Shown here: piece by piece, positions 1 through 64,000 of the stretch
Position numbering within the stretch: the first letter of the stretch is position 1
Layout of the letters: every line of letters begins with the position of its first letter
Assembly (NCBI GenBank): GCA_002238505.1
Contig: MPMM01000016.1
Coordinates: forward strand, 1-64,000
Reading direction: 5' to 3'
DNA from: SAR202 cluster bacterium bin22
GTDB taxonomy: Bacteria > Chloroflexota > Dehalococcoidia > Lucifugimonadales > UBA3495
Length of the DNA: 64,000 nt
Program-made: the position numbers and the translations under genes
The notes under the pieces: model-generated
The model's database searches: none
What the model saw: only the letters and a program-made list of their open reading frames with translations
Told to the model about the DNA's origin: nothing

Positions 1-1
1 C

Positions 2-178
2 GGTGGGGCCCGGTCGGGAACGGCGCTGAACGACCACCAGGAAGACGACGACGCTGGGGGAGATCGAAACGCGCAGATGGAGGAGACCCTGGCGGCGGGG
101 AGCTACACCGTCGAGGTGACCACTTACAATGCTGCAGAGGAGGGGAGATTCATGCTGACGATGGCGGGCCTGAATTAA
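2..178 (+). CDS. C-terminal end of a secreted protein (partial, PPC-like domain)
   Basis: The frame is open from the left edge of the window to TAA at 176-178, giving about 58 residues; the start lies outside. The segment is acidic (a DDD run) and then reads AAGSYTVEVTTYNAAEEG followed by FMLTMAGLN. That alternating beta pattern, ending in a short phrase of the F-x-L-x-M-x-G-L type, resembles the end of bacterial pre-peptidase C-terminal (PPC) beta-sandwich domains. The surrounding surface-protein genes fit an extracellular role. The full protein and any catalytic domain cannot be seen. The domain call is by pattern only. Confidence 0.5.
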   Translation, partial: GGARSGTALNDHQEDDDAGGDRNAQMEETLAAGSYTVEVTTYNAAEEGRFMLTMAGLN

Positions 179-222
179 GGCTGGACTTTGAGCACAGTAG
201 AGATGGTGCAATCTGGAATACT

Positions 223-285
223 ACCACCGCCATCGTCGCGGTGGTAGTGGCCGTGGCCATGCCCTTCGTAATGCCCCGCAACTAA
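223..285 (+). pseudogene. Stray copy of a collagen-like protein membrane anchor
   Basis: Frame 226-285 reads [20 protein letters not shown] and then TAA. It has no start codon and no ribosome-binding site. It nearly repeats, at DNA level, the last codons and the post-stop bases of the collagen-like gene ending at 10174. It is therefore a detached gene tail, left by duplication or recombination, lying 45 bases after the stop of the partial gene at the left edge. It may mark a deleted collagen-like gene, or a tail that could be joined to the preceding surface protein. Confidence 0.65.
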
Positions 286-307
286 GCCGGGTTAACAGGT
301 ACCACAG

Positions 308-340
308 TGACGCCCCTCGGCATTATGCCAAGGGGCGTCA
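308..340 (+). terminator. Strong hairpin terminator
   Basis: A 10-bp arm TGACGCCCCT, a bulged base and then GGCA pair with TGCC, a bulged base and AGGGGCGTCA around a TTA loop. It lies just after the two gene tails at the window start. The T-tract is weak. Confidence 0.6.
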
Positions 341-364
341 TATCAATAGTAAAGCAATAGAAAA

Positions 365-386
365 GGCCCGCTGGGCATAGCGGGCC
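365..386. terminator. GC-rich hairpin
   Basis: GGCCCGCT pairs with AGCGGGCC around a 6-base loop. It is 25 bases past the preceding terminator and may act as a second terminator or serve an unseen small RNA. No T-tract is present. Confidence 0.35.
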
Positions 387-647
387 ATAGGTTGGAGGCA
401 CTGGCATCCCGACGCCGGCACCTTGGTTCCTTAATGACGGAACGAGGACGATACTATAATCGTCGGCTTCGCGATGTCAAGGCCTCCTCAAGACACACTT
501 TAGGAGGCCATAATGCGAAGACCCAATCGGTTTTTTCGGGCTGTGCGAGCTGTACGGAGAACCCGAAGACTGCCTGGCAGGGGATTGAGGAGCCAATTTA
601 GGGCGTTTAGACGCAAGTTGTGAAGCTCCTAACTGCTGACTATGTAC

Positions 648-683
648 AACGGCCCAGCAGGATGAGGTTCCTGCTGGGCCGTT
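648..683 (-). terminator. Terminator of the zinc-ribbon gene
   Basis: A perfect 14-bp stem (AACGGCCCAGCAGG with its complement) encloses an 8-base loop. It sits directly downstream of the minus-strand zinc-ribbon gene that ends at 696. It is symmetric, so it could work in both directions. Confidence 0.6.
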
Positions 684-695
684 GCTTATCAAACA

Positions 696-878
696 CTAAC
701 CCTTTGCCTTCCGCCTGAATTTGTAGGGCCGGTCCCAATTGGCGCTCTTGCATTTGGGGCACGTCCTGGGCCGCTCCGGCTTCCGCAAGTTTTTGGGAGC
801 CCACTCGTGTCCGCACCGACATCGGTACCCGACCGCCGGAAACTCCCCCAGCTGATTTTCCTCTGTCTGTTCTGCCAC
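696..878 (-). CDS. Small zinc-ribbon protein
   Basis: The product has 60 residues and a GTG start preceded by AAGGA. It contains a four-cysteine zinc ribbon: the first knuckle is YRCRCGHEW (Cys-x-Cys) and the second is CPKCKSANWD (Cys-x-x-Cys), followed by a basic tail. Short proteins with this rubredoxin-like ribbon, a Trp-Asp after the second knuckle and nothing else are common in Chloroflexota and are mostly uncharacterised. They are inferred to bind nucleic acid or protein in the cytoplasm. The gene stands alone with a strong hairpin after its stop. The ribbon is clear; the role is unknown. Confidence 0.7.
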   Translation of the reverse strand: MAEQTEENQLGEFPAVGYRCRCGHEWAPKNLRKPERPRTCPKCKSANWDRPYKFRRKAKG

Positions 879-955
879 TTGTCTTTCCTTGAAATCTAGT
901 CCTTAAGTAACACTTTTCAGTCAAGGATATGGCAGGGAGTATTTCCTGTCAACGA

Positions 956-987
956 AACCCCTGGCCGCCGTATGGCAGCCAGGGGTT
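956..987. terminator. Hairpin, probable terminator
   Basis: AACCCCTGGC pairs with GCCAGGGGTT, with an extra inner GCC/GGC pairing. It lies about 75 bases upstream of the zinc-ribbon start and 150 bases before the tRNA-like relic, so it may end transcription of something lost between them. Confidence 0.4.
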
Positions 988-1137
988 GAAGTTACGGCAG
1001 AATCCGGTCACAATATATGACATAACGTACAGAACCGGCGAGCACGCTTTCTGACGGCAACAGCTCACCGGCCTGTCCAACGATACAGGAGGTACGCCCA
1101 TGTTGTAGCGGGAACGTCCCTGCCCGTTTATGTTTGG

Positions 1138-1208
1138 GGGGGCGTCTTGGGGAACGGCTGGCCTTCAAATCCAGCGCCGTGAGGGTTCGATGCCCTCCGC
1201 CTCCACCA
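1138..1208 (+). tRNA. tRNA-Sec-like relic, anticodon UCA, shortened D and variable regions
   Basis: GGGGGCG (1138-1144) pairs with CGCCTCC (1198-1204), followed by A and an encoded CCA (1206-1208). CTGG/CCAG enclose a CTTCAAA-type loop with TCA at 1165-1167, like the anticodon arm of bacterial selC. The T arm is GAGGG-TTCGATG-CCCTC. Only 13 bases lie where the D arm should be, and only 6 bases form the variable region. A true tRNA-Sec has long D and extra arms, so this is either a decayed selC, an unusual minimal tRNA or a tRNA-derived attachment site. The gene and transposase of a putative mobile unit begin 54 bases downstream. Confidence 0.45.
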
Positions 1209-1261
1209 ACGTTAGCTTAACATTGAGAGAAATCGTTTTGTCAAGACTAGCGGAGACCAGT

Positions 1262-1813
1262 ATGAATAAACCGAATATCAGCCTCACGGCAATGAAGCAG
1301 GACGCTGATCGCCTGAACGCCGAAATAGAGCACAAGAAGAAGCAGCATGACGCCTTGTTGACGGTAATTGACATGTATAGTGGCAGCGGTGATGCAGAAC
1401 CAATAGCCGGCAACGCCCTGGCGGACGACGCCCAGGCCCAGTCTCCAGAGCAGCGCAGGGAGTCGCCTAAGTCCATGCCTCACCAAACGACCGACCTTTC
1501 GGACCTGTCGGTAAACTTTACCGGAACGAGCAACATGCTTGAACGACTGTGTCGTATAGGTCGGGCGGCGGAAGGACGACTGCTGAACCTGACGGAAGTG
1601 AGCAAGTTCCTGCTGAAGAGCGGCGAGTCCGATGCGACGCTGCGCAACCTGCGGAATAACGTATACTCCTGCCTGAAGGGCCACCCGGAGCATTTCGAGA
1701 AGGTTGGCACCGGTAACTACCGCTACCACGACACCCCCCGGACAGCCGGTTTAGACTACCGCGATTACGACAGCCCTGCCGAGCTATTTCCGCCGGCCCA
1801 CGTCCTCCGCTGA
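1262..1813 (+). CDS. HARE-HTH-like winged-helix protein
   Basis: The product has 183 residues. The chosen ATG follows GGAG by 6 bases; frames further upstream run through the tRNA-like relic. The N-terminal 45 residues form a coiled-coil-prone helix (KQDADRLNAEIEHKKKQHDA), then comes a polar linker of about 70 residues. The C-terminal part (TEVSKFLL, then LRNNVYSCLKGHPEHFEKVG and NYRY) resembles the HARE-HTH winged helix, which ends in a phrase of the type F-x-K-V-G-x-G-x-Y. HARE-HTH domains occur in chromatin proteins and restriction enzymes, so DNA binding is likely. The SWIM-DDE transposase starts 130 bases downstream on the same strand, so it may be an accessory protein of that element. 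Confidence 0.5.
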   Translation: MNKPNISLTAMKQDADRLNAEIEHKKKQHDALLTVIDMYSGSGDAEPIAGNALADDAQAQSPEQRRESPKSMPHQTTDLSDLSVNFTGTSNMLERLCRIGRAAEGRLLNLTEVSKFLLKSGESDATLRNLRNNVYSCLKGHPEHFEKVGTGNYRYHDTPRTAGLDYRDYDSPAELFPPAHVLR

Positions 1814-1910
1814 GCATGTGCGGTAGTGGCGACCCGGGAATCGGGGCAATCGTTACTGGAAGCGCCACAACTGACGGATGGGGACTTGACTAATAATGGT
1901 GTAAAACCTA

Positions 1911-1943
1911 TACTTGAAACAAGTACCACGGGAGTTTCAAGTA
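1911..1943 (+). promoter_or_regulatory. Inverted repeat covering the transposase start
   Basis: TACTTGAAAC (1911-1920) is perfectly complementary to GTTTCAAGTA (1934-1943). The ribosome-binding GGGAG lies in the loop and the last base of the second arm is the A of the ATG. The RNA hairpin could limit translation, or the DNA palindrome could be an operator. Confidence 0.5.
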
Positions 1944-3277
1944 TGGAAACAGCACAGGCACGGTCCCTTACGGCCCTTGGACCAGACGACCCGGACGACG
2001 GTGAAGAAGGGCGCAGGCAGCGCGGGTTGGCCATCGCCGCCCTGGTCCCCATAAAGCGGAACCGGCTGGGCTACCAGGTTCCTTCTCAGTCCAATAACGG
2101 TTCCTATGTTGTGAACCTGGATGACGATCCGTTCTGCTCCTGTCCAGATTTTGAGAAACGGCAGGAACCCTGCAAGCACGTCTTCGCTACCTCCTACGCA
2201 CTTCAGCGCGAAACCTGTAACCGGGATTGGCAACGGGAAGACCCGGAGGACACGGAGACTATTACGGAACGCAAGTCCTACTGGCAGATCTACAATCTGG
2301 CCCAGGTCAACGAACAGGAAATGTTAGGTATTCTGCTAAGGGACCTGTGCAATACTGTGCCCCAAGCGCCCCAGGAAGGTAGGGGGAAAGGTCGTCCCCC
2401 ACATCCCTTGGGCGACATGATCCTTGCCTGTGCGCTGAAAGTCTATTTCGAAAAGTCGGGTCGCCGGAATCAGACCAACCTTCGGAACGCCGCTGCCGCC
2501 GGCCTGATGGAGAAATACCCGTCATTCACTACGGTCTTCCGGTACATGGAGAACCCGGCGCTGACGCCCATCCTGCACAACCTAATAGAGCGGAGCGCCC
2601 AGCCGTTGACGGCAGTGGAAACCGACTTTGCTGCCGACGCCAGCGGGTTCTCGACATCGGTGCATGACCGTTGGTTCTCCGACAAGTGGGGTTCGGGCAG
2701 CAAGCAGAAGAAGGCCCACGCTCGCTACCTGAAAGTTCACCTGATGTGCGGTGTCCAGACCAACGTGATTACTCGGGCCATAATAACGGACGCGGACTCT
2801 CACGATGGTCAGCACCTGACGGAACTGGTGAAGTCCACAGGCAAGAATTTTGAGGTCAGGGAGGTAATGGCGGACAAGGCTTACCTGAGCGGTGCCAACC
2901 TGCGCCTGGTCAGCGAAGTCGGGGCAACCCCGCTAATTCCCTTCAAGTCCAATTCCAAGGCGCGCTATAACGAGGGCAGAAACCGGGGAAGTGAGGAAGC
3001 CGTGATCTGGAACCTGTGCTATCACTACTTCAAGCTGAACCAAGAAGAGTTTAAGGCCCGCTACCACAAGAGGAGCAATGTGGAGTCGACATTCTCGGCA
3101 GTGAAGGCCAAGTTCGGAGGCCGTCTGCTTTCCAAGCGGGAGGATGCCCAAGTGAATGAGGTCCTGTTGAAGCTGTTGTGTCACAATATCTGCGTGTTGA
3201 TCCATGCCTTTTACAAGCTGGGGATCCGGGCGGAGTTTAAGCCGGAGGAAGAGAGGGAGTTGGGGTTGGCGGCGTGA
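1943..3277 (+). CDS. DDE transposase with N-terminal SWIM zinc finger
   Basis: The product has 444 residues from an ATG preceded by GGGAG; an in-frame extension to 1826 lacks a ribosome-binding site. Residues about 60-85 carry a SWIM finger, C-x-C-x(n)-C-x-H (CSCPDFEKRQEPCKHV). The rest is an IS4/IS5-type DDE transposase: TDFAADASGF supplies the first Asp, the block around ADKAYLSGAN the second, and the YHKRSNVESTFSAVKAKFG block the catalytic Glu with the Y-x(2)-R-x(3)-E-x(6)-K signature. The SWIM finger probably binds DNA or a partner. The gene looks intact, but I could not find convincing terminal inverted repeats, so the ends of the element are undefined. Confidence 0.85.
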   Translation: METAQARSLTALGPDDPDDGEEGRRQRGLAIAALVPIKRNRLGYQVPSQSNNGSYVVNLDDDPFCSCPDFEKRQEPCKHVFATSYALQRETCNRDWQREDPEDTETITERKSYWQIYNLAQVNEQEMLGILLRDLCNTVPQAPQEGRGKGRPPHPLGDMILACALKVYFEKSGRRNQTNLRNAAAAGLMEKYPSFTTVFRYMENPALTPILHNLIERSAQPLTAVETDFAADASGFSTSVHDRWFSDKWGSGSKQKKAHARYLKVHLMCGVQTNVITRAIITDADSHDGQHLTELVKSTGKNFEVREVMADKAYLSGANLRLVSEVGATPLIPFKSNSKARYNEGRNRGSEEAVIWNLCYHYFKLNQEEFKARYHKRSNVESTFSAVKAKFGGRLLSKREDAQVNEVLLKLLCHNICVLIHAFYKLGIRAEFKPEEERELGLAA

Positions 3278-3376
3278 TGGCAGGATAACGCTTGGAACAA
3301 GAGAACAAACGGGCCGTAGACGCGGCCAGTTTTCGATTCGGTTGGCAAACTTCCTAGCGCCTAGTGCGCTTAATAA

Positions 3377-3406
3377 TTGTCCAAGATCACGTCGAGCAGC
3401 TATAAT
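3377..3406 (+). promoter_or_regulatory. Sigma70-type promoter of a tiny transcription unit
   Basis: TTGTCC (3377-3382) is followed after 18 bases by a perfect TATAAT (3401-3406). A ribosome-binding site and a small ORF start 20 bases further on. Confidence 0.6.
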
Positions 3407-3432
3407 TCCTGGAGATTGAAAAGGGAGGTGAG

Positions 3433-3525
3433 ATGCGGGGGGGCCTGGCCTCCGGTAGAAACCAGGCACGATTTGCTGCTTCCGTCAGAATTGAATACGC
3501 CGCTGTCAGCCAACAGCTAACGTAA
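3433..3525 (+). CDS. Possible 30-residue small protein
   Basis: ATG at 3433 follows GGGAGGTGAG directly, a strong Shine-Dalgarno match though with a short spacing. The predicted peptide starts MRGGLASGRNQARFAAS and ends VSQQLT; it is basic and has no membrane segment. What supports it is context: a sigma70-like promoter 27-56 bases upstream and an intrinsic terminator that overlaps the stop codon. The transcript of about 140 bases could equally be a small RNA in which the ORF is incidental. No family is recognised. Confidence 0.4.
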   Translation: MRGGLASGRNQARFAASVRIEYAAVSQQLT

Positions 3526-3551
3526 AGGTGAAGGCGCGAAGCACCTTTTTT
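3524..3551 (+). terminator. Intrinsic terminator of the tiny unit
   Basis: AAAGGTG pairs with CACCTTT around an 11-base loop, and the 3' arm runs into six T. It begins inside the TAA of the 30-codon ORF. Confidence 0.7.
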
Positions 3552-3624
3552 CAACCGGAGCTTATTACCAAAGCTAAAACGAGAGGCTTTGGGAAGGCTA
3601 TCTTAGACTTGTGCCTTTTGTCAA

Positions 3625-3664
3625 GCCCCGGTTGTCGATCCAGCGACATATCCGGGGCGTTTTT
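3625..3664 (+). terminator. Intrinsic terminator
   Basis: GCCCCGG (3625-3631) pairs with CCGGGGC (3652-3658), with an inner TGTCG/CGACA helix, followed by GTTTTTG. It separates the tiny unit and transposase from the small membrane protein gene. Confidence 0.7.
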
Positions 3665-3689
3665 GCGCCTCAATTTCGAGGGTGATTAA

Positions 3690-3905
3690 ATGATTAGAGA
3701 AATAGCCAATAAGGGCAATGCGTGGATGCAGTTGAATCGGGGATTGGTCCAGGGGTTGGTAGCAGGAGCGTGGTTTGGCCTCTATATGGCTTGGGGAATG
3801 GTGCTGTTTTCTGGCGGTCACATTCCTGTCAGTCTCCAGGTAGCGGTAGTTATGCCATTCTTGGTAGTCGTCGGCTGTTACGCAGTACACCTGACCAAGA
3901 GGTAA
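3690..3905 (+). CDS. Small two-helix membrane protein
   Basis: The product has 71 residues; the ATG at 3690 follows GAGGGTGAT. After a short polar start there are two hydrophobic segments, about residues 20-43 (GLVAGAWFGLYMAWGMVLF) and 48-66 (LQVAVVMPFLVVVGCYAV), and a short basic end HLTKR. It is predicted to span the cytoplasmic membrane twice. No family is recognised. It is flanked by terminators on both sides, so it is a single-gene unit. The overlapping antisense frame has no ribosome-binding site or plausible composition. Confidence 0.5.
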   Translation: MIREIANKGNAWMQLNRGLVQGLVAGAWFGLYMAWGMVLFSGGHIPVSLQVAVVMPFLVVVGCYAVHLTKR

Positions 3906-4040
3906 ACTGGAGTAGCGCTCTGAACCGGGATAGCATACTCTCTATTTGACACAGGAAGAGACACGGGTTATGTTACCTACGTGCAGCTGGAAAGGATCAA
4001 AGGGTCGTAGAGAAAGCCGTCCGATAGCCGCAAGCGTCTT

Positions 4041-4062
4041 GGGCCGGAAGAAATTCCGGCCC
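4041..4062. terminator. Bidirectional terminator hairpin
   Basis: GGGCCGGAA and TTCCGGCCC form a 9-bp stem with a GAAA loop. It lies between the convergent small membrane protein gene and the lipoprotein gene ending at 4066. Confidence 0.65.
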
Positions 4063-4065
4063 TTA

Positions 4066-4683
4066 TTATGGGGAATCGGATGGTTGCCATCCCGGCGGAA
4101 CACAAATGTCCCAAAGGCTGATGGACACCGTGTCGAACTGTTCGGTCATTTCTTCAAAGTCAGTCCTTGAGAAAGTATCCAGGTGACCACGCTTTTCCCA
4201 TTCCGCCATTACACCGTCTACAACATCCATTGCCTCTTGAGAAGCAACAAAGTCGTACTTCCGGCGTTTCCCCGTAAAACGCTCGTCCCTGCAAAGTTTT
4301 AAGCTGGCCATCATTCGGTTGAATGACTCCGAAAGGTCTTCTTTCAGGACTTCCCGTTCGGTAGCCGATACTGTCGGAAAAGGGGTAGGAGTTGGCGGCT
4401 CGGTGGGTCCGGGTGTTGGTATCGGAGTCGATGTTGGAGTAGGGGTGGCTGTCGCTTTTGCTGTTGCTGTCGGGGAAGGTGTTGCGGTAGCCGTAGGTTC
4501 AGGCGTCGGGGTGTTAGTAGGTGTCGGGGTCGGAGTGGGTAGGCTAGCTAATTTGGCTTCTACTTCTGCCGATACGGTTGCGGGAATATCCGGCGTAGGA
4601 ATGGGCGGAGTGTAAGGGCTGCTACAGGCAATCAGGGCGAGAATCAAGGTTGCTACCATCATAGCCATCAAGGGACGCTTCAC
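4066..4683 (-). CDS. Lipoprotein with Thr-Pro-rich linker, under a structured leader
   Basis: The product has 205 residues with a GTG start. The signal peptide (KRPLMAMMVATLILALIAC) ends in a lipobox with Cys20, so the protein is lipid-anchored on the outer face of the membrane. Residues about 48-102 are a TPTPTPTNTPTPEPTAT-type linker typical of Chloroflexota lipoproteins. The C-terminal 100 residues form a small, mostly helical domain with two Cys (KLCRDERF and WDICVPPGW), perhaps a disulfide; no family is recognised. Translation is likely controlled by the leader at 4684-4822, which can pair with the ribosome-binding region GGGGG. An antisense frame exists only because of the repeats. Confidence 0.75.
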   Translation of the reverse strand: MKRPLMAMMVATLILALIACSSPYTPPIPTPDIPATVSAEVEAKLASLPTPTPTPTNTPTPEPTATATPSPTATAKATATPTPTSTPIPTPGPTEPPTPTPFPTVSATEREVLKEDLSESFNRMMASLKLCRDERFTGKRRKYDFVASQEAMDVVDGVMAEWEKRGHLDTFSRTDFEEMTEQFDTVSISLWDICVPPGWQPSDSP

Positions 4684-4822
4684 AAGGGAACCCCCACGTT
4701 GTCAGGATGTTGGCACCTGCTACAGCAACCTTCATCCAAGCAATAACGACGTGGGGGCACGAAGGCCCCAACGATGCCTGACTGGTTCGCCATTAACTTG
4801 AATGAGATTGATTGCTGTAGCG
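4684..4822 (-). ncRNA. Structured 5' leader RNA, copy 1 (riboswitch-like)
   Basis: Read on the minus strand from about 4822. GCTACAGCAA (4821-4812) pairs perfectly with TTGCTGTAGC (4728-4719). GTCAGG (4782-4777) pairs with CCTGAC (4706-4701). GGGGC-CTTCGT-GCCCC (4769-4754) is a local hairpin. CCCCCACGT (4757-4749) pairs with ACGTGGGGG (4699-4691), which contains the likely ribosome-binding site of the lipoprotein gene. The GTCAGG and anti-SD helices cross other pairings, implying a pseudoknot or a switch. Copy 2 at 55550-55686 keeps every helix with compensating base changes. No known riboswitch class was recognised. Confidence 0.75.
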
Positions 4823-4828
4823 GACCGT

Positions 4829-4857
4829 AGTATGGGGGATTGATTATGGTTTTTCAA
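4829..4857 (-). promoter_or_regulatory. Promoter of leader copy 1
   Basis: On the minus strand TTGAAA (4857-4852), 17 bases, then CATACT (4834-4829). The predicted RNA start lies near 4822, giving a 5' UTR of about 140 bases. Confidence 0.55.
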
Positions 4858-5114
4858 CAGGTCAAGCCAGGCAGTCTTGCGGGGGTTCCGGTCTAGCCAT
4901 TTTGCCCCTGAAAACACTCGTGCCCTAAATCGAATCGGGACCGCTTGTCCCATTAGGTGAGAATGTGAAACCCGCTTGTCCTAGCAAGTGGCCCTAACTA
5001 TACTGTCTCCTGCTACAGGCTTCCAGCCGCCCTTCTAACTCTCCCGCTGGTCCTCATTCCCTCCTATCCGGTCTGTAGCCCAATGCAACAGGAGCCGGGT
5101 TCTACTTACCAATT

Positions 5115-5210
5115 ATGATCGAGAGTTTGGGGACCGTCTTTTCTAGGGCGTGGTTCCATCCATTGGTCGCTCTGACCGCTGTTGCTGTGGGAATAGTCAC
5201 GTATTTCTAG
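5115..5210 (+). CDS. Possible 31-residue membrane peptide
   Basis: ATG at 5115 opens MIESLGTVFSRAWFHPLVAL and continues with TAVAVGIVTYF before TAG. One hydrophobic segment of about 16 residues at the C-terminal end could span the membrane. There is no close ribosome-binding site (AGGAG lies about 20 bases upstream). It sits in a stretch of small, partly broken membrane-like ORFs (4860-5800). It may be a real small protein or a remnant. Confidence 0.25.
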   Translation: MIESLGTVFSRAWFHPLVALTAVAVGIVTYF

Positions 5211-5225
5211 GTAGACTCGATTTCC

Positions 5226-5473
5226 GTGGACAGAGGTTGGCGGAGCTGGCGGCCCACTGCCATTAGATGCAGTGCGGGCGGGGTAGGTGCTCTCCTTTCT
5301 TTCCTGATCGCCAGGGTGACAGGCGACCCGCTGGCTCTACAGTTGCGAGTGCATTCTCCGCCTTTGTTTGGAGCGTAGTTCTGCCAACCCCCCTTTATGC
5401 CACAGGTATCTCCGCGATAGTGGCATCCGACCTCTGGAAGTGGCTGGGAATAGAGATTGAAAGAAGAAAGTAA
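5226..5473 (+). pseudogene. Frameshifted small membrane protein
   Basis: A GTG-started frame at 5226 reads DRGWRSWRPTAIRC, then GGVGALLSFLIARVTGDPLA, and hits a stop at about 5378. An overlapping frame carries on sensibly as SAFVWSVVLPTPLYATG and IVASDLWKWLGIEIERRK to TAA at 5473. Joined, they give a protein of about 80 residues with two hydrophobic segments. The two halves suggest a single frameshift, by decay or sequencing error. No family is recognised. Confidence 0.3.
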
Positions 5474-5748
5474 TCCGTCCGAGAGCCAGAGGCGAGACTT
5501 AAGGAAGGTCTATCTTTAGCAGCCGACCGGCGGCGGACCAGGCGTAGTCTCCAGTCCTTGGGTTCTGGCGTGAGACTACGCTTGAGTGTCCACGGGCTTC
5601 AGATTCTTATGAATTGGTTAGCTGCGACTCTCTCCGCCCTCGTCTTCTGGGTTTGCCTATGACGCACTCCGTGAAGAAAGGGCCCTCGAAGTCAATGCTC
5701 AAGCGCAAAGAGCAGTCCAGATAACCTACCCCCATTGGTCCTCCATGG
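5474..5748 (+). other. Gene-poor stretch with small ORF remnants
   Basis: A 17-codon ORF at about 5609 (MNWLAATLSALVFWVCL) ends in TGA. An overlapping frame reads YDALREERALEVNAQAQRAV and ends inside the inverted repeat at 5749-5803. These could be the two halves of a frameshifted small membrane protein. No ribosome-binding site supports either. Confidence 0.25.
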
Positions 5749-5803
5749 TTCTCGCCCTATTTTTGCATCAGAACGGGCGGCTGATGCAAAAATAGGGCGA
5801 GAA
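5749..5803. repeat. Perfect 23-bp inverted repeat with 9-base loop
   Basis: Arms 5749-5771 and 5781-5803 are exact reverse complements; the left arm contains GCCCTATTTTTGCATCAG and the loop is AACGGGCGG. It stands directly before the FN3/IPT surface gene. The in-frame stop upstream of that gene falls in the right arm. It could be a very stable RNA hairpin, the end of a small mobile element or an operator. Confidence 0.8.
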
Positions 5804-5858
5804 TCAGATTTATGGAGCAAGGCCGGCAAGAGGAATTACCCCATTTATTGGTCTGGCC

Positions 5859-8800
5859 GTGGTTATGGCCCTGGCTCTCGCCGCCGTCTTCGGCAGTATG
5901 AGCCTGGCTAACCCGGCGATGGCCCAAGCTGTGCCTGCGGCCCCTACCGGCTTAGAAGTCACTGCAGTAACCGATACAACGGTTACCGTCAAGTGGACAA
6001 AGCAGGCTGGATACGAAGACAGCGATTACAGGGTGCGGGCATCCCTGCGCGGGGTGCCGTCGACTGCGGTCCCCGTAGTTGATGGCGGTACCGGGGACGG
6101 CACTCCTGCGTTCGGTGTGGCCATTGGACCCGAAGAAGGTGACGCCGACGAGGTGGTCGTCAGTGGCCTTACGGTAAACGAACGCTACGTAATTGAGATC
6201 CAGAGTAACAAGGATAGCGATCCGGGCGACTTTGCCATGATCGATGCCCGCCCTGTGTCGAATCCCACATTTGAATACGTCGACGACGCTAACGGGGCCG
6301 AAGCCGGTACTTCGAATTTGTTGGCCGTGGGTGGTCGTGGTGAAATCACTCTCACGTGGTATAACCAAGGCGATGACGTGGCCAACGTAACCGGCTGGGA
6401 GTACCAGGTATGTGATGACGCGGATTGCGCAGACGCTACGGACGGCACAAAAGACCCCGGCTGGCAAGCCATTGCCGCAGGCGACCTTGAAACGACGGCA
6501 GGAGAAGACGGGGCAACTCCTCCAGCCGATTCGACGAAATACGAGACCAAAATCTCCGCTAGCGTGCGGACTGAGGGCCATCACGTAAATGTCCGCCCGG
6601 TCAACGGCTTGAACAAGCCGACAACCGCTGGCGACGGCGCCCCTAGCGAAAGAGTAGTAGCAGCCCCGGCCGTCTCCGAACCGCTGCCCTTGCTGGGGAT
6701 GTCCACGCTCACCGCCACAGGTGGTGACGGGCAGATAGCTTTGAGCTGGACCAGGGTAGTCGGCGCTGCCTCCTATACTTATGTTGTATCTTACGAAGAT
6801 GCAGATGGTATGGAGATAGTAGTTGCCACAATTACGACAACCGGTTCCGAAGTATTTTCTGACACTGTATCAGGTCTGCTAAACGAGCAGGAATATACTG
6901 TTAAGCTGAACGCCAATGCCGCAATGGAAAGCACGACCCACAGGGATGGTCCCGCCGTTACGGCCATGGCCTCTACGACAGCGACCACGGTGGAGGATGT
7001 TGGTGAAGTCGCTCCGTCCTTCTCGGCGGACAGCAGCGGCGCAGGTAGCTCGACGTTCTACACCTTAGAGTTCCAGCTCAAGGATGATGACGACGAAAAC
7101 ACCGTGAGTGTTAATACTCGTCAGTACGACCTGATCATTGAGTTCAATGAAGACTACAGCATCCCAGCTTCAATAAGCACCACTTCCGTAGCCATGACTA
7201 CCAGGGGTGGCACGTATTTGAGGCCGAATAACACTTCGACGAACACCAGGACTTTTACCCCAGAAGACGTGACAGTTGACGGTTCCGAGGTGTTCATTTC
7301 TCTGGGCGACATGGACGAACAGGACGACCGGTTCGACTACTTGGTAGAAGAGCCCGAGGTGGTGACAGTTCTGTTCAGGCAGTCGGCCGGCATCAGCAAT
7401 CCGACTGCGGCGGACGCCTATGATTCCATAGTGAAGATTACCTTTGGCGACCTGGTAGTTGACAATGAGGATGGCGCTTACATGGGTCTCGCCGATACCG
7501 TTCCTCACAGCATTTCCATTGACCCCGAGGACGGCGGCTTGGGAACTGAAGTCACGGTGAAGGGCAAGGGCTTCAAGAACGACACGTCCATGACCTTCTT
7601 CCGCGACGCTGATAACAACGGCGAACTGACCTCAGTTGATGCTGTGCTCTGTACCGACCCCTTGGTTGAAGGCAACATCGGTACCTGCACATTTGAGGTT
7701 ACTCACCCCACCTTTACCGCTGGCAAGACCAACCATATTGATGGGGTGGATGGTGTAGCCGCCACCGCAGATGGGAGTTCCAAGGTCTTTGAGTTGAAGG
7801 CCTCCATAATCGCTTCTCCGAGCGGCGGCAGCCCCGGTGAGATGATCCTGGTCCAGTTAGTGGACTTCGAGGGCTCCGGGGTAACTCAGGTTCGGATCGG
7901 CGGAGAGATTTACTGTCACGACAGTTTGATGAATCGGGTGGGAGAGCTGCAAGCCTGTGAGGGCGGAATTGACAGTGGCAGTGGCAGTTTCTCCATTGAG
8001 ATTCCCAACTGGGCCCGTGGCGGTATTCAGGAATTGAAGGTCTGGGACAACGCTAGCCCCGATCAGACCAGCGCATCCACCAAGGTTACTCTTGTTGGTC
8101 CGCAGATCCGGTTGACCCGGGAAACTGTGGTTGCCAACCAGCGCATTAGCCTGATCGGCACCGGGTTCAGTCCCGGCGCTGCTATCGCTAATGTCAATGA
8201 TCTTTCGGATCCCCACACGGAGCCTGCTATATCCATAGGTGGCGATCGCATCGACCCCAGGCGGATCAATGACGGCGATCCGGTCCGTGTGGACAACGGC
8301 GGCAACTGGTCGGCTTCGGTGGACCTGCCCCTGAGTGAAGCGACTACGGCAGCCGGAAATCGTGAGATTCGCGTCCGGGACTCCCTGTCTCGAATCGGTG
8401 TTGTGGATGTAGTAGTCCTTGACCGGACTGTGACCGTAACCCCGAATGAGGGCCGTGTGGGCACCATTGCCGTGGTAAGGGGCGAAGGTTTCCCCAGCAA
8501 GAATGATGAGGGAAGCAATTTCACCGTCGAGATCGAATACGAAGCCTCCAATGGCAATGCCGTCACGGTTTCTGCTCTGACAGATGCCAGCGGCGATTTT
8601 GAACAGCAGCTTCGGATTCCCACCACCGCCGCCATCCCATCCAGCAACCAGATCCACGTGCGGTTCGAGGATGACGAAGATGTACCTGTGTCCATCACCG
8701 TGCCCCACGAGGTACCGGAAGGGATAATTCAGCCGTCCGAGACCAGCGGCGGACCCGGTTCTTCTATCACCATCATGGGTGAGGGCTTCAAGTCCTTCGT

Positions 8801-9242
8801 TCCCGTCGCTCTGGTCAAGATCGGCACCCTGGACGTAACCCCGGCTCCCAAGCCCAGCACCGACGGCAATGGCATGATGTCCTTCGACATCCTGATTCCG
8901 GGCTTGGATGTAGGCATCCAGACCATTGAGGTCAACGTGGGCCGCACCACGGCCAGCGTAGGCTTTACGGTCACCGAGTCCGGCGTCAACCCCGGCGACA
9001 TCAAGCCCGTTGCTGAAGGACTGGAAGAACTGGGTGACAACCTGGACGTCATCTGGCACTTCAACAACGACACCAAGGAATGGAGCTTCTACGACGGCCA
9101 GGAAGGCAGCACCCTGACCCACGTGATCACGGGTGAGACCTACCTGATTCTGGTCAAGGGTTCGGTCGAGGTAATCCTCAACCGCGACACCAGGAGCCTG
9201 TCCTGCGTAGGCGGCAACTGCTGGAACCAGATAGTCTGGTAA
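5859..9242 (+). CDS. Secreted FN3 and IPT/TIG-repeat surface protein
   Basis: The product has 1127 residues from GTG 5859. The hydrophobic core of a signal peptide (MALALAAVFGSMSLANPAMA) is clear, but the basic n-region lies upstream in frame (ARPARGITPF) with no ATG/GTG/TTG before an in-frame stop in the hairpin, so the 5' end may be disrupted or use a rare start. FN3 domains occupy about 27-110, 130-250 and 275-365. IPT/TIG-like Ig folds follow from about 555 to 1045, each with a phrase of the type G-T-x-V-x-G-x-G-F. The last 80 residues (DVIWHFNNDTKEWSFYDG ... CVGGNCWNQIVW) form a C-terminal module seen in Chloroflexota surface proteins. The likely role is extracellular binding or adhesion; no enzyme motif is visible. 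Confidence 0.8.
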   Translation: MVMALALAAVFGSMSLANPAMAQAVPAAPTGLEVTAVTDTTVTVKWTKQAGYEDSDYRVRASLRGVPSTAVPVVDGGTGDGTPAFGVAIGPEEGDADEVVVSGLTVNERYVIEIQSNKDSDPGDFAMIDARPVSNPTFEYVDDANGAEAGTSNLLAVGGRGEITLTWYNQGDDVANVTGWEYQVCDDADCADATDGTKDPGWQAIAAGDLETTAGEDGATPPADSTKYETKISASVRTEGHHVNVRPVNGLNKPTTAGDGAPSERVVAAPAVSEPLPLLGMSTLTATGGDGQIALSWTRVVGAASYTYVVSYEDADGMEIVVATITTTGSEVFSDTVSGLLNEQEYTVKLNANAAMESTTHRDGPAVTAMASTTATTVEDVGEVAPSFSADSSGAGSSTFYTLEFQLKDDDDENTVSVNTRQYDLIIEFNEDYSIPASISTTSVAMTTRGGTYLRPNNTSTNTRTFTPEDVTVDGSEVFISLGDMDEQDDRFDYLVEEPEVVTVLFRQSAGISNPTAADAYDSIVKITFGDLVVDNEDGAYMGLADTVPHSISIDPEDGGLGTEVTVKGKGFKNDTSMTFFRDADNNGELTSVDAVLCTDPLVEGNIGTCTFEVTHPTFTAGKTNHIDGVDGVAATADGSSKVFELKASIIASPSGGSPGEMILVQLVDFEGSGVTQVRIGGEIYCHDSLMNRVGELQACEGGIDSGSGSFSIEIPNWARGGIQELKVWDNASPDQTSASTKVTLVGPQIRLTRETVVANQRISLIGTGFSPGAAIANVNDLSDPHTEPAISIGGDRIDPRRINDGDPVRVDNGGNWSASVDLPLSEATTAAGNREIRVRDSLSRIGVVDVVVLDRTVTVTPNEGRVGTIAVVRGEGFPSKNDEGSNFTVEIEYEASNGNAVTVSALTDASGDFEQQLRIPTTAAIPSSNQIHVRFEDDEDVPVSITVPHEVPEGIIQPSETSGGPGSSITIMGEGFKSFVPVALVKIGTLDVTPAPKPSTDGNGMMSFDILIPGLDVGIQTIEVNVGRTTASVGFTVTESGVNPGDIKPVAEGLEELGDNLDVIWHFNNDTKEWSFYDGQEGSTLTHVITGETYLILVKGSVEVILNRDTRSLSCVGGNCWNQIVW

Positions 9243-9454
9243 ATCAAGGCCAGGAATTGGCGCTGTCAGGGGCGGACCATGAATCCGCCCCTGACCCCCG
9301 GCTCGTAAGTACGGAGTGACCGGAAATGCAAGGTTTTGACTGGATATTTTGATTTTCGGTTCGCTTCCCCCTCTCCCTGAAAGAGAGGGGCCGGGGGTGA
9401 GGGAAACCTCACCGCGCCCCGGGCTCTAACCCCTCAATCTATAGGAGGAAATTA

Positions 9455-10174
9455 ATGGCAAAAGTCAGTAGAATCCTGGCCCTGCTTGCCTTGGTGGCGA
9501 TGCTCGCCGCGCTGCCCCTGTCGGCCTTTGCGCAGCAAGAGCCTCCCCACGTGGTAATCGGCACGGCCATGGTGAACGGCGCAATACCTGCCACGGGCAC
9601 TGAAATTGTGGCAATGGATGGCGCGAACAAAGTAGGCAACGCCATGGTTAAGGACGGCGGCAGCTTCTCTCTCCAGGTAATGCGGCCCCCCAGCGGCGGC
9701 CCCGTCACCTTCATGGTGGCCGGTGTTGACGCTACCGAACGTCTGTCCAATTGGGAATCCGGCGCTCGTGCGCGCGGTTTCACCCTGTCGGCTACCGACC
9801 GCGGCGCCGTGGGCCAGGTTGGCGCAACCGGCCCCAAGGGCGACCAGGGCGACGCCGGTCCGGCTGGCCCCGCCGGTCCTCGTGGCCCCCAGGGCCCCGC
9901 TGGTGACCAGGGTTCCGCCGGCGCTGATGGCGCGGCAGGGCCCCCGGGGCCCGCCGGTCCCGCTGGCGCTCCGGGCGCCCCCGGCGCTGCCGGCGCCCCT
10001 GGTAACGACGGCGCTGCCGGTCCTGCTGGTCCCCAGGGTCCTCCGGGTGCCCAGGGTTCCGCCGGAGCTTCCGGCTCCGACGCCAGTGGCACCACCGGCA
10101 TCATCGCCATCATCATCGCCATCGTCGCGGTGGTAGTGGCGGTAGCCATGCCCTTCGTAATGCCCCGCAACTAA
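9455..10174 (+). CDS. Collagen-like membrane-anchored surface protein 1
   Basis: The product has 239 residues; the ATG follows TAGGAGGAAATTA. The signal peptide is residues 1-27 (ending LPLSAFAQ). Residues 30-110 form an Ig-like, carboxypeptidase-regulatory-type domain ([19 protein letters not shown]). About 30 Gly-X-Y triplets follow, rich in GPA, GAP and GPQ, without interruption. The C-terminal helix is [19 protein letters not shown], with the tail VMPRN. The expected topology is an extracellular collagen-like stalk anchored by its C-terminus. It is paralogous to the gene at 11016. Collagen-like repeats form triple helices and may mediate adhesion or host contact; which applies here is inference. 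Confidence 0.85.
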
Positions 10175-11015
10175 GCCGGGCTAACCGGGCAACCCACGCA
10201 AACCCACCAAAACAGGGGCGGGGCCCAAACCCCCGCCCCGCCCCCCCCCTCCCCCCCCCCGCGCGGGGGGGGGAGTGTGGGGGGGGGGGCGACCCCCCCA
10301 CCCAACAAACCAACCCTAACCCGCTCCCGTTCGTGGTGAGCCCGTCGAACCACCCCCCCAGGATGTCCCTTCCCCCTCGAAGGGGGAAGGCTAGGATGGG
10401 GGTGATCCCCCCAACCAACAAGCCAACCCTAACCCTCTCCCGTTCGTGGTGAGCCCGTCGAACCACCCCCCAGGGTCTATTGATTTTCCAAGATGTCCCT
10501 TCCCCCTCGAAGGGGGAAGGTTAGGATGGGGGTGATCCCCCCACCAACCAACCAACCCAGAAGTCATGTCGCCCTGAGCTTGCCGAAGGGCCTCCAATCC
10601 TCCACCCCCCCCGGCCTCAACCCCCCCCCCCGAGCCCGCCTAAAGCCCCGAAACCCCCTTTGGGCCTCCAACAACAACAGGCATCCCCCCCCCCACCCAA
10701 AAGTCATGTCGCCCTGAGCTTGCCGAAGGGCCTCAAATCCTCCCTCCCTGTCCACCTAAAGCCCCGAAACCCCGTTCGGGGAACAGCATACCCCCCAACC
10801 AACAAACCAACCCAAAGTCCCTTCCCCCTCGAAGGGGGAAGGCTAGGATGGGGGTGATAGCGCAAGGCAACAAGTCATCAGGCCGAAGAACACCCCCCCA
10901 CCCCCACCCCACCCCGATTCCGTTCGTGGTGAGCCTGTCGAACCACCCCCCCTGTAATACTGCCGTAACGCTTCAGGGCCAATATAGGCATAACCCCACT
11001 CGCAGGAGGCCCCCT
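10175..11015. repeat. Repeat-rich intergenic region between the collagen-like genes
   Basis: No gene is credible here; all frames are repeat translations. It holds a C-run/G-run palindrome at 10231-10292, three copies of CGTTCGTGGTGAGCC-CGTCGAACCACC (about 10327, 10441, 10921), three copies of a hairpin unit with TTCCCCCTCGAAGGGGGAA plus GATGGGGGTGAT (10365-10406, 10495-10536, 10817-10858), and two copies of a GTCGCCCTGAGC-TTGCCGAAGGGCCTC unit (10563, 10703). The same families recur at 31091-31345, 48035-48080 and 50165-50335. Confidence 0.75.
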
Positions 11016-11792
11016 ATGTCCACCATCACCCGACTCCTGTCCCTGCTCCTGGCAGCCGCCCTGCTGGCTACCTTGCCGGCCGCCGCTGCCAATGCCCAGG
11101 GTGAGTTCCACATCTTCATCGGCAAGGCCACCCTGGATGGCCAGGCCCCCGCCGTGGGCACTGAGATCACCGCCTACGACAACACCCGCGCCATCGGCAC
11201 CGCCCTGGTCGAGGCCGACGGCCAGTACGCCCTCACGACCACCCGTTCCCACGGTACCGTCTCCTTCAGGATCAACCTGGTCGAAGCCCAGGAGACCTTC
11301 CCCAACTGGCGCGTTGACGGCCGCTCCACCGGCTTCAACCTGACCTTCGTCACCCCCAGGGACCCCACCATCGGCCAGGCCGGCCGCCAGGGCCCCCCTG
11401 GACCTCCAGGCCCTCAGGGTCCCCAGGGCGACACGGGTCCCGCCGGCCCTCAGGGCGCCATGGGCCCCGCCGGCGGCTCCGGCCCCATGGGCCCTGCCGG
11501 TCCTGAAGGCTCTCAGGGCCCCGAGGGCCCCGCCGGAACCAAGGGCGACACCGGACCCGCCGGCCCCGAAGGCCCCCAGGGTCAGCGCGGCCTTCCCGGC
11601 GCGGCCGGCCCCGCCGGCGCCGACGGTAATGACGGCTCCGATGGCCGCGACGGCCGAGACGGCGAGGATGCTTCCGGTAGCGGCATGGCCCTGTTCGCCC
11701 TCATCCTGGCCATTGCCGCCATCGTGGTCGCCGTGGCCATGCCCTTCGTCATGCGCAGCATGGGCGGCGGCTCCACCCCCACCGACCGGTAA
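11016..11792 (+). CDS. Collagen-like membrane-anchored surface protein 2
   Basis: The product has 258 residues; the ATG at 11016 follows AGGAGGC, and the longer in-frame extension runs into repeats. Signal peptide about residues 1-28 ([13 protein letters not shown]). Residues 29-120 form the same Ig-like domain as the gene at 9455 ([20 protein letters not shown]). About 33 Gly-X-Y triplets follow, including GPP, GPQ, GDT and acidic GRD/GED triplets at the end. The C-terminal membrane helix ends [15 protein letters not shown]. The conserved VAVAMPFVM segment is shared with the gene at 9455 and with the fragment at 226-285. Predicted as an anchored surface stalk. Confidence 0.85.
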
Positions 11793-11860
11793 CCCCCCAG
11801 CGACCGGTAACCCCCCAGCGCCTCCCGGGGCGGCGGCCCACCCCGCCGCCCCCAGCGTAG

Positions 11861-11935
11861 GGGCGGGTTTCAAACCCGCCCGTCCCCCTCAGGTGGTATG
11901 GACAACCGAAATGGTAGGGGCAGACCTGTGTGTCT
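11861..11935. repeat. Two dispersed hairpin repeats
   Basis: GGGCGGGTTT pairs with AAACCCGCCC at 11861-11881, and about 30 bases later GGGGCAGAC.. pairs with GTCTGCCC at 11913-11933. Units of this kind are common intergenic repeats in Chloroflexota-like genomes. They may also end transcription of the collagen-like gene. Confidence 0.5.
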
Positions 11936-11994
11936 GCCCTGGTCTCACAAATGAAACCACCTAAATAGGAACGGCACCGTGAGGGCCACATGCC

Positions 11995-12023
11995 TTGACA
12001 CTCCCCGCCTCCGGAATTAAGAT
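11995..12023 (+). promoter_or_regulatory. tRNA-Phe promoter
   Basis: TTGACA (11995-12000), 17 bases, TAAGAT (12018-12023). Mature tRNA starts 10 bases further on. Confidence 0.7.
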
Positions 12024-12033
12024 ATGTATCCCT

Positions 12034-12109
12034 GCCGAGGTAGCTCAGGTGGTAGAGCACGGCACTGAAAATGCCGGTGTCGACAGTTCGAGTCTGTCCC
12101 TCGGCACCA
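12034..12109 (+). tRNA. tRNA-Phe (GAA)
   Basis: This is a full cloverleaf of 76 bases with encoded CCA. The acceptor GCCGAGG pairs with CCTCGGC; the D stem is GCTC/GAGC; the anticodon stem CGGCA/TGCCG encloses CTGAAAA, anticodon GAA; the T arm is GACAG-TTCGAGT-CTGTC. It has its own promoter and a terminator about 40 bases downstream. Confidence 0.95.
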
Positions 12110-12147
12110 CCTTCTCCCCCAACCCCCGTCAGGCATGCCCTTACAGC

Positions 12148-12178
12148 AAAAGCCGCCCCCATCGGGCGGCTTTTCTTG
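12148..12178 (+). terminator. tRNA-Phe terminator
   Basis: AAAAGCCGCCC pairs with GGGCGGCTTTT and is followed by CTTGTT, a classical intrinsic terminator. Between it and the LLM gene at 12453 I see nothing but a strong ribosome-binding site. Confidence 0.8.
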
Positions 12179-12452
12179 TTCTGCTGGACAGACTTCCACA
12201 CAACTCCCTATGGAGCGACTCCATTGCACGGGTTCAACCCCGCCAGGGCCCACGGAAGGAGACGCCATCCGGTCAGCTCTCCCGACAGCCAGGGTTCAGG
12301 AAATTGCCTTGTACCAGTCCCAATAGCCGGGGTTTGTCTGGCAGGCCCGGCAGGTATATCCTGTCCTCGTCAAGCCCGAACCGTCGGGCGCCCCGCTTTA
12401 TCTGCAAGGAGCACAGCAGGGAACCCACACATCAGCCCTCAAAGGAGGCTCC

Positions 12453-13547
12453 ATGAAGTTCGGCATCTTTACCATCGTCCCCTACCACGAGGACTTTACC
12501 CAGCAGCAGGCGCTGACCCAGGCCCTGGAGCAAATACAGTTTGCCGATGAAGCCGGCCTTGACGAAGTATGGCTGGGCGAGCATCGCTTTTCCCGCCACG
12601 GCCTGCTCTCGGGAATCTGGTCCTTCCTGGGAGCCGTCGCCGGTCGCACAAAAAACGTGCGCATCGGCACCGCAGTCATCGTCCTGCCACTGCATAACCC
12701 CGTCCTGGTGGCTGAAGAAGTGGCCATGCTGGACATCATCAGCAACGGCCGCTTCAACTTCGGCATCGGCGCCGGCTACCAGCAGCAGGAGTTCGACGGC
12801 GTGGGTGTTGACATCGACACCAGCCGCGACCGGTTCCACGAGGCCGTGGACGTGATGATCAAGGCCTGGACCGAGGAATCCCTGACCTTCCATGGCCAGT
12901 TCACCAACGTTGATGACGTCTGGGTATTGCCCAAACCATTGCAGCAGCCCTACCCGCCCCTGTTCCAGGCCGTCAGCACCAGCCCGGCCAGCATCGACTT
13001 CGCCGCCAGCCGCAACATCCAGGTCATCGCCGGCGGCCCCACCGACATCCTCGGCCAGGCGCCCCAGGTTATTCAAATGTGGCGCGAGAAGATGGAAGAG
13101 TACGGCCACGAACACGCCCACCTCGACCCGCCCATGTCCAAGTCCATCTACGTCGCCCCCACCATGGAGGAAGCGGAACGGGACGCCGCCGAGCTGGAGA
13201 ACTTTTCCTCGCGGATACTGCGGTCAGTCGGCTCGGCCGGGGCGCCCATCGGCATGCCCATGGACAAGAACGGCAAGGTCGCCCGAGGTTACGAGCACTG
13301 GGCCAACCGCCAGCGCGACCGCGACCGCCGCGATGACCCGGGCCATGCTGGCCTGCCGCCGCTCCGTGGAACTCCCGAGGTGGTGATAGAAAGGTTGAAG
13401 CAGACCCAGGAAGCCGGAATCAACCACGTCTTCGGCAACTTCGGCTTCGCCGGCCTGCCCCACGAAAAGGTGATGCGCTCCATCGAGCTATTTGCCACGC
13501 ACGTCATGCCCCACTTCCAGGACGCGCCCGTCGCGGCCGGGGACTAA
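12453..13547 (+). CDS. LLM-class flavin-dependent oxidoreductase
   Basis: The product has 364 residues; the ATG follows AAAGGAGG. It is a luciferase-like (bacterial luciferase/F420 superfamily) TIM-barrel monooxygenase: MKFGIF at strand 1, DEVWLGEHRF, TAVIVLPLHNPVLVAEEVA, then NGRFNFGIGAGYQQQEFDG, the usual flavin-binding segment. The expected chemistry is oxidation of an organic substrate with reduced FMN or F420; the substrate cannot be read from the sequence. The gene is alone on the plus strand; its stop is 11 bases from the convergent end of the cadherin-like gene, with no hairpin in between. Confidence 0.85.
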   Translation: MKFGIFTIVPYHEDFTQQQALTQALEQIQFADEAGLDEVWLGEHRFSRHGLLSGIWSFLGAVAGRTKNVRIGTAVIVLPLHNPVLVAEEVAMLDIISNGRFNFGIGAGYQQQEFDGVGVDIDTSRDRFHEAVDVMIKAWTEESLTFHGQFTNVDDVWVLPKPLQQPYPPLFQAVSTSPASIDFAASRNIQVIAGGPTDILGQAPQVIQMWREKMEEYGHEHAHLDPPMSKSIYVAPTMEEAERDAAELENFSSRILRSVGSAGAPIGMPMDKNGKVARGYEHWANRQRDRDRRDDPGHAGLPPLRGTPEVVIERLKQTQEAGINHVFGNFGFAGLPHEKVMRSIELFATHVMPHFQDAPVAAGD

Positions 13548-13558
13548 CCGGATCGCCA

Positions 13559-16500
13559 TCAGTCCGTCAGATTGGTAACAGTGACCGTTACTTCCAGCTT
13601 GGCGATCTGGGCCGTGCTGTCGTCGGCATCCCGGGCTTCCACCGTCACCAGGTAAATGTTGTTACGGCCAGAATCTGACGGACTCTCGTAGTCCGGCGGG
13701 GAAGCAAAGGTCAGAACCCCCGTCTCGCTGATGGCGAAGGCGCTGCTGTCATCTCCCGAAAGTCGCCAGGTGATGTCCCCGCCCTCCGGGTCGGTGGCCC
13801 TGTAGGTGTACAGGTCTCTGGTGTCGTTCTCCTGGTAGGTGAACACGGTGGTGCTATTGCTCCTGAACTCCGGCGCCTCGTTTACCGCATTTACGGTGAC
13901 AATCACGTCCAGGTTTCCGTAATAGCGCCCGTCGGAGGCCCGCACCATTACCTCGTAAACGTTGTCCCGGTCGGAGTCGGCGGGCCGCTCGTGATCGGGA
14001 TTGTTCCTGAAGGTCAGTTCTCCGCCCTCGTTGATGGTGAAGTCGCCCCCGTCTCGTCCAGAGACGCTCCAGCGGGTGATTTCTGTCGTGGTGTCCTCCG
14101 GGTCGGTGGCGGTGTAGGTGGCCAGGACAGCCTCGTGGTTTTCCTGTACGTCGATGGCGGTGTTGCTGCTTGTTTCCGCTATCTCCGGCCCTTCGTCCTG
14201 GTTGGTGACGGAGACGACAACGTCAAAGGTTCCTACACTGCCCTGGGCATCGGTGGCCTGCACCGTTACCTGGTAGTCGTTGTCGTCGGGCCGGGGCGGA
14301 TTCTCAAAGTCGGGCGGGTTGATGAAGGAGAGCACGCCCCGCTCGCTGATTTCAAAGCGGCTGGCGTCCAGGCCGCCCACCGACCAGGTAAAGTCGTTGC
14401 CCTCGGGATCGGTGGCTCGGTAGGTGTAGATGGTCCCCGTGCCATTCTCGCGGAAGGTGCGGGCGTTGCTGCCGGTAATCACCGGTGGCTCGTTGTCCGA
14501 GGCGACGGTGATGGTCACCTCGTAACTGCCATATACCCTGCCGTCGTAGGGGCGTATGGTCACCAGGTACTCGTTGTCCCGGTTCCCGTCGGCGGGCCGG
14601 TCGTGGTCCGGCGGGTTCCTGAATGTCAGGTCAGCCGTCGCACGCCCCGTTTGTTCGCTGGTGTCAGTAATGGTGAAGTCGCCGCTGTCCGTACCGCCCA
14701 GGGACCAGCGGGTGACCTCTGAACCCTCCGGGTCCACGGCGGTGTAGGTGGCCACTACTTGGTCAAAGTTCTCGGCTACGCTGCGGGCTGCCTGCCCCGT
14801 AACCTCCGGGCCCTCGTTGACCTCGGTTACGGTTACGGTCACGTCCAGGGTCCCTTCGTTGCTGCCGTCGGAGGCCACCACCGTGATGTCATAGACGTTG
14901 TCCTGGTCGGCGTCGGCGGGTTGCTCGTGGTTGGGCGCGCTGCTGAAGAACAGCTGGCCCCGCCCGCTGCTGTCCGGCGTGATGGTGAAGTCGCCGCCGT
15001 CCGTCCCCCGCACCGACCACTGGATTTTGGTATTCAGGTCCATGTCCCGGGCCGTGTAGGTGTAGAGGCGGACGTCAGTGGCGGTGTTCTCCCTGAAGCT
15101 CAGGGTGTCCCTGCCAGTAATCTCCGGCGCCGCCTCATTCTCGTCCCTCACTGTGACCGTCACCTCCAGCTCCCCGTAGGTACTGCCGTTGTAGGCACGA
15201 ATGGTCACCAGGTACTCGTTGTCCCGGTTCCCGTCGGCCGGCCGGTCAAAGTCCGGGGTGTTCCTGAAGGTCAGTTGGGCCGTGTAGGTGCCCGTGGGCC
15301 CGATATTGAAGTCGCCCGCGTCGGTTCCGGCCAGTCTCCAGCCGGTTACCGCGTCGTCCCTTTCGCCGGCGTCCGGGTCTCTGGCTGTGAAAGTGGCGTT
15401 GGCCAGGCTCTGACCTTCGACGACTGTATAGGCGGTAGTCCCGGTTGGCTCAGGCCCTTCATTAACTTCGGTTACGGTTATGGAGACGTCCAAAGTTCCT
15501 TCGCTGCCCTGGTCATCGGTCGCGACGACTGATATAAGGTACTCATTGCCCGTATCCGAGTCGGTGGGACTCTCGTAATCCGGAGGACTGCTGAAGGTCA
15601 GTACACCGGTATCGCTGATGTCGAAGGCATCGCCGTCGTCTCTCCCTCCTTGCCCCCTGACCGACCAGGTGATGGTGGTGTTGCGGTCTGTGTCGGTGGC
15701 CCGGTAGGTGTACAGGCGCTGTGTGATTGGAGTGTTCTCCCGGAAGCTAAGGCTCTGGCTGCCCGTCACCACCGGCGCGGCCTCGTTCTCGCTGCCCACG
15801 GTGACGGTCACCTCCAGGGAGCCGTACCGGTTGGTGGCGTCGTATGCCCTCACGGACACCAGGTACTCGTTGTCCCGGTTCCCGTCGGCCGGCCGGTCGT
15901 AGTCCGGGGCATTGCGGAACGTCAACTCGCCGTCCTCACTGATCAGGAAGTCGCCTCCGTCGCTGCCGCTCAGCGACCAGCGCGTAATGTCCGAACCCTC
16001 CGGGTCCACGGCGGAATAGGTTGCCAGTGTCTGGGTCTGCGGGTCCAGGGTGGGGTCGGTGTACTCCTGGAGGGATATGCTTTCCCGCCCGGTTACCACC
16101 GGCCCTTCGTTCAGGTCGGTCACGGTGACAGTCACGTCAAAGGTTCCGGTGTTGCCCTGATCATCCCGGGCCCGCACCGTCAGTTCGTAGGCGTTGTCGT
16201 CGTTCGCATCGGCCGGGTCGTCAAAGTCCGGCGGGTCCCTGAAGGTGAGGACGCCCCGCTCGCTGACCTCAAACAGGCTGCCGTCCGTGCCTCCAGGAGT
16301 AATCCAGTCAAACTCGTCCCCCTCCGGATCGGTGGCTCGGTAGGTGTAGACGGTTCCCGTGCCGTTCTCACTGAAGGTGCGGGCGTTGCTGCCGGTGATT
16401 ACTGGCGGTTCGTTGGCGCCGGTGACGGTGACGGTAATGTCGTAGGAGCCGTACCGGCCCCGGCTGTCGTAGGCCCGGATGGTCACCAGGTACTCGTTGT

Positions 16501-19500
16501 CCCGGTTCCCGTCGGCGGGACGGTCCACGTCGGGCGGGTTGCGGAAGGTCAGGTCCGCCGTGTCGTTGCCCGTCTGGTCGCTGGTGTCGGTGATGGTGAA
16601 GTCCCCGCCGTCAGTGCCCGTCAGCGACCAGCGGGTTACGTCGTCACCTTCCGGGTCCGCGGCGGTAAAGGTGGCGCCAGCCACATCGACACTCTGTGTG
16701 ACCGACTGCCTTTCGCTGACGGTGAACTGGGTAGTGCCCGTAATGGTCGGCCCCTCGTTCACCTCGGTGACGGTGACCGCGACGGGAAGTTCGCCACGAT
16801 TGGTTCCGTCGGAGGCTACGATGGTGATGTCGTACACGTTGTCCGTGTCCTGGTCTGCCGGTTGCTCGTGGTCGGGCGGACTGCGGAAGAACAGCTCACC
16901 GCGACCGCCGCTGTCCGGAGTGATGGTGAAGTCGCCACCATCGTCACCCTCCACCGACCAGGTGAAGACCGTATTCAGGTCTGTATCGGTGGCACGGTAG
17001 GTGTACAGGCGGGTGGTGGTGGCCGTGTTCTCCTGGAAGCTCAAAGTCTCCCGGCCCGTGACCACCGGGACTTCCTCGTTCACGTCGGTGACGGTCACCC
17101 TCACATCCAGGGACCCGTAGCGGTTGCCCGAGTCGTAGGCACGGACGGACACCAGGTACTCGTTGTCCCGGTTGCTGTCGGCCGGCCGGTCGTAATCCGG
17201 CAGTATCCGGAAGGTCATTACGCCGGTTTCGCTGATCTGGAAGTCGCCTCCATCTGACCCGGACAGGCTCCAGCGGGTGACTTCATCCCCCTCCTGGTCG
17301 TTGGCGGTGAAGGACGCGCCCGACAGGTTCCCCCCCTCCACTACGGTGAAGGCCGTGGTTCCCGTCACCTTGGGCCCCTCGTTCACCTCGGTGACGGTAA
17401 CGGTGGCGTCCACCCTGTCCCGCAGTCCACCCTGATCATCGGCCACCACCGTGATTTCATAAACGTTGTCGCCGTCCGAGTCCGCCGGAAGCTCGTAGTC
17501 AGGCAGTAGGCGGAAGGTAAGCACCCCGTTGTATATGGCAAAGTCTGCCCCATCCGCCCCCTCCACCGACCAGGTGATTGTGTCGTCAGGGTCGGGATCG
17601 GTGGCCCGGTAGGTGTAGAGCACCGACGCGGTGTTCTCCCGCTGGGTGAACTCGGTGCGGCTCTTAGTGGTTATCACCGGCGCTTCGTTCACCGGTGTGA
17701 CGGTCACCATCACACCCAATGTCCCGTAGTAACGGTCGTCCGACGCCTGCACCGTGAACAGGTACTCGTTGTCCCGGTTGGAGTCGGCGGGACGCTCGTG
17801 GTCGGGTGTGTTGCGGAAAGCCAGCGCGCCGTTCTCATCGATGGTGAAATCCCCGCTGTCTGTACCCGTCAATCGCCAGGCGGGTTCCACGATCAGGTCG
17901 CCCCGACCACCGGCGGTGTAGGTGGCCAGGACTCCATCCTGACCTTCGGCACGGGTAATGGCGGCGTTTCCGGTAACTTCGGTAACATCACTCACCGTAA
18001 CCGTAACGGCATGGGACCCGTAGTACCGGCCGTCGTAGGGACGCACCTCCACCTCGTAAACGTTGTCCCGGTCCGAGTCGTCCGGCCGTTCGTAGTCGGG
18101 TACGCTGCGGAAGGTCATCACCCCCGTCTCGGTGATAGTGAAGTCTCCGCCGTCCCGTCCGCCCAGGCTCCAGCGGGACACAGTCTCTCCCTCCGGGTCC
18201 GATGCGCCAAAGCTGGCCCCGCCCCAGCTGCGGTTCTCCTGCACGGTGAAGCTGTCCCCACCCGAGGTTACCTCCGGACCCTCATTGACGTCGGTGATGG
18301 TGACGGTGACGTCAAAGCCGGCGACGTTGCTGTCGTCATCGCTGGCCCGCACGGTTACCTGGTATTCGTGGCCTTCGGCGCCGGAACCCTGAGGACTTTC
18401 GTAGTCCGGAGGAGTGGACTCGCTGAAGTACAGTTCGCCCCGCTGTTCGTCGATGGTGAAGAACCTGGCGTGAGTACCCGCCACCGACCAGGAAATGGCT
18501 CCTCCCTCCAAGTCGGTGGCCCGGTAGGTGTACAGGCGGGAGGTCCGGTTCTCCGGGTGCCTCATCTTCGCTGCCGACTCGCTGGCGGTGGTGATGATGG
18601 GCAGTTCATTGACCGGGGCCACCGTCGCCGTCACGTCCAGCGTGCCGTAGTACCGGTCGTCGGTGGCCTGCACCGTGAACAGGTACACATTGTCCCGGTT
18701 GCTGTCGGCCGGCCGCTCGTGGTCGGGTATGTTCCGGAAGGCCAGAGCGCCGCTCTCATCAATGGTAAAGTCTCCGCTGTCAGTCCCGGTCAGCCGCCAG
18801 GCTGGCTCCACCACCAGGTCGCCAGTGCCGCCAGCGGTGTAGGTGGCCAGCGTCCCCTCAAAATTCTCGGGCCGGGTGATGGCGGGCGTACCGCTGATTT
18901 CGCTTACATCTCCCACCGTCACCGTGACGGCATGAGACCCGTAGTACCGGCCGTCGTATGGCCTTACTTCCACCTCATAGATATTGTTGCGGTCCGAGTC
19001 GGCTGGACGCTCAAAATCCGGCACGCTGCGGAAGGTCATCACTCCCGTCTCGGTGATGGTGAAGTCCCCGCCGTCCCGTCCCCCCAGGCTCCAGCGGGAG
19101 ATGGTCTCTCCCTCCGGGTCGTTGGCGCCAAAGCTGGCCCCAGCCCAGTTGCTGTTCTCCTGGACGGTGAAACTGTCCCCGCCTGAGGTTACCTCCGGAC
19201 CCTCGTTGACGTCGGTGACGGTGACGGTCACTTCGTGGGTACCGGTCAGGGTCCCGTCGCTGGCCCGGGTCGTGACCTGATATTCCTGGCTGCCAATCCC
19301 CGAACCCTGGGGGTTCTCGTAGTCCGGCGGGGTTGTCTCGCTGAAATACAGTTCGCCCCGCTCTTCGTCGATTCTGAAGAACCTGGCGTGAGTCCCCGCC
19401 ACCGACCATCTAATAGCTTCCCGCTCCGGGTCCGTGGCCCGGTAGGCATACAGGCGCGATGTCCGGTTCTCCGGGTGCCGCATCGTCGTGGCTGAACTAC

Positions 19501-22500
19501 TGGTGGTGGTGATTTCGGGCGCCTCGTTCACCGGTGTCACCGTTACCGTCACGTGGTGAGATCCGTAGTACCTCCCGTCGTAGGGCCGTACCTCCACTTC
19601 ATAAATGTTGTTCCGGTCCGAATCTGCCGGTCGCTCGTAATCGGGAGTGTTTCGGAAGGTCATCACACCGGTCTCGGTAATGGTGAAGTCCCCGCCGTCC
19701 CGGCCACCCAGACTCCAGCGGGACACGGTCCCGCCCTCCGGGTCCGAGGCGCTGAAGCTGGCGTTGGTCAGGTCCTGGTTCTCCTGGACGGTAAAGCTCT
19801 CCCCGCCCGAGGTTACCTCCGGCCCCTCGTTAACGTCGGTCACCGTGACCGTTACGGGGAGGTTAGCCGTGTTGGGCGGGCTGCTGTCGTCGCTGGCCTG
19901 TATCGTCACCTGGTATTCGTGGCCGCCGGTTCCCGAGCCCCGGGGATTCTCATAGTCCGGCCCATTGTCTTCGTCGAAGTACAGTTCGCCCCGCTGTTCG
20001 TCGATGCGGAAGAACCTGGCGTGGGTCCCCGCTACCGACCAGGTTACGGCCCGATTCTCCGGGTCCGTGGCCCGGTAGGCGTACAGCCGCGACGTCCGGT
20101 TTTCCGGGTGCCGCATCGTCGTGGCCGAACTGCTGGTGGTGGTGATTTCGGGGGCCTCGTTCACCGGCGTCACTGTCACCGTCACGTGGTGGGACCCGTA
20201 GTACCGGCCGTCGTAAGGCCGGACCTCCACCTCATAAATATTGTTTTGATCCGAGTCCGCCGGCCGCTCGTAGTCCGGGATGTTCCGGAAGGTCAGCACC
20301 CCGTTCTCATCGATGCTGAAGTCCCCGCCGTCCCGGCCGCCCAGGGTCCAGCGCGACACACTGCCACCCTCCGGGTCGCTGGCGGTGAAGGTCTCACCCG
20401 CCCACTCCTGGTTCTCCCGCACGGTGAACCTGCGGCCACCAGAGGTGATCTCCGGCCCCTCGTTGACGTCGGTGACGGTGACGGTGACGGGCAGGGACTC
20501 CGTGTTGGGCGGGCTGCTATCGTCGCTGACCTGTATGGTCACCTGGTAGACGTTGTCCCCGCCGGAATCGCCAGGCCGCTCAAAGTCCGGCGGGCTGGCT
20601 GCGGCGAAGGAGAACTCCCCCCGCTGGTTGATGGCGAAGAAGCGCCCGTCCACGCCACCCAGCGACCACCTGGTCGTGCTGGACCCCTCCGGATCGGTGG
20701 CCCGGTAGGTGTATAGGCGGGTTATCCGGTTCTCCGGCTGGGTGAATTCGGTCCTGCTCGTCGTGGTGATGGTGGGGGGTTCGTTGACGGGAGTTACCGT
20801 CACCGTGACGTCAAAGGTGTCATAGTACCGGTCATCCGAAGCCTGCACCGTAAAGACGTACTCGTTATCCCGGTTGCTGTCCGCCGGACGCTCGTGGTCC
20901 GGGGTGTTGCGGAAGGCCAACTGGCCGTTCTCGTCGATGGTGAAGTCCCCGCCATCCGTGCCAGTCAGGCGCCAGGCGGGATTTACGGCCAGGTCACCCC
21001 GGCCGCCAGCCGTGTACGTGGCCAGGACACCCTCCTGGCTTTCGGCCCGGGTAATGGTGGCATTTCCGCTAATCTCGTTTACATCACCCACCGTGACCGT
21101 CACCTGGTGGGAGCCGTAGTACCTGCCGTCGTAAGGCCTTACCTCCACCTCGTACTCGTTGTCCCGGTTCCAGTCGTCGGGGCGTTCGTGGTCCGGGGTC
21201 CGCCTGAAGGTCATTACCCCGCTGGCGTCAATGGTGAAGTCCCCGCCGTCCCGCCCGCCCAGGCTCCAGCGGGTCACATCGCCGGACTCCGGGTCTCGGG
21301 CGGTGAATGTCGCCCCGGCCCACTCCTGGTTCTCCTGGACATTAAAGCTGTTGCCGCCCCGGGTAACCTCCGGCCCCTCGTTGACGTCGGTTACCGTGAC
21401 CGTCACCGCCAGGGACTCCGTATTGGGCGGGCTGCTGTCGTCGCTGACCTGTATCGTCACCTCGTAAATGTTGTCGCTGCCCGAGTCCCCGGGTATGTCA
21501 AAGTCCGGCGATCTGTCTTCCCTGAAAGAGAATTCCCCGCGTTCGTTTATGGTGAAGAAGCGTCTGTCGTCCCTGCCCAGCGACCACGTAATGGTGCTGG
21601 ACCCCTCCGGGTCGGTGGCCCGGTAGGTGTAGAGGCGAGAGGTGCGGTTCTCCGGTTGGCGCAGGCTGGTGGCCGACGTGCTGGTGGTCGTAATGGCGGG
21701 CGGTTCGTTTACCGGCGTTACCGTCACCGTCTCGTCAAAGCTGGCGTAAATGCTGCCGTCGGAGACCTGCACCGTGAAGGTGTACTCGTTGTCGCGATTG
21801 CTGTCGGCAGGCCGCTCGTAGTCCGGCGAATTGCGGAACCGCAGTTCCCCCTGCTCGTTGATTACAAAGTCGCCGCCGTCGGTGCCCGACGTACGCCAGC
21901 GGGATACCATACCGCCCTCCGGATCGGTGGCGGTGTACCTGGCCAGTACCGTATCCTGGGCCAGGTTCTCCGGGACACTGCCAGGCGGTGTCCCGAACAG
22001 GTTCCCAACCCTGCTGATTTCCGGCCCTTCGTTCACTGCCGTGACCGTCACCGTAACTGGCAGTTCGTCAGTAAGGGGCTGATTGGGAACATCGTCCGTA
22101 GCCCGTACCGTCACGTTATAGACGTTGTCGCGTCCTGCGTCCCCGGGATTCTCGTAGTCCGGCGGGGTCGCAAACTCGAGCGTCCCACCCGTGATGGTGA
22201 ACTCCCCCGCATCAGGCCCCGCAGTGGACCAGTTAATGCCGTGCCCTTCGGGGTCGGTGGCGCTGAACTGGTAGATGGCGCCTGTGGCATTTTCCCGACG
22301 GGAAAATTGGGGGTTGCTGACTTGCCGCAGCGCCGGAGGCTCGTTGACATTCAGCACCTCCACGGTTATGGGCAGCGTTCCATAGTATTGCCCGTCGTAT
22401 GCCCGCACCGTAACCAGGTACTCGTTGTCCCGGTTGCTGTCGGCCGGGCTTTCGTAGTTGGGGGTACTGCGGAAGGTCAGCTCCCCCGTGTCCCGGTCAA

Positions 22501-25500
22501 TGTTGAAATCCCCGCCGTCGGTACCGGCTAGGCTCCAGGTGAAGGTGGAAGCGGCGCCCTCCGGGTCGCTGGCGGTGTAAGTCTGGCTGAAGTCCTCAAC
22601 ATTCTCATTGACGCTGTGGCTGGCCGGGCCGCTGACCGTAGGCGGTTCGTTGACCGGGGTGACGGTCACTGTGACGTCAAAAGACGTGGACTGGCTTCCC
22701 TGCCCAGATGAGGTTCCGTCGCCCAGGTTGCCATCGTCGGTGGCGACGATCTGGACGTTGTAAACGTTGTTCCCGCCTGAGTCGGTTGGATTCTCGTGGT
22801 CGGGAATCTCGGCAAAGGTCAGGTTGCCCGAGCTATCAATGTTGAAGTCGCCCGAGTCGGTGCCGCCCACGGCCCACGTCAACGAACTTCCCTCCGGGTC
22901 GGTGGCCGAATAGCGGTCCAGTGTCCTGGTGGTGGCCGTGTTCTCCGCATAGGAAAGGGCAGCGTCGCCGGATATGGCAGGCGCCTCGTTTACGTCGTTG
23001 ACCGTGACCGTCACCGCCAGTTCTCCCCGCAGGTTGCCCTCTTCAGTGGCCTGCACCGTAACCAGGTACTCGTTGTCTCGGTTGCTGTCGGCGGGACTCT
23101 CAAAGTTGGGCGGGTTCTTGAAGGTCAGCTCTCCCGTGTTCCGGTCAATGTCGAAATCGCCGCTGTCAGCGCCGGACAGGCTCCAGGTGAAGGTGGATGC
23201 GGTGCCCTCCGGATCGCTGGCGGTGTAGGTCTGGCTGAAGTCCTCAACATTCTCATCGACGCTGTGGCTGGCCTGGCCGGTTACTTCCGGTGGTTCGTTG
23301 GAGTCGCTTACCGTCACCATCACCGTTATGGTGTCGTCAACCGTAGTATCAGTATTGCCATGTAAGTCTTTTCCGTCAGTAACCGACATCGTAAGGGTGT
23401 AGCTGCTCTTGCCTTCGTAATTCAAGGCCTCTTTGGTTCGCAACTGACCGCTCGTGTCAACCACGTCGAAGGAGGCCGCGTCGGTTCCCGAGATGGCATA
23501 TGTCAGGGAGTCGCCGTCGGCATCGGTGGCAGCAATTGGGGCGCCGATGTCACGTCCCGGCGGAGTGTTCTCGTCAACGCCACGCATGCCGTCCTCAGTC
23601 GAGGGAAACGCCGGAACACGGTTCGGCTGGACAATTTTGACTTGCTTCGCGGAGGCTTTTTTCGCATAGTTGCCTACCGTATCCCTCAACCCCGTCGAGA
23701 CGAAATCTCTGTAGGAGACAATGAGGTCATCATCCGCGGTGACCGCAGACGCGAGCGTCACTGTCACCTGGTTGCCTTGAACCGCGACCGCGTCGTTATG
23801 GACTCGCTCTCTGGCAATCTTGTCAAAGACATAAAACCCGGAACTACTTGCGGGCGGAACGAAGCTTTCGTCCAGGGTATCGTCCCACGTCAAAACCAGG
23901 TCGGTGTGGCCCTCCAGGATGGCCGCGGAGACCAGTGATGGAGGCATGGCATCAACCAGGTGCCCGGCTTGCGGGTCGAGCTTCACCCGTGCGGGCGCTT
24001 CCTCCCCGGTTGAGACATAGCGGACCATCCCCTGGATGGCCGACTGTTGAACAGAGATGCCGTCATTGTCGACGTCTCCCTCGGTTAACGGGTACCTGAA
24101 GGTCAGGGTGCTGGTGCCGGTACCACTGGCGTAGGTCGCTGCCCGCGTTTCTTCTCCAATCTTTAGCCTTAGCCTCGGTACGCCGCTGACGGACACGGGT
24201 TCGTTAAACGTCACGGTCGCCTGTATCACGTCCCTCCAGCTGCCTCCTCTGTTCCAGGAGTAGGTCTTGTCGGCCCCGGGATCTGAGATGATGGCTACAT
24301 CGGTAGCATCATTGCGGACCGTGCGAGAGGAGAAACCGGCGGCCTCGTTGCCGGCGAAGTCCTTCAACGGTCTGGCCGCCGGACCGGTGGGCGCCGTGTA
24401 GGTAACATTCGCCGTGTCCGTGGCGTTGAGGGTTCCCGAAAGAGACAGGGTCACGACGTTGGCGGCAACACCTGCGGTGACAGTGCGGCTCCCTCCTCCA
24501 ATGTTGAGGGCGAAAGCGCCGCTGGCTGGCACCGAGGTCTCATCAAGGCGTTCACTGTAGGTCAGCCGCAGGCTCGAGTCTTCCCGGTCGATCCGTGCCG
24601 TCAGCAGCGTTGGCGCAGCGGTGTCTGTCGCTGTTGGTGTTGCCGTTGCCTCCGCTGCGTCGCCGTCGCCATTGTGATTGTAGGCTAGTACACGTAGCGT
24701 GTGACTCTGGCCGCTGGCCAGGCCGGAGATTGTGTGCTGTAGATCCGCCAGGTCGGTAACGGTCGCGCTGCGAGACCGGCTGTACTCCTGTACCCCGGAT
24801 TTCCACTGGACCTTGTAGCCCTCCACCGGCGATCCGCCGTCGTAGGAGGGCTCCCGCCAGGAAACTGTCAGCGTCCCGTTTCCAGTTGAGGTAACGGTAA
24901 CATTCGTTGGCTCAAGGGGCTGGCAGCCGCCGTCGCTCCAGGGATTGCGGGTGACGCCATTTCCGAACGCCGAAGCGTCCGCCTTTCTGTTATTGCAATA
25001 GCCGCCGAAGGAGTTCCGCAAATGGTAGACGACCACCGCCCGGTCCTTGGTGTCCTCTATCGCCTTCACTTCGGCCCAGATTCGGTCCAGGTCAAGATTG
25101 CCATCAGCATTCTCATACGTATCAGCAAGCCAGGACGGCATATCTCCACGGGCCGCACTGCTAACAACTGTGATAGCCTCTGCGCTGACGGTCTCGGTAA
25201 TATAGTCGCACGACCGCCAATACGATCCCGCGCTCACATCCTCGGTACCGAGAGTGACAATCGAAAGGGCATCAGCGTATAACTCGATTGGTTTACAACT
25301 AAAATACTCAGACTCGGAAAAATGCTGCAGGCCATAGCTGAAAGGAACCAGGTCGTAGAAATAGAGATGAGCAGCCCCCAGCGGACCGGGCGAAGAAGTA
25401 ATTGAATTGGCCAGGGTGTAAATATGGGCCAGTTCGTGGACGATGACATACTCCAGCCCCGAGTAGTACCTTCCTGCTCCGATCTCTCTTGCTACACACC

Positions 25501-26131
25501 TCCGCAGTTGCGCCACAATCAGTGAGCAGTGGTCGATCCAGGCATAACCGCCATCCTGTGTCGAGAATTCCGCGGCAACATTCTGGTTTAGCATGAAATC
25601 CCATGTCTCTCTCAACCAGGGATGCGAACTCTCAAAGAGTTCGATGATTTCTTTCTCGATGAACGGGCGTGCCGGTGGAAGGCCCGATTTAGGCGTGCCA
25701 GTCTCTTCCACGGACGGGACGCTGTCCCCGCTTGAGTTCACGGCGATGACCCGCACCGTGTATTCGGTGTCATTGGTCAGCCCGGTAATAACTTCCTTGT
25801 ACCGGCTTTTGGCCGAAGTCGACAGGAGGGATACTACGCTGGCTGTCGGATCGCTGGTGACCTGACGAGTCGAGTCGTACTCCTCGCTGCCAGACTTCCA
25901 CTGGACCTTGAACGAGGCGGTGGAATCGGCGTCGGTTGATGACCAGCGCACCTCTAGCTGCTGGCTCTTGTAGGTATAGACCGCCACATCCGTCGGCGCA
26001 TCGGGCACGTCAGTCTGCGCGGAGGCGCCGGGCGCAGTGGCAAGGAGGGTTGCAATCAGCGCCCCTACGATGAGGAAACACAGCACGCCACTTGGTAATC
26101 TCGGTCCCATTAACCCAGGCAACTTCCCCAC
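13559..26131 (-). CDS. Giant secreted cadherin-like repeat protein with a metallopeptidase-like region
   Basis: The product has 4190 residues from GTG 26131, chosen because GAGGG lies 5 bases upstream; ATG 26110 is the alternative. The signal peptide ends ATAPGASAQT. An FN3 domain comes first, then a segment with HELAH (about 25425-25440) and a later IELYAD Glu, like a zinc peptidase. A second FN3 and SwmB/Calx-like domains follow. From about 23620 to the end there are about 32 cadherin-like repeats of about 100 residues with D-x-N-E and A-T-D-P-E-G calcium motifs. The protein ends right after the last repeat, with no visible anchor or sorting signal. A calcium-stiffened adhesin-like fibre is likely. 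Many repeats are nearly identical, pointing to recent internal duplication. Confidence 0.85.
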   Translation of the reverse strand: MGKLPGLMGPRLPSGVLCFLIVGALIATLLATAPGASAQTDVPDAPTDVAVYTYKSQQLEVRWSSTDADSTASFKVQWKSGSEEYDSTRQVTSDPTASVVSLLSTSAKSRYKEVITGLTNDTEYTVRVIAVNSSGDSVPSVEETGTPKSGLPPARPFIEKEIIELFESSHPWLRETWDFMLNQNVAAEFSTQDGGYAWIDHCSLIVAQLRRCVAREIGAGRYYSGLEYVIVHELAHIYTLANSITSSPGPLGAAHLYFYDLVPFSYGLQHFSESEYFSCKPIELYADALSIVTLGTEDVSAGSYWRSCDYITETVSAEAITVVSSAARGDMPSWLADTYENADGNLDLDRIWAEVKAIEDTKDRAVVVYHLRNSFGGYCNNRKADASAFGNGVTRNPWSDGGCQPLEPTNVTVTSTGNGTLTVSWREPSYDGGSPVEGYKVQWKSGVQEYSRSRSATVTDLADLQHTISGLASGQSHTLRVLAYNHNGDGDAAEATATPTATDTAAPTLLTARIDREDSSLRLTYSERLDETSVPASGAFALNIGGGSRTVTAGVAANVVTLSLSGTLNATDTANVTYTAPTGPAARPLKDFAGNEAAGFSSRTVRNDATDVAIISDPGADKTYSWNRGGSWRDVIQATVTFNEPVSVSGVPRLRLKIGEETRAATYASGTGTSTLTFRYPLTEGDVDNDGISVQQSAIQGMVRYVSTGEEAPARVKLDPQAGHLVDAMPPSLVSAAILEGHTDLVLTWDDTLDESFVPPASSSGFYVFDKIARERVHNDAVAVQGNQVTVTLASAVTADDDLIVSYRDFVSTGLRDTVGNYAKKASAKQVKIVQPNRVPAFPSTEDGMRGVDENTPPGRDIGAPIAATDADGDSLTYAISGTDAASFDVVDTSGQLRTKEALNYEGKSSYTLTMSVTDGKDLHGNTDTTVDDTITVMVTVSDSNEPPEVTGQASHSVDENVEDFSQTYTASDPEGTASTFTWSLSGADSGDFDIDRNTGELTFKNPPNFESPADSNRDNEYLVTVQATEEGNLRGELAVTVTVNDVNEAPAISGDAALSYAENTATTRTLDRYSATDPEGSSLTWAVGGTDSGDFNIDSSGNLTFAEIPDHENPTDSGGNNVYNVQIVATDDGNLGDGTSSGQGSQSTSFDVTVTVTPVNEPPTVSGPASHSVNENVEDFSQTYTASDPEGAASTFTWSLAGTDGGDFNIDRDTGELTFRSTPNYESPADSNRDNEYLVTVRAYDGQYYGTLPITVEVLNVNEPPALRQVSNPQFSRRENATGAIYQFSATDPEGHGINWSTAGPDAGEFTITGGTLEFATPPDYENPGDAGRDNVYNVTVRATDDVPNQPLTDELPVTVTVTAVNEGPEISRVGNLFGTPPGSVPENLAQDTVLARYTATDPEGGMVSRWRTSGTDGGDFVINEQGELRFRNSPDYERPADSNRDNEYTFTVQVSDGSIYASFDETVTVTPVNEPPAITTTSTSATSLRQPENRTSRLYTYRATDPEGSSTITWSLGRDDRRFFTINERGEFSFREDRSPDFDIPGDSGSDNIYEVTIQVSDDSSPPNTESLAVTVTVTDVNEGPEVTRGGNSFNVQENQEWAGATFTARDPESGDVTRWSLGGRDGGDFTIDASGVMTFRRTPDHERPDDWNRDNEYEVEVRPYDGRYYGSHQVTVTVGDVNEISGNATITRAESQEGVLATYTAGGRGDLAVNPAWRLTGTDGGDFTIDENGQLAFRNTPDHERPADSNRDNEYVFTVQASDDRYYDTFDVTVTVTPVNEPPTITTTSRTEFTQPENRITRLYTYRATDPEGSSTTRWSLGGVDGRFFAINQRGEFSFAAASPPDFERPGDSGGDNVYQVTIQVSDDSSPPNTESLPVTVTVTDVNEGPEITSGGRRFTVRENQEWAGETFTASDPEGGSVSRWTLGGRDGGDFSIDENGVLTFRNIPDYERPADSDQNNIYEVEVRPYDGRYYGSHHVTVTVTPVNEAPEITTTSSSATTMRHPENRTSRLYAYRATDPENRAVTWSVAGTHARFFRIDEQRGELYFDEDNGPDYENPRGSGTGGHEYQVTIQASDDSSPPNTANLPVTVTVTDVNEGPEVTSGGESFTVQENQDLTNASFSASDPEGGTVSRWSLGGRDGGDFTITETGVMTFRNTPDYERPADSDRNNIYEVEVRPYDGRYYGSHHVTVTVTPVNEAPEITTTSSSATTMRHPENRTSRLYAYRATDPEREAIRWSVAGTHARFFRIDEERGELYFSETTPPDYENPQGSGIGSQEYQVTTRASDGTLTGTHEVTVTVTDVNEGPEVTSGGDSFTVQENSNWAGASFGANDPEGETISRWSLGGRDGGDFTITETGVMTFRSVPDFERPADSDRNNIYEVEVRPYDGRYYGSHAVTVTVGDVSEISGTPAITRPENFEGTLATYTAGGTGDLVVEPAWRLTGTDSGDFTIDESGALAFRNIPDHERPADSNRDNVYLFTVQATDDRYYGTLDVTATVAPVNELPIITTASESAAKMRHPENRTSRLYTYRATDLEGGAISWSVAGTHARFFTIDEQRGELYFSESTPPDYESPQGSGAEGHEYQVTVRASDDDSNVAGFDVTVTITDVNEGPEVTSGGDSFTVQENRSWGGASFGASDPEGETVSRWSLGGRDGGDFTITETGVMTFRSVPDYERPDDSDRDNVYEVEVRPYDGRYYGSHAVTVTVSDVTEVTGNAAITRAEGQDGVLATYTAGGRGDLIVEPAWRLTGTDSGDFTIDENGALAFRNTPDHERPADSNRDNEYLFTVQASDDRYYGTLGVMVTVTPVNEAPVITTKSRTEFTQRENTASVLYTYRATDPDPDDTITWSVEGADGADFAIYNGVLTFRLLPDYELPADSDGDNVYEITVVADDQGGLRDRVDATVTVTEVNEGPKVTGTTAFTVVEGGNLSGASFTANDQEGDEVTRWSLSGSDGGDFQISETGVMTFRILPDYDRPADSNRDNEYLVSVRAYDSGNRYGSLDVRVTVTDVNEEVPVVTGRETLSFQENTATTTRLYTYRATDTDLNTVFTWSVEGDDGGDFTITPDSGGRGELFFRSPPDHEQPADQDTDNVYDITIVASDGTNRGELPVAVTVTEVNEGPTITGTTQFTVSERQSVTQSVDVAGATFTAADPEGDDVTRWSLTGTDGGDFTITDTSDQTGNDTADLTFRNPPDVDRPADGNRDNEYLVTIRAYDSRGRYGSYDITVTVTGANEPPVITGSNARTFSENGTGTVYTYRATDPEGDEFDWITPGGTDGSLFEVSERGVLTFRDPPDFDDPADANDDNAYELTVRARDDQGNTGTFDVTVTVTDLNEGPVVTGRESISLQEYTDPTLDPQTQTLATYSAVDPEGSDITRWSLSGSDGGDFLISEDGELTFRNAPDYDRPADGNRDNEYLVSVRAYDATNRYGSLEVTVTVGSENEAAPVVTGSQSLSFRENTPITQRLYTYRATDTDRNTTITWSVRGQGGRDDGDAFDISDTGVLTFSSPPDYESPTDSDTGNEYLISVVATDDQGSEGTLDVSITVTEVNEGPEPTGTTAYTVVEGQSLANATFTARDPDAGERDDAVTGWRLAGTDAGDFNIGPTGTYTAQLTFRNTPDFDRPADGNRDNEYLVTIRAYNGSTYGELEVTVTVRDENEAAPEITGRDTLSFRENTATDVRLYTYTARDMDLNTKIQWSVRGTDGGDFTITPDSSGRGQLFFSSAPNHEQPADADQDNVYDITVVASDGSNEGTLDVTVTVTEVNEGPEVTGQAARSVAENFDQVVATYTAVDPEGSEVTRWSLGGTDSGDFTITDTSEQTGRATADLTFRNPPDHDRPADGNRDNEYLVTIRPYDGRVYGSYEVTITVASDNEPPVITGSNARTFRENGTGTIYTYRATDPEGNDFTWSVGGLDASRFEISERGVLSFINPPDFENPPRPDDNDYQVTVQATDAQGSVGTFDVVVSVTNQDEGPEIAETSSNTAIDVQENHEAVLATYTATDPEDTTTEITRWSVSGRDGGDFTINEGGELTFRNNPDHERPADSDRDNVYEVMVRASDGRYYGNLDVIVTVNAVNEAPEFRSNSTTVFTYQENDTRDLYTYRATDPEGGDITWRLSGDDSSAFAISETGVLTFASPPDYESPSDSGRNNIYLVTVEARDADDSTAQIAKLEVTVTVTNLTD
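13562..23620 (-). repeat. About 32 tandem cadherin-like coding repeats
   Basis: Unit length is about 300-330 bases. Three sub-types alternate. One begins VNEAPEITTTSSSATTM with RHPENRTSRLYAYRATDPE, one VNEGPEVTSGG with FTVQEN, and one SEISG or TEVTG with a TYTAGG phrase. Blocks of two or three sub-types recur as larger units, best seen between about 17,650 and 21,400. Confidence 0.8.
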
Positions 26132-26132
26132 G

Positions 26133-26636
26133 TCAACCCTCGCCACGTAAATGGAAGGACCCAGGGAAATGGGCAAGCGTGCTCCCCCGGCGACAATGCC
26201 GGCCATGCCCTGGAGTAATGAGAGGCAAAGGAACAAAGCCCGGCCACAGCCCGTTCCGGACAAGAGAGTGCCAATCCGCTGTTGCGGCACAGAGGACAAG
26301 GCGGGAAGGGAACGCCGGCGGGAAGGTCTCATACCGCGACGCCGTCCGAGGCGTGTTCAAGTTTCCCGGATCCACTCCTATCGTCGGCGCGCCGCTGCCC
26401 GGGAGCTGCCCACGGACTGGATCGCCACCGTAAGAGTGCGGGTCAGCCTGCGATGCGCCGTTTCTTTGCTGCTGTATGAAGCGTCGAAGAAGAGATCTGA
26501 CGGCCCAGTCTTCCTGCTCCCGCTGCGCGGGTGGGTCCTGGGCAAATGCGGTATAGCCCGCCGTTACCAGGCAGGCAAGAACCGGGACTGTCAGAGGTGA
26601 GGCAAGTTTAATCAAGGAATGCAGGGAACTTGCCAA
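26133..26636 (-). CDS. Possible small secreted protein coupled to the cadherin-like gene
   Basis: The frame gives 167 residues from TTG 26636. The N-terminus (IKLASPLTVPVLACLVTAGY, then TAFAQ) looks like a signal peptide, and a polar segment follows. The last 60 residues look like non-coding translation. The TGA at 26135-26133 is one base away from the GTG chosen for the giant gene, an arrangement typical of translational coupling. There is no good ribosome-binding site for the TTG. It could be a leader gene, or a decayed gene that only happens to reach the start of the next one. Confidence 0.35.
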   Translation of the reverse strand: MASSLHSLIKLASPLTVPVLACLVTAGYTAFAQDPPAQREQEDWAVRSLLRRFIQQQRNGASQADPHSYGGDPVRGQLPGSGAPTIGVDPGNLNTPRTASRYETFPPAFPSRLVLCAATADWHSLVRNGLWPGFVPLPLITPGHGRHCRRGSTLAHFPGSFHLRGEG

Positions 26637-27281
26637 TCGTTAGATTGGAGGGTCCTTCCTATGGAGTTGTCAATTTCATCACAGCGTTTCCATCCGCCCC
26701 GGGCACAGCGCCACCCCGGCATAAAGAGACCGGTACGGAAAGATGAAGCGCCGGTCGATAGAACTTTCTATCGGTCCTTCGGGAGCTATTCCGGAAATGT
26801 CCGCGAAACCGTTACGTCCTCCGCAGCGTCGGTATCCGCTCGTCAAAGGCGGTTGGCATTCCCGCATCGTCCAGGTCCGGGCTGGCTTCCGGTTTAAACC
26901 CGGCCCTGGAAACCCTCGCAAGCGGGGTTTCCCTGCCTGCAGGATCGCGTCCAGCCAATCTGGATCAAGGGAATCCGCAGACCCCGCCTGTGTCGGGCAG
27001 CGCCAGAACCTCAGAGATGTTACCGCTCCTGAAAGCCAATTCAACTGTTTGGAAGCCGTAACCGCGAGAACATGCGCATATTCCGGCCGCCGCATCACTC
27101 TTCCCCCCGCCTCACCTTGCCTCTCGAGGTATAAGAATGAAGCATTTGTGGATACCCTCGAATCAATAGGCAACCCCCAACCCGCCCTAAAATAGACGGT
27201 ATCGGCCGGCCCTCTTCCTCGTTCGTACCAGGGACGGTGAATAATGACACCCCAGGACGGCGTCTATATGGCCCTTCCCTG
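26637..27281. other. Intergenic region without a credible gene
   Basis: Overlapping frames on both strands reach about 150 codons, but none has a ribosome-binding site, protein-like composition or a known motif. A small perfect stem CGATAGAA/TTCTATCG occurs at about 26755-26772. The stretch separates the divergent cadherin-like and CMD-family genes, so promoters for both are expected here. Confidence 0.4.
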
Positions 27282-27290
27282 TGCTAGAAT
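27282..27290 (+). promoter_or_regulatory. Possible extended -10 promoter of the CMD-family gene
   Basis: TGC directly precedes TAGAAT (27285-27290), an extended -10 form; the -35 region is weak. The CDS starts 90 bases downstream. Confidence 0.35.
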
Positions 27291-27379
27291 TGCGGACAAG
27301 TACGTAAGGCGATAGTGTTGAGATTTGTACCGGTCGCAATACTCGCTAAAGATTTGGACTTTCAGCAGGAGAGACATTC

Positions 27380-27934
27380 ATGTCAAGACTGACGCCCATA
27401 ACCAGGCGAGAACAGGTGAGTGGAGACGCATTAGCAGCCTTCGACGCCATCATAGAGTCCAGGAACTCCATCAACGGACCTCATTCGATGATGATGTATG
27501 CACCGGAAGTTGCCCGTTGTTCTACAGCCCTCAGCGACTCCCTGCGCTTTGGTGGTAATCTGTCCGACCATGACACTGAATTGGCGATAATTACCGCCGC
27601 CCGCCACTGGGATTGCGAATATGTGTGGGCCTCCCATTCCGCCGCGGCGTTGCGGGCGGGGGCTCGGCCCGAGGCAGTGGAGATAATCGCCAATGGAGGT
27701 AGCCTGGAGGGTCTCACCAGAGAAGAGGCGATAATCGTCCGCTACGGACGGGAATTGATGGACGACCACCAGGTTTCCCAGGAGACTTTTGATGCGGCCC
27801 TGGCGCAATTTGGCGAGGCTAATACCATCGTCCTGGGAGCGCTGATGGGCTACTATTCGTTCATCAGTTGCACCTTGCTCGGCACGGACATGCGACCGGC
27901 CGAAGGCTCCCCAGTTTTGCCGAAACGGGCATAG
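27380..27934 (+). CDS. Carboxymuconolactone decarboxylase (CMD) family protein
   Basis: The product has 184 residues; the ATG follows AGGAG. It is an all-helical CMD/AhpD-type protein: the core helix reads HWDCEYVWASHSAAALRAG, with the E-x(2)-W-x(2)-H pattern typical of gamma-CMD-like members, and GLTREEAIIVRYGRELM follows. The Cys-x-x-Cys of AhpD peroxidases is absent, so disulfide-based peroxidase chemistry is unlikely. These proteins act on lactones or related small molecules, often in aromatic degradation, but many have no assigned reaction. It is monocistronic, with a strong hairpin after the stop. Confidence 0.8.
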   Translation: MSRLTPITRREQVSGDALAAFDAIIESRNSINGPHSMMMYAPEVARCSTALSDSLRFGGNLSDHDTELAIITAARHWDCEYVWASHSAAALRAGARPEAVEIIANGGSLEGLTREEAIIVRYGRELMDDHQVSQETFDAALAQFGEANTIVLGALMGYYSFISCTLLGTDMRPAEGSPVLPKRA

Positions 27935-27949
27935 CAGGTATAAATCGAA

Positions 27950-27978
27950 GTGCCAGGGGTTATTCCAACCCCTGGCAC
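27950..27978. terminator. Bidirectional terminator
   Basis: GTGCCAGGGGTT pairs perfectly with AACCCCTGGCAC around a 5-base loop, between the convergent CMD and methyltransferase genes. Confidence 0.75.
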
Positions 27979-28054
27979 ACGATTTCCCGGAAAGTGACCC
28001 CAGCATGCCCTGGGGTTCATCGGCGGCGTTGCCGCCCATCCATCGCGGGAAAAT

Positions 28055-28888
28055 CTACGCGGGCTTGGATGCCACAAACATCGCCCAGCCGATGTAGCCA
28101 GCATTGGCCGAGTTAACCCAGAAGGAAAGGGCCTCCAGGGTACGGTCAATTGTCTCCGCCCCGATGCGCGGCAGGAGCGCTTCCCGATTTTCCCCCAGCC
28201 GGTCCCGTACCCAGCCATAGGAGCGGGCTACGTGCTCGGACCAGTCTTCCTCCCTGCTCACGGGGAGATCCAGCCCGGCCAGGGCTGACCGGTAATCGTC
28301 AATGTCCCACATATCGGGCGACTTCACCCGGTCATAAATCCTTTCCCGGTCCTCGGCCGGCGTGTCCCGACGCACCAGTACGTCAGTAAAGATAAGGGAA
28401 CCCCCCGGCTGCAATACACGACGGCATTCCGACAGCACGGCGTTCTTGTCTGCGGCGTGCAGGAACGCCTCCTGGCTCCAGACCACGTCGTACGCGCCTT
28501 CGGAGTAACCCAGGCTGTGGAAATCCCCATACTCGAAGCTCAAGAGGTGGGACAGTCCCGCCTCGGAGGCCCGCTGGCGAGCCAGGTCAAGTTCCTTTTC
28601 ACTGATGTTAGTGCCCGTTACGTGGCAACCGAAGTTCGCGGCCAGGTACCGGGCCGTCGAACCATAGCCACAACCCAGATCCAGAACCCGCGTGTCCGGT
28701 CCCAGTGTCACCGCCCCGGCCATAATCTCATTGGTATGCTCCATCGCTTCCGGATGGGAGCAGTCGTCGCTGCAAGGCACTCCCAAATGGAGATTGTCGC
28801 CCCAGATGGTGCGGTAGATCTCGTCGGCAGGTCCGTCATAATAGGCTTGGGTGCTGGAAACAATTGAACTGATGTCCCGTCCATCCAT
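28055..28888 (-). CDS. SAM-dependent methyltransferase, sarcosine/dimethylglycine type
   Basis: The product has 277 residues from ATG 28888. The class I SAM-binding motif is VLDLGCGYGSTARYLA, with the acidic residue of motif II in TGTNISEKEL and motif III in YDVVWSQEAFLH. The N-terminal phrase YYDGPADEIYRTIWGDNLHL matches the start of sarcosine/dimethylglycine N-methyltransferases that complete glycine betaine synthesis. A betaine-forming role would suit a saline habitat. No glycine/sarcosine methyltransferase partner is in the window, so substrate assignment is tentative; other small-molecule methyltransferases share this layout. Confidence 0.75.
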   Translation of the reverse strand: MDGRDISSIVSSTQAYYDGPADEIYRTIWGDNLHLGVPCSDDCSHPEAMEHTNEIMAGAVTLGPDTRVLDLGCGYGSTARYLAANFGCHVTGTNISEKELDLARQRASEAGLSHLLSFEYGDFHSLGYSEGAYDVVWSQEAFLHAADKNAVLSECRRVLQPGGSLIFTDVLVRRDTPAEDRERIYDRVKSPDMWDIDDYRSALAGLDLPVSREEDWSEHVARSYGWVRDRLGENREALLPRIGAETIDRTLEALSFWVNSANAGYIGWAMFVASKPA

Positions 28889-29183
28889 AAACCTCGACTC
28901 CTCTGAACGCCGTATATTGTGCGGGCCCAGTCACCGTTTACAGCCCGCCCCAGGGGGCACAGTGAGCCACAGGGGTAACCAGCAAGTGGGGATGTCACAA
29001 CAACCGGTTTAGACTCAATACTGCCGCTGCCCCTGGGGAATAGTTGTTAGCTGGGTAACGGGCTCGCCCTCGTCCTGACCCCGACTCTCCAACTACTCTT
29101 CTGCCTGGTCACGGACATCAGGAAAACCGGTTCAGCTGCTATGGACCGCCGTCCCCGATTCCGCCGCCGTCATTACGCCGCCG
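28889..29183. other. Intergenic, no feature recognised
   Basis: About 295 bases between two minus-strand genes. It should contain the methyltransferase promoter, but no clear -35/-10 pair or hairpin stands out. Confidence 0.4.
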
Positions 29184-29690
29184 TCACTCCGCCGAAATCG
29201 ACAACCCCTCTATGAACTCAAGCCCCGGCAGCTTCTCCAGTTCCCGGGGAGCCATCTTCAGCTTGCCCGACCGGCTGCCCGCCCCCAGGATGATGTAGTC
29301 CATCTCCATCAGGCGCGCGTCAGCGTATATTGGCAACCCCTCCGGCAGCGCCAGAGCCGTAACCCCGCCGATCATCATCCCAGTCACGTCCCTGGTCTCC
29401 TCCGCCGAGGCGAACGACGCCCGCGACACGCCCATCAGCCCGCGCACTCGCTTGTTCACATCCAGCCGGTCGCAGGCCCGCACTATCCCCGCGCAGTGCG
29501 CCGCTGGCCCCCGCTTGCTGGCCACTATAATCGTATTGGCGGAATGGGGCAGGTCATACCCGTACTGCTGGCAGAAGTCCGCCGTGTCGCCGTACTGCGG
29601 GTCGATCTCGATCCATTCCCAGCCCGCGATCCCCAGTTCCTCCAGCGCCGTCCTTACTCGCCCTTCAATCTCTTCAGGTGTACTCATCAT
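29184..29690 (-). CDS. YbaK/ProX-type aminoacyl-tRNA deacylase-like protein
   Basis: The product has 168 residues. Two adjacent ATGs (29690 and 29687) follow GAGGGGAAGG; a frame extension upstream is not supported. The fold-defining segments are present: ANTIIVASKRGPAAHCAGIV, a lysine-arginine segment (NKRVRGLMGVSRASFA) and VTGMMIGGVTALALPEGLPI, as in the YbaK/aaRS-associated editing domain. Members hydrolyse mischarged tRNA (for example Cys-tRNA-Pro) in trans. The specificity of this one cannot be assigned. The divergent PLP enzyme gene starts 208 bases away, so the two may share a control region. Confidence 0.75.
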   Translation of the reverse strand: MMSTPEEIEGRVRTALEELGIAGWEWIEIDPQYGDTADFCQQYGYDLPHSANTIIVASKRGPAAHCAGIVRACDRLDVNKRVRGLMGVSRASFASAEETRDVTGMMIGGVTALALPEGLPIYADARLMEMDYIILGAGSRSGKLKMAPRELEKLPGLEFIEGLSISAE

Positions 29691-29898
29691 CCTTCCCCTC
29701 GACGGGATTTCGCAGGCTGCCAGGCCGGGCTTCCTGTATCCGCAATTCCCGAACGGGAGTCCGCACTTCAATCCTGGCACGCCCGCCGCACGAAAGGTTA
29801 CCACACGTCCCTGCCCAGGGCGCGCTTGTTATAATGGCCCGTGAATCAGGGCACCCCAAGGCCCCCCGTGCCAGCTGTCCAGTAATCAGGAGGAAGCC

Positions 29899-31047
29899 GT
29901 GGCAAACACCAACAATGCGTGGGACGTCGGTTCGGTCCACCAACGGCTGGGTGTGACGCCCATTATTAACGCCGCCGGATCCATTACCCGGCTGGGCGGC
30001 TCTCGTACTCGCCCCGAGACCCTCCAGCTGATGTCCCAGGCTGCCCGGGTGATGGTCAACATCGACGACCTGAACCGCGCCGCCGGTAAGGAACTTGCCC
30101 GCTTAACCGGGGCCGAGGCCGGATTCGTCTGCAGCGGCGCCGCCGGCGGCCTGGTCCTGCAGGCTGCGGCGGTCATCGCGGGCAACGACCCCGTGAAGAT
30201 GCGCCAGCTTCCCAACACCGACGGCCTCAAGAACGAAATCGTCATCCACACCATGCACCGCTTCCCCTACGACCAGGCCTACCGCGCCGCCGGCGCCCAT
30301 CTCGTGGAGTTTGGCGATTACCTCTTTGCTCACCCCTGGCAACTGGAAGGCGCCATCAACGAGCGCACCGCCGCCGTCGCCTACCTGGTTGCGCCCTTCT
30401 CCAGCAACAAGGTGCTGCCCCTGGAACGTGTCTGCGAGATCGCCCACGCCCGCGACGTCCCCGTTATCGTCGACGCCGCTTCCATGCTGCCGCCCCGCGC
30501 CAACTTGTACCGTTACCTTCGCGACGGTGCGGACATGGTGGTTTACAGCGGCGGCAAGGGCATTCGCGGACCTCAGGGCTCGGGCATACTGGTTGGCCGC
30601 GCCGACCTCATCGAGGCAGCGGCCGCCCAGGCCAACCCTGCCCAGTTCCTCGGTCGCGGCATGAAGGTGGCAAAGGAGGAGGTCATCGGACTGGTGGCGT
30701 CCCTGGCAGCTTTCGTTGAAGAAGACGAGGCCGCGGAGATGGAGGCATACCGGGCCATGGTCCAGCCCGTTGTCGATGCGCTGGTGGAATTGCCCGGCCT
30801 GCGGGTGACCCTTGAGCACGACCGCGTCAATTACCTGTTGCCCCAGGCCGCTATATACGTCACCGATGATTGGCGGGGACCCTCTCGGGATGCCGTATTA
30901 GCCGCCCTGGAGCAGGGCAACCCTCAGATTCACCTCCAAACGCTGGCTGGCCCTCAGGAACTGGCCGTGGACCCGCTTAACCTCACCGAGGCAGAGGTCG
31001 AGACCGTAATTCGTCGCCTGCGGGAAGAACTGACCAGGCAGGGCTAG
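29899..31047 (+). CDS. SelA/DgaE-like PLP-dependent enzyme
   Basis: The product has 382 residues with a GTG start after AGGAGGAA. It is a fold-type I PLP enzyme: VPVIVDAASMLPP supplies the cofactor-binding Asp, and MVVYSGGKGIRGPQGSG carries the Schiff-base Lys. The N-terminal INAAGSITRLGGSR matches the DgaE (2-amino-2-deoxygluconate-6-phosphate ammonia-lyase)/SelA-like group. It is shorter than true selenocysteine synthases (about 460 residues) and lacks their N-terminal domain, so a lyase acting on an amino sugar or hydroxy-amino acid is more likely than Sec synthesis. No kinase or transporter partner is adjacent. Confidence 0.8.
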   Translation: MANTNNAWDVGSVHQRLGVTPIINAAGSITRLGGSRTRPETLQLMSQAARVMVNIDDLNRAAGKELARLTGAEAGFVCSGAAGGLVLQAAAVIAGNDPVKMRQLPNTDGLKNEIVIHTMHRFPYDQAYRAAGAHLVEFGDYLFAHPWQLEGAINERTAAVAYLVAPFSSNKVLPLERVCEIAHARDVPVIVDAASMLPPRANLYRYLRDGADMVVYSGGKGIRGPQGSGILVGRADLIEAAAAQANPAQFLGRGMKVAKEEVIGLVASLAAFVEEDEAAEMEAYRAMVQPVVDALVELPGLRVTLEHDRVNYLLPQAAIYVTDDWRGPSRDAVLAALEQGNPQIHLQTLAGPQELAVDPLNLTEAEVETVIRRLREELTRQG

Positions 31048-31079
31048 GGGCATTCGGTTATTCGGGAGAGTCCATTGCT

Positions 31080-31345
31080 CCGTTCCCCCCGAGCCTGCCG
31101 AAGGGCCTCAAATCTCCGCCACACAACAAGGCCGGGGAAACCCTATCATCGCCGTCGGCAGGCTCTCCGCCATGCAGTCATGCCCCCCTGACCGCCAACC
31201 ATGTTGCCCTGAGCCTGCCGAAGGGCCTCAACTCTCCGCCACGTTACAAGGCCAGGGAAACTCAGTCATCGCCATCGGCAGTCTCTCCGCAATGCAGTCA
31301 TGTCGCCCTGAGCCTGCCGAAGGGCCTCAAAACCTTCCTGCCTCT
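31080..31345. repeat. Degenerate tandem repeat array
   Basis: GAGCCTGCCGAAGGGCCTC begins at 31091, 31211 and 31310, with similar sequence between (CTCTCCGCCA.., ATGCAGTCATG). That gives two units of about 120 and 99 bases and a third that is cut short. The family recurs at 10563, 10703 and about 50165-50335. The frames through it are artefacts. Downstream at about 31497-31525 is a TCGTCTTTCCCGC-GCAGGCGGGAATCC hairpin unit related to the elements at 43587 and 52384. Confidence 0.65.
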
Positions 31346-31640
31346 CCGGTTGCAGGTCCGAAAGCTGGTTTGCGGGATGGTGCCTGGGTTCCTTTATCCT
31401 TGCGGAACCGCCATTTCCCTGAAGCGCGATTGCCCTGGTTCAGGTCGCAGGGCTATCGCATGAATTCTGACTCGGTCCCATCACCCCTCCTGTCGTCTTT
31501 CCCGCGCAGGCGGGAATCCAGACCCCCATCGTATGTTCCCCACAATATCCTGTTGACCGTTCCCTGGAAGTTTGGCCAATTTGGCGCTCATGCGTTTGCC
31601 CCGGTTCAGGTTGCCTCCTTACTGATACCACAGCTCGTCA

Positions 31641-31650
31641 CTGATATAAT
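31641..31650 (+). promoter_or_regulatory. Likely PKS promoter
   Basis: TGA-TATAAT (TATAAT at 31645-31650) gives a perfect extended -10 element; no good -35 is visible. The PKS ATG lies 102 bases downstream. Confidence 0.45.
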
Positions 31651-31752
31651 TATTGGGGCGGCGCGACATACTCCCCCTGCGCCCACTCAACCCCCATGTC
31701 CCTTAACCCTGGTTACTGATTCTCCCTTCCAACCCTTTTTTGTGTGCATGAA

Positions 31753-34700
31753 ATGAACAACTCAGATATCACCGCCTCTCCCCAGTTGCCAACCGGTCCG
31801 GCCTCCGGCAGTACGGAACGCAGGGACGTCCCGCGCCCGGAACCCATTGCCGTCGTGGGCATGGCCTGCAAATTCCCCGGCGCCCCCAGCATTGAGTCCC
31901 TTTGGCAACTGCTGGAGAGGGGCGGAAACGCCATCACCGAGGGCGATCCCGGCTCCGGTATCGGCCGCATCGGCCAGTTCTACCCCAGGTCCGCCGCCCA
32001 GTACCCCGCCTGCCGCTATGCCGCCCTGGTGGATGATATTGACCTGTTTGACGCAGAGTTCTTCCGCATATCACCCGCAGAGGCCCAACTGCTGGACCCC
32101 CAGCAGCGGATGACCCTCGAGACCTGCTGGCAGGCGTTGGAAAATGCCGGTATCGACCCGGACAGCCTCAGAAATACCCGCAGCGGCGCATTTATTGGCA
32201 TATCCAATAACGACTACCGGGGAATGAACCTGGCTTTCGCCAGCCAGATAAGCGAGCCCGCCGCCAGTCTCTATGCCGTCAGCGGGACTTCTTTCAACAC
32301 CATCGCCGGAAGGGTGGCCTACGTCCTGGGCCTCGAGGGACCTGTCATTGCCCTGGATACCGCCTGCTCGTCTTCACTGGTTGCGGTGCACCAGGCCGTT
32401 TCGTCTCTCCGCCAGCGCGAGGCGGACCTGATGCTGGTGGGCGGAGCCCAGGCCATTTTCAACGGCCGCCTTACCCAGCTTCGCGCCCAGGCCGGCATGC
32501 TCTCTCCCGACGGTCAGTGCAAGGCCTTCGATGCGTCCGCCAACGGTTTTGTGCGTGGCGAGGGCTGCGGAGTAATTGTGCTGAAACGGCTCAGCGATGC
32601 CGAGGCCGATGGCGACCCCATCTGGGGCATCATCCTGGGCTCGGCCATTAACCAGGACGGCGCCAGCGCCGGCATGACAGTGCCCAGCGCGCCGGCCCAG
32701 GTTGGCGTCATTGAGGACGCTCTCCTCCAGGCCGGCGTTGCTCCAGCCGACGTGGACTACCTGGAAGCCCACGGCACCGGTACCGAGGTGGGCGACCCCA
32801 TCGAGTTGAACTCCGCCGCCCAGGCCTATGGCAAGGGTCGTGACCCGGCCCGGCCCCTGCTGGTGGGTTCCATCAAGACCAACATGGGCCACCTGGAACC
32901 GACGGCCGGCCTGGCCGGCATGATGAAGGCCCTGCTGTCCATGCGCCACGGCGTTATCCCCAGGCACCTGCACTTTGATAACCCCAGCCCCCGGGTTGAC
33001 TGGGCCAGCCTGCCCATGCGGATTACCGACGAGAAAACCGACTGGCCCCTCGCCGGTCACCGGCCGCCCCGGGCGGGTATAAGTTCCTACGGCTGGTCGG
33101 GCACCAATGCTCACGTCATTGTTGAGGGCTACGGCCCGCCCTCCCTGCCAAATACGGCAAAAGAGGCCGTGGCCTGGCCCGTTGCCGCCGCCGCGCCCGT
33201 CCAGCAACTCTCCCCGGGGAGCGAACAACAACCGCCCGAGACCGGCAATGAGACAGTGGAACGGCCCGCCCGTATCCTCCCCCTTTCCGGAAAATCCCAA
33301 GCGGCCCTTCGGGACTCGGCCAGGAATTACCTGTCCTGGCTGGACGATTGCGGCAGGGAATCCTTGCTTGCCGACCTGGCCTGGTCCGCCAGCGTGTCCC
33401 GCAGCCACTTCGACTTCCGGGACGGCGTGGTCTTTCGGGATGCCGATTCCCTCCGGAGCGGTTTGGAAGCCATCGCCAACGCCCCGGATACCGCCGCGTC
33501 CCCCAGGGCCGCCCGGGTTGCCTTTGTTTACACCGGGCAGGGCAACCAGTGGGTGGGCATGGGGGAGTCCCTGTACCGGCAGGAACCCGTATTTCGTGAG
33601 GTATTGGACCGTTGCGACCGGTACATCCTCGAAGAGCGGGGAACGTCCCTGCTGGACGTGATGTTCGGTCGCCCCGGCGCTGAAGCCGATCTGGACGAAC
33701 CCCGGTGGACCCAGCCCGCCATTTATACCCTGGAGTGCGCCCTTACCGCCCTGTGGCGCAGCGTGGGCATCGAGCCCGTCGCCGTCCTGGGCCACAGCCT
33801 CGGGGAGATTGCCGCCGCCCAGGCAGCCGGCGTGTTCACCCTGGAGGAAGGAATGAAGTTCGCCTCCGCCCGGGGACGCCTGATGGGAGACCTGCCGGCT
33901 GCCGGGGCCATGGCCGCCATTTTTGCCCCCGCAGACCGAGTGGCTGCAGCCGTGTCCGACTGGCAGGCGGCCCACGCCGGTTCCAGCCTTTGCATCGGCG
34001 TGGACAACGGCGCCCACCAGGTCATCAGCGGGCCGGAAAAGGAGATTCACGCCCTGGCCGACCAGCTCGAATCCAACCGCGTCCGCCTGAGGCGTCTTCG
34101 CCCCACCGCCCCCCCCCAGGCCACCGGCGGGCCGGAAAAGGAGATTCACGCCCTGGCCGACCAGCTCGAATCCAACGGCGTCAGCCTGAGGCGTCTTCGC
34201 CCCAGCCCCGCCTACCACAGCCCCCTTGTGGAGCCGGCCCTGGACGAGCTGCAGGCCGTCTTCGACGACATCGCGGTTTCTCCCCCCTCTGTGTCCCTGG
34301 TCAGCAACGTCACTGGCAAGCCCGTAGCGGATGAGCAGGGGATGGACGGCGCCTACTGGCGGCGGCACGCCCGGCAGCCCGTCCAGTTCCGTGGTTGCGT
34401 CGAAACCCTGGCCTCCGACCTGGACGTGGACGCGGTGATTGAGCTTGGACCTCACGCCATTCTCGGGCCCCTGGTCTCCCTCAACTGGCCCCCGGGCACA
34501 GCCACTGCCGACACGCCGCTGGTGCTGCAGAGTTTCCTGCGCCCCTCCTTCGATGGTTCCGAGCCCGAGCGGGCGGACGCCTTTGTCAGCGCCGTGGCCG
34601 GGGCCTACCGCGCGGGTCTGCCGGTGAACTTCCGGGCCCTGTTTGCCGGCGAAAGTCGCCGGAAGATTAAAATCCCCGGATACCCCTTCCAGCGTCGCCG

Positions 34701-37700
34701 TTTCTGGACTCCTGCCCCCCAGCGGCGGGTAGCGGAAGACTCCCATCCCCTCCTGGGCACGAAGCACGAGTCTCCTCGCGACGAGGTGATGTTCGAGACC
34801 GAAATGTTCCCTTCCGACCCTGCCTGGCTGGACGACCACCGGGTGTACGGCCGGGTGATAATGCCCGGCGCCCTCTTCGGCGCCATGGCCTCCGCCGTCC
34901 CCTGGCTGGAGGGATCCGGCGCCTCGGCGGTAGAGGAAATGCAACTTCTCAACCCCCTGGTGTACCCCCACTTCGATGGTGAGGCTGAATCACCGGAACC
35001 CGGCAAACGGGTCCAGCTTGTGGTGGAAGGCTCCAGGAGCAATCAACCGCGCCGCTTCGAGGTATTCAGCAAGGGCGAAGGTGACGATGAGTGGACCCAG
35101 CACGCCGAAGGGCGGATATCCCCGTCGGGTGCGCAGCCCGCGTCAATTGAGAGGGCAGACCTCAGATCCCTGAAGGCAGGACTGCTGCCCCAGGACCTGT
35201 CCGCCTACTACCGGAACAAGGCCGCCACCGGCATCGACCTGGGTCCCGCCTTCCGCACCCTGGAGGCTCTGTGGGGCCGGCCCGGCGAAGCCCTTGGCGA
35301 AATCGCCCTGCAGACGCCGCCAGAGGGCGGGGATACGGGAATTCATCCCCTCCTGCTGGACGGGTGTTTCCAGGTAATGTCAGCCGCCCGTCACCTGTCC
35401 GAAATCGGTGGTGAAGCAACCTACCTGCCCTTTGCCTGGGAACGCCTCTGGCTGAACGCGCCCATGCCCGACCGCTTGGTGTGCCGCGCCCGGCTCCGGG
35501 AGTCCAGCCCCGGCGCACAGCCCGAGGAAACAGCGACGTCGGAACCGGAAACCATCACCGGCGACCTGTGGTTCTACTCTCCCGACGGCATTGCCCTGGG
35601 CGGCATGACCGGCTTCGCCCTGAAGCGGGCCACCCGCGCTTCCCTCCTGTCCGCCACCGAAGAACTGGAGGACCTGCTTTACGAGTTTGTCTGGCGGGAA
35701 CTCCCGCTGCCCGATCGGCTCCGGCCCGCCGACGCCCTCGCCTCACCCTCCGCAATCTACGCGGCAACCGGTACTTTCGGTGATTACCTGGCCCGCGAGG
35801 GAGTCTCCCTGGAGGAGAGGTCTGCCCTGCTCGACGATCTGGAACTGCTGGCTCGCGGCTATGCCCTTCAGGCCCTGGACCGTTTGGGCTGGGACCGCCA
35901 GCCGGGGACAATAGTTGACCCGGAGTTGTTGCGAGTGCAGCTGGGGGTACTCCCGGAGCACGCAACCCTGCTGGAAAGAATCCTGCGCCTGCAGGCCCAA
36001 GCCGGTGTGCTGGAACGAGAGGGCGGCAGGTTCAGGGTCAGAATAGGGGCCGGAGACCCCCTGCCTCACGAGGCCCTGGAAGACCCGGAGGCCTTCACCG
36101 ACCGGTTAACCCTTTTTCACCCTCACGGCGTCGCGGAACTGGGGCTCCTGGGGAGAAGCGGCGGCGCGCTGGCCCAGGTGCTGCAGGGAGATGTAAACCC
36201 CCTGGCCATTCTGTTTCCGAGGGAAGGGCCCGGCGTCACCGACTTTTATTTCACCGCCCCGGCCTCTCGGGCCACAAACCTGCTCCTCGGTGATGCCGTG
36301 GCTGCCGCCGTGGCCGACTGGCCGGAAGACCGCCCTCTGCGGATTCTGGAGGTGGGCGCCGGTACCGGTTCAGGTACCTCGACGGTATTGCCGCAACTGC
36401 CCACCGGCAACTACACCTACTTGTTTACCGATATTTCGGCAGGCTTCTTTGCCGAGGCCGAGAACCGGTTCGCCGACTCGGGAGCCCCGCTGGAATTCCG
36501 CCCCCTGGACATCGAGCGAAATCCCGCCGACCAGGGCTATGACCTCCATGCCTTCGACTTGGTCATTGCCGTCAATGTGCTCCATGCCACCCGAAATCTC
36601 GGCGAGACCCTGGGTCATTGCCGCGACTTGCTCGTTCCTTCGGGAAAGCTTGTCGCCGTGGAAAATCTGCGGGGCCTTGGCTGGCAGGACATGGTGTTCG
36701 GGCAACTGGATGGCTGGTGGAGGTTCTCCGACCGCTACCGCCCCGACCATGCCCTCGCCTCTCCGGCAGTGTGGCGGCAGGCCCTGGCCGACACCGGCTT
36801 TGTGGAGTCGGCCGTTCTGGGAGGAGATAGCAGGACAAATGAGCTTCCCCTGGGCTCCGGCGTTGTCCTGGCTGAAGGGCCCGCTGAAGTTGAGTGGCCG
36901 GCCGGTGTCTGGTTGGTGGCCGGCGGCGAGGACGCCTTCCCCGCAGAACTGGCGTCTGCCCTGGCAGGAAAAAACCAGACCGTGGCGCTCGCTGTTGCCA
37001 AGTCGGAAATAGGGAGCGCGGCAGACTCCGCAGAAATTCAGCGCATAGCCGTGGAACCCGACGACCGGAACTCATGGCGTCGTCTGCTCGACGAATTGCC
37101 GGGGGAACTGCCTCTGCAGGGCGTGGTACATTGCTTCGCCACCGGGGGACACGGGATGCAGTCTTCTACCGAAGAAATGGCGGAAGACGTGCGCCGGGTC
37201 GGTCAATCTGCCCTGGCCCTGGCCCAGGCTCTGCAGGAGGCGGATGTATCCCTGGAAAAGGGCCTGTGGTTCGTAACCCGGGGAGCCCAGGTACTGGAGC
37301 AGCGCTACTTGCGGGACAGCGCCGGAGAACTTGCCGGGGCCTCTCTGTGGGGTTTCGGCAGGGTTGTGGCTCGCGAGGCTGCCCAGCTTTGCCCCCGCAT
37401 GCTGGACCTGGACCCCGCAGAGCCGGCCCAGCCCGCAAACCTGGTCAATGAGCTGATGTTTCCCGACCAGGAAAGCCAGGTAGCCTACCGCTACGGCAAC
37501 CGCCTGGCGTCGCGCCTCGTCCGAAGCGAGGCGGCCAGAACGCGTTTGGACCTGCCGGAAGACTCGAACTGGCGCCTGATGCCCGGTGACGAGGGAGTGC
37601 TGGATGGTCTGCACCCCGAACTCACGTCGTACACCCCCCTTGAACCCGGCCAGGTACGGGTAGCCGTGGAAGCCGCGGGAGTGAACTTCCTCGACGTCCT

Positions 37701-40700
37701 GCTCAGCATAGGCATGGTAACTTCCTCCGACCTGGTGCTGGGCGAGGAATTCTGCGGGCGAATAGTGGAAGTCGGAGCCGGCGTCACCCGGTTCTCCGTG
37801 GGCGACCGGGTAGTCGGCATGGGCTTTGGTACCTTCGGTCCCGAGCTGGTAACTCCGGCAGACCTGGTCGCGCCGGCGTCCGACGGGATGTCAGCCGCGG
37901 CCCTCGCCACCATACCTTCAGCCTTCGTCAGCGCCGGACTCAGCTTTGAATTGGCCGGGGTGAAGGCCGGCGACCGGGTACTTATCCATGCTGCCTCGGG
38001 CGGCGTTGGACTGGCCGCAGTCCAGTTGGCCCAGGCCGTCGGGGCCCAGGTCTTCGCCACCGCCAGCCAGCCCAAGCAGGCCTACCTCCGATCCCTGGGT
38101 ATTGAGCATGTCTTCGATAGCCGCACCACCGACTTCGGCCAGCAAATCCTGAAGGTAACCGGTGGCGCCGGCGTAAACATGGTGTTGAACAGCCTCACCG
38201 GCCCCGGTTTCGTTGAGTCCAGCCTCTCATGCCTAACGCAAAATGGCCGCTTCGTGGAAATGGGAAGGAGAGAGATCTGGACTGACGAACAGATGGCCGC
38301 CGCGCGTCCTGACGTGGCCTATTCCCTCCTCGAGATTGACGTACTGAAGCGCCGCGACCCCGCTGCCATCGGGGCGTCCCTGCGCGGGACAATGGCGCGA
38401 ATATCTGCGGGGGAATTGTCCCCCCTGCCCTTTACCCGCTGGCCCGTCACCGAGATCATCCCCGCCATCGAATTCATGCGGTCGGCCCGGCACATCGGCA
38501 AGAACGTCATCGTCATGCCTCCCATTCAGCGCGGACGCCTGCGCCCCGACCGCACCTACCTGGTAACCGGCGGGCTCGGCGGCATCGGCACCGTCATCGC
38601 GGGCTGGCTTGCCGAGCGGGGAGCCGGCGTAATAGTTCTGAACGGCCGCCGGCCCCCGGACCCCGAAGCCCAGGCAGTGATTGATACCCTCCGCACCCAG
38701 GGCGCCGACGTTCGGGTCGAGTTGGCCGACGTGACCGACCCCGCCGCCATCGAAGAAATGCTGGCCAGGATTGACGCCAGCATGCCACCCCTGGCCGGCA
38801 TCATCCACAGCGTAGGCGTGCTGTCCGACGGCGCCCTGGGCAATCAGACCTGGGACCGGTACGAGCAGGTCCTGTGGCCCAAGGTGCTGGGCGCCTGGCG
38901 CCTGCACCGTGCCACCCTGTCCCGCGACCTGGATATATTCGCCTTGTTCTCCAGCATTACCGGAATTGTTGGCAACTCCGGGCAGGGCAACCACGCAGCA
39001 GCCAATACTTTCCTGGATCAACTGGCTGCCTATCGTCGCTCCCTCGGCCTGCCCGGCCAGTCCATTGCCTGGGGCGCCTGGTCCGGTCTGGGCGAAGCCG
39101 AAGAGCAGCGCGAGCGAATTGAGCGGCAACTGGAGTCGGCCGGCACCGGTTGGCTCAGTCCTCAGCAGGGGCTCAGGGCTTTCGAGGAACTGGTTCGCCA
39201 GGATCCTTCCTTCAGCATGGTGGCATCGGTGGACTGGCCTGTGCTGGCCACCAACTTCGATGTGTCGCCCCCCTTCATCTCCGAATTGCTTCCACGCCAG
39301 GGTCAGGACGAATCCGGCGCCTCCGCCGATGCCGCCGACCTGCTGTCGCAGCTAAGGTCCACACCCCGGGATAGCTGGCAACCAGCGCTGGTCCTGTTCC
39401 TGCAGAACGAGTTGCAGGCGGTGCTGCGCATGCCGTCGTCCCCCGCGCCCACCGTGGGCTTCTTCGACCTGGGCATGGACTCCCTCATGGCCGTGGAGGT
39501 TCGCAACCGGCTCAACCGCGCCCTGGCCGGCGAATACGTCGTTTCCAACACCGCCGTGTTCGACTATCCCAACATCGCCGCCCTCGCCGGTCACCTGCGC
39601 GATGAGTTAAGCCAGGTCCTGGACTCGGCCCCCGTTGCCTCCGAGCCAGCCCCGTTGCCGCAAAGCCCGCCAGGGGCTGTCAATTCCAGGGTCGTCAGTA
39701 CCGATGAGGATGCCATTGCCATCGTGGGCATGGCCTGCCGTTTCCCCGGGGCTCCCGGCCTGGAAGCCTTCTGGGATCTGCTGGAAGGTGCGCGCCATGC
39801 CATCACCGACGGCCGCCCTGCCCCAGGACCCTGGGAAGGTCTGCCCGGCGATCCTGCCGCTAAGGAAGCCGTATTCCGGCGCGGCGGTTTCATTGAAGAC
39901 CTGGACCGGTTCGATAACCGCTTTTTCCGCATCTCCCCTCTTGAGGCGCGGATGATGGACCCCCAGCAGCGTCTCCTCCTCGAGACCACCTGGCACGCCC
40001 TTGAGGATGCCGGCATGGACCCCGAAACTCTCCGGGGCAGCCGAACCGGCGTTTATGTCGGCGTGGGAGCCAGCGAATACCGTGACGTGATTGCTGCCCA
40101 GGGCCAGGACGATACCTACTTCGGCACCAGCGGCAGCCTTACCGCCGGTCGAATTGCCTTTGTTCTTGGCCTGGTTGGGCCGGCCATGCCCGTGGATATG
40201 GCCTGCGCCTCTTCCCTGGCCGCAGTGCACCAGGGAGTGGCTTCCCTGCAGCGGGGAGAAGTGGACCTGGCCCTCGTATCCGGCGTGAACTCGACCTTAT
40301 CCCTTCCTCTGGCCAGGTTCCACCGAGACCTGGGTTTGCTTTCCGCCGCCGGTCGCTGCAATGCCTTTGACGCCACCGCCGACGGCTTCGTACGCAGCGA
40401 GGGTTTCGGAGTGCTCGTCCTCAAAAAGCTGAGCCAGGCCAAGGCTGACGGTGACCGTATCTGGGCCCTGGTCAAGGGAACTGCGGTTAACCAGAACGGG
40501 GCCAGCGCCGCCCTCCCCGTACCCAACGGCCCGGCCCAGGAAAGAGTAATGGAAGACGCCCTGGCTATGGCCGGCGTTTCTCCAGCCGACGTGGACTACC
40601 TGGAGGCTCACGGCACCGGCAGCGAACTGGGCGACTCCATTGAACTTCGGGCCCTTGCCTCCGTTTACGGCAGGGGCAGGGCGGCGGACCGTCCCCTGCT

Positions 40701-42234
40701 TCTTGGATCGGTAAAAACCAATATTGGGCACTCGGAAGCGGCCTCCGGGATTGCCAGCGTAATCAAGGCTGTCCTGGCTATGCATCGGGGCGTAATTCCG
40801 TCCCACCTCCACTTCAGCGACCCCAATCCCAACTTCGATTGGGACCGGTTGCCGGTACGGATTACCTCTGAAAAGACTCCCTGGCCAGCCTCGCCTGGTC
40901 GGCCACCCCTTTCGGCGGTAAATTCCTTCAGCCTCTCCGGCACCAACGCCCACGCGGTGATTGAGGGTTATGTGCCCCCAACTGGCGGGGACGGAGACGG
41001 GTACTCCCGTGAAGGCCCGTCTCCCAGCGGCCTGCCCCGGCGGTTCCCTGTCCCGCTTTCCCCCCGGCTGGCTGATCTCCAGGTGCCGAATGAGGTGTCA
41101 AATGAGGTGCCGGACGACCGCCCGGCAGATCGGGCCTCGCGGCTCTTGCCCCTGTCTGGCAAATCCCCCGAGGCTCTGCGGGCCCTTGCCGGTGCCTACC
41201 TCTCCTGGCTCGACAGCCCGGCGGTCAGGGATGCGCTGGAAGCAGACGAGCCTCAATTCCTGGCCGACATGGCCTGGACGGCCGGCGCCGGCCGCAGCCA
41301 CTTCCCCCATCGCTCGGGAGTGGTCTTCCACGACGACGTCACCCTGAAGACCTCTCTGGAACAGGTAGCGCAATCGGCCGCTGCCTCCGGTGAACGGGCC
41401 TCCGACGCAGAACCGGGGATCGCCTTCATCTACAGCGGCCCTGCCGGCCTTTGGGAAGGAGCGGGCGAAGAGCTGTACCGGACAGAGCCCGTCTTCCGCG
41501 CCGTTCTGGACCGCTGCGACGCGCTGGCCAGGCAGGAAAAGGGCCAGTCCCTGCTGGAGGTCATGTTCGGCAAAGCAGGAACTGCGGATACTCTGACACA
41601 CCCCGGGTGGTCAAATGCCGCCGCTTTCGCCCTGGAAGCCGCCCTCTCCGCCCTGTGCGAGTGCGCCGGCCTTCGCCCGGACGCGGTTCTCGGCCAGGGC
41701 CTGGGAGAAATTGCCGCCGCCCACGCCGCCGGCGCGCTGGGGCTGGCGGAAGGCTTCAAGCTGGCAGCGGAACTTACGGGACCCGATGCGGCCCTGCCCA
41801 TCCTTCCGGTAGTCCCGCCCGCTCTCACCCTGGTTAGCGGCGTCACCGGCAGCGTCATTCACGATTCCACGACCCTCGACAACGCTTACTGGCGGCGGCT
41901 GACGGGCGGCGACACCGCCTTCCCGGCCGGCCTGCGCACCCTGGCCGGCTCCGGTGTCTCTCTGGTTGTTGACCTGGGGCTCTCCGGAATTGACGGCAAT
42001 GGTATTGACCTTTCCGGGGTACCGGCCCTGGGCCCGCTCATCAGGCTCGCAGATTCCTCCGCCTCCGCCTCTGCCCATAGTTTCGTCAATATGGTTGCCG
42101 CCGCCTATGCGGCGGGCGCGTCAATTTCATTCCCCGGCCTCTTCGCCGGCGAAGAACGGCGGCGCATATCCATTCCCGGCTACCCCTTCCAGCGCCGCAG
42201 TTTCTGGGTGCAGAAACGGCAGTCAGCCCGGTAA
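31753..42234 (+). CDS. Type I PKS: KS-AT-DH-MT-pseudoKR-ER-KR-ACP-KS-inactive AT
   Basis: The product has 3493 residues from ATG 31753; no Shine-Dalgarno is visible. Module 1: KS (Cys205 in DTACSSS), AT (GHSLGE, Ser682), DH (His1029 in H-x(3)-G-x(4)-P, Asp1203), C-methyltransferase (VGAGTGSGT, about 1533), structural KR half (about 1716-1925), ER (GGVGLAAVQLA, about 2082), KR (GGLGGIG; NHAAAN, where the usual Tyr is His2414), ACP (GMDSL, Ser2577). Module 2: KS (Cys2818 in DMACASS) and an AT-like domain with GQGLGE, Gly3316 in place of Ser, and a shortened middle. It ends after the post-AT linker with no ACP or thioesterase. The predicted product is a reduced, methyl-branched acyl chain. The domain order resembles sup-type PKSs of sponge symbionts. 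Confidence 0.9.
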   Translation: MNNSDITASPQLPTGPASGSTERRDVPRPEPIAVVGMACKFPGAPSIESLWQLLERGGNAITEGDPGSGIGRIGQFYPRSAAQYPACRYAALVDDIDLFDAEFFRISPAEAQLLDPQQRMTLETCWQALENAGIDPDSLRNTRSGAFIGISNNDYRGMNLAFASQISEPAASLYAVSGTSFNTIAGRVAYVLGLEGPVIALDTACSSSLVAVHQAVSSLRQREADLMLVGGAQAIFNGRLTQLRAQAGMLSPDGQCKAFDASANGFVRGEGCGVIVLKRLSDAEADGDPIWGIILGSAINQDGASAGMTVPSAPAQVGVIEDALLQAGVAPADVDYLEAHGTGTEVGDPIELNSAAQAYGKGRDPARPLLVGSIKTNMGHLEPTAGLAGMMKALLSMRHGVIPRHLHFDNPSPRVDWASLPMRITDEKTDWPLAGHRPPRAGISSYGWSGTNAHVIVEGYGPPSLPNTAKEAVAWPVAAAAPVQQLSPGSEQQPPETGNETVERPARILPLSGKSQAALRDSARNYLSWLDDCGRESLLADLAWSASVSRSHFDFRDGVVFRDADSLRSGLEAIANAPDTAASPRAARVAFVYTGQGNQWVGMGESLYRQEPVFREVLDRCDRYILEERGTSLLDVMFGRPGAEADLDEPRWTQPAIYTLECALTALWRSVGIEPVAVLGHSLGEIAAAQAAGVFTLEEGMKFASARGRLMGDLPAAGAMAAIFAPADRVAAAVSDWQAAHAGSSLCIGVDNGAHQVISGPEKEIHALADQLESNRVRLRRLRPTAPPQATGGPEKEIHALADQLESNGVSLRRLRPSPAYHSPLVEPALDELQAVFDDIAVSPPSVSLVSNVTGKPVADEQGMDGAYWRRHARQPVQFRGCVETLASDLDVDAVIELGPHAILGPLVSLNWPPGTATADTPLVLQSFLRPSFDGSEPERADAFVSAVAGAYRAGLPVNFRALFAGESRRKIKIPGYPFQRRRFWTPAPQRRVAEDSHPLLGTKHESPRDEVMFETEMFPSDPAWLDDHRVYGRVIMPGALFGAMASAVPWLEGSGASAVEEMQLLNPLVYPHFDGEAESPEPGKRVQLVVEGSRSNQPRRFEVFSKGEGDDEWTQHAEGRISPSGAQPASIERADLRSLKAGLLPQDLSAYYRNKAATGIDLGPAFRTLEALWGRPGEALGEIALQTPPEGGDTGIHPLLLDGCFQVMSAARHLSEIGGEATYLPFAWERLWLNAPMPDRLVCRARLRESSPGAQPEETATSEPETITGDLWFYSPDGIALGGMTGFALKRATRASLLSATEELEDLLYEFVWRELPLPDRLRPADALASPSAIYAATGTFGDYLAREGVSLEERSALLDDLELLARGYALQALDRLGWDRQPGTIVDPELLRVQLGVLPEHATLLERILRLQAQAGVLEREGGRFRVRIGAGDPLPHEALEDPEAFTDRLTLFHPHGVAELGLLGRSGGALAQVLQGDVNPLAILFPREGPGVTDFYFTAPASRATNLLLGDAVAAAVADWPEDRPLRILEVGAGTGSGTSTVLPQLPTGNYTYLFTDISAGFFAEAENRFADSGAPLEFRPLDIERNPADQGYDLHAFDLVIAVNVLHATRNLGETLGHCRDLLVPSGKLVAVENLRGLGWQDMVFGQLDGWWRFSDRYRPDHALASPAVWRQALADTGFVESAVLGGDSRTNELPLGSGVVLAEGPAEVEWPAGVWLVAGGEDAFPAELASALAGKNQTVALAVAKSEIGSAADSAEIQRIAVEPDDRNSWRRLLDELPGELPLQGVVHCFATGGHGMQSSTEEMAEDVRRVGQSALALAQALQEADVSLEKGLWFVTRGAQVLEQRYLRDSAGELAGASLWGFGRVVAREAAQLCPRMLDLDPAEPAQPANLVNELMFPDQESQVAYRYGNRLASRLVRSEAARTRLDLPEDSNWRLMPGDEGVLDGLHPELTSYTPLEPGQVRVAVEAAGVNFLDVLLSIGMVTSSDLVLGEEFCGRIVEVGAGVTRFSVGDRVVGMGFGTFGPELVTPADLVAPASDGMSAAALATIPSAFVSAGLSFELAGVKAGDRVLIHAASGGVGLAAVQLAQAVGAQVFATASQPKQAYLRSLGIEHVFDSRTTDFGQQILKVTGGAGVNMVLNSLTGPGFVESSLSCLTQNGRFVEMGRREIWTDEQMAAARPDVAYSLLEIDVLKRRDPAAIGASLRGTMARISAGELSPLPFTRWPVTEIIPAIEFMRSARHIGKNVIVMPPIQRGRLRPDRTYLVTGGLGGIGTVIAGWLAERGAGVIVLNGRRPPDPEAQAVIDTLRTQGADVRVELADVTDPAAIEEMLARIDASMPPLAGIIHSVGVLSDGALGNQTWDRYEQVLWPKVLGAWRLHRATLSRDLDIFALFSSITGIVGNSGQGNHAAANTFLDQLAAYRRSLGLPGQSIAWGAWSGLGEAEEQRERIERQLESAGTGWLSPQQGLRAFEELVRQDPSFSMVASVDWPVLATNFDVSPPFISELLPRQGQDESGASADAADLLSQLRSTPRDSWQPALVLFLQNELQAVLRMPSSPAPTVGFFDLGMDSLMAVEVRNRLNRALAGEYVVSNTAVFDYPNIAALAGHLRDELSQVLDSAPVASEPAPLPQSPPGAVNSRVVSTDEDAIAIVGMACRFPGAPGLEAFWDLLEGARHAITDGRPAPGPWEGLPGDPAAKEAVFRRGGFIEDLDRFDNRFFRISPLEARMMDPQQRLLLETTWHALEDAGMDPETLRGSRTGVYVGVGASEYRDVIAAQGQDDTYFGTSGSLTAGRIAFVLGLVGPAMPVDMACASSLAAVHQGVASLQRGEVDLALVSGVNSTLSLPLARFHRDLGLLSAAGRCNAFDATADGFVRSEGFGVLVLKKLSQAKADGDRIWALVKGTAVNQNGASAALPVPNGPAQERVMEDALAMAGVSPADVDYLEAHGTGSELGDSIELRALASVYGRGRAADRPLLLGSVKTNIGHSEAASGIASVIKAVLAMHRGVIPSHLHFSDPNPNFDWDRLPVRITSEKTPWPASPGRPPLSAVNSFSLSGTNAHAVIEGYVPPTGGDGDGYSREGPSPSGLPRRFPVPLSPRLADLQVPNEVSNEVPDDRPADRASRLLPLSGKSPEALRALAGAYLSWLDSPAVRDALEADEPQFLADMAWTAGAGRSHFPHRSGVVFHDDVTLKTSLEQVAQSAAASGERASDAEPGIAFIYSGPAGLWEGAGEELYRTEPVFRAVLDRCDALARQEKGQSLLEVMFGKAGTADTLTHPGWSNAAAFALEAALSALCECAGLRPDAVLGQGLGEIAAAHAAGALGLAEGFKLAAELTGPDAALPILPVVPPALTLVSGVTGSVIHDSTTLDNAYWRRLTGGDTAFPAGLRTLAGSGVSLVVDLGLSGIDGNGIDLSGVPALGPLIRLADSSASASAHSFVNMVAAAYAAGASISFPGLFAGEERRRISIPGYPFQRRSFWVQKRQSAR
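34030..34206 (+). repeat. In-frame 99-bp tandem duplication inside the AT domain
   Basis: Two near-identical copies start at 34030 and 34129 (GGGCCGGAAAAGGAGATTCA..). Each encodes a GPEKEIHALADQLESN unit and its RLRRLRP-type sequel. The insertion adds 33 residues between the GHSLGE active site and the PAYHSP substrate-side motif, and keeps the reading frame. Confidence 0.9.
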
Positions 42235-42398
42235 GGGTTGACTGCCTGGTCTCGCTGAGCCCGGGCGGGCTTTGGCAGTGCAAGGACAGAAAGCCGGTCA
42301 GGCCCCGGGACAGACCACGGAATTGACAAGGCCCACTGGGTCTGCTGAAATTGGGCCACAACCAAATAGAAGGCCACACACATATGGAGGTGAGCGTT

Positions 42399-43382
42399 AT
42401 GCCAGGCAAGACACTGATCTACGTCGGCGCCGAGGCCGATGGTCTCTATCGCAAAGAGGCCGGCGATTCTCGCTGGGAGAAGCTGGCCAAGGGTATGCCC
42501 CCCTCCCCGCAGGTGCGCGCCATCGTCGTGCACCCCGAAGACTCCAGCACCATCTTCGTCGGCACCCAGCGCGGCATCTACCGCTCCCTCGATGGCGGCG
42601 ACAGCTTCGAGCGCATGAACCTGACCGAGGGCCGCATCGTCTGGTCCATCAAGTTCCATCCCCACGACTCCAGCATCATGTTCCTGGGCACCGAGGGTTC
42701 CGAGGTGTACAAGAGCGTTGATGGCGGCGAAAACTGGGAGTACCTGTCCACCGTATCCAACCCCGACGCGGTGCAGATGGCCTTCGCCACCCGCATCCTG
42801 GGCATCGGCATCGAGGCCGGCGACACCAACCAGATGTACGCCGCCCTGGAAGTCGGCGGCGCCGCGCACAGTTCCGACGGCGGCAAGACCTGGACCATCG
42901 TCAACAGCGTGTTCGAGGGCGATGTGGACCTGCTGGACCTGCACGGCGTCACCGTTGGCGCTGGCGAGTCCGTGTTCATCTCCAACCGCACCGGCGTCTG
43001 GCGCACCCGCGACCGCGGCCAGACCTGGGACGACCTCCAGTTCGAGAACTTCTCCAACATCCGTTACTCTCGCGGTGTCGAAGTAGCTCCCAACGACCCC
43101 AGCACTCTCTACGCCTGTGTCGGCCTGAACTTCGGCAGCGAAGAGGGCGGTATCCTGCGCTCCACCGACGGCGGCAACAACTGGAGCCGGTTCGACCAGG
43201 GCATCGAGCCGACCAGCACCACCTTCGGCATCGCCGTCAACGACCGCGCCCCCGAGCAGGTGTACTTCTGCACCCGCAAGGGCCAGGTCTTCGGCACCCA
43301 CGACGGCGGCGCCACCTGGCAGGGCCACGACCTTCCCGAAATTGCCGCCAGCGTCAAGGCCATCGCCTGCACTTCGGCCTGA
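42399..43382 (+). CDS. Asp-box (BNR/YCF48-like) beta-propeller protein
   Basis: The product has 327 residues; ATG 42399 follows GGAGGTGAG, so the in-frame starts upstream are rejected. It contains five or six Asp-box repeats of the form S-x-D-G-G-x-x-W (YRSLDGGDSF, KSVDGGENW, HSSDGGKTW, RTRDRGQTW, RSTDGGNNW, THDGGATW) spaced about 45-55 residues apart, which build a sialidase-like or photosystem-assembly-type propeller. There is no signal peptide, so it is probably cytoplasmic. Sialidase catalytic residues cannot be assigned. It starts 165 bases after the PKS stop on the same strand; a functional link is possible but unproven. Confidence 0.75.
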   Translation: MPGKTLIYVGAEADGLYRKEAGDSRWEKLAKGMPPSPQVRAIVVHPEDSSTIFVGTQRGIYRSLDGGDSFERMNLTEGRIVWSIKFHPHDSSIMFLGTEGSEVYKSVDGGENWEYLSTVSNPDAVQMAFATRILGIGIEAGDTNQMYAALEVGGAAHSSDGGKTWTIVNSVFEGDVDLLDLHGVTVGAGESVFISNRTGVWRTRDRGQTWDDLQFENFSNIRYSRGVEVAPNDPSTLYACVGLNFGSEEGGILRSTDGGNNWSRFDQGIEPTSTTFGIAVNDRAPEQVYFCTRKGQVFGTHDGGATWQGHDLPEIAASVKAIACTSA

Positions 43383-43529
43383 CTCCCCGCAGGTCCCTTG
43401 GTGGGTGAAAGGTTGGTTGGTGATGGTATGGTGGGTGATGGTTGGCGGGGGGCAAACCTCCTTGCCGATGTAGCCTTCACAAGTACCAGTCAAGCCCCGC
43501 ACCAGGTTCCTGAAACCCTTTGCGAACGA

Positions 43530-43554
43530 GCCGCCCAATTTGGGCGGCTTCTTC
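43530..43554 (+). terminator. Intrinsic terminator
   Basis: GCCGCCCA pairs with TGGGCGGC around ATT and is followed by TTCTTC. It lies 150 bases after the Asp-box gene. Confidence 0.65.
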
Positions 43555-43586
43555 GTATTCCCCGCAATTGCTTTCCCGTTTACTCC

Positions 43587-43658
43587 AGGGGGCGTCGTCA
43601 AAAGCCGAGTTTCGTCTTTCCGGCGAAAGCCGGAATCCAGATCCGTCATGTAAATGGG
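43587..43658. repeat. Dispersed 70-bp repeat, copy 1
   Basis: It starts AGGGGGCGTCGTCAAAAGCC, contains the hairpin TTCCGGC-GAAA-GCCGGAA and ends near TAAATGG. It is almost identical to 52384-52454. The rest of 43383-43907 shows no gene. Confidence 0.8.
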
Positions 43659-43907
43659 TGATATGCTCCGCGATGTATCAGGACTCTGGTATATCGCCCG
43701 TTTGTACCCGATAACTGACCGGCAGTAATGGCTAATTTGAGGACACCCCCCAATACGGTATGCGTGTCAGCCACCCCCTCAACGCTATGGGCGTTGAACC
43801 TGGTCATTGCGAATACCATGTATTTACTGACCTATAATATTAACTTTCCTTCGTTTAGCTGCGGAAAAAATCCCAAAGATTGACTTAAGTCGCGCTCTGG
43901 CGCAGGA

Positions 43908-43937
43908 TTGACATTACCCGTTTTCCCTGTGTAGAGT
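43908..43937 (+). promoter_or_regulatory. Promoter of the peptide transporter operon
   Basis: TTGACA (43908-43913), 18 bases, TAGAGT (43932-43937). The first gene starts 182 bases downstream, so the 5' UTR is long. Confidence 0.5.
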
Positions 43938-44119
43938 TGCTCAACTATTACTGCAGGGCTTGAATTTGCGCTCCTTCGCCATCGGCCGCTCCCCTGCGAC
44001 AGCAGGATTCGACCGGTTGCTGAGCCCAGTAACCAGTGAGGCAGTTGCGCTTACGCGAGCCTGAATGTACGGGGCCAGAACCCGAACCAACGCCGATTAC
44101 TAAGGAGGCGCGCAAGAAC

Positions 44120-45973
44120 ATGGCAAATCCTCAATTTATCCGGCCTTTAAGGCTGTTCCTTTTTTCCGCGGCTTTGCTCATGATTGCTGCAATGGCCTGC
44201 GGTACTTCCGCCCCTGAGGCTCCCCCGGCTCCCGAAGCGGCTTCCGGCTCCCAGCAGGCATCGTCCCAGCAATCATCCTCGCAGCCATCCACCTCACAGG
44301 ACACCTCCTCTCAGCAGCAAGCCAGTTCTGAGCAAAGCCAGAGTTCGGCTCAGGACTCCGCCCCTGCACCTACCAAGGTCCTGGCTGCCGCTACCGCCAC
44401 CCCGCTGCCGCCGGCCATTCAGGCCGAGCCCAGCGCCGATGCCACCGAGGGCCTGGTTGACTTCGACATCAAGGACCCCGTTATTGACCCCGACCGCTCC
44501 AGGCAGTCCGAGGGCGAAATGGTCCTTGCCTACCACACGGCCCTGAGCCCCAAGTGGCTGGACCCCCAGGTGGCCCCGGCCTCCCGCACTCCCTACTCCG
44601 CCTTCCTGCAGGCCGTCTTTGACCCCCTCATTGGGGCCATGCCCAACGGCCGGTTCGTGTACCTGCTGGCCGAAGACCTGGAAATGACCGACGACTTCAA
44701 GAAGGCCACCTTCCGCCTGCGCGAGGGTATTACCTTCCACAACGGCGAACCGGTCACCACTGAAGACGTTAAGTTCTCCTACGAGAACTACAGCGGCGCC
44801 AACGCCGACATTTACCAGGATAAGACCGAGCGCATCGAAATTGTGGACGAGCGCACCATTACCTTCTACTTCAATGAGGCCTTCATAGACTTCCTGGAAC
44901 TGTACGGCTCTGAAGCCTCGGGCGCCGGTTTCATTGTGCCCAAGGCCTATTACCAGGAAGTGGGCCCCGAGAAGTTCATTGAGGCCCCCATTGGCACTGG
45001 CGCCTACAAAATCGTAGGCCAGACCACCGGCCAGGCCGTGATTATGGAAGCCTACGAGGACTACTGGCGCAAGGTGCCCAACATCAAGACCATCGAGACC
45101 AAGGGCGTCCCCGAACTGGCCTCCAGGGTTGCTGCCCTCAAGACCGGCGAGGTGGACGTGGCCTACTTCGTCACCGGCGCCCTGCTCCAGGACGCCATTG
45201 AAGACCCGAACATCCAGGTGGACCCCAACAACTCGGCCCCCTTCTGGCTGTTCTTCCCCGGCTATGAGGACCCCGCCAATCCCTTCTTCGACAAGCGGGT
45301 GCGCGAGGCCGTAAGTCTGGCCATGGACCGGGAGTTCCTGTCCGCCACCGAAACCCAGGGCCTGGCCATTCCCACCGGAAACTTCATTCCTCCCGGAAAG
45401 GGAGACTACCTGGACCGTCCGGTTCCCGAGTACAACGTGGAAAGGGCCAAGCAGTTGATGGCCGAGGCCGGTTACGCCGAGGGCTTTGAGCTGGACGCTT
45501 TCACTCCCTTCCCGCCCGTCTTCTCCCTGGCAGAGCGGATCATGGACTCTCTGCGCGAAATCGGCATCAAGAGCGAACTGAACGTGACTCAGCGCCCCGT
45601 ATTCCTTAGCATGTTGCGAGAGCACCGTGCCGGCTTCCCCGGCACCCAGATCGCTTTCTCAATATCCACCGGCCCGCCCAATGCCGCCGGTTACTTCCGG
45701 GCCTTTGGCCTCTGCGAGCAGGGCTCGTCGGTGATCTGCGACGACAATATCGACGCCAAAATGGCCGAGTACGAATCCAGCCTGGATCTGGAAGAACGCT
45801 CCTCCATCGTCGAGGAGTTGCAGGCCTATATTCTGGACGAGCATATCTTTGTACCGGTTTACATCAACGCCTTCGCCATGGGCGCCGGCCCCAAGATCAA
45901 GGGTGACATAAGCCAGTACTCCGAGGTGTCAACCTCTTTGTTCCCCTACGAGGACATTGAGATAAATCCCTAG
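44120..45973 (+). CDS. ABC transporter substrate-binding lipoprotein, peptide (Dpp/Opp) family
   Basis: The product has 617 residues; ATG 44120 follows AAGGAGG by 10 bases. The signal peptide ends in the lipobox IAAMAC, then comes a long Ser/Gln/Pro-rich tether of about 90 residues (SQQASSQQSS..), and then an SBP_bac_5 (cluster C) domain with LREGITFHNGEPVTTEDVKF, its hallmark. It should be lipid-anchored outside the membrane and deliver peptides, or related oligomers such as opines or nickel chelates, to the permeases encoded just downstream. The ligand cannot be told from sequence. It is the first gene of a five-gene operon. Confidence 0.9.
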   Translation: MANPQFIRPLRLFLFSAALLMIAAMACGTSAPEAPPAPEAASGSQQASSQQSSSQPSTSQDTSSQQQASSEQSQSSAQDSAPAPTKVLAAATATPLPPAIQAEPSADATEGLVDFDIKDPVIDPDRSRQSEGEMVLAYHTALSPKWLDPQVAPASRTPYSAFLQAVFDPLIGAMPNGRFVYLLAEDLEMTDDFKKATFRLREGITFHNGEPVTTEDVKFSYENYSGANADIYQDKTERIEIVDERTITFYFNEAFIDFLELYGSEASGAGFIVPKAYYQEVGPEKFIEAPIGTGAYKIVGQTTGQAVIMEAYEDYWRKVPNIKTIETKGVPELASRVAALKTGEVDVAYFVTGALLQDAIEDPNIQVDPNNSAPFWLFFPGYEDPANPFFDKRVREAVSLAMDREFLSATETQGLAIPTGNFIPPGKGDYLDRPVPEYNVERAKQLMAEAGYAEGFELDAFTPFPPVFSLAERIMDSLREIGIKSELNVTQRPVFLSMLREHRAGFPGTQIAFSISTGPPNAAGYFRAFGLCEQGSSVICDDNIDAKMAEYESSLDLEERSSIVEELQAYILDEHIFVPVYINAFAMGAGPKIKGDISQYSEVSTSLFPYEDIEINP

Positions 45974-45986
45974 GTTGGCTATTGGC

Positions 45987-46017
45987 AAGGGGGAATCGGC
46001 GGCTGCCTTTCCCCCTT
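45987..46017 (+). terminator. Intercistronic hairpin after the binding-protein gene
   Basis: AAGGGGGAA pairs with TTTCCCCCTT. Hairpins at this place commonly let the binding protein be made in excess over the permeases, by partial termination or mRNA protection. Confidence 0.5.
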
Positions 46018-46154
46018 CCGGTCCGCCGACCCTGGGCGCGTTCAGCTGTTCCCTTCAGGGCAAAGCCCTTTCTGCGAGGCCTGTCCTGAGGTGAACGGCT
46101 GAACCACCGGAATTCCACCGGAGCTTTCCCTTAAGGCAGTAGCTCGGAGGTACA

Positions 46155-47090
46155 GTGAAGACCTTTATTGCCAAGAGGCTTCTCTCCAGCCTGGCAACCC
46201 TGCTGGTGTTAAGCATCATCATATTTGCCCTGGTTCGCGCCTCGGGCAATCCCGCCGAGCTTCTTTACGAATACCCCGGGGCTCGGGAAGAGGACATCGC
46301 CCGTCAGGCGGCGGCCTGGGGCCTGGACCAGTCCTGGCCGGAGCAGTACGTCTCCTTCGTATGGAATATTGCCCGATTCGACTACGGCCAGTCCTTCCAG
46401 TACGGCACCTCGGTGCGGTCCCTCTATTTCGACCGGTTGCCCAACTCCCTGTTGCTGGCCTTCTGGGCCTTCCTCATTTCCATGGCCATCGGCATCCCCT
46501 TAGGCATAATGTCCGCCGTCAAAGTGGACTCCTTATGGGACAGCGTGGGAAAAACCTTTGCCCTGTTGGGGCTTTCCGTTCCATCCTTCTTTGTTGCCTT
46601 ATTGCTGGTGCTGTTATTCGGCGTGAAGCTGGAATGGCTGCCCTTCCTGGGCAAGGCCGAGGGCTTCTTCGACTGGCAGCACCTGATTCTTCCCTCCCTG
46701 TCCCTGGGCTGGTTCTTCTCCGGCGCCATGCTCCGGCTTACCCGTTCCAGCATGCTGGAAGTCCTCGGTAGCGAGTACATCAAGCTTTGCCGGCTCAAGG
46801 GCCTGCCCGAAAAGGTGGTAATCGTCAAGCACGCCCTCAAGAATTCCTTCATCCCGGTCCTCACCCTGGCCGCCGTAAACCTGGTCGTAATGATCAACGT
46901 GGCGGTGGTGGTGGAGGTAGTATTCTCCTGGCCCGGCATCGGGCGTTTGCTCTATGACGGCCTTATCAACCGCGACTTCCCCCTCGTGCAGGGCGTGGTG
47001 GTCATGGCCGGCGTTATGATAGTTGGCACCAACTTCATAGTGGATGTTCTTTACGGTTATCTTGACCCCCGAATTCGACTGACCAGGTAG
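46155..47090 (+). CDS. Peptide ABC transporter permease, DppB type
   Basis: The product has 311 residues with a GTG start after GGAGGT. The first membrane helix follows FIAKRLLSSLATLLVLS, as in DppB/OppB. Five more helices and the EAA-type cytoplasmic loop (EYIKLCRLKGLPEKVVIVKH) that contacts the ATPases are present. The region between helices 1 and 2 is the usual DppB extracytoplasmic insert. It pairs with the DppC-type permease, which starts 8 bases after its stop. Confidence 0.9.
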   Translation: MKTFIAKRLLSSLATLLVLSIIIFALVRASGNPAELLYEYPGAREEDIARQAAAWGLDQSWPEQYVSFVWNIARFDYGQSFQYGTSVRSLYFDRLPNSLLLAFWAFLISMAIGIPLGIMSAVKVDSLWDSVGKTFALLGLSVPSFFVALLLVLLFGVKLEWLPFLGKAEGFFDWQHLILPSLSLGWFFSGAMLRLTRSSMLEVLGSEYIKLCRLKGLPEKVVIVKHALKNSFIPVLTLAAVNLVVMINVAVVVEVVFSWPGIGRLLYDGLINRDFPLVQGVVVMAGVMIVGTNFIVDVLYGYLDPRIRLTR

Positions 47091-47098
47091 GTTGCAGA

Positions 47099-48022
47099 AT
47101 GGCAAGTGACCAGATAAGTGACCAGGTATTAGTTACCTCTCCCCCCACCGGGGTTGAGCAGGTTTCGGCGGTGGCCCACAGGTCCCTGGGGATCTTGAAA
47201 GAGGCTCCCAAGCTGCCCGTGGGCATAATCCTGTTCGTGGCGGTGGTGGCAATATTCGCGCCGTTGCTGGCTCCCCACGACTCTGAAACCTCCGTGAAGC
47301 CCATCAAGGTTTTCGCTCCCGCCATTTACGCCGGCGGAACCTGGGACACGCCCCTGGGCACCGACTTCCAGGGCCGCGACATCCTCAGCCGCCTGATTTA
47401 CGGTGCCAGGACCTCCCTCTTGATCGGGCTGCTTGGAACGGTTTTCGCCGGAATCATGGGTGTTACCCTTGGCATCGTCTCCGGCTACATGGGCGGCCTC
47501 TGGGACCAGGTAATCATGCGCATTACCGACGCCAAGCTGGCCTTGCCTTCCCTGGTCTTTGGCATTTTCCTGGCCGCCGTGCTCAGCCCCGGCCTCTGGA
47601 CCATCATCCTGATTCTGATGATCGTCTTCTGGACCAGGTACGCCCGGGTAATTCGCGGTGAGGTCCTTAGCCTGCGGGAGCGCGACTTCGTCAAGCTGGC
47701 CGAAGTTACCGGCGCCGGCAAAATCCGGGTGATGTTCCGTCACATCCTGCCCAACATAATGAACACCGCGATGGTCCTTTTCAGCCTTACCGTGGGTGTG
47801 GCCATCATCCTCGAGGCCTCCCTCAGCTTCCTGGGCGTGGGTGTACCCCCGCCGACTCCCACCTGGGGCAACATGCTGGCCGACGCCCGGCCAACCCTGA
47901 TTTCCGAACGCTGGACCCTGACCGTCGCCCCCGGCATCTGCATAATGCTGCTGGTGCTGGCCGCCAACCTCCTGGGCGACTGGATGCGGGTACGCCTCGA
48001 TCCCCAATTGAGAAACCGTTAA
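47099..48022 (+). CDS. Peptide ABC transporter permease, DppC type
   Basis: The product has 307 residues from ATG 47099. A cytoplasmic N-terminus of about 40 residues precedes helix 1 (LPVGIILFVAVVAIFAPLLA), then the DppC signature HPLGTDFQGRDILSRLIYGAR-like segment (DTPLGTDFQGRDILSRLIYG), further helices and the EAA loop RDFVKLAEVTGAGKIRVMFR. The VGVPPPTPTWGNML phrase near the end is typical of the family. It forms the membrane heterodimer with the preceding permease. Confidence 0.9.
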   Translation: MASDQISDQVLVTSPPTGVEQVSAVAHRSLGILKEAPKLPVGIILFVAVVAIFAPLLAPHDSETSVKPIKVFAPAIYAGGTWDTPLGTDFQGRDILSRLIYGARTSLLIGLLGTVFAGIMGVTLGIVSGYMGGLWDQVIMRITDAKLALPSLVFGIFLAAVLSPGLWTIILILMIVFWTRYARVIRGEVLSLRERDFVKLAEVTGAGKIRVMFRHILPNIMNTAMVLFSLTVGVAIILEASLSFLGVGVPPPTPTWGNMLADARPTLISERWTLTVAPGICIMLLVLAANLLGDWMRVRLDPQLRNR

Positions 48023-48034
48023 AAGCCATTTCAA

Positions 48035-48080
48035 TGTCCCTCCCCCCTCGACGGGGGAGGGATGGGATGGGGGTGACCTC
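48035..48080. repeat. Dispersed hairpin repeat
   Basis: CCCTCCCCCCTCGACGGGGG followed by AGGGATGGGATGGGGGTGA, the same family as the units at 10365-10858. It interrupts the operon between permease and ATPase genes and may act as an mRNA processing or stabilising hairpin. Confidence 0.6.
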
Positions 48081-48164
48081 CTTGCGGGTGTTGCCTCCCC
48101 TGAAATAGACGGGCCGACAATAGAATTCTGGAACAGCTTGTAGAAACTCAAGGATGCGTCTGCT

Positions 48165-49152
48165 TTGGTAACTGCAACCAAAACCCTGCTGAAGGTCACC
48201 GACCTTTACGCCCAGTTCACCGGCTTCGGCGGAACCCGCGTGGTTCGCGCCATTGACGGTATAAACTTCACCCTCGACCAAGGGGAGACCATGGGTCTGG
48301 TTGGAGAGTCCGGCTGCGGCAAGACCACCACCTGCCATGCCATTTTCCGGCTCCTTCCCCCTGCCGGAGATATCGTCTCCGGCTCCATCGAATTCGACGG
48401 CCAGGACCTGATGCAGCTCAGCGACAGCGAAATGCGCAGCATCCGCGGCCGCGACATGGGAATGATCCTGCAGGATCCCATGGCCTCGCTGGACCCCCTC
48501 TTTACCATCATGGACCAGGTCGCCGAACCCGCCCACCATCACCGGGGCGTTCGCGGCGGCAGCCTGCGGGAGCGCGTCGTTGAACTGCTTCGGTCGGTGC
48601 GGATCCCCTCTCCCGAAATCAGGATGAGGGAGTTCCCCCACCAGATGAGCGGGGGCATGCGCCAGCGCATTGTGGGCGCCATCTCCCTTTCCGGCGGGCC
48701 CAAGCTGATTGTTGCCGACGAACCCACCACCAACCTGGACGTCACGATTCAGTTGCAATACCTGAACCTGCTGCGAGACCTGCAGCAGGAGACCGGTGTT
48801 TCCCTGGTATTCGTAACCCACAACCTGGGCATTGTGGCCAAGATGTGCGACAAGGTGGCCGTCATGTACGCCGGCAAAATTGTCGAGCAGGGCAGCGTGC
48901 GCAATATCTACAACAACCCCCGTCACCCCTACACCCAAGCCCTCATCCAGTCCATTCCCCGCCTGGGCAACAAGGACCCCCTGTACGTCATCCCGGGCCA
49001 GCCCCCCAACCTGGCCGAACTGCCCACCGGTTGCGCTTTCCATCCCCGTTGTCCCTTCGCCACCGAGAAGTGCATCAACGAGGAACCACCCTACGTTTCA
49101 TTTGGCGACGGACAGGAGTCCAAGTGCTGGCTGTCCGTAGAGGAAGCAAAGA

Positions 49153-49160
<8 letters not shown>
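48165..49160 (+). CDS. Peptide ABC transporter ATP-binding protein, DppD type
   Basis: The product has 331 residues with a probable TTG start (AAGGA 10 bases upstream). Walker A is GESGCGKTTT, the signature is MSGGMRQRI, Walker B is LIVADEPTTNLD, with the Gln loop at LQDPMASLDP and the switch His in FVTHNLG. The C-terminal oligopeptide-transporter domain contains the Cys cluster of the type C-x(5-7)-C (GCAFHPRCPFATEKC) common in DppD. It overlaps the next ATPase gene by 8 bases, indicating translational coupling. Confidence 0.9.
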
Positions 49161-50121
<961 letters not shown>

Positions 50122-50164
50122 CCCTATAAGGCAAAAGTAATTAGCCCCCATCCAAGGCACAAAC

Positions 50165-50335
50165 CAATGTCGCCCTAAGTACAAGTCATGTCTCCCTGAG
50201 CGTAACCGAAGGGCCTCAAACCCTTCCTGCCCGTCCGCTTACAGGTCCGGCCCCCCCACTGCGACATGCGGAAACCTCCCAAACCATAAACCAATGTCGC
50301 CCTGAGCTTGCCGAAGGGCCTAAAATCCCTCCCTT
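50165..50335. repeat. Dispersed CCCTGAGC-CCGAAGGGCC repeats
   Basis: Two copies (about 50183-50260 and 50292-50325) of the family at 31091-31345. The first also shares the following CCTTCCTGCC..ACAGGTCCG stretch with the unit at 31310, so the repeat extends to about 80 bases. No gene lies between 50122 and 50453. Confidence 0.65.
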
Positions 50336-50453
50336 CCAATATCACGCGGGCCCGCAGAGAAGGTCGCCGAAAAAAGTTTCGACCCTCCAACCCCCCCCGA
50401 ACCACAATCCCCCTCCCCCGCTCGTGTTCTATTGTAAAATGGCTTGAACCAGC

Positions 50454-52235
50454 TTGCCCTTGCAGAGGAATTTGAGCGCTCCATCAGTGAACCAGTCCAT
50501 ACGGTACGAGGCCGACGAGAGTTGCCCCGCCTGGGTCTCCCTGGGCGTTGGCCTCCAGGGAGTGGTCTTTGCTCTGGCGCCCCTGGTTGTCATCGTCGCC
50601 ATTACCGCCCGGGCTGGCGGCCAGGGTGAAAGCTATCTGTCATGGGCTGTCTTCGCTGCCCTGGTAATTGCCGGATCTCTCACTGCCCTGCAGTCCAGCC
50701 GTATCTGGCGGTTCGGATCTGGCCACGTGCTCATAATGGGCACCACTCCCAACTTCGTAGCAATCTCCGTTCTGGCCCTGGTCGAGGGCGGGCCCGCCTT
50801 GCTGGCCAGCCTCATTGTTGTCGCCTCCCTCTTCTACCTTTCCCTGTCCCTGTGGCTGCCCTTGCTGCGCAGGTTCATCACCCCCGTCGTATCCGGCACC
50901 GTCCTGATGCTGATTGCCGCCGCCGTGCTGCCCATTTCCCTGGAGCGGGTGCACGAGGTTCCCCTCAGCGCTCCCCTGGCGGCGGGACCGGTAATTGCCG
51001 GCCTGTCCCTGGTGGCGTTTGTCGGATTGGCCTTGCGCGCCTCCGGAGCGTGGCGCCTCTGGTCGCCCATTATCGCCGTGGGCGTGGGCTGTGCGGCGGG
51101 AGCCCTGTTCGGCGTGTACGACTTTCAGCGCATACTCGACGCTCCCTGGTTCGGCATCGCCTATGGCGGCTTCCCCGGTTTCGACCTTACTCCCGACGCC
51201 AAATTCTGGGCTCTGCTTCCCCTCTTCGTCATCGTAACTTTGGTGGGCGGCATCAAGAACATCGGCGACAACGTGGCCGTCCAGCAAGCCTCCCGCCGCC
51301 AGGCCCGGGCCACCGACTTCCGGCGCGTCCAGGGCTCCCTCAACACCAACTGGCTGGGAATCCTCGCCTCCGGAGTGGCCGGCACTCCTCCCACTACCGT
51401 TTACTCCTCCACCAGCGTATCCCTGATAAACCTCACCGGCGTGGCCTCCCGCCGTGTGGGCTTCGTCATCGGCGCTTCCCTCATCGTTCTGGCCCTCTTC
51501 CCCAAGCTTCCGGCCCTGCTCCTTTCCATTCCCTCCCCGGCCATGGGAGCCTATTTGCTGGTGGCCACCGGTCTCCTCTTCATGGAAGGGGTGCGCACCG
51601 TCGTTCAGGCGGGCCTCGACCTCCAGAAGGTTATCGTCGTGGGCGTTTCCTTCTGCCTGGGCGCAGGCCTGGAACAGCAGACCATATTCACGGACCTCCT
51701 TGGCGACCCCTGGGGCGGAGTGCTGGATAACGGCATGCTCATGGGCGCTTTGTCGGCTATCCTGCTCACCCGGTTCCTCGACCTCACCAGCCCCCAGAAG
51801 GGAGGTCGCCTCCGCACCAGCCTCGATGTCTCCTCCTTGCCCGAGATACAGCGCTTCGTCGTTGACCAGGCCTCCAGGCTCCGCTGGAACGAGGCTTCCA
51901 CCGACCGCCTCAGGTCCGCCGCCGAGGAGACCCTCATGTCCCTCATTCCAGGGGACAGCCTACAGGCTCCCGATAATGAAGCCCGTTTGATCATAGCGGC
52001 CCGTCCCGGCGCTGGAATGTTGGAACTGGAATTTGTCGCCGTCTCCGACGAGGAGAATCTGGAAGACCGCCTGGCCTGTTTGAGCGAGGAATCCGAGGGT
52101 CTGGACGAGGGCGACCTGTCGCTGCGCCTGTTGCGCCACCATGCCACTTCCGTACATCACCAGAAGTACTACGGCCTGGACGTTATTACCGTCAGGGTCA
52201 GGGGCTCCCGCTCCCCCGATGGCGTTGCTCCCTGA
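50454..52235 (+). CDS. NCS2-type permease fused to an HATPase-like domain
   Basis: The product has up to 593 residues. The start is uncertain: TTG 50454, TTG 50472 and GTG 50487 are in frame, with AGAGGAA near 50464. Residues about 25-445 form 12-14 helices of a nucleobase/ascorbate (xanthine-uracil) transporter, with GGIKNIGDNVAVQQ and GVAGTPPTTVYSS at the places of the family's conserved loops. The C-terminal 140 residues are soluble and look like an anti-sigma/RsbW-type GHKL ATPase (RLRSAAEETLMSL; LSLRLLRHHATSVHHQKYYG). Such a fusion suggests transport-linked signalling. Substrate unknown. Confidence 0.7.
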   Translation: MPLQRNLSAPSVNQSIRYEADESCPAWVSLGVGLQGVVFALAPLVVIVAITARAGGQGESYLSWAVFAALVIAGSLTALQSSRIWRFGSGHVLIMGTTPNFVAISVLALVEGGPALLASLIVVASLFYLSLSLWLPLLRRFITPVVSGTVLMLIAAAVLPISLERVHEVPLSAPLAAGPVIAGLSLVAFVGLALRASGAWRLWSPIIAVGVGCAAGALFGVYDFQRILDAPWFGIAYGGFPGFDLTPDAKFWALLPLFVIVTLVGGIKNIGDNVAVQQASRRQARATDFRRVQGSLNTNWLGILASGVAGTPPTTVYSSTSVSLINLTGVASRRVGFVIGASLIVLALFPKLPALLLSIPSPAMGAYLLVATGLLFMEGVRTVVQAGLDLQKVIVVGVSFCLGAGLEQQTIFTDLLGDPWGGVLDNGMLMGALSAILLTRFLDLTSPQKGGRLRTSLDVSSLPEIQRFVVDQASRLRWNEASTDRLRSAAEETLMSLIPGDSLQAPDNEARLIIAARPGAGMLELEFVAVSDEENLEDRLACLSEESEGLDEGDLSLRLLRHHATSVHHQKYYGLDVITVRVRGSRSPDGVAP

Positions 52236-52383
52236 GGACCGCCCCGTGCGCCCCTTTCCCGCAGTTACCGACGCGCGCCCTTTCCCGCCTTGCCCCGCAA
52301 TGTACCGGGCTCTAAGCCAGCATCATGCTGCCGTCAGCGACTCCCCCTTCCGTGGCCCCTGTTGGCTTTGAATAATCTTCGCC

Positions 52384-52454
52384 AGGGGGCGTCGTCAAAA
52401 GCCGAGTTCCGTCTTTCCGGCGAAAGCCGGAATCCAGATCCGTCAAGTAAATGG
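52384..52454. repeat. Dispersed 70-bp repeat, copy 2
   Basis: Nearly identical to 43587-43658, including TTCCGGC-GAAA-GCCGGAA. The two copies flank the transporter operon and the permease gene, so recombination between them could delete or invert that segment. Confidence 0.8.
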
Positions 52455-52542
52455 CTAATTTGACCACACCCCCTCAACCCCCGGGGTATCTGGGCGCCAC
52501 AGGACCGAAAAACCTTAACCGTGAGAATCGGTTCATACTTGG

Positions 52543-52571
52543 TTGACCCTTATCCCGCGTATTGCTAGGCT
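52543..52571 (+). promoter_or_regulatory. Possible promoter of the ACP-PPTase-hydrolase cassette
   Basis: TTGACC (52543-52548), 17 bases, TAGGCT (52566-52571). A TATAAT at 52598 is too close to the ribosome-binding site to serve this gene unless the RNA is nearly leaderless. Confidence 0.35.
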
Positions 52572-52621
52572 TAATCTATCTGGTAATTCTTCACCCCTAT
52601 AATATTCTGGAGGACTCTCTT

Positions 52622-52858
52622 ATGGCGACCACCGAGGAAAGGATCAGGAAACTGGTAGACGACAATCTGGAAATCGAAGGCCGGGAGGCGGGCACTCCGT
52701 TGCACACGGATTACAGTTTGAGGGACTCGGGCATTTCGTCCGTGGACTTTGTGGCTTTCGCCAAGCTGGTAGCCGATGAATTCGGTGTAAGCTTCAGCCC
52801 GGATGACTGCGCCAATTACAACACCGTCGGGGAACTGGTTAGTCGCCTGGACAGTTAA
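52622..52858 (+). CDS. Stand-alone acyl carrier protein
   Basis: The product has 78 residues; ATG 52622 follows GGAGG, so upstream in-frame starts are rejected. It is a small acidic four-helix protein with the phosphopantetheine site RDSGISSVDFVAFAKLV (the first Ser of SSVD, about residue 40). The motif D-S-G-x-S-S differs from the D-S-L of fatty-acid AcpP, so it is likely a dedicated carrier. It is followed by a PPTase gene that could activate it. It may supply the carrier missing from the second module of the PKS, but that is inference. Confidence 0.85.
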   Translation: MATTEERIRKLVDDNLEIEGREAGTPLHTDYSLRDSGISSVDFVAFAKLVADEFGVSFSPDDCANYNTVGELVSRLDS

Positions 52859-52933
52859 TCGCCGGGCAGGTAAGGCTCCCCATTTCCCTAACCCCTTCAC
52901 AGCTTGCCAAAAGACTCCCCCAGAGGTGAGGCG

Positions 52934-53671
52934 TTGACAGCCCAGGCGCCCGGCAATATGGATCCTGGCGCACCTGATGCCCACCGCTGGTGGAGTCCCT
53001 TTCTTGTGTCCGGCGAAGTTGCCGTCACCCACGTGGACCTGGCTCCCCACCCTACGCGCGAAGTCGTTGCCCAGTCATGGCTGGATGAGGTCGAACTGGC
53101 CCGATGGGGCAATTACGCCTCCGAGCCTCGCCGCCGCTTTGTCCTGTGCCGGGCCGCCCTTCGCTCCCTCCTTTGCGAAGAACTGGGTTGCCCCAACGCG
53201 CAACTCGGGTTCCAGGAATCGGAATACGGCAAGCCCTTCGCGCTGGTTGCTGGCCAGCCGGCCCCCATAAGCTTCAACGTCAGCCACAGCGGCAGCCACG
53301 GTCTAATCGCCTGTGCTCCCCACGGGCGTCTGGGCATCGATGTTGAGGAGATAGCACCCCGGCCTCACCTGGCATCCCTCATTGAAGCCGTTATGGCGCC
53401 TGGGGAGCAGGCCGAGTTAGGCCTGCTGTCCGGAGATGCTCAGCTCTGCCAGTTCTTTCGGCTGTGGACCTGCAAGGAAGCCCTGATCAAGGCCCTGGGC
53501 ACTGGCTTCTCCACCGACATTTCAAAGCTCTACGTACCCGCAGGCCTCCGCCTGGGAGAAAGGACCGGCGTCTTCCGGTTTGAACATTTGCCCGCTGTTT
53601 CCTGGCTTCTGGAAGACATCAGCGGGGAAGGATTTGCGGCTGCTCTGGCGCGGGAACTCCCCGAAAGGTAA
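52934..53671 (+). CDS. Sfp-type 4'-phosphopantetheinyl transferase
   Basis: The product has 245 residues from TTG 52934, chosen because AGAGGTGAG precedes it closely (TTG 52904 is the longer option). The family motifs are clear: FNVSHSGSHGLIACA, LGIDVEEI (Mg-binding Asp and Glu) and FFRLWTCKEALIKALGTGF (W-x-x-K-E-A). The length fits the Sfp class used by secondary-metabolite synthases. It transfers the phosphopantetheine arm from CoA to carrier domains, most likely the ACP upstream and the PKS ACP. Confidence 0.9.
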   Translation: MTAQAPGNMDPGAPDAHRWWSPFLVSGEVAVTHVDLAPHPTREVVAQSWLDEVELARWGNYASEPRRRFVLCRAALRSLLCEELGCPNAQLGFQESEYGKPFALVAGQPAPISFNVSHSGSHGLIACAPHGRLGIDVEEIAPRPHLASLIEAVMAPGEQAELGLLSGDAQLCQFFRLWTCKEALIKALGTGFSTDISKLYVPAGLRLGERTGVFRFEHLPAVSWLLEDISGEGFAAALARELPER

Positions 53672-53731
53672 ACTGAGCCATCGGAAATGGATACCCGGGA
53701 AACCCGAAGTAACCCCGCAAAGGTGCCATGA

Positions 53732-54643
53732 GTGGTTGAACACCCCTACTTCCAGTGGCAGTTGCCTGAACCCCTTTCGGTCCTTGATGTAGCGGTGGAT
53801 GCCGAAACCGCCATCCGCGTGCGCCGCCACGGCAACCCCGATGGCCCCCGGCTGGTTCTTAGCCACGGCAACGGCATGGCCATCGACCTCTACTACCCCT
53901 TTTGGTCCTTCCTTACCGATACCTTTGATCTGGCCATTTACGATCTGCGCAACCACGGCTGGAACTCCGTCAGCTCAATGGACAACCACAACATCCCTAC
54001 CCTCGTCTCCGACCACGACCTGGTTCTGGAGGCCGTAGAACAGGAATGGGGGCAGAAGCCCCAGGCCGGGGTGTTTCACTCGGTCTCCGCCTTGATCACT
54101 CTTCTCTCCCCCACCCGGTGCGAACGCTATTCGGCCTTGGTGCTCTTCGACCCTCCCATCTGCAAGCCCGGCCGCAGTCATCGGGAGTTCGAGTCCGCCG
54201 CCGTGCAGGCCGCCGGTTTTGCCCGACGTCGCACCGACAGATTCCGCTACATGGAGGAGTTTTCGGACTTCTTGCCCGCCCATCCTGCCTTTCGCCGGAT
54301 GGTGCCCGGCGCCTTCGACCTCATGGCACTTACGACCCTGCGCCCCAGCGCTGGAGGCCACGGTTTTGAGCTTCGCTGTCCCAGGGAGTACGAGGCTCAG
54401 ATAGTGGACTATGCCAGTGTTTACGGGGTGGCGGTTGACTTTGAATCGCTGGCCTGTCCGGTAAAGGTCATCGGCGCCGACCCCACCATGCCCTTCTCCT
54501 ACCTGCCCACCCTGGACCTGAGCGACATTCTCAGCGTGGACTACGACTTCCTCCCCGAAACCACCCACTTCCTCCAGCTTGAAAAGCCCCGGGAGTGCGC
54601 CGCCGCCTTAAGGGAATACCTGGTCACCCTCCAGATGGCCTGA
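53732..54643 (+). CDS. Alpha/beta-fold hydrolase
   Basis: The product has 303 residues with a GTG start after AAAGGTG. The oxyanion loop is LSHGNGMAID, and the nucleophile elbow reads GVFHSVSALITLL, with HSVSA instead of G-x-S-x-G. The acid is probably in VIGADPTMP, and the catalytic His in PETTHFLQLEKP. It lies 60 bases after the PPTase gene on the same strand. As the PKS lacks a thioesterase, this enzyme is a candidate for releasing or trimming the acyl product. Other esters are equally possible. Confidence 0.75.
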   Translation: MVEHPYFQWQLPEPLSVLDVAVDAETAIRVRRHGNPDGPRLVLSHGNGMAIDLYYPFWSFLTDTFDLAIYDLRNHGWNSVSSMDNHNIPTLVSDHDLVLEAVEQEWGQKPQAGVFHSVSALITLLSPTRCERYSALVLFDPPICKPGRSHREFESAAVQAAGFARRRTDRFRYMEEFSDFLPAHPAFRRMVPGAFDLMALTTLRPSAGGHGFELRCPREYEAQIVDYASVYGVAVDFESLACPVKVIGADPTMPFSYLPTLDLSDILSVDYDFLPETTHFLQLEKPRECAAALREYLVTLQMA

Positions 54644-55201
54644 AAACAGGCAAATGGCCTGAGCGCAAGCAGGTTTCTACGAACATCAAAAGGGGAAGAA
54701 ACATCAAGAGGGGAAGCGAAAAAGGCCTTCGTTCAGGAAAAAGCGGCGGAGGGAGTGACCTTCCCATTGTTTTTGCTCCCAATACAAAACCAATCATTTT
54801 AGGAAAGTATTAGTAGGTAATATACCAGTTTGTGTACCTATTCCAGGCGGACTGAACCGGAACCTTGTGGACTTCAAGAATTCTACCAAATCGGTCTGCT
54901 GCTCATCTAAAAGTGACTTGAGCGCGGATCCCTTATCGGGGCTAAGAGTGGGCACAACGGGGAGGCAAACCTTTCCGCAAACACCTGACAAGAATTATAA
55001 GAGTCAAGATTTTTTCTGACTTTCGGCTTGGCTTCAAGGTTCCGGCGGTCAACCTATCTCGGACCTGGCTGCGATACGCTGCGAAAGGCGGTTTGGGTGG
55101 ACCGTCCCCCAACCCCACCAGGACAGAATTGAGCAGGGCAATGATAGTGTGCCCCGAAAATGTGCGTTTCCCATACGTTCTTCCCTGCGGGCAGTGGACA
55201 T
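54644..55201. other. Intergenic region, no credible gene
   Basis: There is a short direct repeat AACATCAA-AGGGGAAG twice at about 54680-54716. Minus-strand frames of 65-140 codons are present but lack a ribosome-binding site and motifs. Base composition drops here, marking the start of accessory DNA. Confidence 0.4.
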
Positions 55202-55549
55202 TCACTCTTGGTCGTTGCCAGTATCCTCGAAGATGGTCATATCCAGGGTGCCAATCAAGCCTATAGCCAAAATAGGTGAAGCGAGATAAGCGAGGCACCA
55301 CCAGGGAGATACCCCGGCATTTCCAAAGCGGCGGATTACACCGGAACAATGCCAAAGCAGGCAAACGATAGTAAGCAAGGTAAAGCCGACCAATAGGCCT
55401 GCGTTTTCTCGCTCGCCAAGGCCACCTACCAGGCCGAAGCTAAGCATTGCCCCGAAGCCAAAATTGAGTGAGAACCCGAGATAAAGTTGCACGGTCATCA
55501 GAATTATGACAGGCAACATGTAGAGCGACCAGAACCTTCTTTGAGTCAT
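55202..55549 (-). CDS. Small DUF805-like membrane protein under a structured leader
   Basis: The product has 115 residues. ATG 55549 is preferred over an in-frame start at 55591, because the latter lies inside the conserved leader. Three hydrophobic segments are seen (about 8-33, 52-70, 83-103), and the phrase IRRFGNAGVSPWWCLAYLAS resembles the R-R-L-H-D-x-G-x-S-G-W-W hallmark of DUF805 membrane proteins. The acidic tail is DTGNDQE. Its function is unknown. It shares a leader RNA design with the unrelated lipoprotein gene at 4066, so both probably answer to the same signal. Confidence 0.65.
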   Translation of the reverse strand: MTQRRFWSLYMLPVIILMTVQLYLGFSLNFGFGAMLSFGLVGGLGERENAGLLVGFTLLTIVCLLWHCSGVIRRFGNAGVSPWWCLAYLASPILAIGLIGTLDMTIFEDTGNDQE

Positions 55550-55686
55550 AAGGGAACCCCCTTGCAGTTCAGGCTGATGGCACCTTGTCACAGCTACCTA
55601 CAGACCCTTTACAAGCCACAAGGGGGGCACGAAGGCCCCATCGCCCTGAACCTGGAATTAGCCTGTATTGGGTTGTAGCTGTGACG
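55550..55686 (-). ncRNA. Structured 5' leader RNA, copy 2 (riboswitch-like)
   Basis: Read on the minus strand. GTCACAGCTAC (55685-55675) pairs perfectly with GTAGCTGTGAC (55597-55587). GTTCAGG (55651-55645) pairs with CCTGAAC (55573-55567). GGGGC-CTTCGT-GCCCC (55639-55624) is identical to copy 1. CCCCCTTG (55626-55619) pairs with CAAGGGGG (55564-55557), which holds the ribosome-binding region. The stretch GGTGCCA-TCAG-CCTGA is almost the same as in copy 1. Helix sequences differ from copy 1 but keep pairing, a covariation signature. Confidence 0.75.
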
Positions 55687-55692
55687 TCGGCA

Positions 55693-55721
55693 TTTATCCT
55701 CCAGCCGAAGAGTGGTGTCAA
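55693..55721 (-). promoter_or_regulatory. Promoter of leader copy 2
   Basis: On the minus strand TTGACA (55721-55716), 17 bases, GATAAA (55698-55693). The -10 to start-codon distance (about 144 bases) matches that of copy 1 (about 146). Confidence 0.6.
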
Positions 55722-55729
55722 ACCAAAAA

Positions 55730-55753
55730 CAGCCCGCCGAGCCTGACGGGCTG
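55730..55753. terminator. Hairpin upstream of leader copy 2
   Basis: CAGCCCG pairs with CGGGCTG around a 10-base loop. It may insulate the leader promoter from upstream transcription. Confidence 0.4.
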
Positions 55754-56742
55754 CTACTGGGGGTTCTGTAGTTTCTTCGCTAATATCCTAACCAGGGATT
55801 CGATTCCACAAACCAGCCCGCTTGGCCCTACTGCCATTGCGCGCTGGCAACGTCCCTGTTGATCTGGCACTGGACTTCGGGGAAAGAGCCCCGGTCCGCG
55901 CTAAGCGTCCACAATTGCTGCCTTTGCTCGGCTATGGTTTGCGCTGTTTATCTTCCACGCACTAATCGGGAATGTCCCCAACGGCGACCCTGGCGGCCAA
56001 GATTCCGGCACCGGAGGGCTTCGCACCATGTGGGAAAGTCTGCTTATTTATCGTGCCATTCTTGTGGTCTGCTGTGGAACAACACGAACCGCTCTCTTCC
56101 GTCTGAAGACAGTAAAGCATTTACTTCGTTGTGAGATAAGTCTCCAATAAGTTCGGCTTGCAACGAACTATGGAACCTTGCCGCAGGGCCGGCAAGCGTT
56201 GATCTGCTGAATTCCTGGTCTTGACTTCCCTTGCTCAAACACTTCAGCCCTATAGGATTCCCAGGTTGTTCTCCTGCCTGGACAAGTGTTAATGCCCCAG
56301 AAGGTCATAACTGACGCAAAATCAATTTGGAAACAGCTCCAGGGCTGATACCCTGCTGGCCAATTGACGCCCCATTCGATGACCGGAGGGACCCTCGATA
56401 TCCTGACCCTGGATTTATTGTTCGCCATCCTGAGCCAAGAATCACTCCTGACCAAACGATTGTCCATGTGCATTCTTCCATTCGAGGGTTGCAGAATTCC
56501 GATTAAATTACGACTACTGCTCGTGCCGCGGCGCCGGGGGCAGATGCATCAAGGCAATGTCCTTAGTTTGGGCATCAATCTTGGGCCCATGAATTTGGTA
56601 AAACATGCGCAGGACCAGAGCAAGAAACTCCAGTTGGGTAGCTTTCCACTCAATGGCTCATGGAATAGTTTTCCCCACCCTACACACTCACTTGCTAACA
56701 AAAATCTAACATCTTCCAACTATTTTGACGACACCGCCTAGG
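55754..56742. other. Intergenic region of about 1 kb, no credible gene
   Basis: Frames up to 125 codons exist on both strands, but none has a ribosome-binding site, membrane or domain pattern. Base composition is more AT-rich than the core genes. It may hold remnants of the mobile element to which the AlpA-type gene belongs; no integrase gene is visible. Confidence 0.4.
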
Positions 56743-56946
56743 TCACTGCAAATTTTCCTTAGTAGCCGTGGGCCGGGAGGCCATCCATTCAATGATTTCT
56801 GTTTGATACCAGCCAACAGCCCGCTTTGACAGGCGGATCGGTGAAGGGAAATCCCCTCTCGCCCTCATCTCGTACATCAGACTCTTTGACAGACCGGTTA
56901 AGGCGAGAACTTCCCCTCTTCGTAAAATCCGACTGGTGTCATTCAT
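56743..56946 (-). CDS. AlpA-family excisionase/regulator
   Basis: The product has 67 residues; the ATG follows GGGAGG on the minus strand. It is an AlpA/MerR-like winged-helix DNA-binding protein: RILRRGEVLALTGLSKSLMY, then MRARGDFPSPIRLSKRAVGW and WMASRPTA, all positions typical of phage and integrative-element AlpA proteins that regulate excision. It lies 60 bases after the frameshifted gene at 57007-57395 and may share its transcript. No integrase is present in the window, so the element is incomplete or extends differently than expected. Confidence 0.85.
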   Translation of the reverse strand: MNDTSRILRRGEVLALTGLSKSLMYEMRARGDFPSPIRLSKRAVGWYQTEIIEWMASRPTATKENLQ

Positions 56947-57006
56947 ACCCCGCCTCCCTTAGAAATTTCCCCCCGGCCAGGCATAGGACGGGCGCGAGTA
57001 CCCTGG

Positions 57007-57395
57007 TTAGCTCGCAAGATATACAGACTGCATCCAATAGGGAATGGTCTTCCACTCCACCTCGGGGCTGTCCTCGATGACCTGGTCATAGCCCGTAACA
57101 CGGTGCGGCGGCACCCCGGCCCTGGCGGGGTCGGGCTCTGCGGACTCCGGGGGCCCTGCGACCGAAGCCGTGGCCAGTACAGCGGGGACAGACCCTCCAC
57201 CCAACCCTCCCCTCCCAGCAGGCGACGGGTTGCCTCGTCCACGCTGCGATAGACCCTGTCGCTCCCCTTACGGGCGTTCATGAAGAACTGGTAGAGCTTG
57301 CCTGTGGCCCTGTTCAGCGGAATGAAGACGTTGAATCTGAGCACCGGCAAGAGCCACCTCACCACTGCCGCCGCAACCGCCATGTCCTTTTGCAT
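57007..57395 (-). pseudogene. Frameshifted hypothetical gene upstream of the AlpA-type gene
   Basis: ATG 57395 follows GGAGG by 10 bases and opens MQKDMAVAAAVVRWLLPVLR, then FNVFIPLNRATGKLYQFFMN and SVDEATRRLLGGEG. After a G-rich stretch (GGGAGGGGAGGGTTGGG on the minus strand, about 57200-57216) sensible sequence continues in another frame, as PDPARAGVPPHRVTGYDQVI and EWKTIPYWMQSVYLAS to a stop at 57007. Joined, the protein would have about 129 residues. A single indel in the G-run, real or from sequencing, explains it. No family is recognised. Confidence 0.5.
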
Positions 57396-57466
57396 CGCCT
57401 GAAATCCTCCTGAAAGCACCGGCATTCTGAGCGCCGATTTCCGGCCCTGCGGGTGGTTTCAGTGGT

Positions 57467-57496
57467 ACTCTAGGGTGGGCAAACCCGGAAAAGCAA
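57467..57496 (-). promoter_or_regulatory. Possible promoter of the AlpA operon
   Basis: On the minus strand TTGCTT (57496-57491), 18 bases, TAGAGT (57472-57467), about 70 bases before the start at 57395. Confidence 0.35.
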
Positions 57497-58053
57497 ATCC
57501 CTCCCTCCCCATCCGGTCTAGACCAGTTCTCGCTTTGTCAACCCCCCCGGGGCGTTAGTCCATCAATATCAGAAATAGGTTGTCGCGCAATCAATGCACA
57601 CACACTTTTTAGATACAAAAGGCATTATTTTTTGCTGCTTGCGAAAAGTGCCAATCTACAGAAAATTGGGCCGTTTCCAGGCATTTCCGGCCTGAAAACT
57701 CCCCCTCTTTAGGCTGCCGTGTGGGTTACTCATGTGATAAGGTACCCCCCGGAGCGCCGCCCATCTTGCCTTCCGGGTTCAGCAGGTCCGGGACCATCCC
57801 CGGCGACCGCGATCATGCCCCACCTGCGTGCGGCGCGGCTTGCTGTGGTTAATCACACTTGACATTTCCCAACCAGCAATGAAAGGTTACAGCCAACGAC
57901 ACTCACACACTTGGGTAGCAACAAACCCAGGCAGGAGCAAGCTGTAAATCGCCACGACCAATAGACCAGTAAAGTGAAAAATCGCCAGGAGCTTTAGGCC
58001 ACTCTGGGCACCCAACAGGAGACCACAGCCGCACTTCAAAGTGAGGAGCGAAG
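57497..58053. other. Intergenic, AT-richer; possible IS21 left end
   Basis: No ORF with support. A T-rich run lies at about 57625. TGTGGTTAATCACACTTGAC at about 57844-57863 lies about 190 bases before the IstA-like fragment and could be the left end of that insertion sequence. No matching right end was found. Confidence 0.3.
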
Positions 58054-58600
58054 ATGGCTTACAAGGAGGTGTCCCGAGTGGACGTAACGGAAGTGATCCG
58101 GCGCTGGCAGATGGGGAACAGCCAGCGCAGACAGCAGCGGGGACGGGTCTGTCGAGAGATACGGTCCGCAAATATATTGCCGCGGCCAAAGAGCTTGGAG
58201 TAAGCCAGGAAGGGCCAGCACCCACTGAGGAACGGCTCAGTAAGCTGGCGGCGCTGCGCTGGACCGGTTCCCAGAAGAAAGCGACGCCGGCCGAGGAAAA
58301 GCTGGATCCCTGGGGCGACCAGATATACCAGTGGGTCGCCGTCGGTCGGTTGCAGGTGACTCGCATCCAGGAGTTGCTGGGCCAGCGGGGCTGTGAGGTG
58401 TCCTACACCTCGCTGCGACGTTATCCTGCAACGGCGGAACTGGCGGCGGCGTAGCCTCAGAACAGTACGGATGGAGCAAAGCGGCCCTGGGGAAGTGGCC
58501 GAACCGGACTTCGGCCGCCTGGGCTACACCCAGGACCAGGAGACCGGTCGCCGCTGCATAGTGTGGGCGTTGCCCCAGAGGAACAGGCCCATGAGGCATC
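58054..58600 (+). pseudogene. IS21-family transposase (IstA) remnant
   Basis: The frame from ATG 58054 reads MAYKEVSRVDVTEVIRRWQM, then shifts. A second frame gives TGLSRDTVRKYIAAAKELGV and ELLGQRGCEVSYTSLRRY, the IstA helix-turn-helix region. A third frame resumes with GEVAEPDFGRLGYTQDQETG, the start of the integrase core with its first Asp. Sequence then breaks off, and no IstB gene follows. It is a truncated, multiply frameshifted copy. Confidence 0.75.
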
Positions 58601-58996
58601 CGGCGGCGGCGTCATGCTCCTCCTGGTACCCCACCGCCGATCAGCCCTCGCGCCTACGGCATCAGGCCACTCCAAGCCGGAATCGCCCAGGAACTGGACA
58701 AACCTGGCGCGGCGAGGAAAACACGTCGCACTGAGAGCCGCATTGCGGCCTCTCCTGCGGTACCATTCCCCCTCAGAGAAGCTGTAATGCCCTCCCTGGG
58801 CCTGCAGGCCGAAGCGGCCAACGCTCGGTATCCACAGGGCGAAGTCCAGCTGCAGCGACTGCCGGTTCCGCTGCCACTCGTAGCCGGCGAAGCCCGGCGC
58901 CCCGCAGGTCTCCAATGCTTCGTAGATGCGCCTCTCCGCCTTTCTGAAGGGATCATTAAGCCGGTGGCGGGGGAATAGCCTGGGATACATCTGCAT
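58457..58996 (-). pseudogene. Truncated NERD-domain (nuclease-related) protein
   Basis: The frame from ATG 58996 reads MYPRLFPRHRLNDPFRKAER, then RRIYEALETC and LDFALWIPSVGRFGLQAQGG with HYSFSEGEWY. This is the NERD core, where an Asp precedes the strand and the usual E/Q-x-K is represented by QAQGG. From about 58745 on, protein sense is lost, and the frame overlaps the IstA remnant on the other strand up to a stop at 58457. The gene seems cut by the insertion or by a deletion. NERD proteins are often linked to DNA processing or defence. Confidence 0.55.
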
Positions 58997-59136
58997 GTCT
59001 GGGCGTACCCCTTGAATCTGTTTGACCGGTGAACCGGCTGGGACTGGAGAAGGGGAACTGCGGCAAGACGGGTCCCTTTGTGCTGACGTCGGTCTGCCGC
59101 CCTCTTTCCCGATCCAACCTGCTCCCCACCAAGATT

Positions 59137-59160
59137 GAGGCCGACCAGTTGGTCGGCCTC
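59137..59160. terminator. Near-perfect palindrome
   Basis: GAGGCCGACCAG and TTGGTCGGCCTC form an 11-bp stem with almost no loop, likely a terminator or protein-binding palindrome. Between 58997 and 59556 no gene is seen. Other hairpins there are AGTGTCCGGT/ACCGGACACT (59226-59283) and CAGGCCGC/GCGGCCTG (59456-59480). Confidence 0.4.
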
Positions 59161-59615
59161 ATTACCGCTTTTGCCTAGGGGCAGCTGGAATCCCTTCCAA
59201 CCGCTTACGTTCCGACAGCCGGACAAGTGTCCGGTCATTTGGTGGGGGCGGCCGCAGTCCAGGCGGATCTCCCACCGGACACTCCGCGCCCCAGGCAAGG
59301 TGGGGAGGTTGCGCAGCGGAGCCCGCTCGACCAGGAGTTAGCAGTCAGCAAGGAGTCCGGGGAAGGGGGCGGGCCACAGGGGTCCGTCCCCTATTGGTTC
59401 CTGGGGCGCACCAGCGCCGTCTCCGCCACTCCCTCCAACCAATGCTTCCTAACAACAGGCCGCACCAATCGAGCGGCCTGATTGAAATGACTGTATCCAG
59501 GCAGGGCACCTGGCGGAGACGAGTCTGGTCCAAGACCAGCGCTTTGGCTCTGGATATATAATTGGCTGAAGGAAACTCAACAGCGCCGATTCCGGCAAAG
59601 ATGAGGAGGAATGAC

Positions 59616-60174
59616 ATGGCGGCTGGCAGCCTGAGGCCGCATATCGTGCGGGTCATGGCCGAGCACCGGGAACGGCCCATGGACCTGGCGCTGGTGCGGG
59701 AGTATCTGGAGCCGGAGGAGGTCTACGAGAAGCGGCCGCCGCGGGGGCGCCGGTCAGGGCCTGGGCGGGAAAGGGGTCCCGAGCCGGTGCGGCGGGGGCC
59801 GGTTTGCGGGGGGGGGGGGGGGCGGGTGGGGGCGTGGGCGGGAAAGGGCTCCGGAGCCGGTGCGGCGGGCCCTGTTTGCGGTGCAGCAGGGGATCTGCCC
59901 TGGGTGCGGCATCTACCAGCCCCACTACCTGCGCTATGAGGTGGACCACATCGTGGCGCTGGCCGCCGACGGGAGGACCGAACAGTGGAACCTGCAGCTG
60001 CTGTGCGGCTACTGCAACCGGGTAAAGGGTACCAAGGGGAAAGACGGTTACCGGCCGAAGATGGCGGAGCTGCGGGCGGACAACCTGGCCACCGGGGTGA
60101 TGGTGGACGAGGGGCTGGCGGTGCTGACGGGCAAGCGGCTGGCCAGGTACCACTGCGGGGAGTTTCAGGCGTAA
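59616..60174 (+). pseudogene. HNH endonuclease gene with tandem duplication and frameshift
   Basis: ATG 59616 follows GGAGGA by 6 bases, and a TATAAT lies at 59557-59562. The N-terminal part (MAAGSLRPHIVRVMAEHRER ... LVREYLEPEEVYEKRPP) leads into a segment duplicated in tandem (59759-59810 and 59831-59882) with a run of 15 G between the copies. After it, in another frame, comes the HNH core: QQGICPGCGIYQPHYLRYEV, DHIVALAADGRTEQWNLQLL and CGYCNRVKGTKG. The zinc Cys pairs and the D-H pair are intact. The break may be real or an artefact of the G-run. The C-terminal part from 59860 could still be made. Confidence 0.65.
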
Positions 60175-60351
60175 CCAGCCGAGCGCGATGGCCCGCGCCG
60201 TGGTTAGGTGGTACGGAACAAGCCCCCTTTGCTCCCGTATGGTACAGTGCAGCGTCGGGCCCAGCGGCGCAGTCGGGCCATAGTTAGGATCCCCCAACCC
60301 CGCCGGATGGGCGGTGGACAGCAAGAGCAATCAATCCAGGAGGAGCAACAT

Positions 60352-60516
60352 ATGACCAGCGCGGCCAGTGAACAAATCTATTGCCTCAAATGCCGGACCA
60401 GGACGGACACCCTGGAGGCCCAGGAGGTGGTGCTGAAGAACGGCCGTCCCGCGGTCACCGGCCCCTGCGCCGTCTGCGGGACCAAGAAGTTCCGCATGGG
60501 CGCCGGCAGGAAGTGA
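60352..60516 (+). CDS. DUF5679-type zinc-ribbon protein
   Basis: The product has 54 residues; ATG 60352 follows AGGAGGAG. The layout is IYCLKCRTRTDTLEAQEVVL, then KNGRPAVTGPCAVCGTKKFR, with two Cys-x-x-Cys knuckles 35 residues apart, as in the DUF5679 family of small proteins found mainly in Chloroflexota and archaea. Function unknown; the ribbon suggests nucleic-acid binding. Longer in-frame starts upstream have no ribosome-binding site. It stands between the HNH gene and the PD-(D/E)XK-like cluster. Confidence 0.75.
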   Translation: MTSAASEQIYCLKCRTRTDTLEAQEVVLKNGRPAVTGPCAVCGTKKFRMGAGRK

Positions 60517-60801
60517 TCGTCAGGTACGGGAGGGTTGGTATCACTTCACCCCACGGGGCGCGCGCCTGATCTGGAACAACCTGGAGCACTCACGTCGCTT
60601 TTGGGTGACGCCAAGCAGTCCCATACCCAGGACTTGATATGCAGATGCGGATGAACTCGGACCTGCACCCCCCCAATGTCTCTCTCGTATTCATCCGTGA
60701 GACGGGACCCGCCCTGTTACCACACTTTCTCCAACTCCAATCCCGACACGGGTTCCAACCCCGGAGCCCAGGCAGGCTCCTTGAAAGGAGGCTTTAAGGC
60801 A

Positions 60802-61539
60802 TTGAAATTGAAGGTGATTGATTCCAGAGGCAACGAGATTACAAACCTGGAGCAGTGGAGCAGGACCGTAAGACGCTCTCACTGGAAGCCGGGACGCAGC
60901 GCCTATTCGCTGGCTGATTTCATCATGAGCCGGCACGGCACGGCACATCTGGATGCCCGCATATCCTCCGTCCTGTCTCGGGCGGTCACCCTGGAGCAGG
61001 GTACTCCGGAATATGCAGCCAGGTTTGACCGGTACGAAGGGCCAGCTCGTCTTGACCTGGGCATTTCCGGTCGGACTGCCTGTGGCGACAACCTGTTTGT
61101 GGGTCTGGAGGCCAAGGTGGACGAACCCTTCGGATCGGAAACCGTATGCGAAAGGTGGCGGAAGGCCACCGACACCCTGAGGACCAAACCGAGGTCACGG
61201 GCGGCCGCCAGGGTGAGGGAACTGTTGTCACGGTATTTTGACGATGACGACGAGCCGTGTGAGTCCGGATTCGCCGATGTCGGCTACCAGTTGCTGACAG
61301 CCACCGCCGGAGCAGTTGCGATGGAGGCGGATGCATCCGTGTTATACGTCGCGGTCTTCAGGACTCTCGATTACGACGAGGAAAGGAGCAGGAAGAATCG
61401 GCTCGACTATGACAACTTCATGAGGGTCAGCGGCGGCGAGAGCCTGGTTCAGGACGGCAGCGGATTCCTGGCGCACGAGCTGACTCTCAATGGAAGACGT
61501 CTGGTGTGCATATACGAATACCTGGGCTTGGAGAACTGA
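60802..61539 (+). CDS. PD-(D/E)XK-like protein (resembles DUF6946)
   Basis: The product has 245 residues from TTG 60802, chosen for AAAGGAGG 10 bases upstream; an ATG at 60676 is unsupported. After WKPGRSAYSLADFIMSRHGT, the core reads ARLDLGISGR and then LFVGLEAKVDEPFG. This Asp followed by Glu-Ala-Lys is the layout of PD-(D/E)XK nuclease folds and resembles proteins annotated DUF6946. A helical segment and GYQLLTATAGAV, then VLYVAVFRT, follow. It is followed by two same-strand genes at short distance. A nuclease role is inferred from the motif only. Confidence 0.5.
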   Translation: MKLKVIDSRGNEITNLEQWSRTVRRSHWKPGRSAYSLADFIMSRHGTAHLDARISSVLSRAVTLEQGTPEYAARFDRYEGPARLDLGISGRTACGDNLFVGLEAKVDEPFGSETVCERWRKATDTLRTKPRSRAAARVRELLSRYFDDDDEPCESGFADVGYQLLTATAGAVAMEADASVLYVAVFRTLDYDEERSRKNRLDYDNFMRVSGGESLVQDGSGFLAHELTLNGRRLVCIYEYLGLEN

Positions 61540-61686
61540 TGCTGTATTCAGGCCTCTGCGAATTAGTTTTCCTCGGAGCAAGACATGCGGTGCGCCTGGC
61601 CACGGAGAACTGGGACCCACCGACTCACATCCGCCGACGCCAGAGTCACGCCGTCAGGAGTGCAGTCGCAATACGGAGGTAGAGCT

Positions 61687-62109
61687 ATGAAACAAGACCA
61701 GGACAATGCAGGTAGCGGGGCAGGTAACAGTCGCGTGGGAAGAAGGTTTCTCGAAAACGTCAGGGACAGGGTTGACTCCGTAAATCAAGAGCTGCAGTCT
61801 AACGAGACCCTTTCTCAGGCAAGGGAAACGGTTCGCCAGGGCCTCGAAAATGCCGCCGGGGCCGCTTCTGAGCAGGCTACAGAGTTGGCGGAAGGGGTCC
61901 AACGAACTGGCGATGTCCTTACCGGTGCGGACCTGCGGAAATTTGACGAATTCACTGAAGCGGTAACCCGCGTCTGCGTCGGCCTCCACCGGGACAACGT
62001 CGAATTGAGAGGCCAGATTGCGCGGTTGGAGCAGCAGTTGGAGGAATCGGGCCTGGCACAGAAGGATCTGGCCGTACGGCTGGAGGCCCTGGAGGAAGGA
62101 AATGATTGA
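61687..62109 (+). CDS. Coiled-coil protein
   Basis: The product has 140 residues; the ATG follows GGAGGTAGAG. It is highly charged and helical: GRRFLENVRDRVDSVNQEL, ETVRQGLENAAGAASEQATE, then FDEFTEAVTRVCVGLHRDNV and a C-terminal heptad stretch LRGQIARLEQQLEESGLAQK. There is no signal peptide or membrane segment. No family is recognised; its position, 38 bases before the nuclease-like membrane gene, suggests it is a partner or scaffold. Confidence 0.6.
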   Translation: MKQDQDNAGSGAGNSRVGRRFLENVRDRVDSVNQELQSNETLSQARETVRQGLENAAGAASEQATELAEGVQRTGDVLTGADLRKFDEFTEAVTRVCVGLHRDNVELRGQIARLEQQLEESGLAQKDLAVRLEALEEGND

Positions 62110-62147
62110 CCTGAGGACAGTCGTCTGCCGAAGGGAGGTCCGCTTCC

Positions 62148-63122
62148 GTGGGATATGAAGAATTAACCAGCCTTGCTGAATATTACCCGGCGGCGGCGCG
62201 GGAAGATCTGATGGCCCTGTCCGCTGGCTGCCAACGTCGCAACGAGGGGGAGATTCTTGAACTGGCGGCGCTGGCCGTTGACCTGTCCGCACGCGATATC
62301 CTAAGCCTGTTCAGTGGGCCAGGACCGGACCCGCAGGTGATGGAGGCCTTCCGGCTTCAGTACCCCAATGTAGAGCTGGGATCACTGGCAGGTCGAGATG
62401 ACGAAAGCATTGAAGGGTTCGTCAATGGGGTGAAGGGCAAATATTTCGAGGTGCTGGTGCGTGACCGGCTGAATGCCGGAGAGACGGTGGGAGAGCTACA
62501 ACTGGAAGCGGGTCAAGTGGCGCGGCTTGCTTTGAAGCCCAACGAAATTGGTTGGGACCTGGAAGTTGTTGACCGCAACGGTGAGGCCTTGGAGCAGCTT
62601 CAGCTCAAGGCCGTCAAGGACATGGGAGAGATCAGCAAGGCTCTCAGGGCTCACGATTTTAGAGTATTAGCGCCGGATCACATCAACAGTTCTTCCGAAG
62701 AAATTATAGGGACTGACGTATCCCTGGAACAAATAACGAAGGATACCGGCGACCAGCTCTCGGAGCTTTCGGAGGGCGGCATCAGTAATGCCGTGGATAT
62801 TGCCGCTGAAACCGTCGAGCCGGCGTGGGACTTTATCCCCCTGGGCTCCGCCCTGGTCATTGGCGTGACCGAGGGGCGCCGATACCTCATGGGGAGGGCA
62901 ACTCTGCATGAATCAATGGAGGGCGTCGGCCGAAGATCGGCCCGGGCCATCACCTATCACACGGTCGGGGCTGCGCTGGGCGCCGCCGGCCTGGGCATTG
63001 TGTCCATCCCCATCGTAATGGGTGCGCGGGTCGCCGAATCGCGAATCACCGGTGCAGTTGATTTGGCCGACAATTTGGTGGCCCGTACGGCTGATTTGAC
63101 CATCCTGGAGGTTGCTTCCTAA
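62148..63122 (+). CDS. Protein with PD-(D/E)XK-like core and C-terminal membrane helix
   Basis: The product has 324 residues with a GTG start after AAGGGAGG. An N-terminal helical segment is followed (about residues 95-165) by KGKYFEVLVRDRLNAGE, then NEIGWDLEVVDRNGE and LEQLQLKAVKDM. The Glu, the Asp and the Q-x-K fit a restriction-endonuclease-like fold. From about 270 there is a Gly/Ala-rich hydrophobic segment (TVGAALGAAGLGIVSIPIVM) that could insert in a membrane. Together with the coiled-coil protein and the preceding PD-(D/E)XK-like gene it may form a defence or toxin-type system. This is inference; no known system was matched. Confidence 0.5.
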   Translation: MGYEELTSLAEYYPAAAREDLMALSAGCQRRNEGEILELAALAVDLSARDILSLFSGPGPDPQVMEAFRLQYPNVELGSLAGRDDESIEGFVNGVKGKYFEVLVRDRLNAGETVGELQLEAGQVARLALKPNEIGWDLEVVDRNGEALEQLQLKAVKDMGEISKALRAHDFRVLAPDHINSSSEEIIGTDVSLEQITKDTGDQLSELSEGGISNAVDIAAETVEPAWDFIPLGSALVIGVTEGRRYLMGRATLHESMEGVGRRSARAITYHTVGAALGAAGLGIVSIPIVMGARVAESRITGAVDLADNLVARTADLTILEVAS

Positions 63123-63218
63123 CCGACCTGGTACTACAGGATCAGATTATTCTCTGCAGGTTTTCTCTTCAGTTGGGCTCTTTCATCGAACCAACTTCGA
63201 CCAAGAGGGAACAAGGAC

Positions 63219-63827
63219 ATGCACCCGAAGTACTTCGGCGAATCCCATGACATGGCGAAACGGCAAGCCATGGAGTGGCTGGCTCCAAAGGAACCCTGGG
63301 CGGCCCACTTGATGTGGTTTAATCAACAGGGTGCAGAGCCGCCTCCCAATTTCCTACAGGACTACGAGGTGGCGCTGGGAGTGAACCACTTGGGTGCTGA
63401 CGCCCAAGACCGGGGCACCTTCCTTGAAGCTGCCCAAAACTGTGGGGAACACCTGCTGCTAGACCCCGATACCGGTCTGTGGACGCCTGGAACCAGTAAA
63501 CACGTCACCTTCGAACAGTTCGTCCAGATCGTGGGCAGCGAGAACCGACGAGGAAAACTAACTCTCATATACGACCAGAGTTACCTGCGCGACGGTCGGA
63601 ACGTCTGGGAACAAACTGAGGCGAAATTGTGGAGCCTGCGCGGATTAAATTTGAACATCCACGCGGCTGCATATGTCCTCCATGCGGGGACGTTCGTCAG
63701 AATGATCTGGGCCTCCACGGACTGTATGCTCATCACCCGGGCCACCCAGAGAATGCAGGAAGAGTCCGGTTACCCCTTCTGCCGGTTCGTGGACGACGGA
63801 TGCGGCCACGTGGGCAGCAATGAATAA
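63219..63827 (+). CDS. Conserved hypothetical protein
   Basis: The product has 202 residues; ATG 63219 follows GAGGGAACAAGGAC. The opening MHPKYFGESHDMAKRQAMEW resembles a family of uncharacterised proteins of about 190 residues that start with a K-Y-F-G-x-S-x-D motif. Further conserved-looking parts are LLLDPDTGLW, KLTLIYDQSYLRDGR and LNIHAAAYVLHAG. No catalytic motif is certain. It is soluble, in the same direction as the cluster before it, 96 bases after it. The window ends with 170 bases in which I see no further feature. Confidence 0.55.
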   Translation: MHPKYFGESHDMAKRQAMEWLAPKEPWAAHLMWFNQQGAEPPPNFLQDYEVALGVNHLGADAQDRGTFLEAAQNCGEHLLLDPDTGLWTPGTSKHVTFEQFVQIVGSENRRGKLTLIYDQSYLRDGRNVWEQTEAKLWSLRGLNLNIHAAAYVLHAGTFVRMIWASTDCMLITRATQRMQEESGYPFCRFVDDGCGHVGSNE

Positions 63828-64000
63828 TCGCAGCAGGCCCCTCAGATCATAGCCCGGACGTCCCTCTAACCAGAAACATCACACGCCGCCATCCCTTCTA
63901 CTGACATGAGCGGCACCTGTCGTTTTCAGCTGTCAGGGTCACTTGGAACCTGCCCCCAAACGTGTCCTACAATGTCTGTTCAGAACTGCGGAGCCAGGTG

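Follow-up and report, generated by a model that had tools for sequence, protein, structure and literature searches.

Does the leader upstream of a lipoprotein gene on the minus strand of the window (the 64,000-nucleotide stretch of SAR202 cluster bacterium bin22 DNA analysed here) form a genuine regulatory RNA, and what might it do? A first-pass annotation had described it as an RNA with crossing helices that bury the ribosome-binding site, and had pointed to a second copy elsewhere in the window. From its sequence features, we consider it probable that the leader is a cis-acting translational switch that makes up the complete 5' UTR, adopts two states in response to a common signal, and is often found on transposon cargo.

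Two leaders with the same layout

Copy 1 extends from helix P1 to the start codon at positions 4681-4821 (minus strand) and matched the two covariance models described below, R1 and R2, with E values of 2e-33 and 1e-27. When the letters were re-read, each helix claimed for it was found in its place on the minus strand. The promoter attributed to it, σ70-type TTGAAA-17-CATACT, is likewise present at 4829-4857 (-35 box 4852-4857, -10 box 4829-4834), with the -10 box ending 7 nt before P1. In the sense of the RNA, the elements follow the order P1 5', P2 5', P5 5', P3, P4 5' overlapping P3, P2 3' and P1 3'. P1 pairs GCTACAGCAA (4812-4821) with TTGCTGTAGC (4719-4728). P2, which appears in the minimum free energy fold and was absent from the earlier list, is a further helix between P1 and the apical loop, with its 5' strand at 4787-4804 (CATTCAAG/AATGGCGA) and its 3' strand at 4733-4749 (TCGTTATT/CTTGGATG). 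P3 is the hairpin GGGGC-CTTCGT-GCCCC at 4754-4769 (strands 4765-4769 and 4754-4758), and has Cs in common with P4. P4 pairs CCCCCACGT (4749-4757), an anti-Shine-Dalgarno (anti-SD) mimic, with ACGTGGGGG (4691-4699), the Shine-Dalgarno (SD) region as judged from SD complementarity and P4 covariation. The pseudoknot helix P5 pairs GTCAGG (4777-4782) with CCTGAC (4701-4706). The P1 3' strand is followed by the linker AGGTGCCAACAT, the P5 3' strand CCTGAC, the P4 3' strand ACGTGGGGG, TTCCCTT and the GTG start of the controlled gene (4066-4683, minus strand), which encodes a lipoprotein with a TP-rich linker and no Pfam match.

Copy 2 (55547-55685, minus strand; R2 E value 3e-29) has the layout of copy 1 and, as had been noticed, keeps the four helices with different letters. 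Its P1 strands occupy 55675-55685 (GTCACAGCTAC) and 55587-55597 (GTAGCTGTGAC), and the P5 strands GTTCAGG and CCTGAAC lie at 55645-55651 and 55567-55573. The P3 hairpin, located in the analysis of its overlap with P4, occupies 55624-55639, and covariation places the P4 strands at 55618-55626 (CCCCCTTGT) and 55557-55565 (GCAAGGGGG, the SD region). This copy also has its own promoter, TTGACA-17-GATAAA, and controls a gene (55202-55549, minus strand) for a small membrane protein that was weakly DUF805-like in a Pfam search. Against dinucleotide shuffles, the nested-only folding energies gave z = -4.2 for copy 1 and z = -2.3 for copy 2.

Similarity to four congeneric genomes stops at 54645, just after the gene at 53732-54643 and upstream of copy 2, which is placed in a variable region because it lies shortly past this end. 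No mobile element could be outlined in a search around copy 2, and the copy 1 region has no second occurrence in the same genome besides the copy 2 RNA.

The window also contains repeats of other kinds. A 70-bp stretch at 56672-56742 is a short dispersed repeat, with further occurrences in contigs C28 and C43 of this genome (91-93%) and in a congener (76%). Another dispersed repeat, beginning AGTCATGTCGCCCTGAGCTTGCCGAAGGGC, has approximately four copies between genes, including 10562-10781, 31296-31375 and 50290-50369. Two giant ORFs (13559-26332 and 31744-42234) encode 4257 and 3496 amino acids, the first being made of many repeats of approximately 300 nt.

A leader family in the Chloroflexota

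A third copy, L003, was found in another genus of the same family using the DNA pattern of the P3 hairpin. Model R1 was built from three copies using the pairs of P1 and P3 only, and a second model, R2, was built from 63 matches. R1 matched in 21 of the 50 genomes of the family and in 39 of the 197 genomes of the order; in samples of 294 genomes from the class and 400 from the phylum, R2 matched in 32 and 20, respectively. These counts are lower bounds, few first-look candidates having been scored per genome. Nine strong copies (R2, E < 1e-7) are present in this genome. The family as recovered comprises approximately 100 copies, all the named ones in Chloroflexota, and the fold is kept even though mean pairwise identity is approximately 52%. 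The homologue search suggested by the first-pass annotation returned approximately 100 homologues with the helices kept and with compensatory changes.

Outside the phylum, a loose pattern scan of all phyla gave mostly noise among the matches listed, and the ten R2-strong loci among them were all from Dehalococcoidia or other Chloroflexota metagenome-assembled genomes. A plasmid collection searched for the leader RNA gave no match. Viral contigs held at least 80 pattern loci with no convincing copy among the matches listed, the best reaching 19.7 bits (E value 0.004).

Covariation of the helices

In 102 distinct sequences, 98.5% of P1 cells are paired and all 10 of its pairs have changed on both sides. 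P1 was part of the search model, so its pairing percentages are biased towards P1; its covariation stands nonetheless, because such a bias cannot give four pair types at most positions. P4, which was never in the search model as pairs, has 95.5% of its cells paired, and 9 of its 10 pairs have changed on both sides (53 cells versus 13 in shuffles). None of 500 shuffles reached the observed value, and slid partners were only 38-68% paired. Unlike P4, P1 almost lacks G-U pairs, which occupy 13 of 996 cells. P4 holds 80 G-U against 15 A-C cells, and it is read on this RNA strand because G-U is tolerated far more than A-C.

RNAalifold on the model-fitted alignment recovered P1 only, because the loops are unaligned. 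P2 and P5 lie in these poorly aligned loops and were therefore tested by swapping partners among 100 copies. Own strands exceeded swapped strands with z = 31 for P2 and z = 9.5 for P5 (0/5000), compared with 0.3 and 2.3 for two control segments; the shuffles include no phylogeny model and the z values are not probabilities. The crossing helix GTCAGG/CCTGAC reported earlier is thereby borne out: P5 encloses P3 and crosses P1 and P4. Together, the covariation and the approximately 100 homologues uphold the view of a leader with pseudoknots in which the ribosome-binding site is buried.

In 83 of 100 copies, P3 forms a clean hairpin. P3 (GGGGC/GCCCC) and P4 (CCCCC.../...GGGGG) overlap by 3 to 6 nt and are mutually exclusive there. 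Where a shared C becomes U, its P3 partner often becomes A and P4 keeps a U-G pair, a triple covariation that one would expect if P3 and P4 formed at different times. Strongly conserved unpaired positions are few, mainly AAG and GCC after P1 and GG...GG in the P1/P2 loop.

Expression signals and a proposed switch

The leader forms a compact unit, with a promoter 6 to 7 nt upstream, an RNA spanning the putative transcription start to the start codon, and a strong SD. A σ70-like promoter (score of at least 9) precedes 65% of the copies, compared with 3% of shuffled sequences, and in 65 of 100 copies a spacing of 6 or 7 nt separates the end of the -10 box from P1. The SD coincides with the P4 3' strand, with at least six consecutive anti-SD pairs in 95 of 100 copies. 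The start codon occupies one model position in 81 of 95 ORFs, a count raised by the inclusion of the start codon in the model.

Since P3 and P4 have nucleotides in common, the fold has the appearance of a translational switch with two states. Transcription would begin at or beside the first base of P1, as suggested by the fixed -10 box, and the transcript would form a P1/P2 stem whose large loop bears the small hairpin P3. The downstream strand containing the SD would fold back and pair with the loop segments flanking P3, forming P5 and P4; with the SD buried in P4, translation would be off. P4 could start from a free toehold (UUGC/GCAA) and then compete with P3 for the same Cs, and this exchange would set access to the start site. 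Mean duplex energies were -20.6 kcal/mol for P4, -10.5 kcal/mol for SD:anti-SD and -8.0 kcal/mol for P3, pseudoknot loop costs being ignored. By these energies the SD-buried state is likely to be the default, from which we infer a translational lock opened by the P3/P4 exchange. Our best guess for the sensor, one we hold to be about evenly balanced, is the leader RNA, which would bind a small molecule directly.

Genes controlled by the leader

The controlled genes are accessory, mostly exported cargo, with no shared pathway that points to a ligand. By simple rules rather than SignalP, raw counts gave a lipobox in 29 of 95 ORFs and a hydrophobic N-terminal segment in 63 of 95. The position upstream of a lipoprotein gene first described for copy 1 therefore recurs in part of the family, the products being otherwise unrelated. 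The common class of downstream genes anticipated by the first-pass annotation did not emerge: the 79 cargo proteins with matches fall into 55 Pfam families, none of them found in more than three proteins. Among these families are tRNA_anti-like, trypsin, TPR, RCC1, N6_N4 DNA methylase and the IS1595 zinc ribbon. The neighbourhoods of the copies contain no common regulator gene.

Two loci carry RNA-led N6/N4 DNA methylases (L253, 2860-4140, and L254, 4359-5897), one of them with an HNH domain fused to it. Three RNA-led lipoproteins of this genome (L047, 2311-2856; L049, 3013-3672; and window positions 4066-4683) have a common N-terminal motif, PTPDIPATVxAxVxxxLA, and then diverge. Their sequences read as if the leader and the signal/linker region had been joined to different domains.

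Linkage to transposons

Copies of the leader often head cargo genes inside IS1595/IS1-type transposons, an association that is new here. In a set of 20 RNA-bearing genomes with 38 IS1595 transposases, 22 of these are no further than 3 kb from a copy, compared with 0.4 expected. A general search for terminal inverted repeats without duplications was noisy (31 loci versus 15 in the control), and only repeats with exact 8-bp duplications were therefore counted. In nine distinct elements, the RNA is flanked by terminal repeats with 8-bp duplications. In genome G583, two exactly duplicated elements of 1604 and 2406 bp contain the RNA. Both are bounded by terminal inverted repeats, have 8-bp target duplications, and carry an IS1595 transposase on one strand and the RNA-led second gene on the opposite strand. 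An IS1595 transposase and an RNA-led gene share an element bounded by terminal inverted repeats with 8-bp duplications at L225/L226, L227/L228, L243, L078, L251, L263, L257 and L260. At L048, on contig C1 of this organism, the terminal repeats have exact 8-bp duplications and the transposase is IS1-like. In some elements, P1 lies 57 to 63 nt inward of the terminal repeat; in most, the terminal repeats are elsewhere, up to 1.8 kb from the RNA. At L044 and L045, the RNA is directly upstream of an IS1595-type zinc-ribbon ORF. At L061 (2881-3007), the RNA and a zinc-ribbon cargo gene occupy a 1199-bp stretch with IS1595-like terminal repeats and without a transposase, possibly a non-autonomous element.

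Transposases of the DDE_Tnp_1 type with SWIM or DUF772 domains lie near seven or eight more copies. One with DDE_Tnp_1 and SWIM domains (IS5/IS1182-like) is encoded in the window at 1826-3277 (plus strand), convergent with the copy 1 gene and 1.4 kb from copy 1, and relatives of it are near the RNA in three other loci. No terminal repeats were detected around this transposase and copy 1 together. Neither window copy has an IS1595 transposase or convincing terminal repeats with duplication around it. In the 20 genomes, 98 of 121 copies have no IS1595 transposase nearby. Because only approximately 19% have one within 3 kb, the transposon-cargo role may not extend to all copies.

The same leader precedes genes for exported or membrane proteins unrelated to one another and for a few DNA methylases, which are often carried by IS1595/IS1-type transposons. 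In the proposed mechanism, inserted cargo would in this way come under one common signal.

Relation to known systems

The earlier failure to recognise a known RNA class agrees with our searches of Rfam 15. The window at gathering threshold gave only a tRNA, copy 1 at E values up to 10 gave no match, and 11 loci, most with homologues, gave only rRNA and tRNA. For two homologues searched at E values up to 10, the only models returned were of animal microRNAs and nematode RNAs, with scores far short of the cut-offs. A literature search by title and abstract found no description of the leader family, the 2017 list of 224 candidate RNAs being covered where its families reached Rfam. The same type of search found no report of an IS1595 passenger gene with a dedicated promoter and structured leader. 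The present elements otherwise resemble IS1595-family passenger transposons, with DDE_Tnp_IS1595 and a zinc ribbon, terminal inverted repeats, 8-bp target duplications and a second gene; they differ in the promoter and structured leader dedicated to the passenger gene.

In pseudoknotted translational riboswitches such as preQ1-II, preQ1-III and SAM-II, the pseudoknot contains the SD and controls access to it. The present leader has the same arrangement, but it is larger and has no Rfam match; three of its long-range helices cross one another, and a hairpin competes with the helix that contains the SD. Its targets are unrelated exported proteins and transposon cargo, its ligand is only hypothetical, and it has fewer conserved unpaired positions than many aptamers. 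The preQ1 family is covered by a review (PMC11625349). At the level of sequence, the leader is a structured, covarying 5' UTR in which the SD-occluding P4 is overlapped by P3, as in riboswitches; the downstream genes are not tied to one ligand or pathway, a feature that is usual but not strictly required. The leader would work like a translational riboswitch and is a candidate member of that class, although the genes give no hint of a ligand.

The transposase leaders of IS10, IS50 and IS200 form simple hairpins that occlude the ribosome-binding site. They too are mobile-element mRNA leaders, but they act on the transposase, whereas the present fold leads a cargo gene and is a conserved multi-pseudoknot common to unrelated elements. 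Two earlier candidate motifs, Chloroflexi-1 (RF01698) and Transposase-resistance (PMC2864571), have names that suggest a taxon or gene context in common with the leader. Chloroflexi-1, expected within the Rfam set searched, gave no match to it; Transposase-resistance is listed without an Rfam accession, and its likeness is by name alone (PMC2864571). An integron attC site, in which pairing would be strand-neutral, was assessed by pairing and orientation and rejected: the balance of 80 G-U against 15 A-C cells ties the P4 pairs to the RNA strand, and the pairs are oriented towards the promoter and start codon. As a test for OMEGA/HEARO systems, the 25 commonest families listed for cargo and neighbours were inspected and included no IscB/TnpB nuclease.

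Alternative explanations

The strongest alternative is a translational leader whose state depends on a protein, a small RNA or temperature instead of an RNA-bound ligand, a reading we regard as plausible but doubtful. The variability of P2 and P5 and the few conserved loop bases are compatible with it, dozens of unrelated targets would suit a global factor, and an RNA chaperone could shift the P3/P4 exchange. However, the conserved unpaired AAG/GCC linker and GG...GG internal loop, as well as the three mutually crossing helices, are closer to ligand-binding folds than to a thermometer, and no common regulator gene accompanies the copies.

Leader hairpins of some insertion-sequence transposases damp expression and block translation from outside transcripts. 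The leader could similarly be a fixed damper or read-through guard of mobile genes, which would hold cargo expression low and block outside transcripts with no switch. The linkage to transposons, the zinc-ribbon ORFs directly behind the RNA at L044 and L045, the excess strength of P4 over SD:anti-SD and the start of P1 at the putative transcription start all fit such a guard. A hairpin alone would do for this purpose, yet the leader also retains P3, P5 and P2, with P3 in competition with P4; moreover, the unit includes its own strong promoter in most copies, and most are not now beside a transposase. We consider a fixed damper unlikely.

A DNA-level element (a transposon end, an integron-type recombination site or a protein operator) that mimics an RNA fold is very improbable: the near absence of G-U from P1 and its place 57 to 63 nt inside some terminal repeats are what such an element might show, but terminal repeats are mostly elsewhere, P4 tolerates G-U and not A-C, and the unit is oriented to the start codon with fixed spacing. 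A chance fold of two related leaders, suggested at most by the presence of only two copies in the window, was refuted by the folding z values and then by approximately 100 covarying homologues at 52% mean identity, and its probability is negligible.

Significance

A two-state translational switch accordingly remains our preferred reading. More tentatively, and with somewhat less than even confidence, we propose that the leader represents an undescribed class of riboswitch-like RNAs in Chloroflexota, carried along with transposon cargo. Transposon families unrelated to each other would then deliver new genes pre-wired to one host signal, each insertion enlarging an existing RNA-controlled regulon.

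The family adds a large, well-supported regulatory RNA to a phylum with few described ones, and its topology of crossing helices is unusual. If cargo genes of insertion sequences do carry their own conserved switch, the family would show how mobile elements connect newly delivered genes to host regulation; the RNA could then be used as a marker for cargo-bearing transposons in uncultured Chloroflexota.
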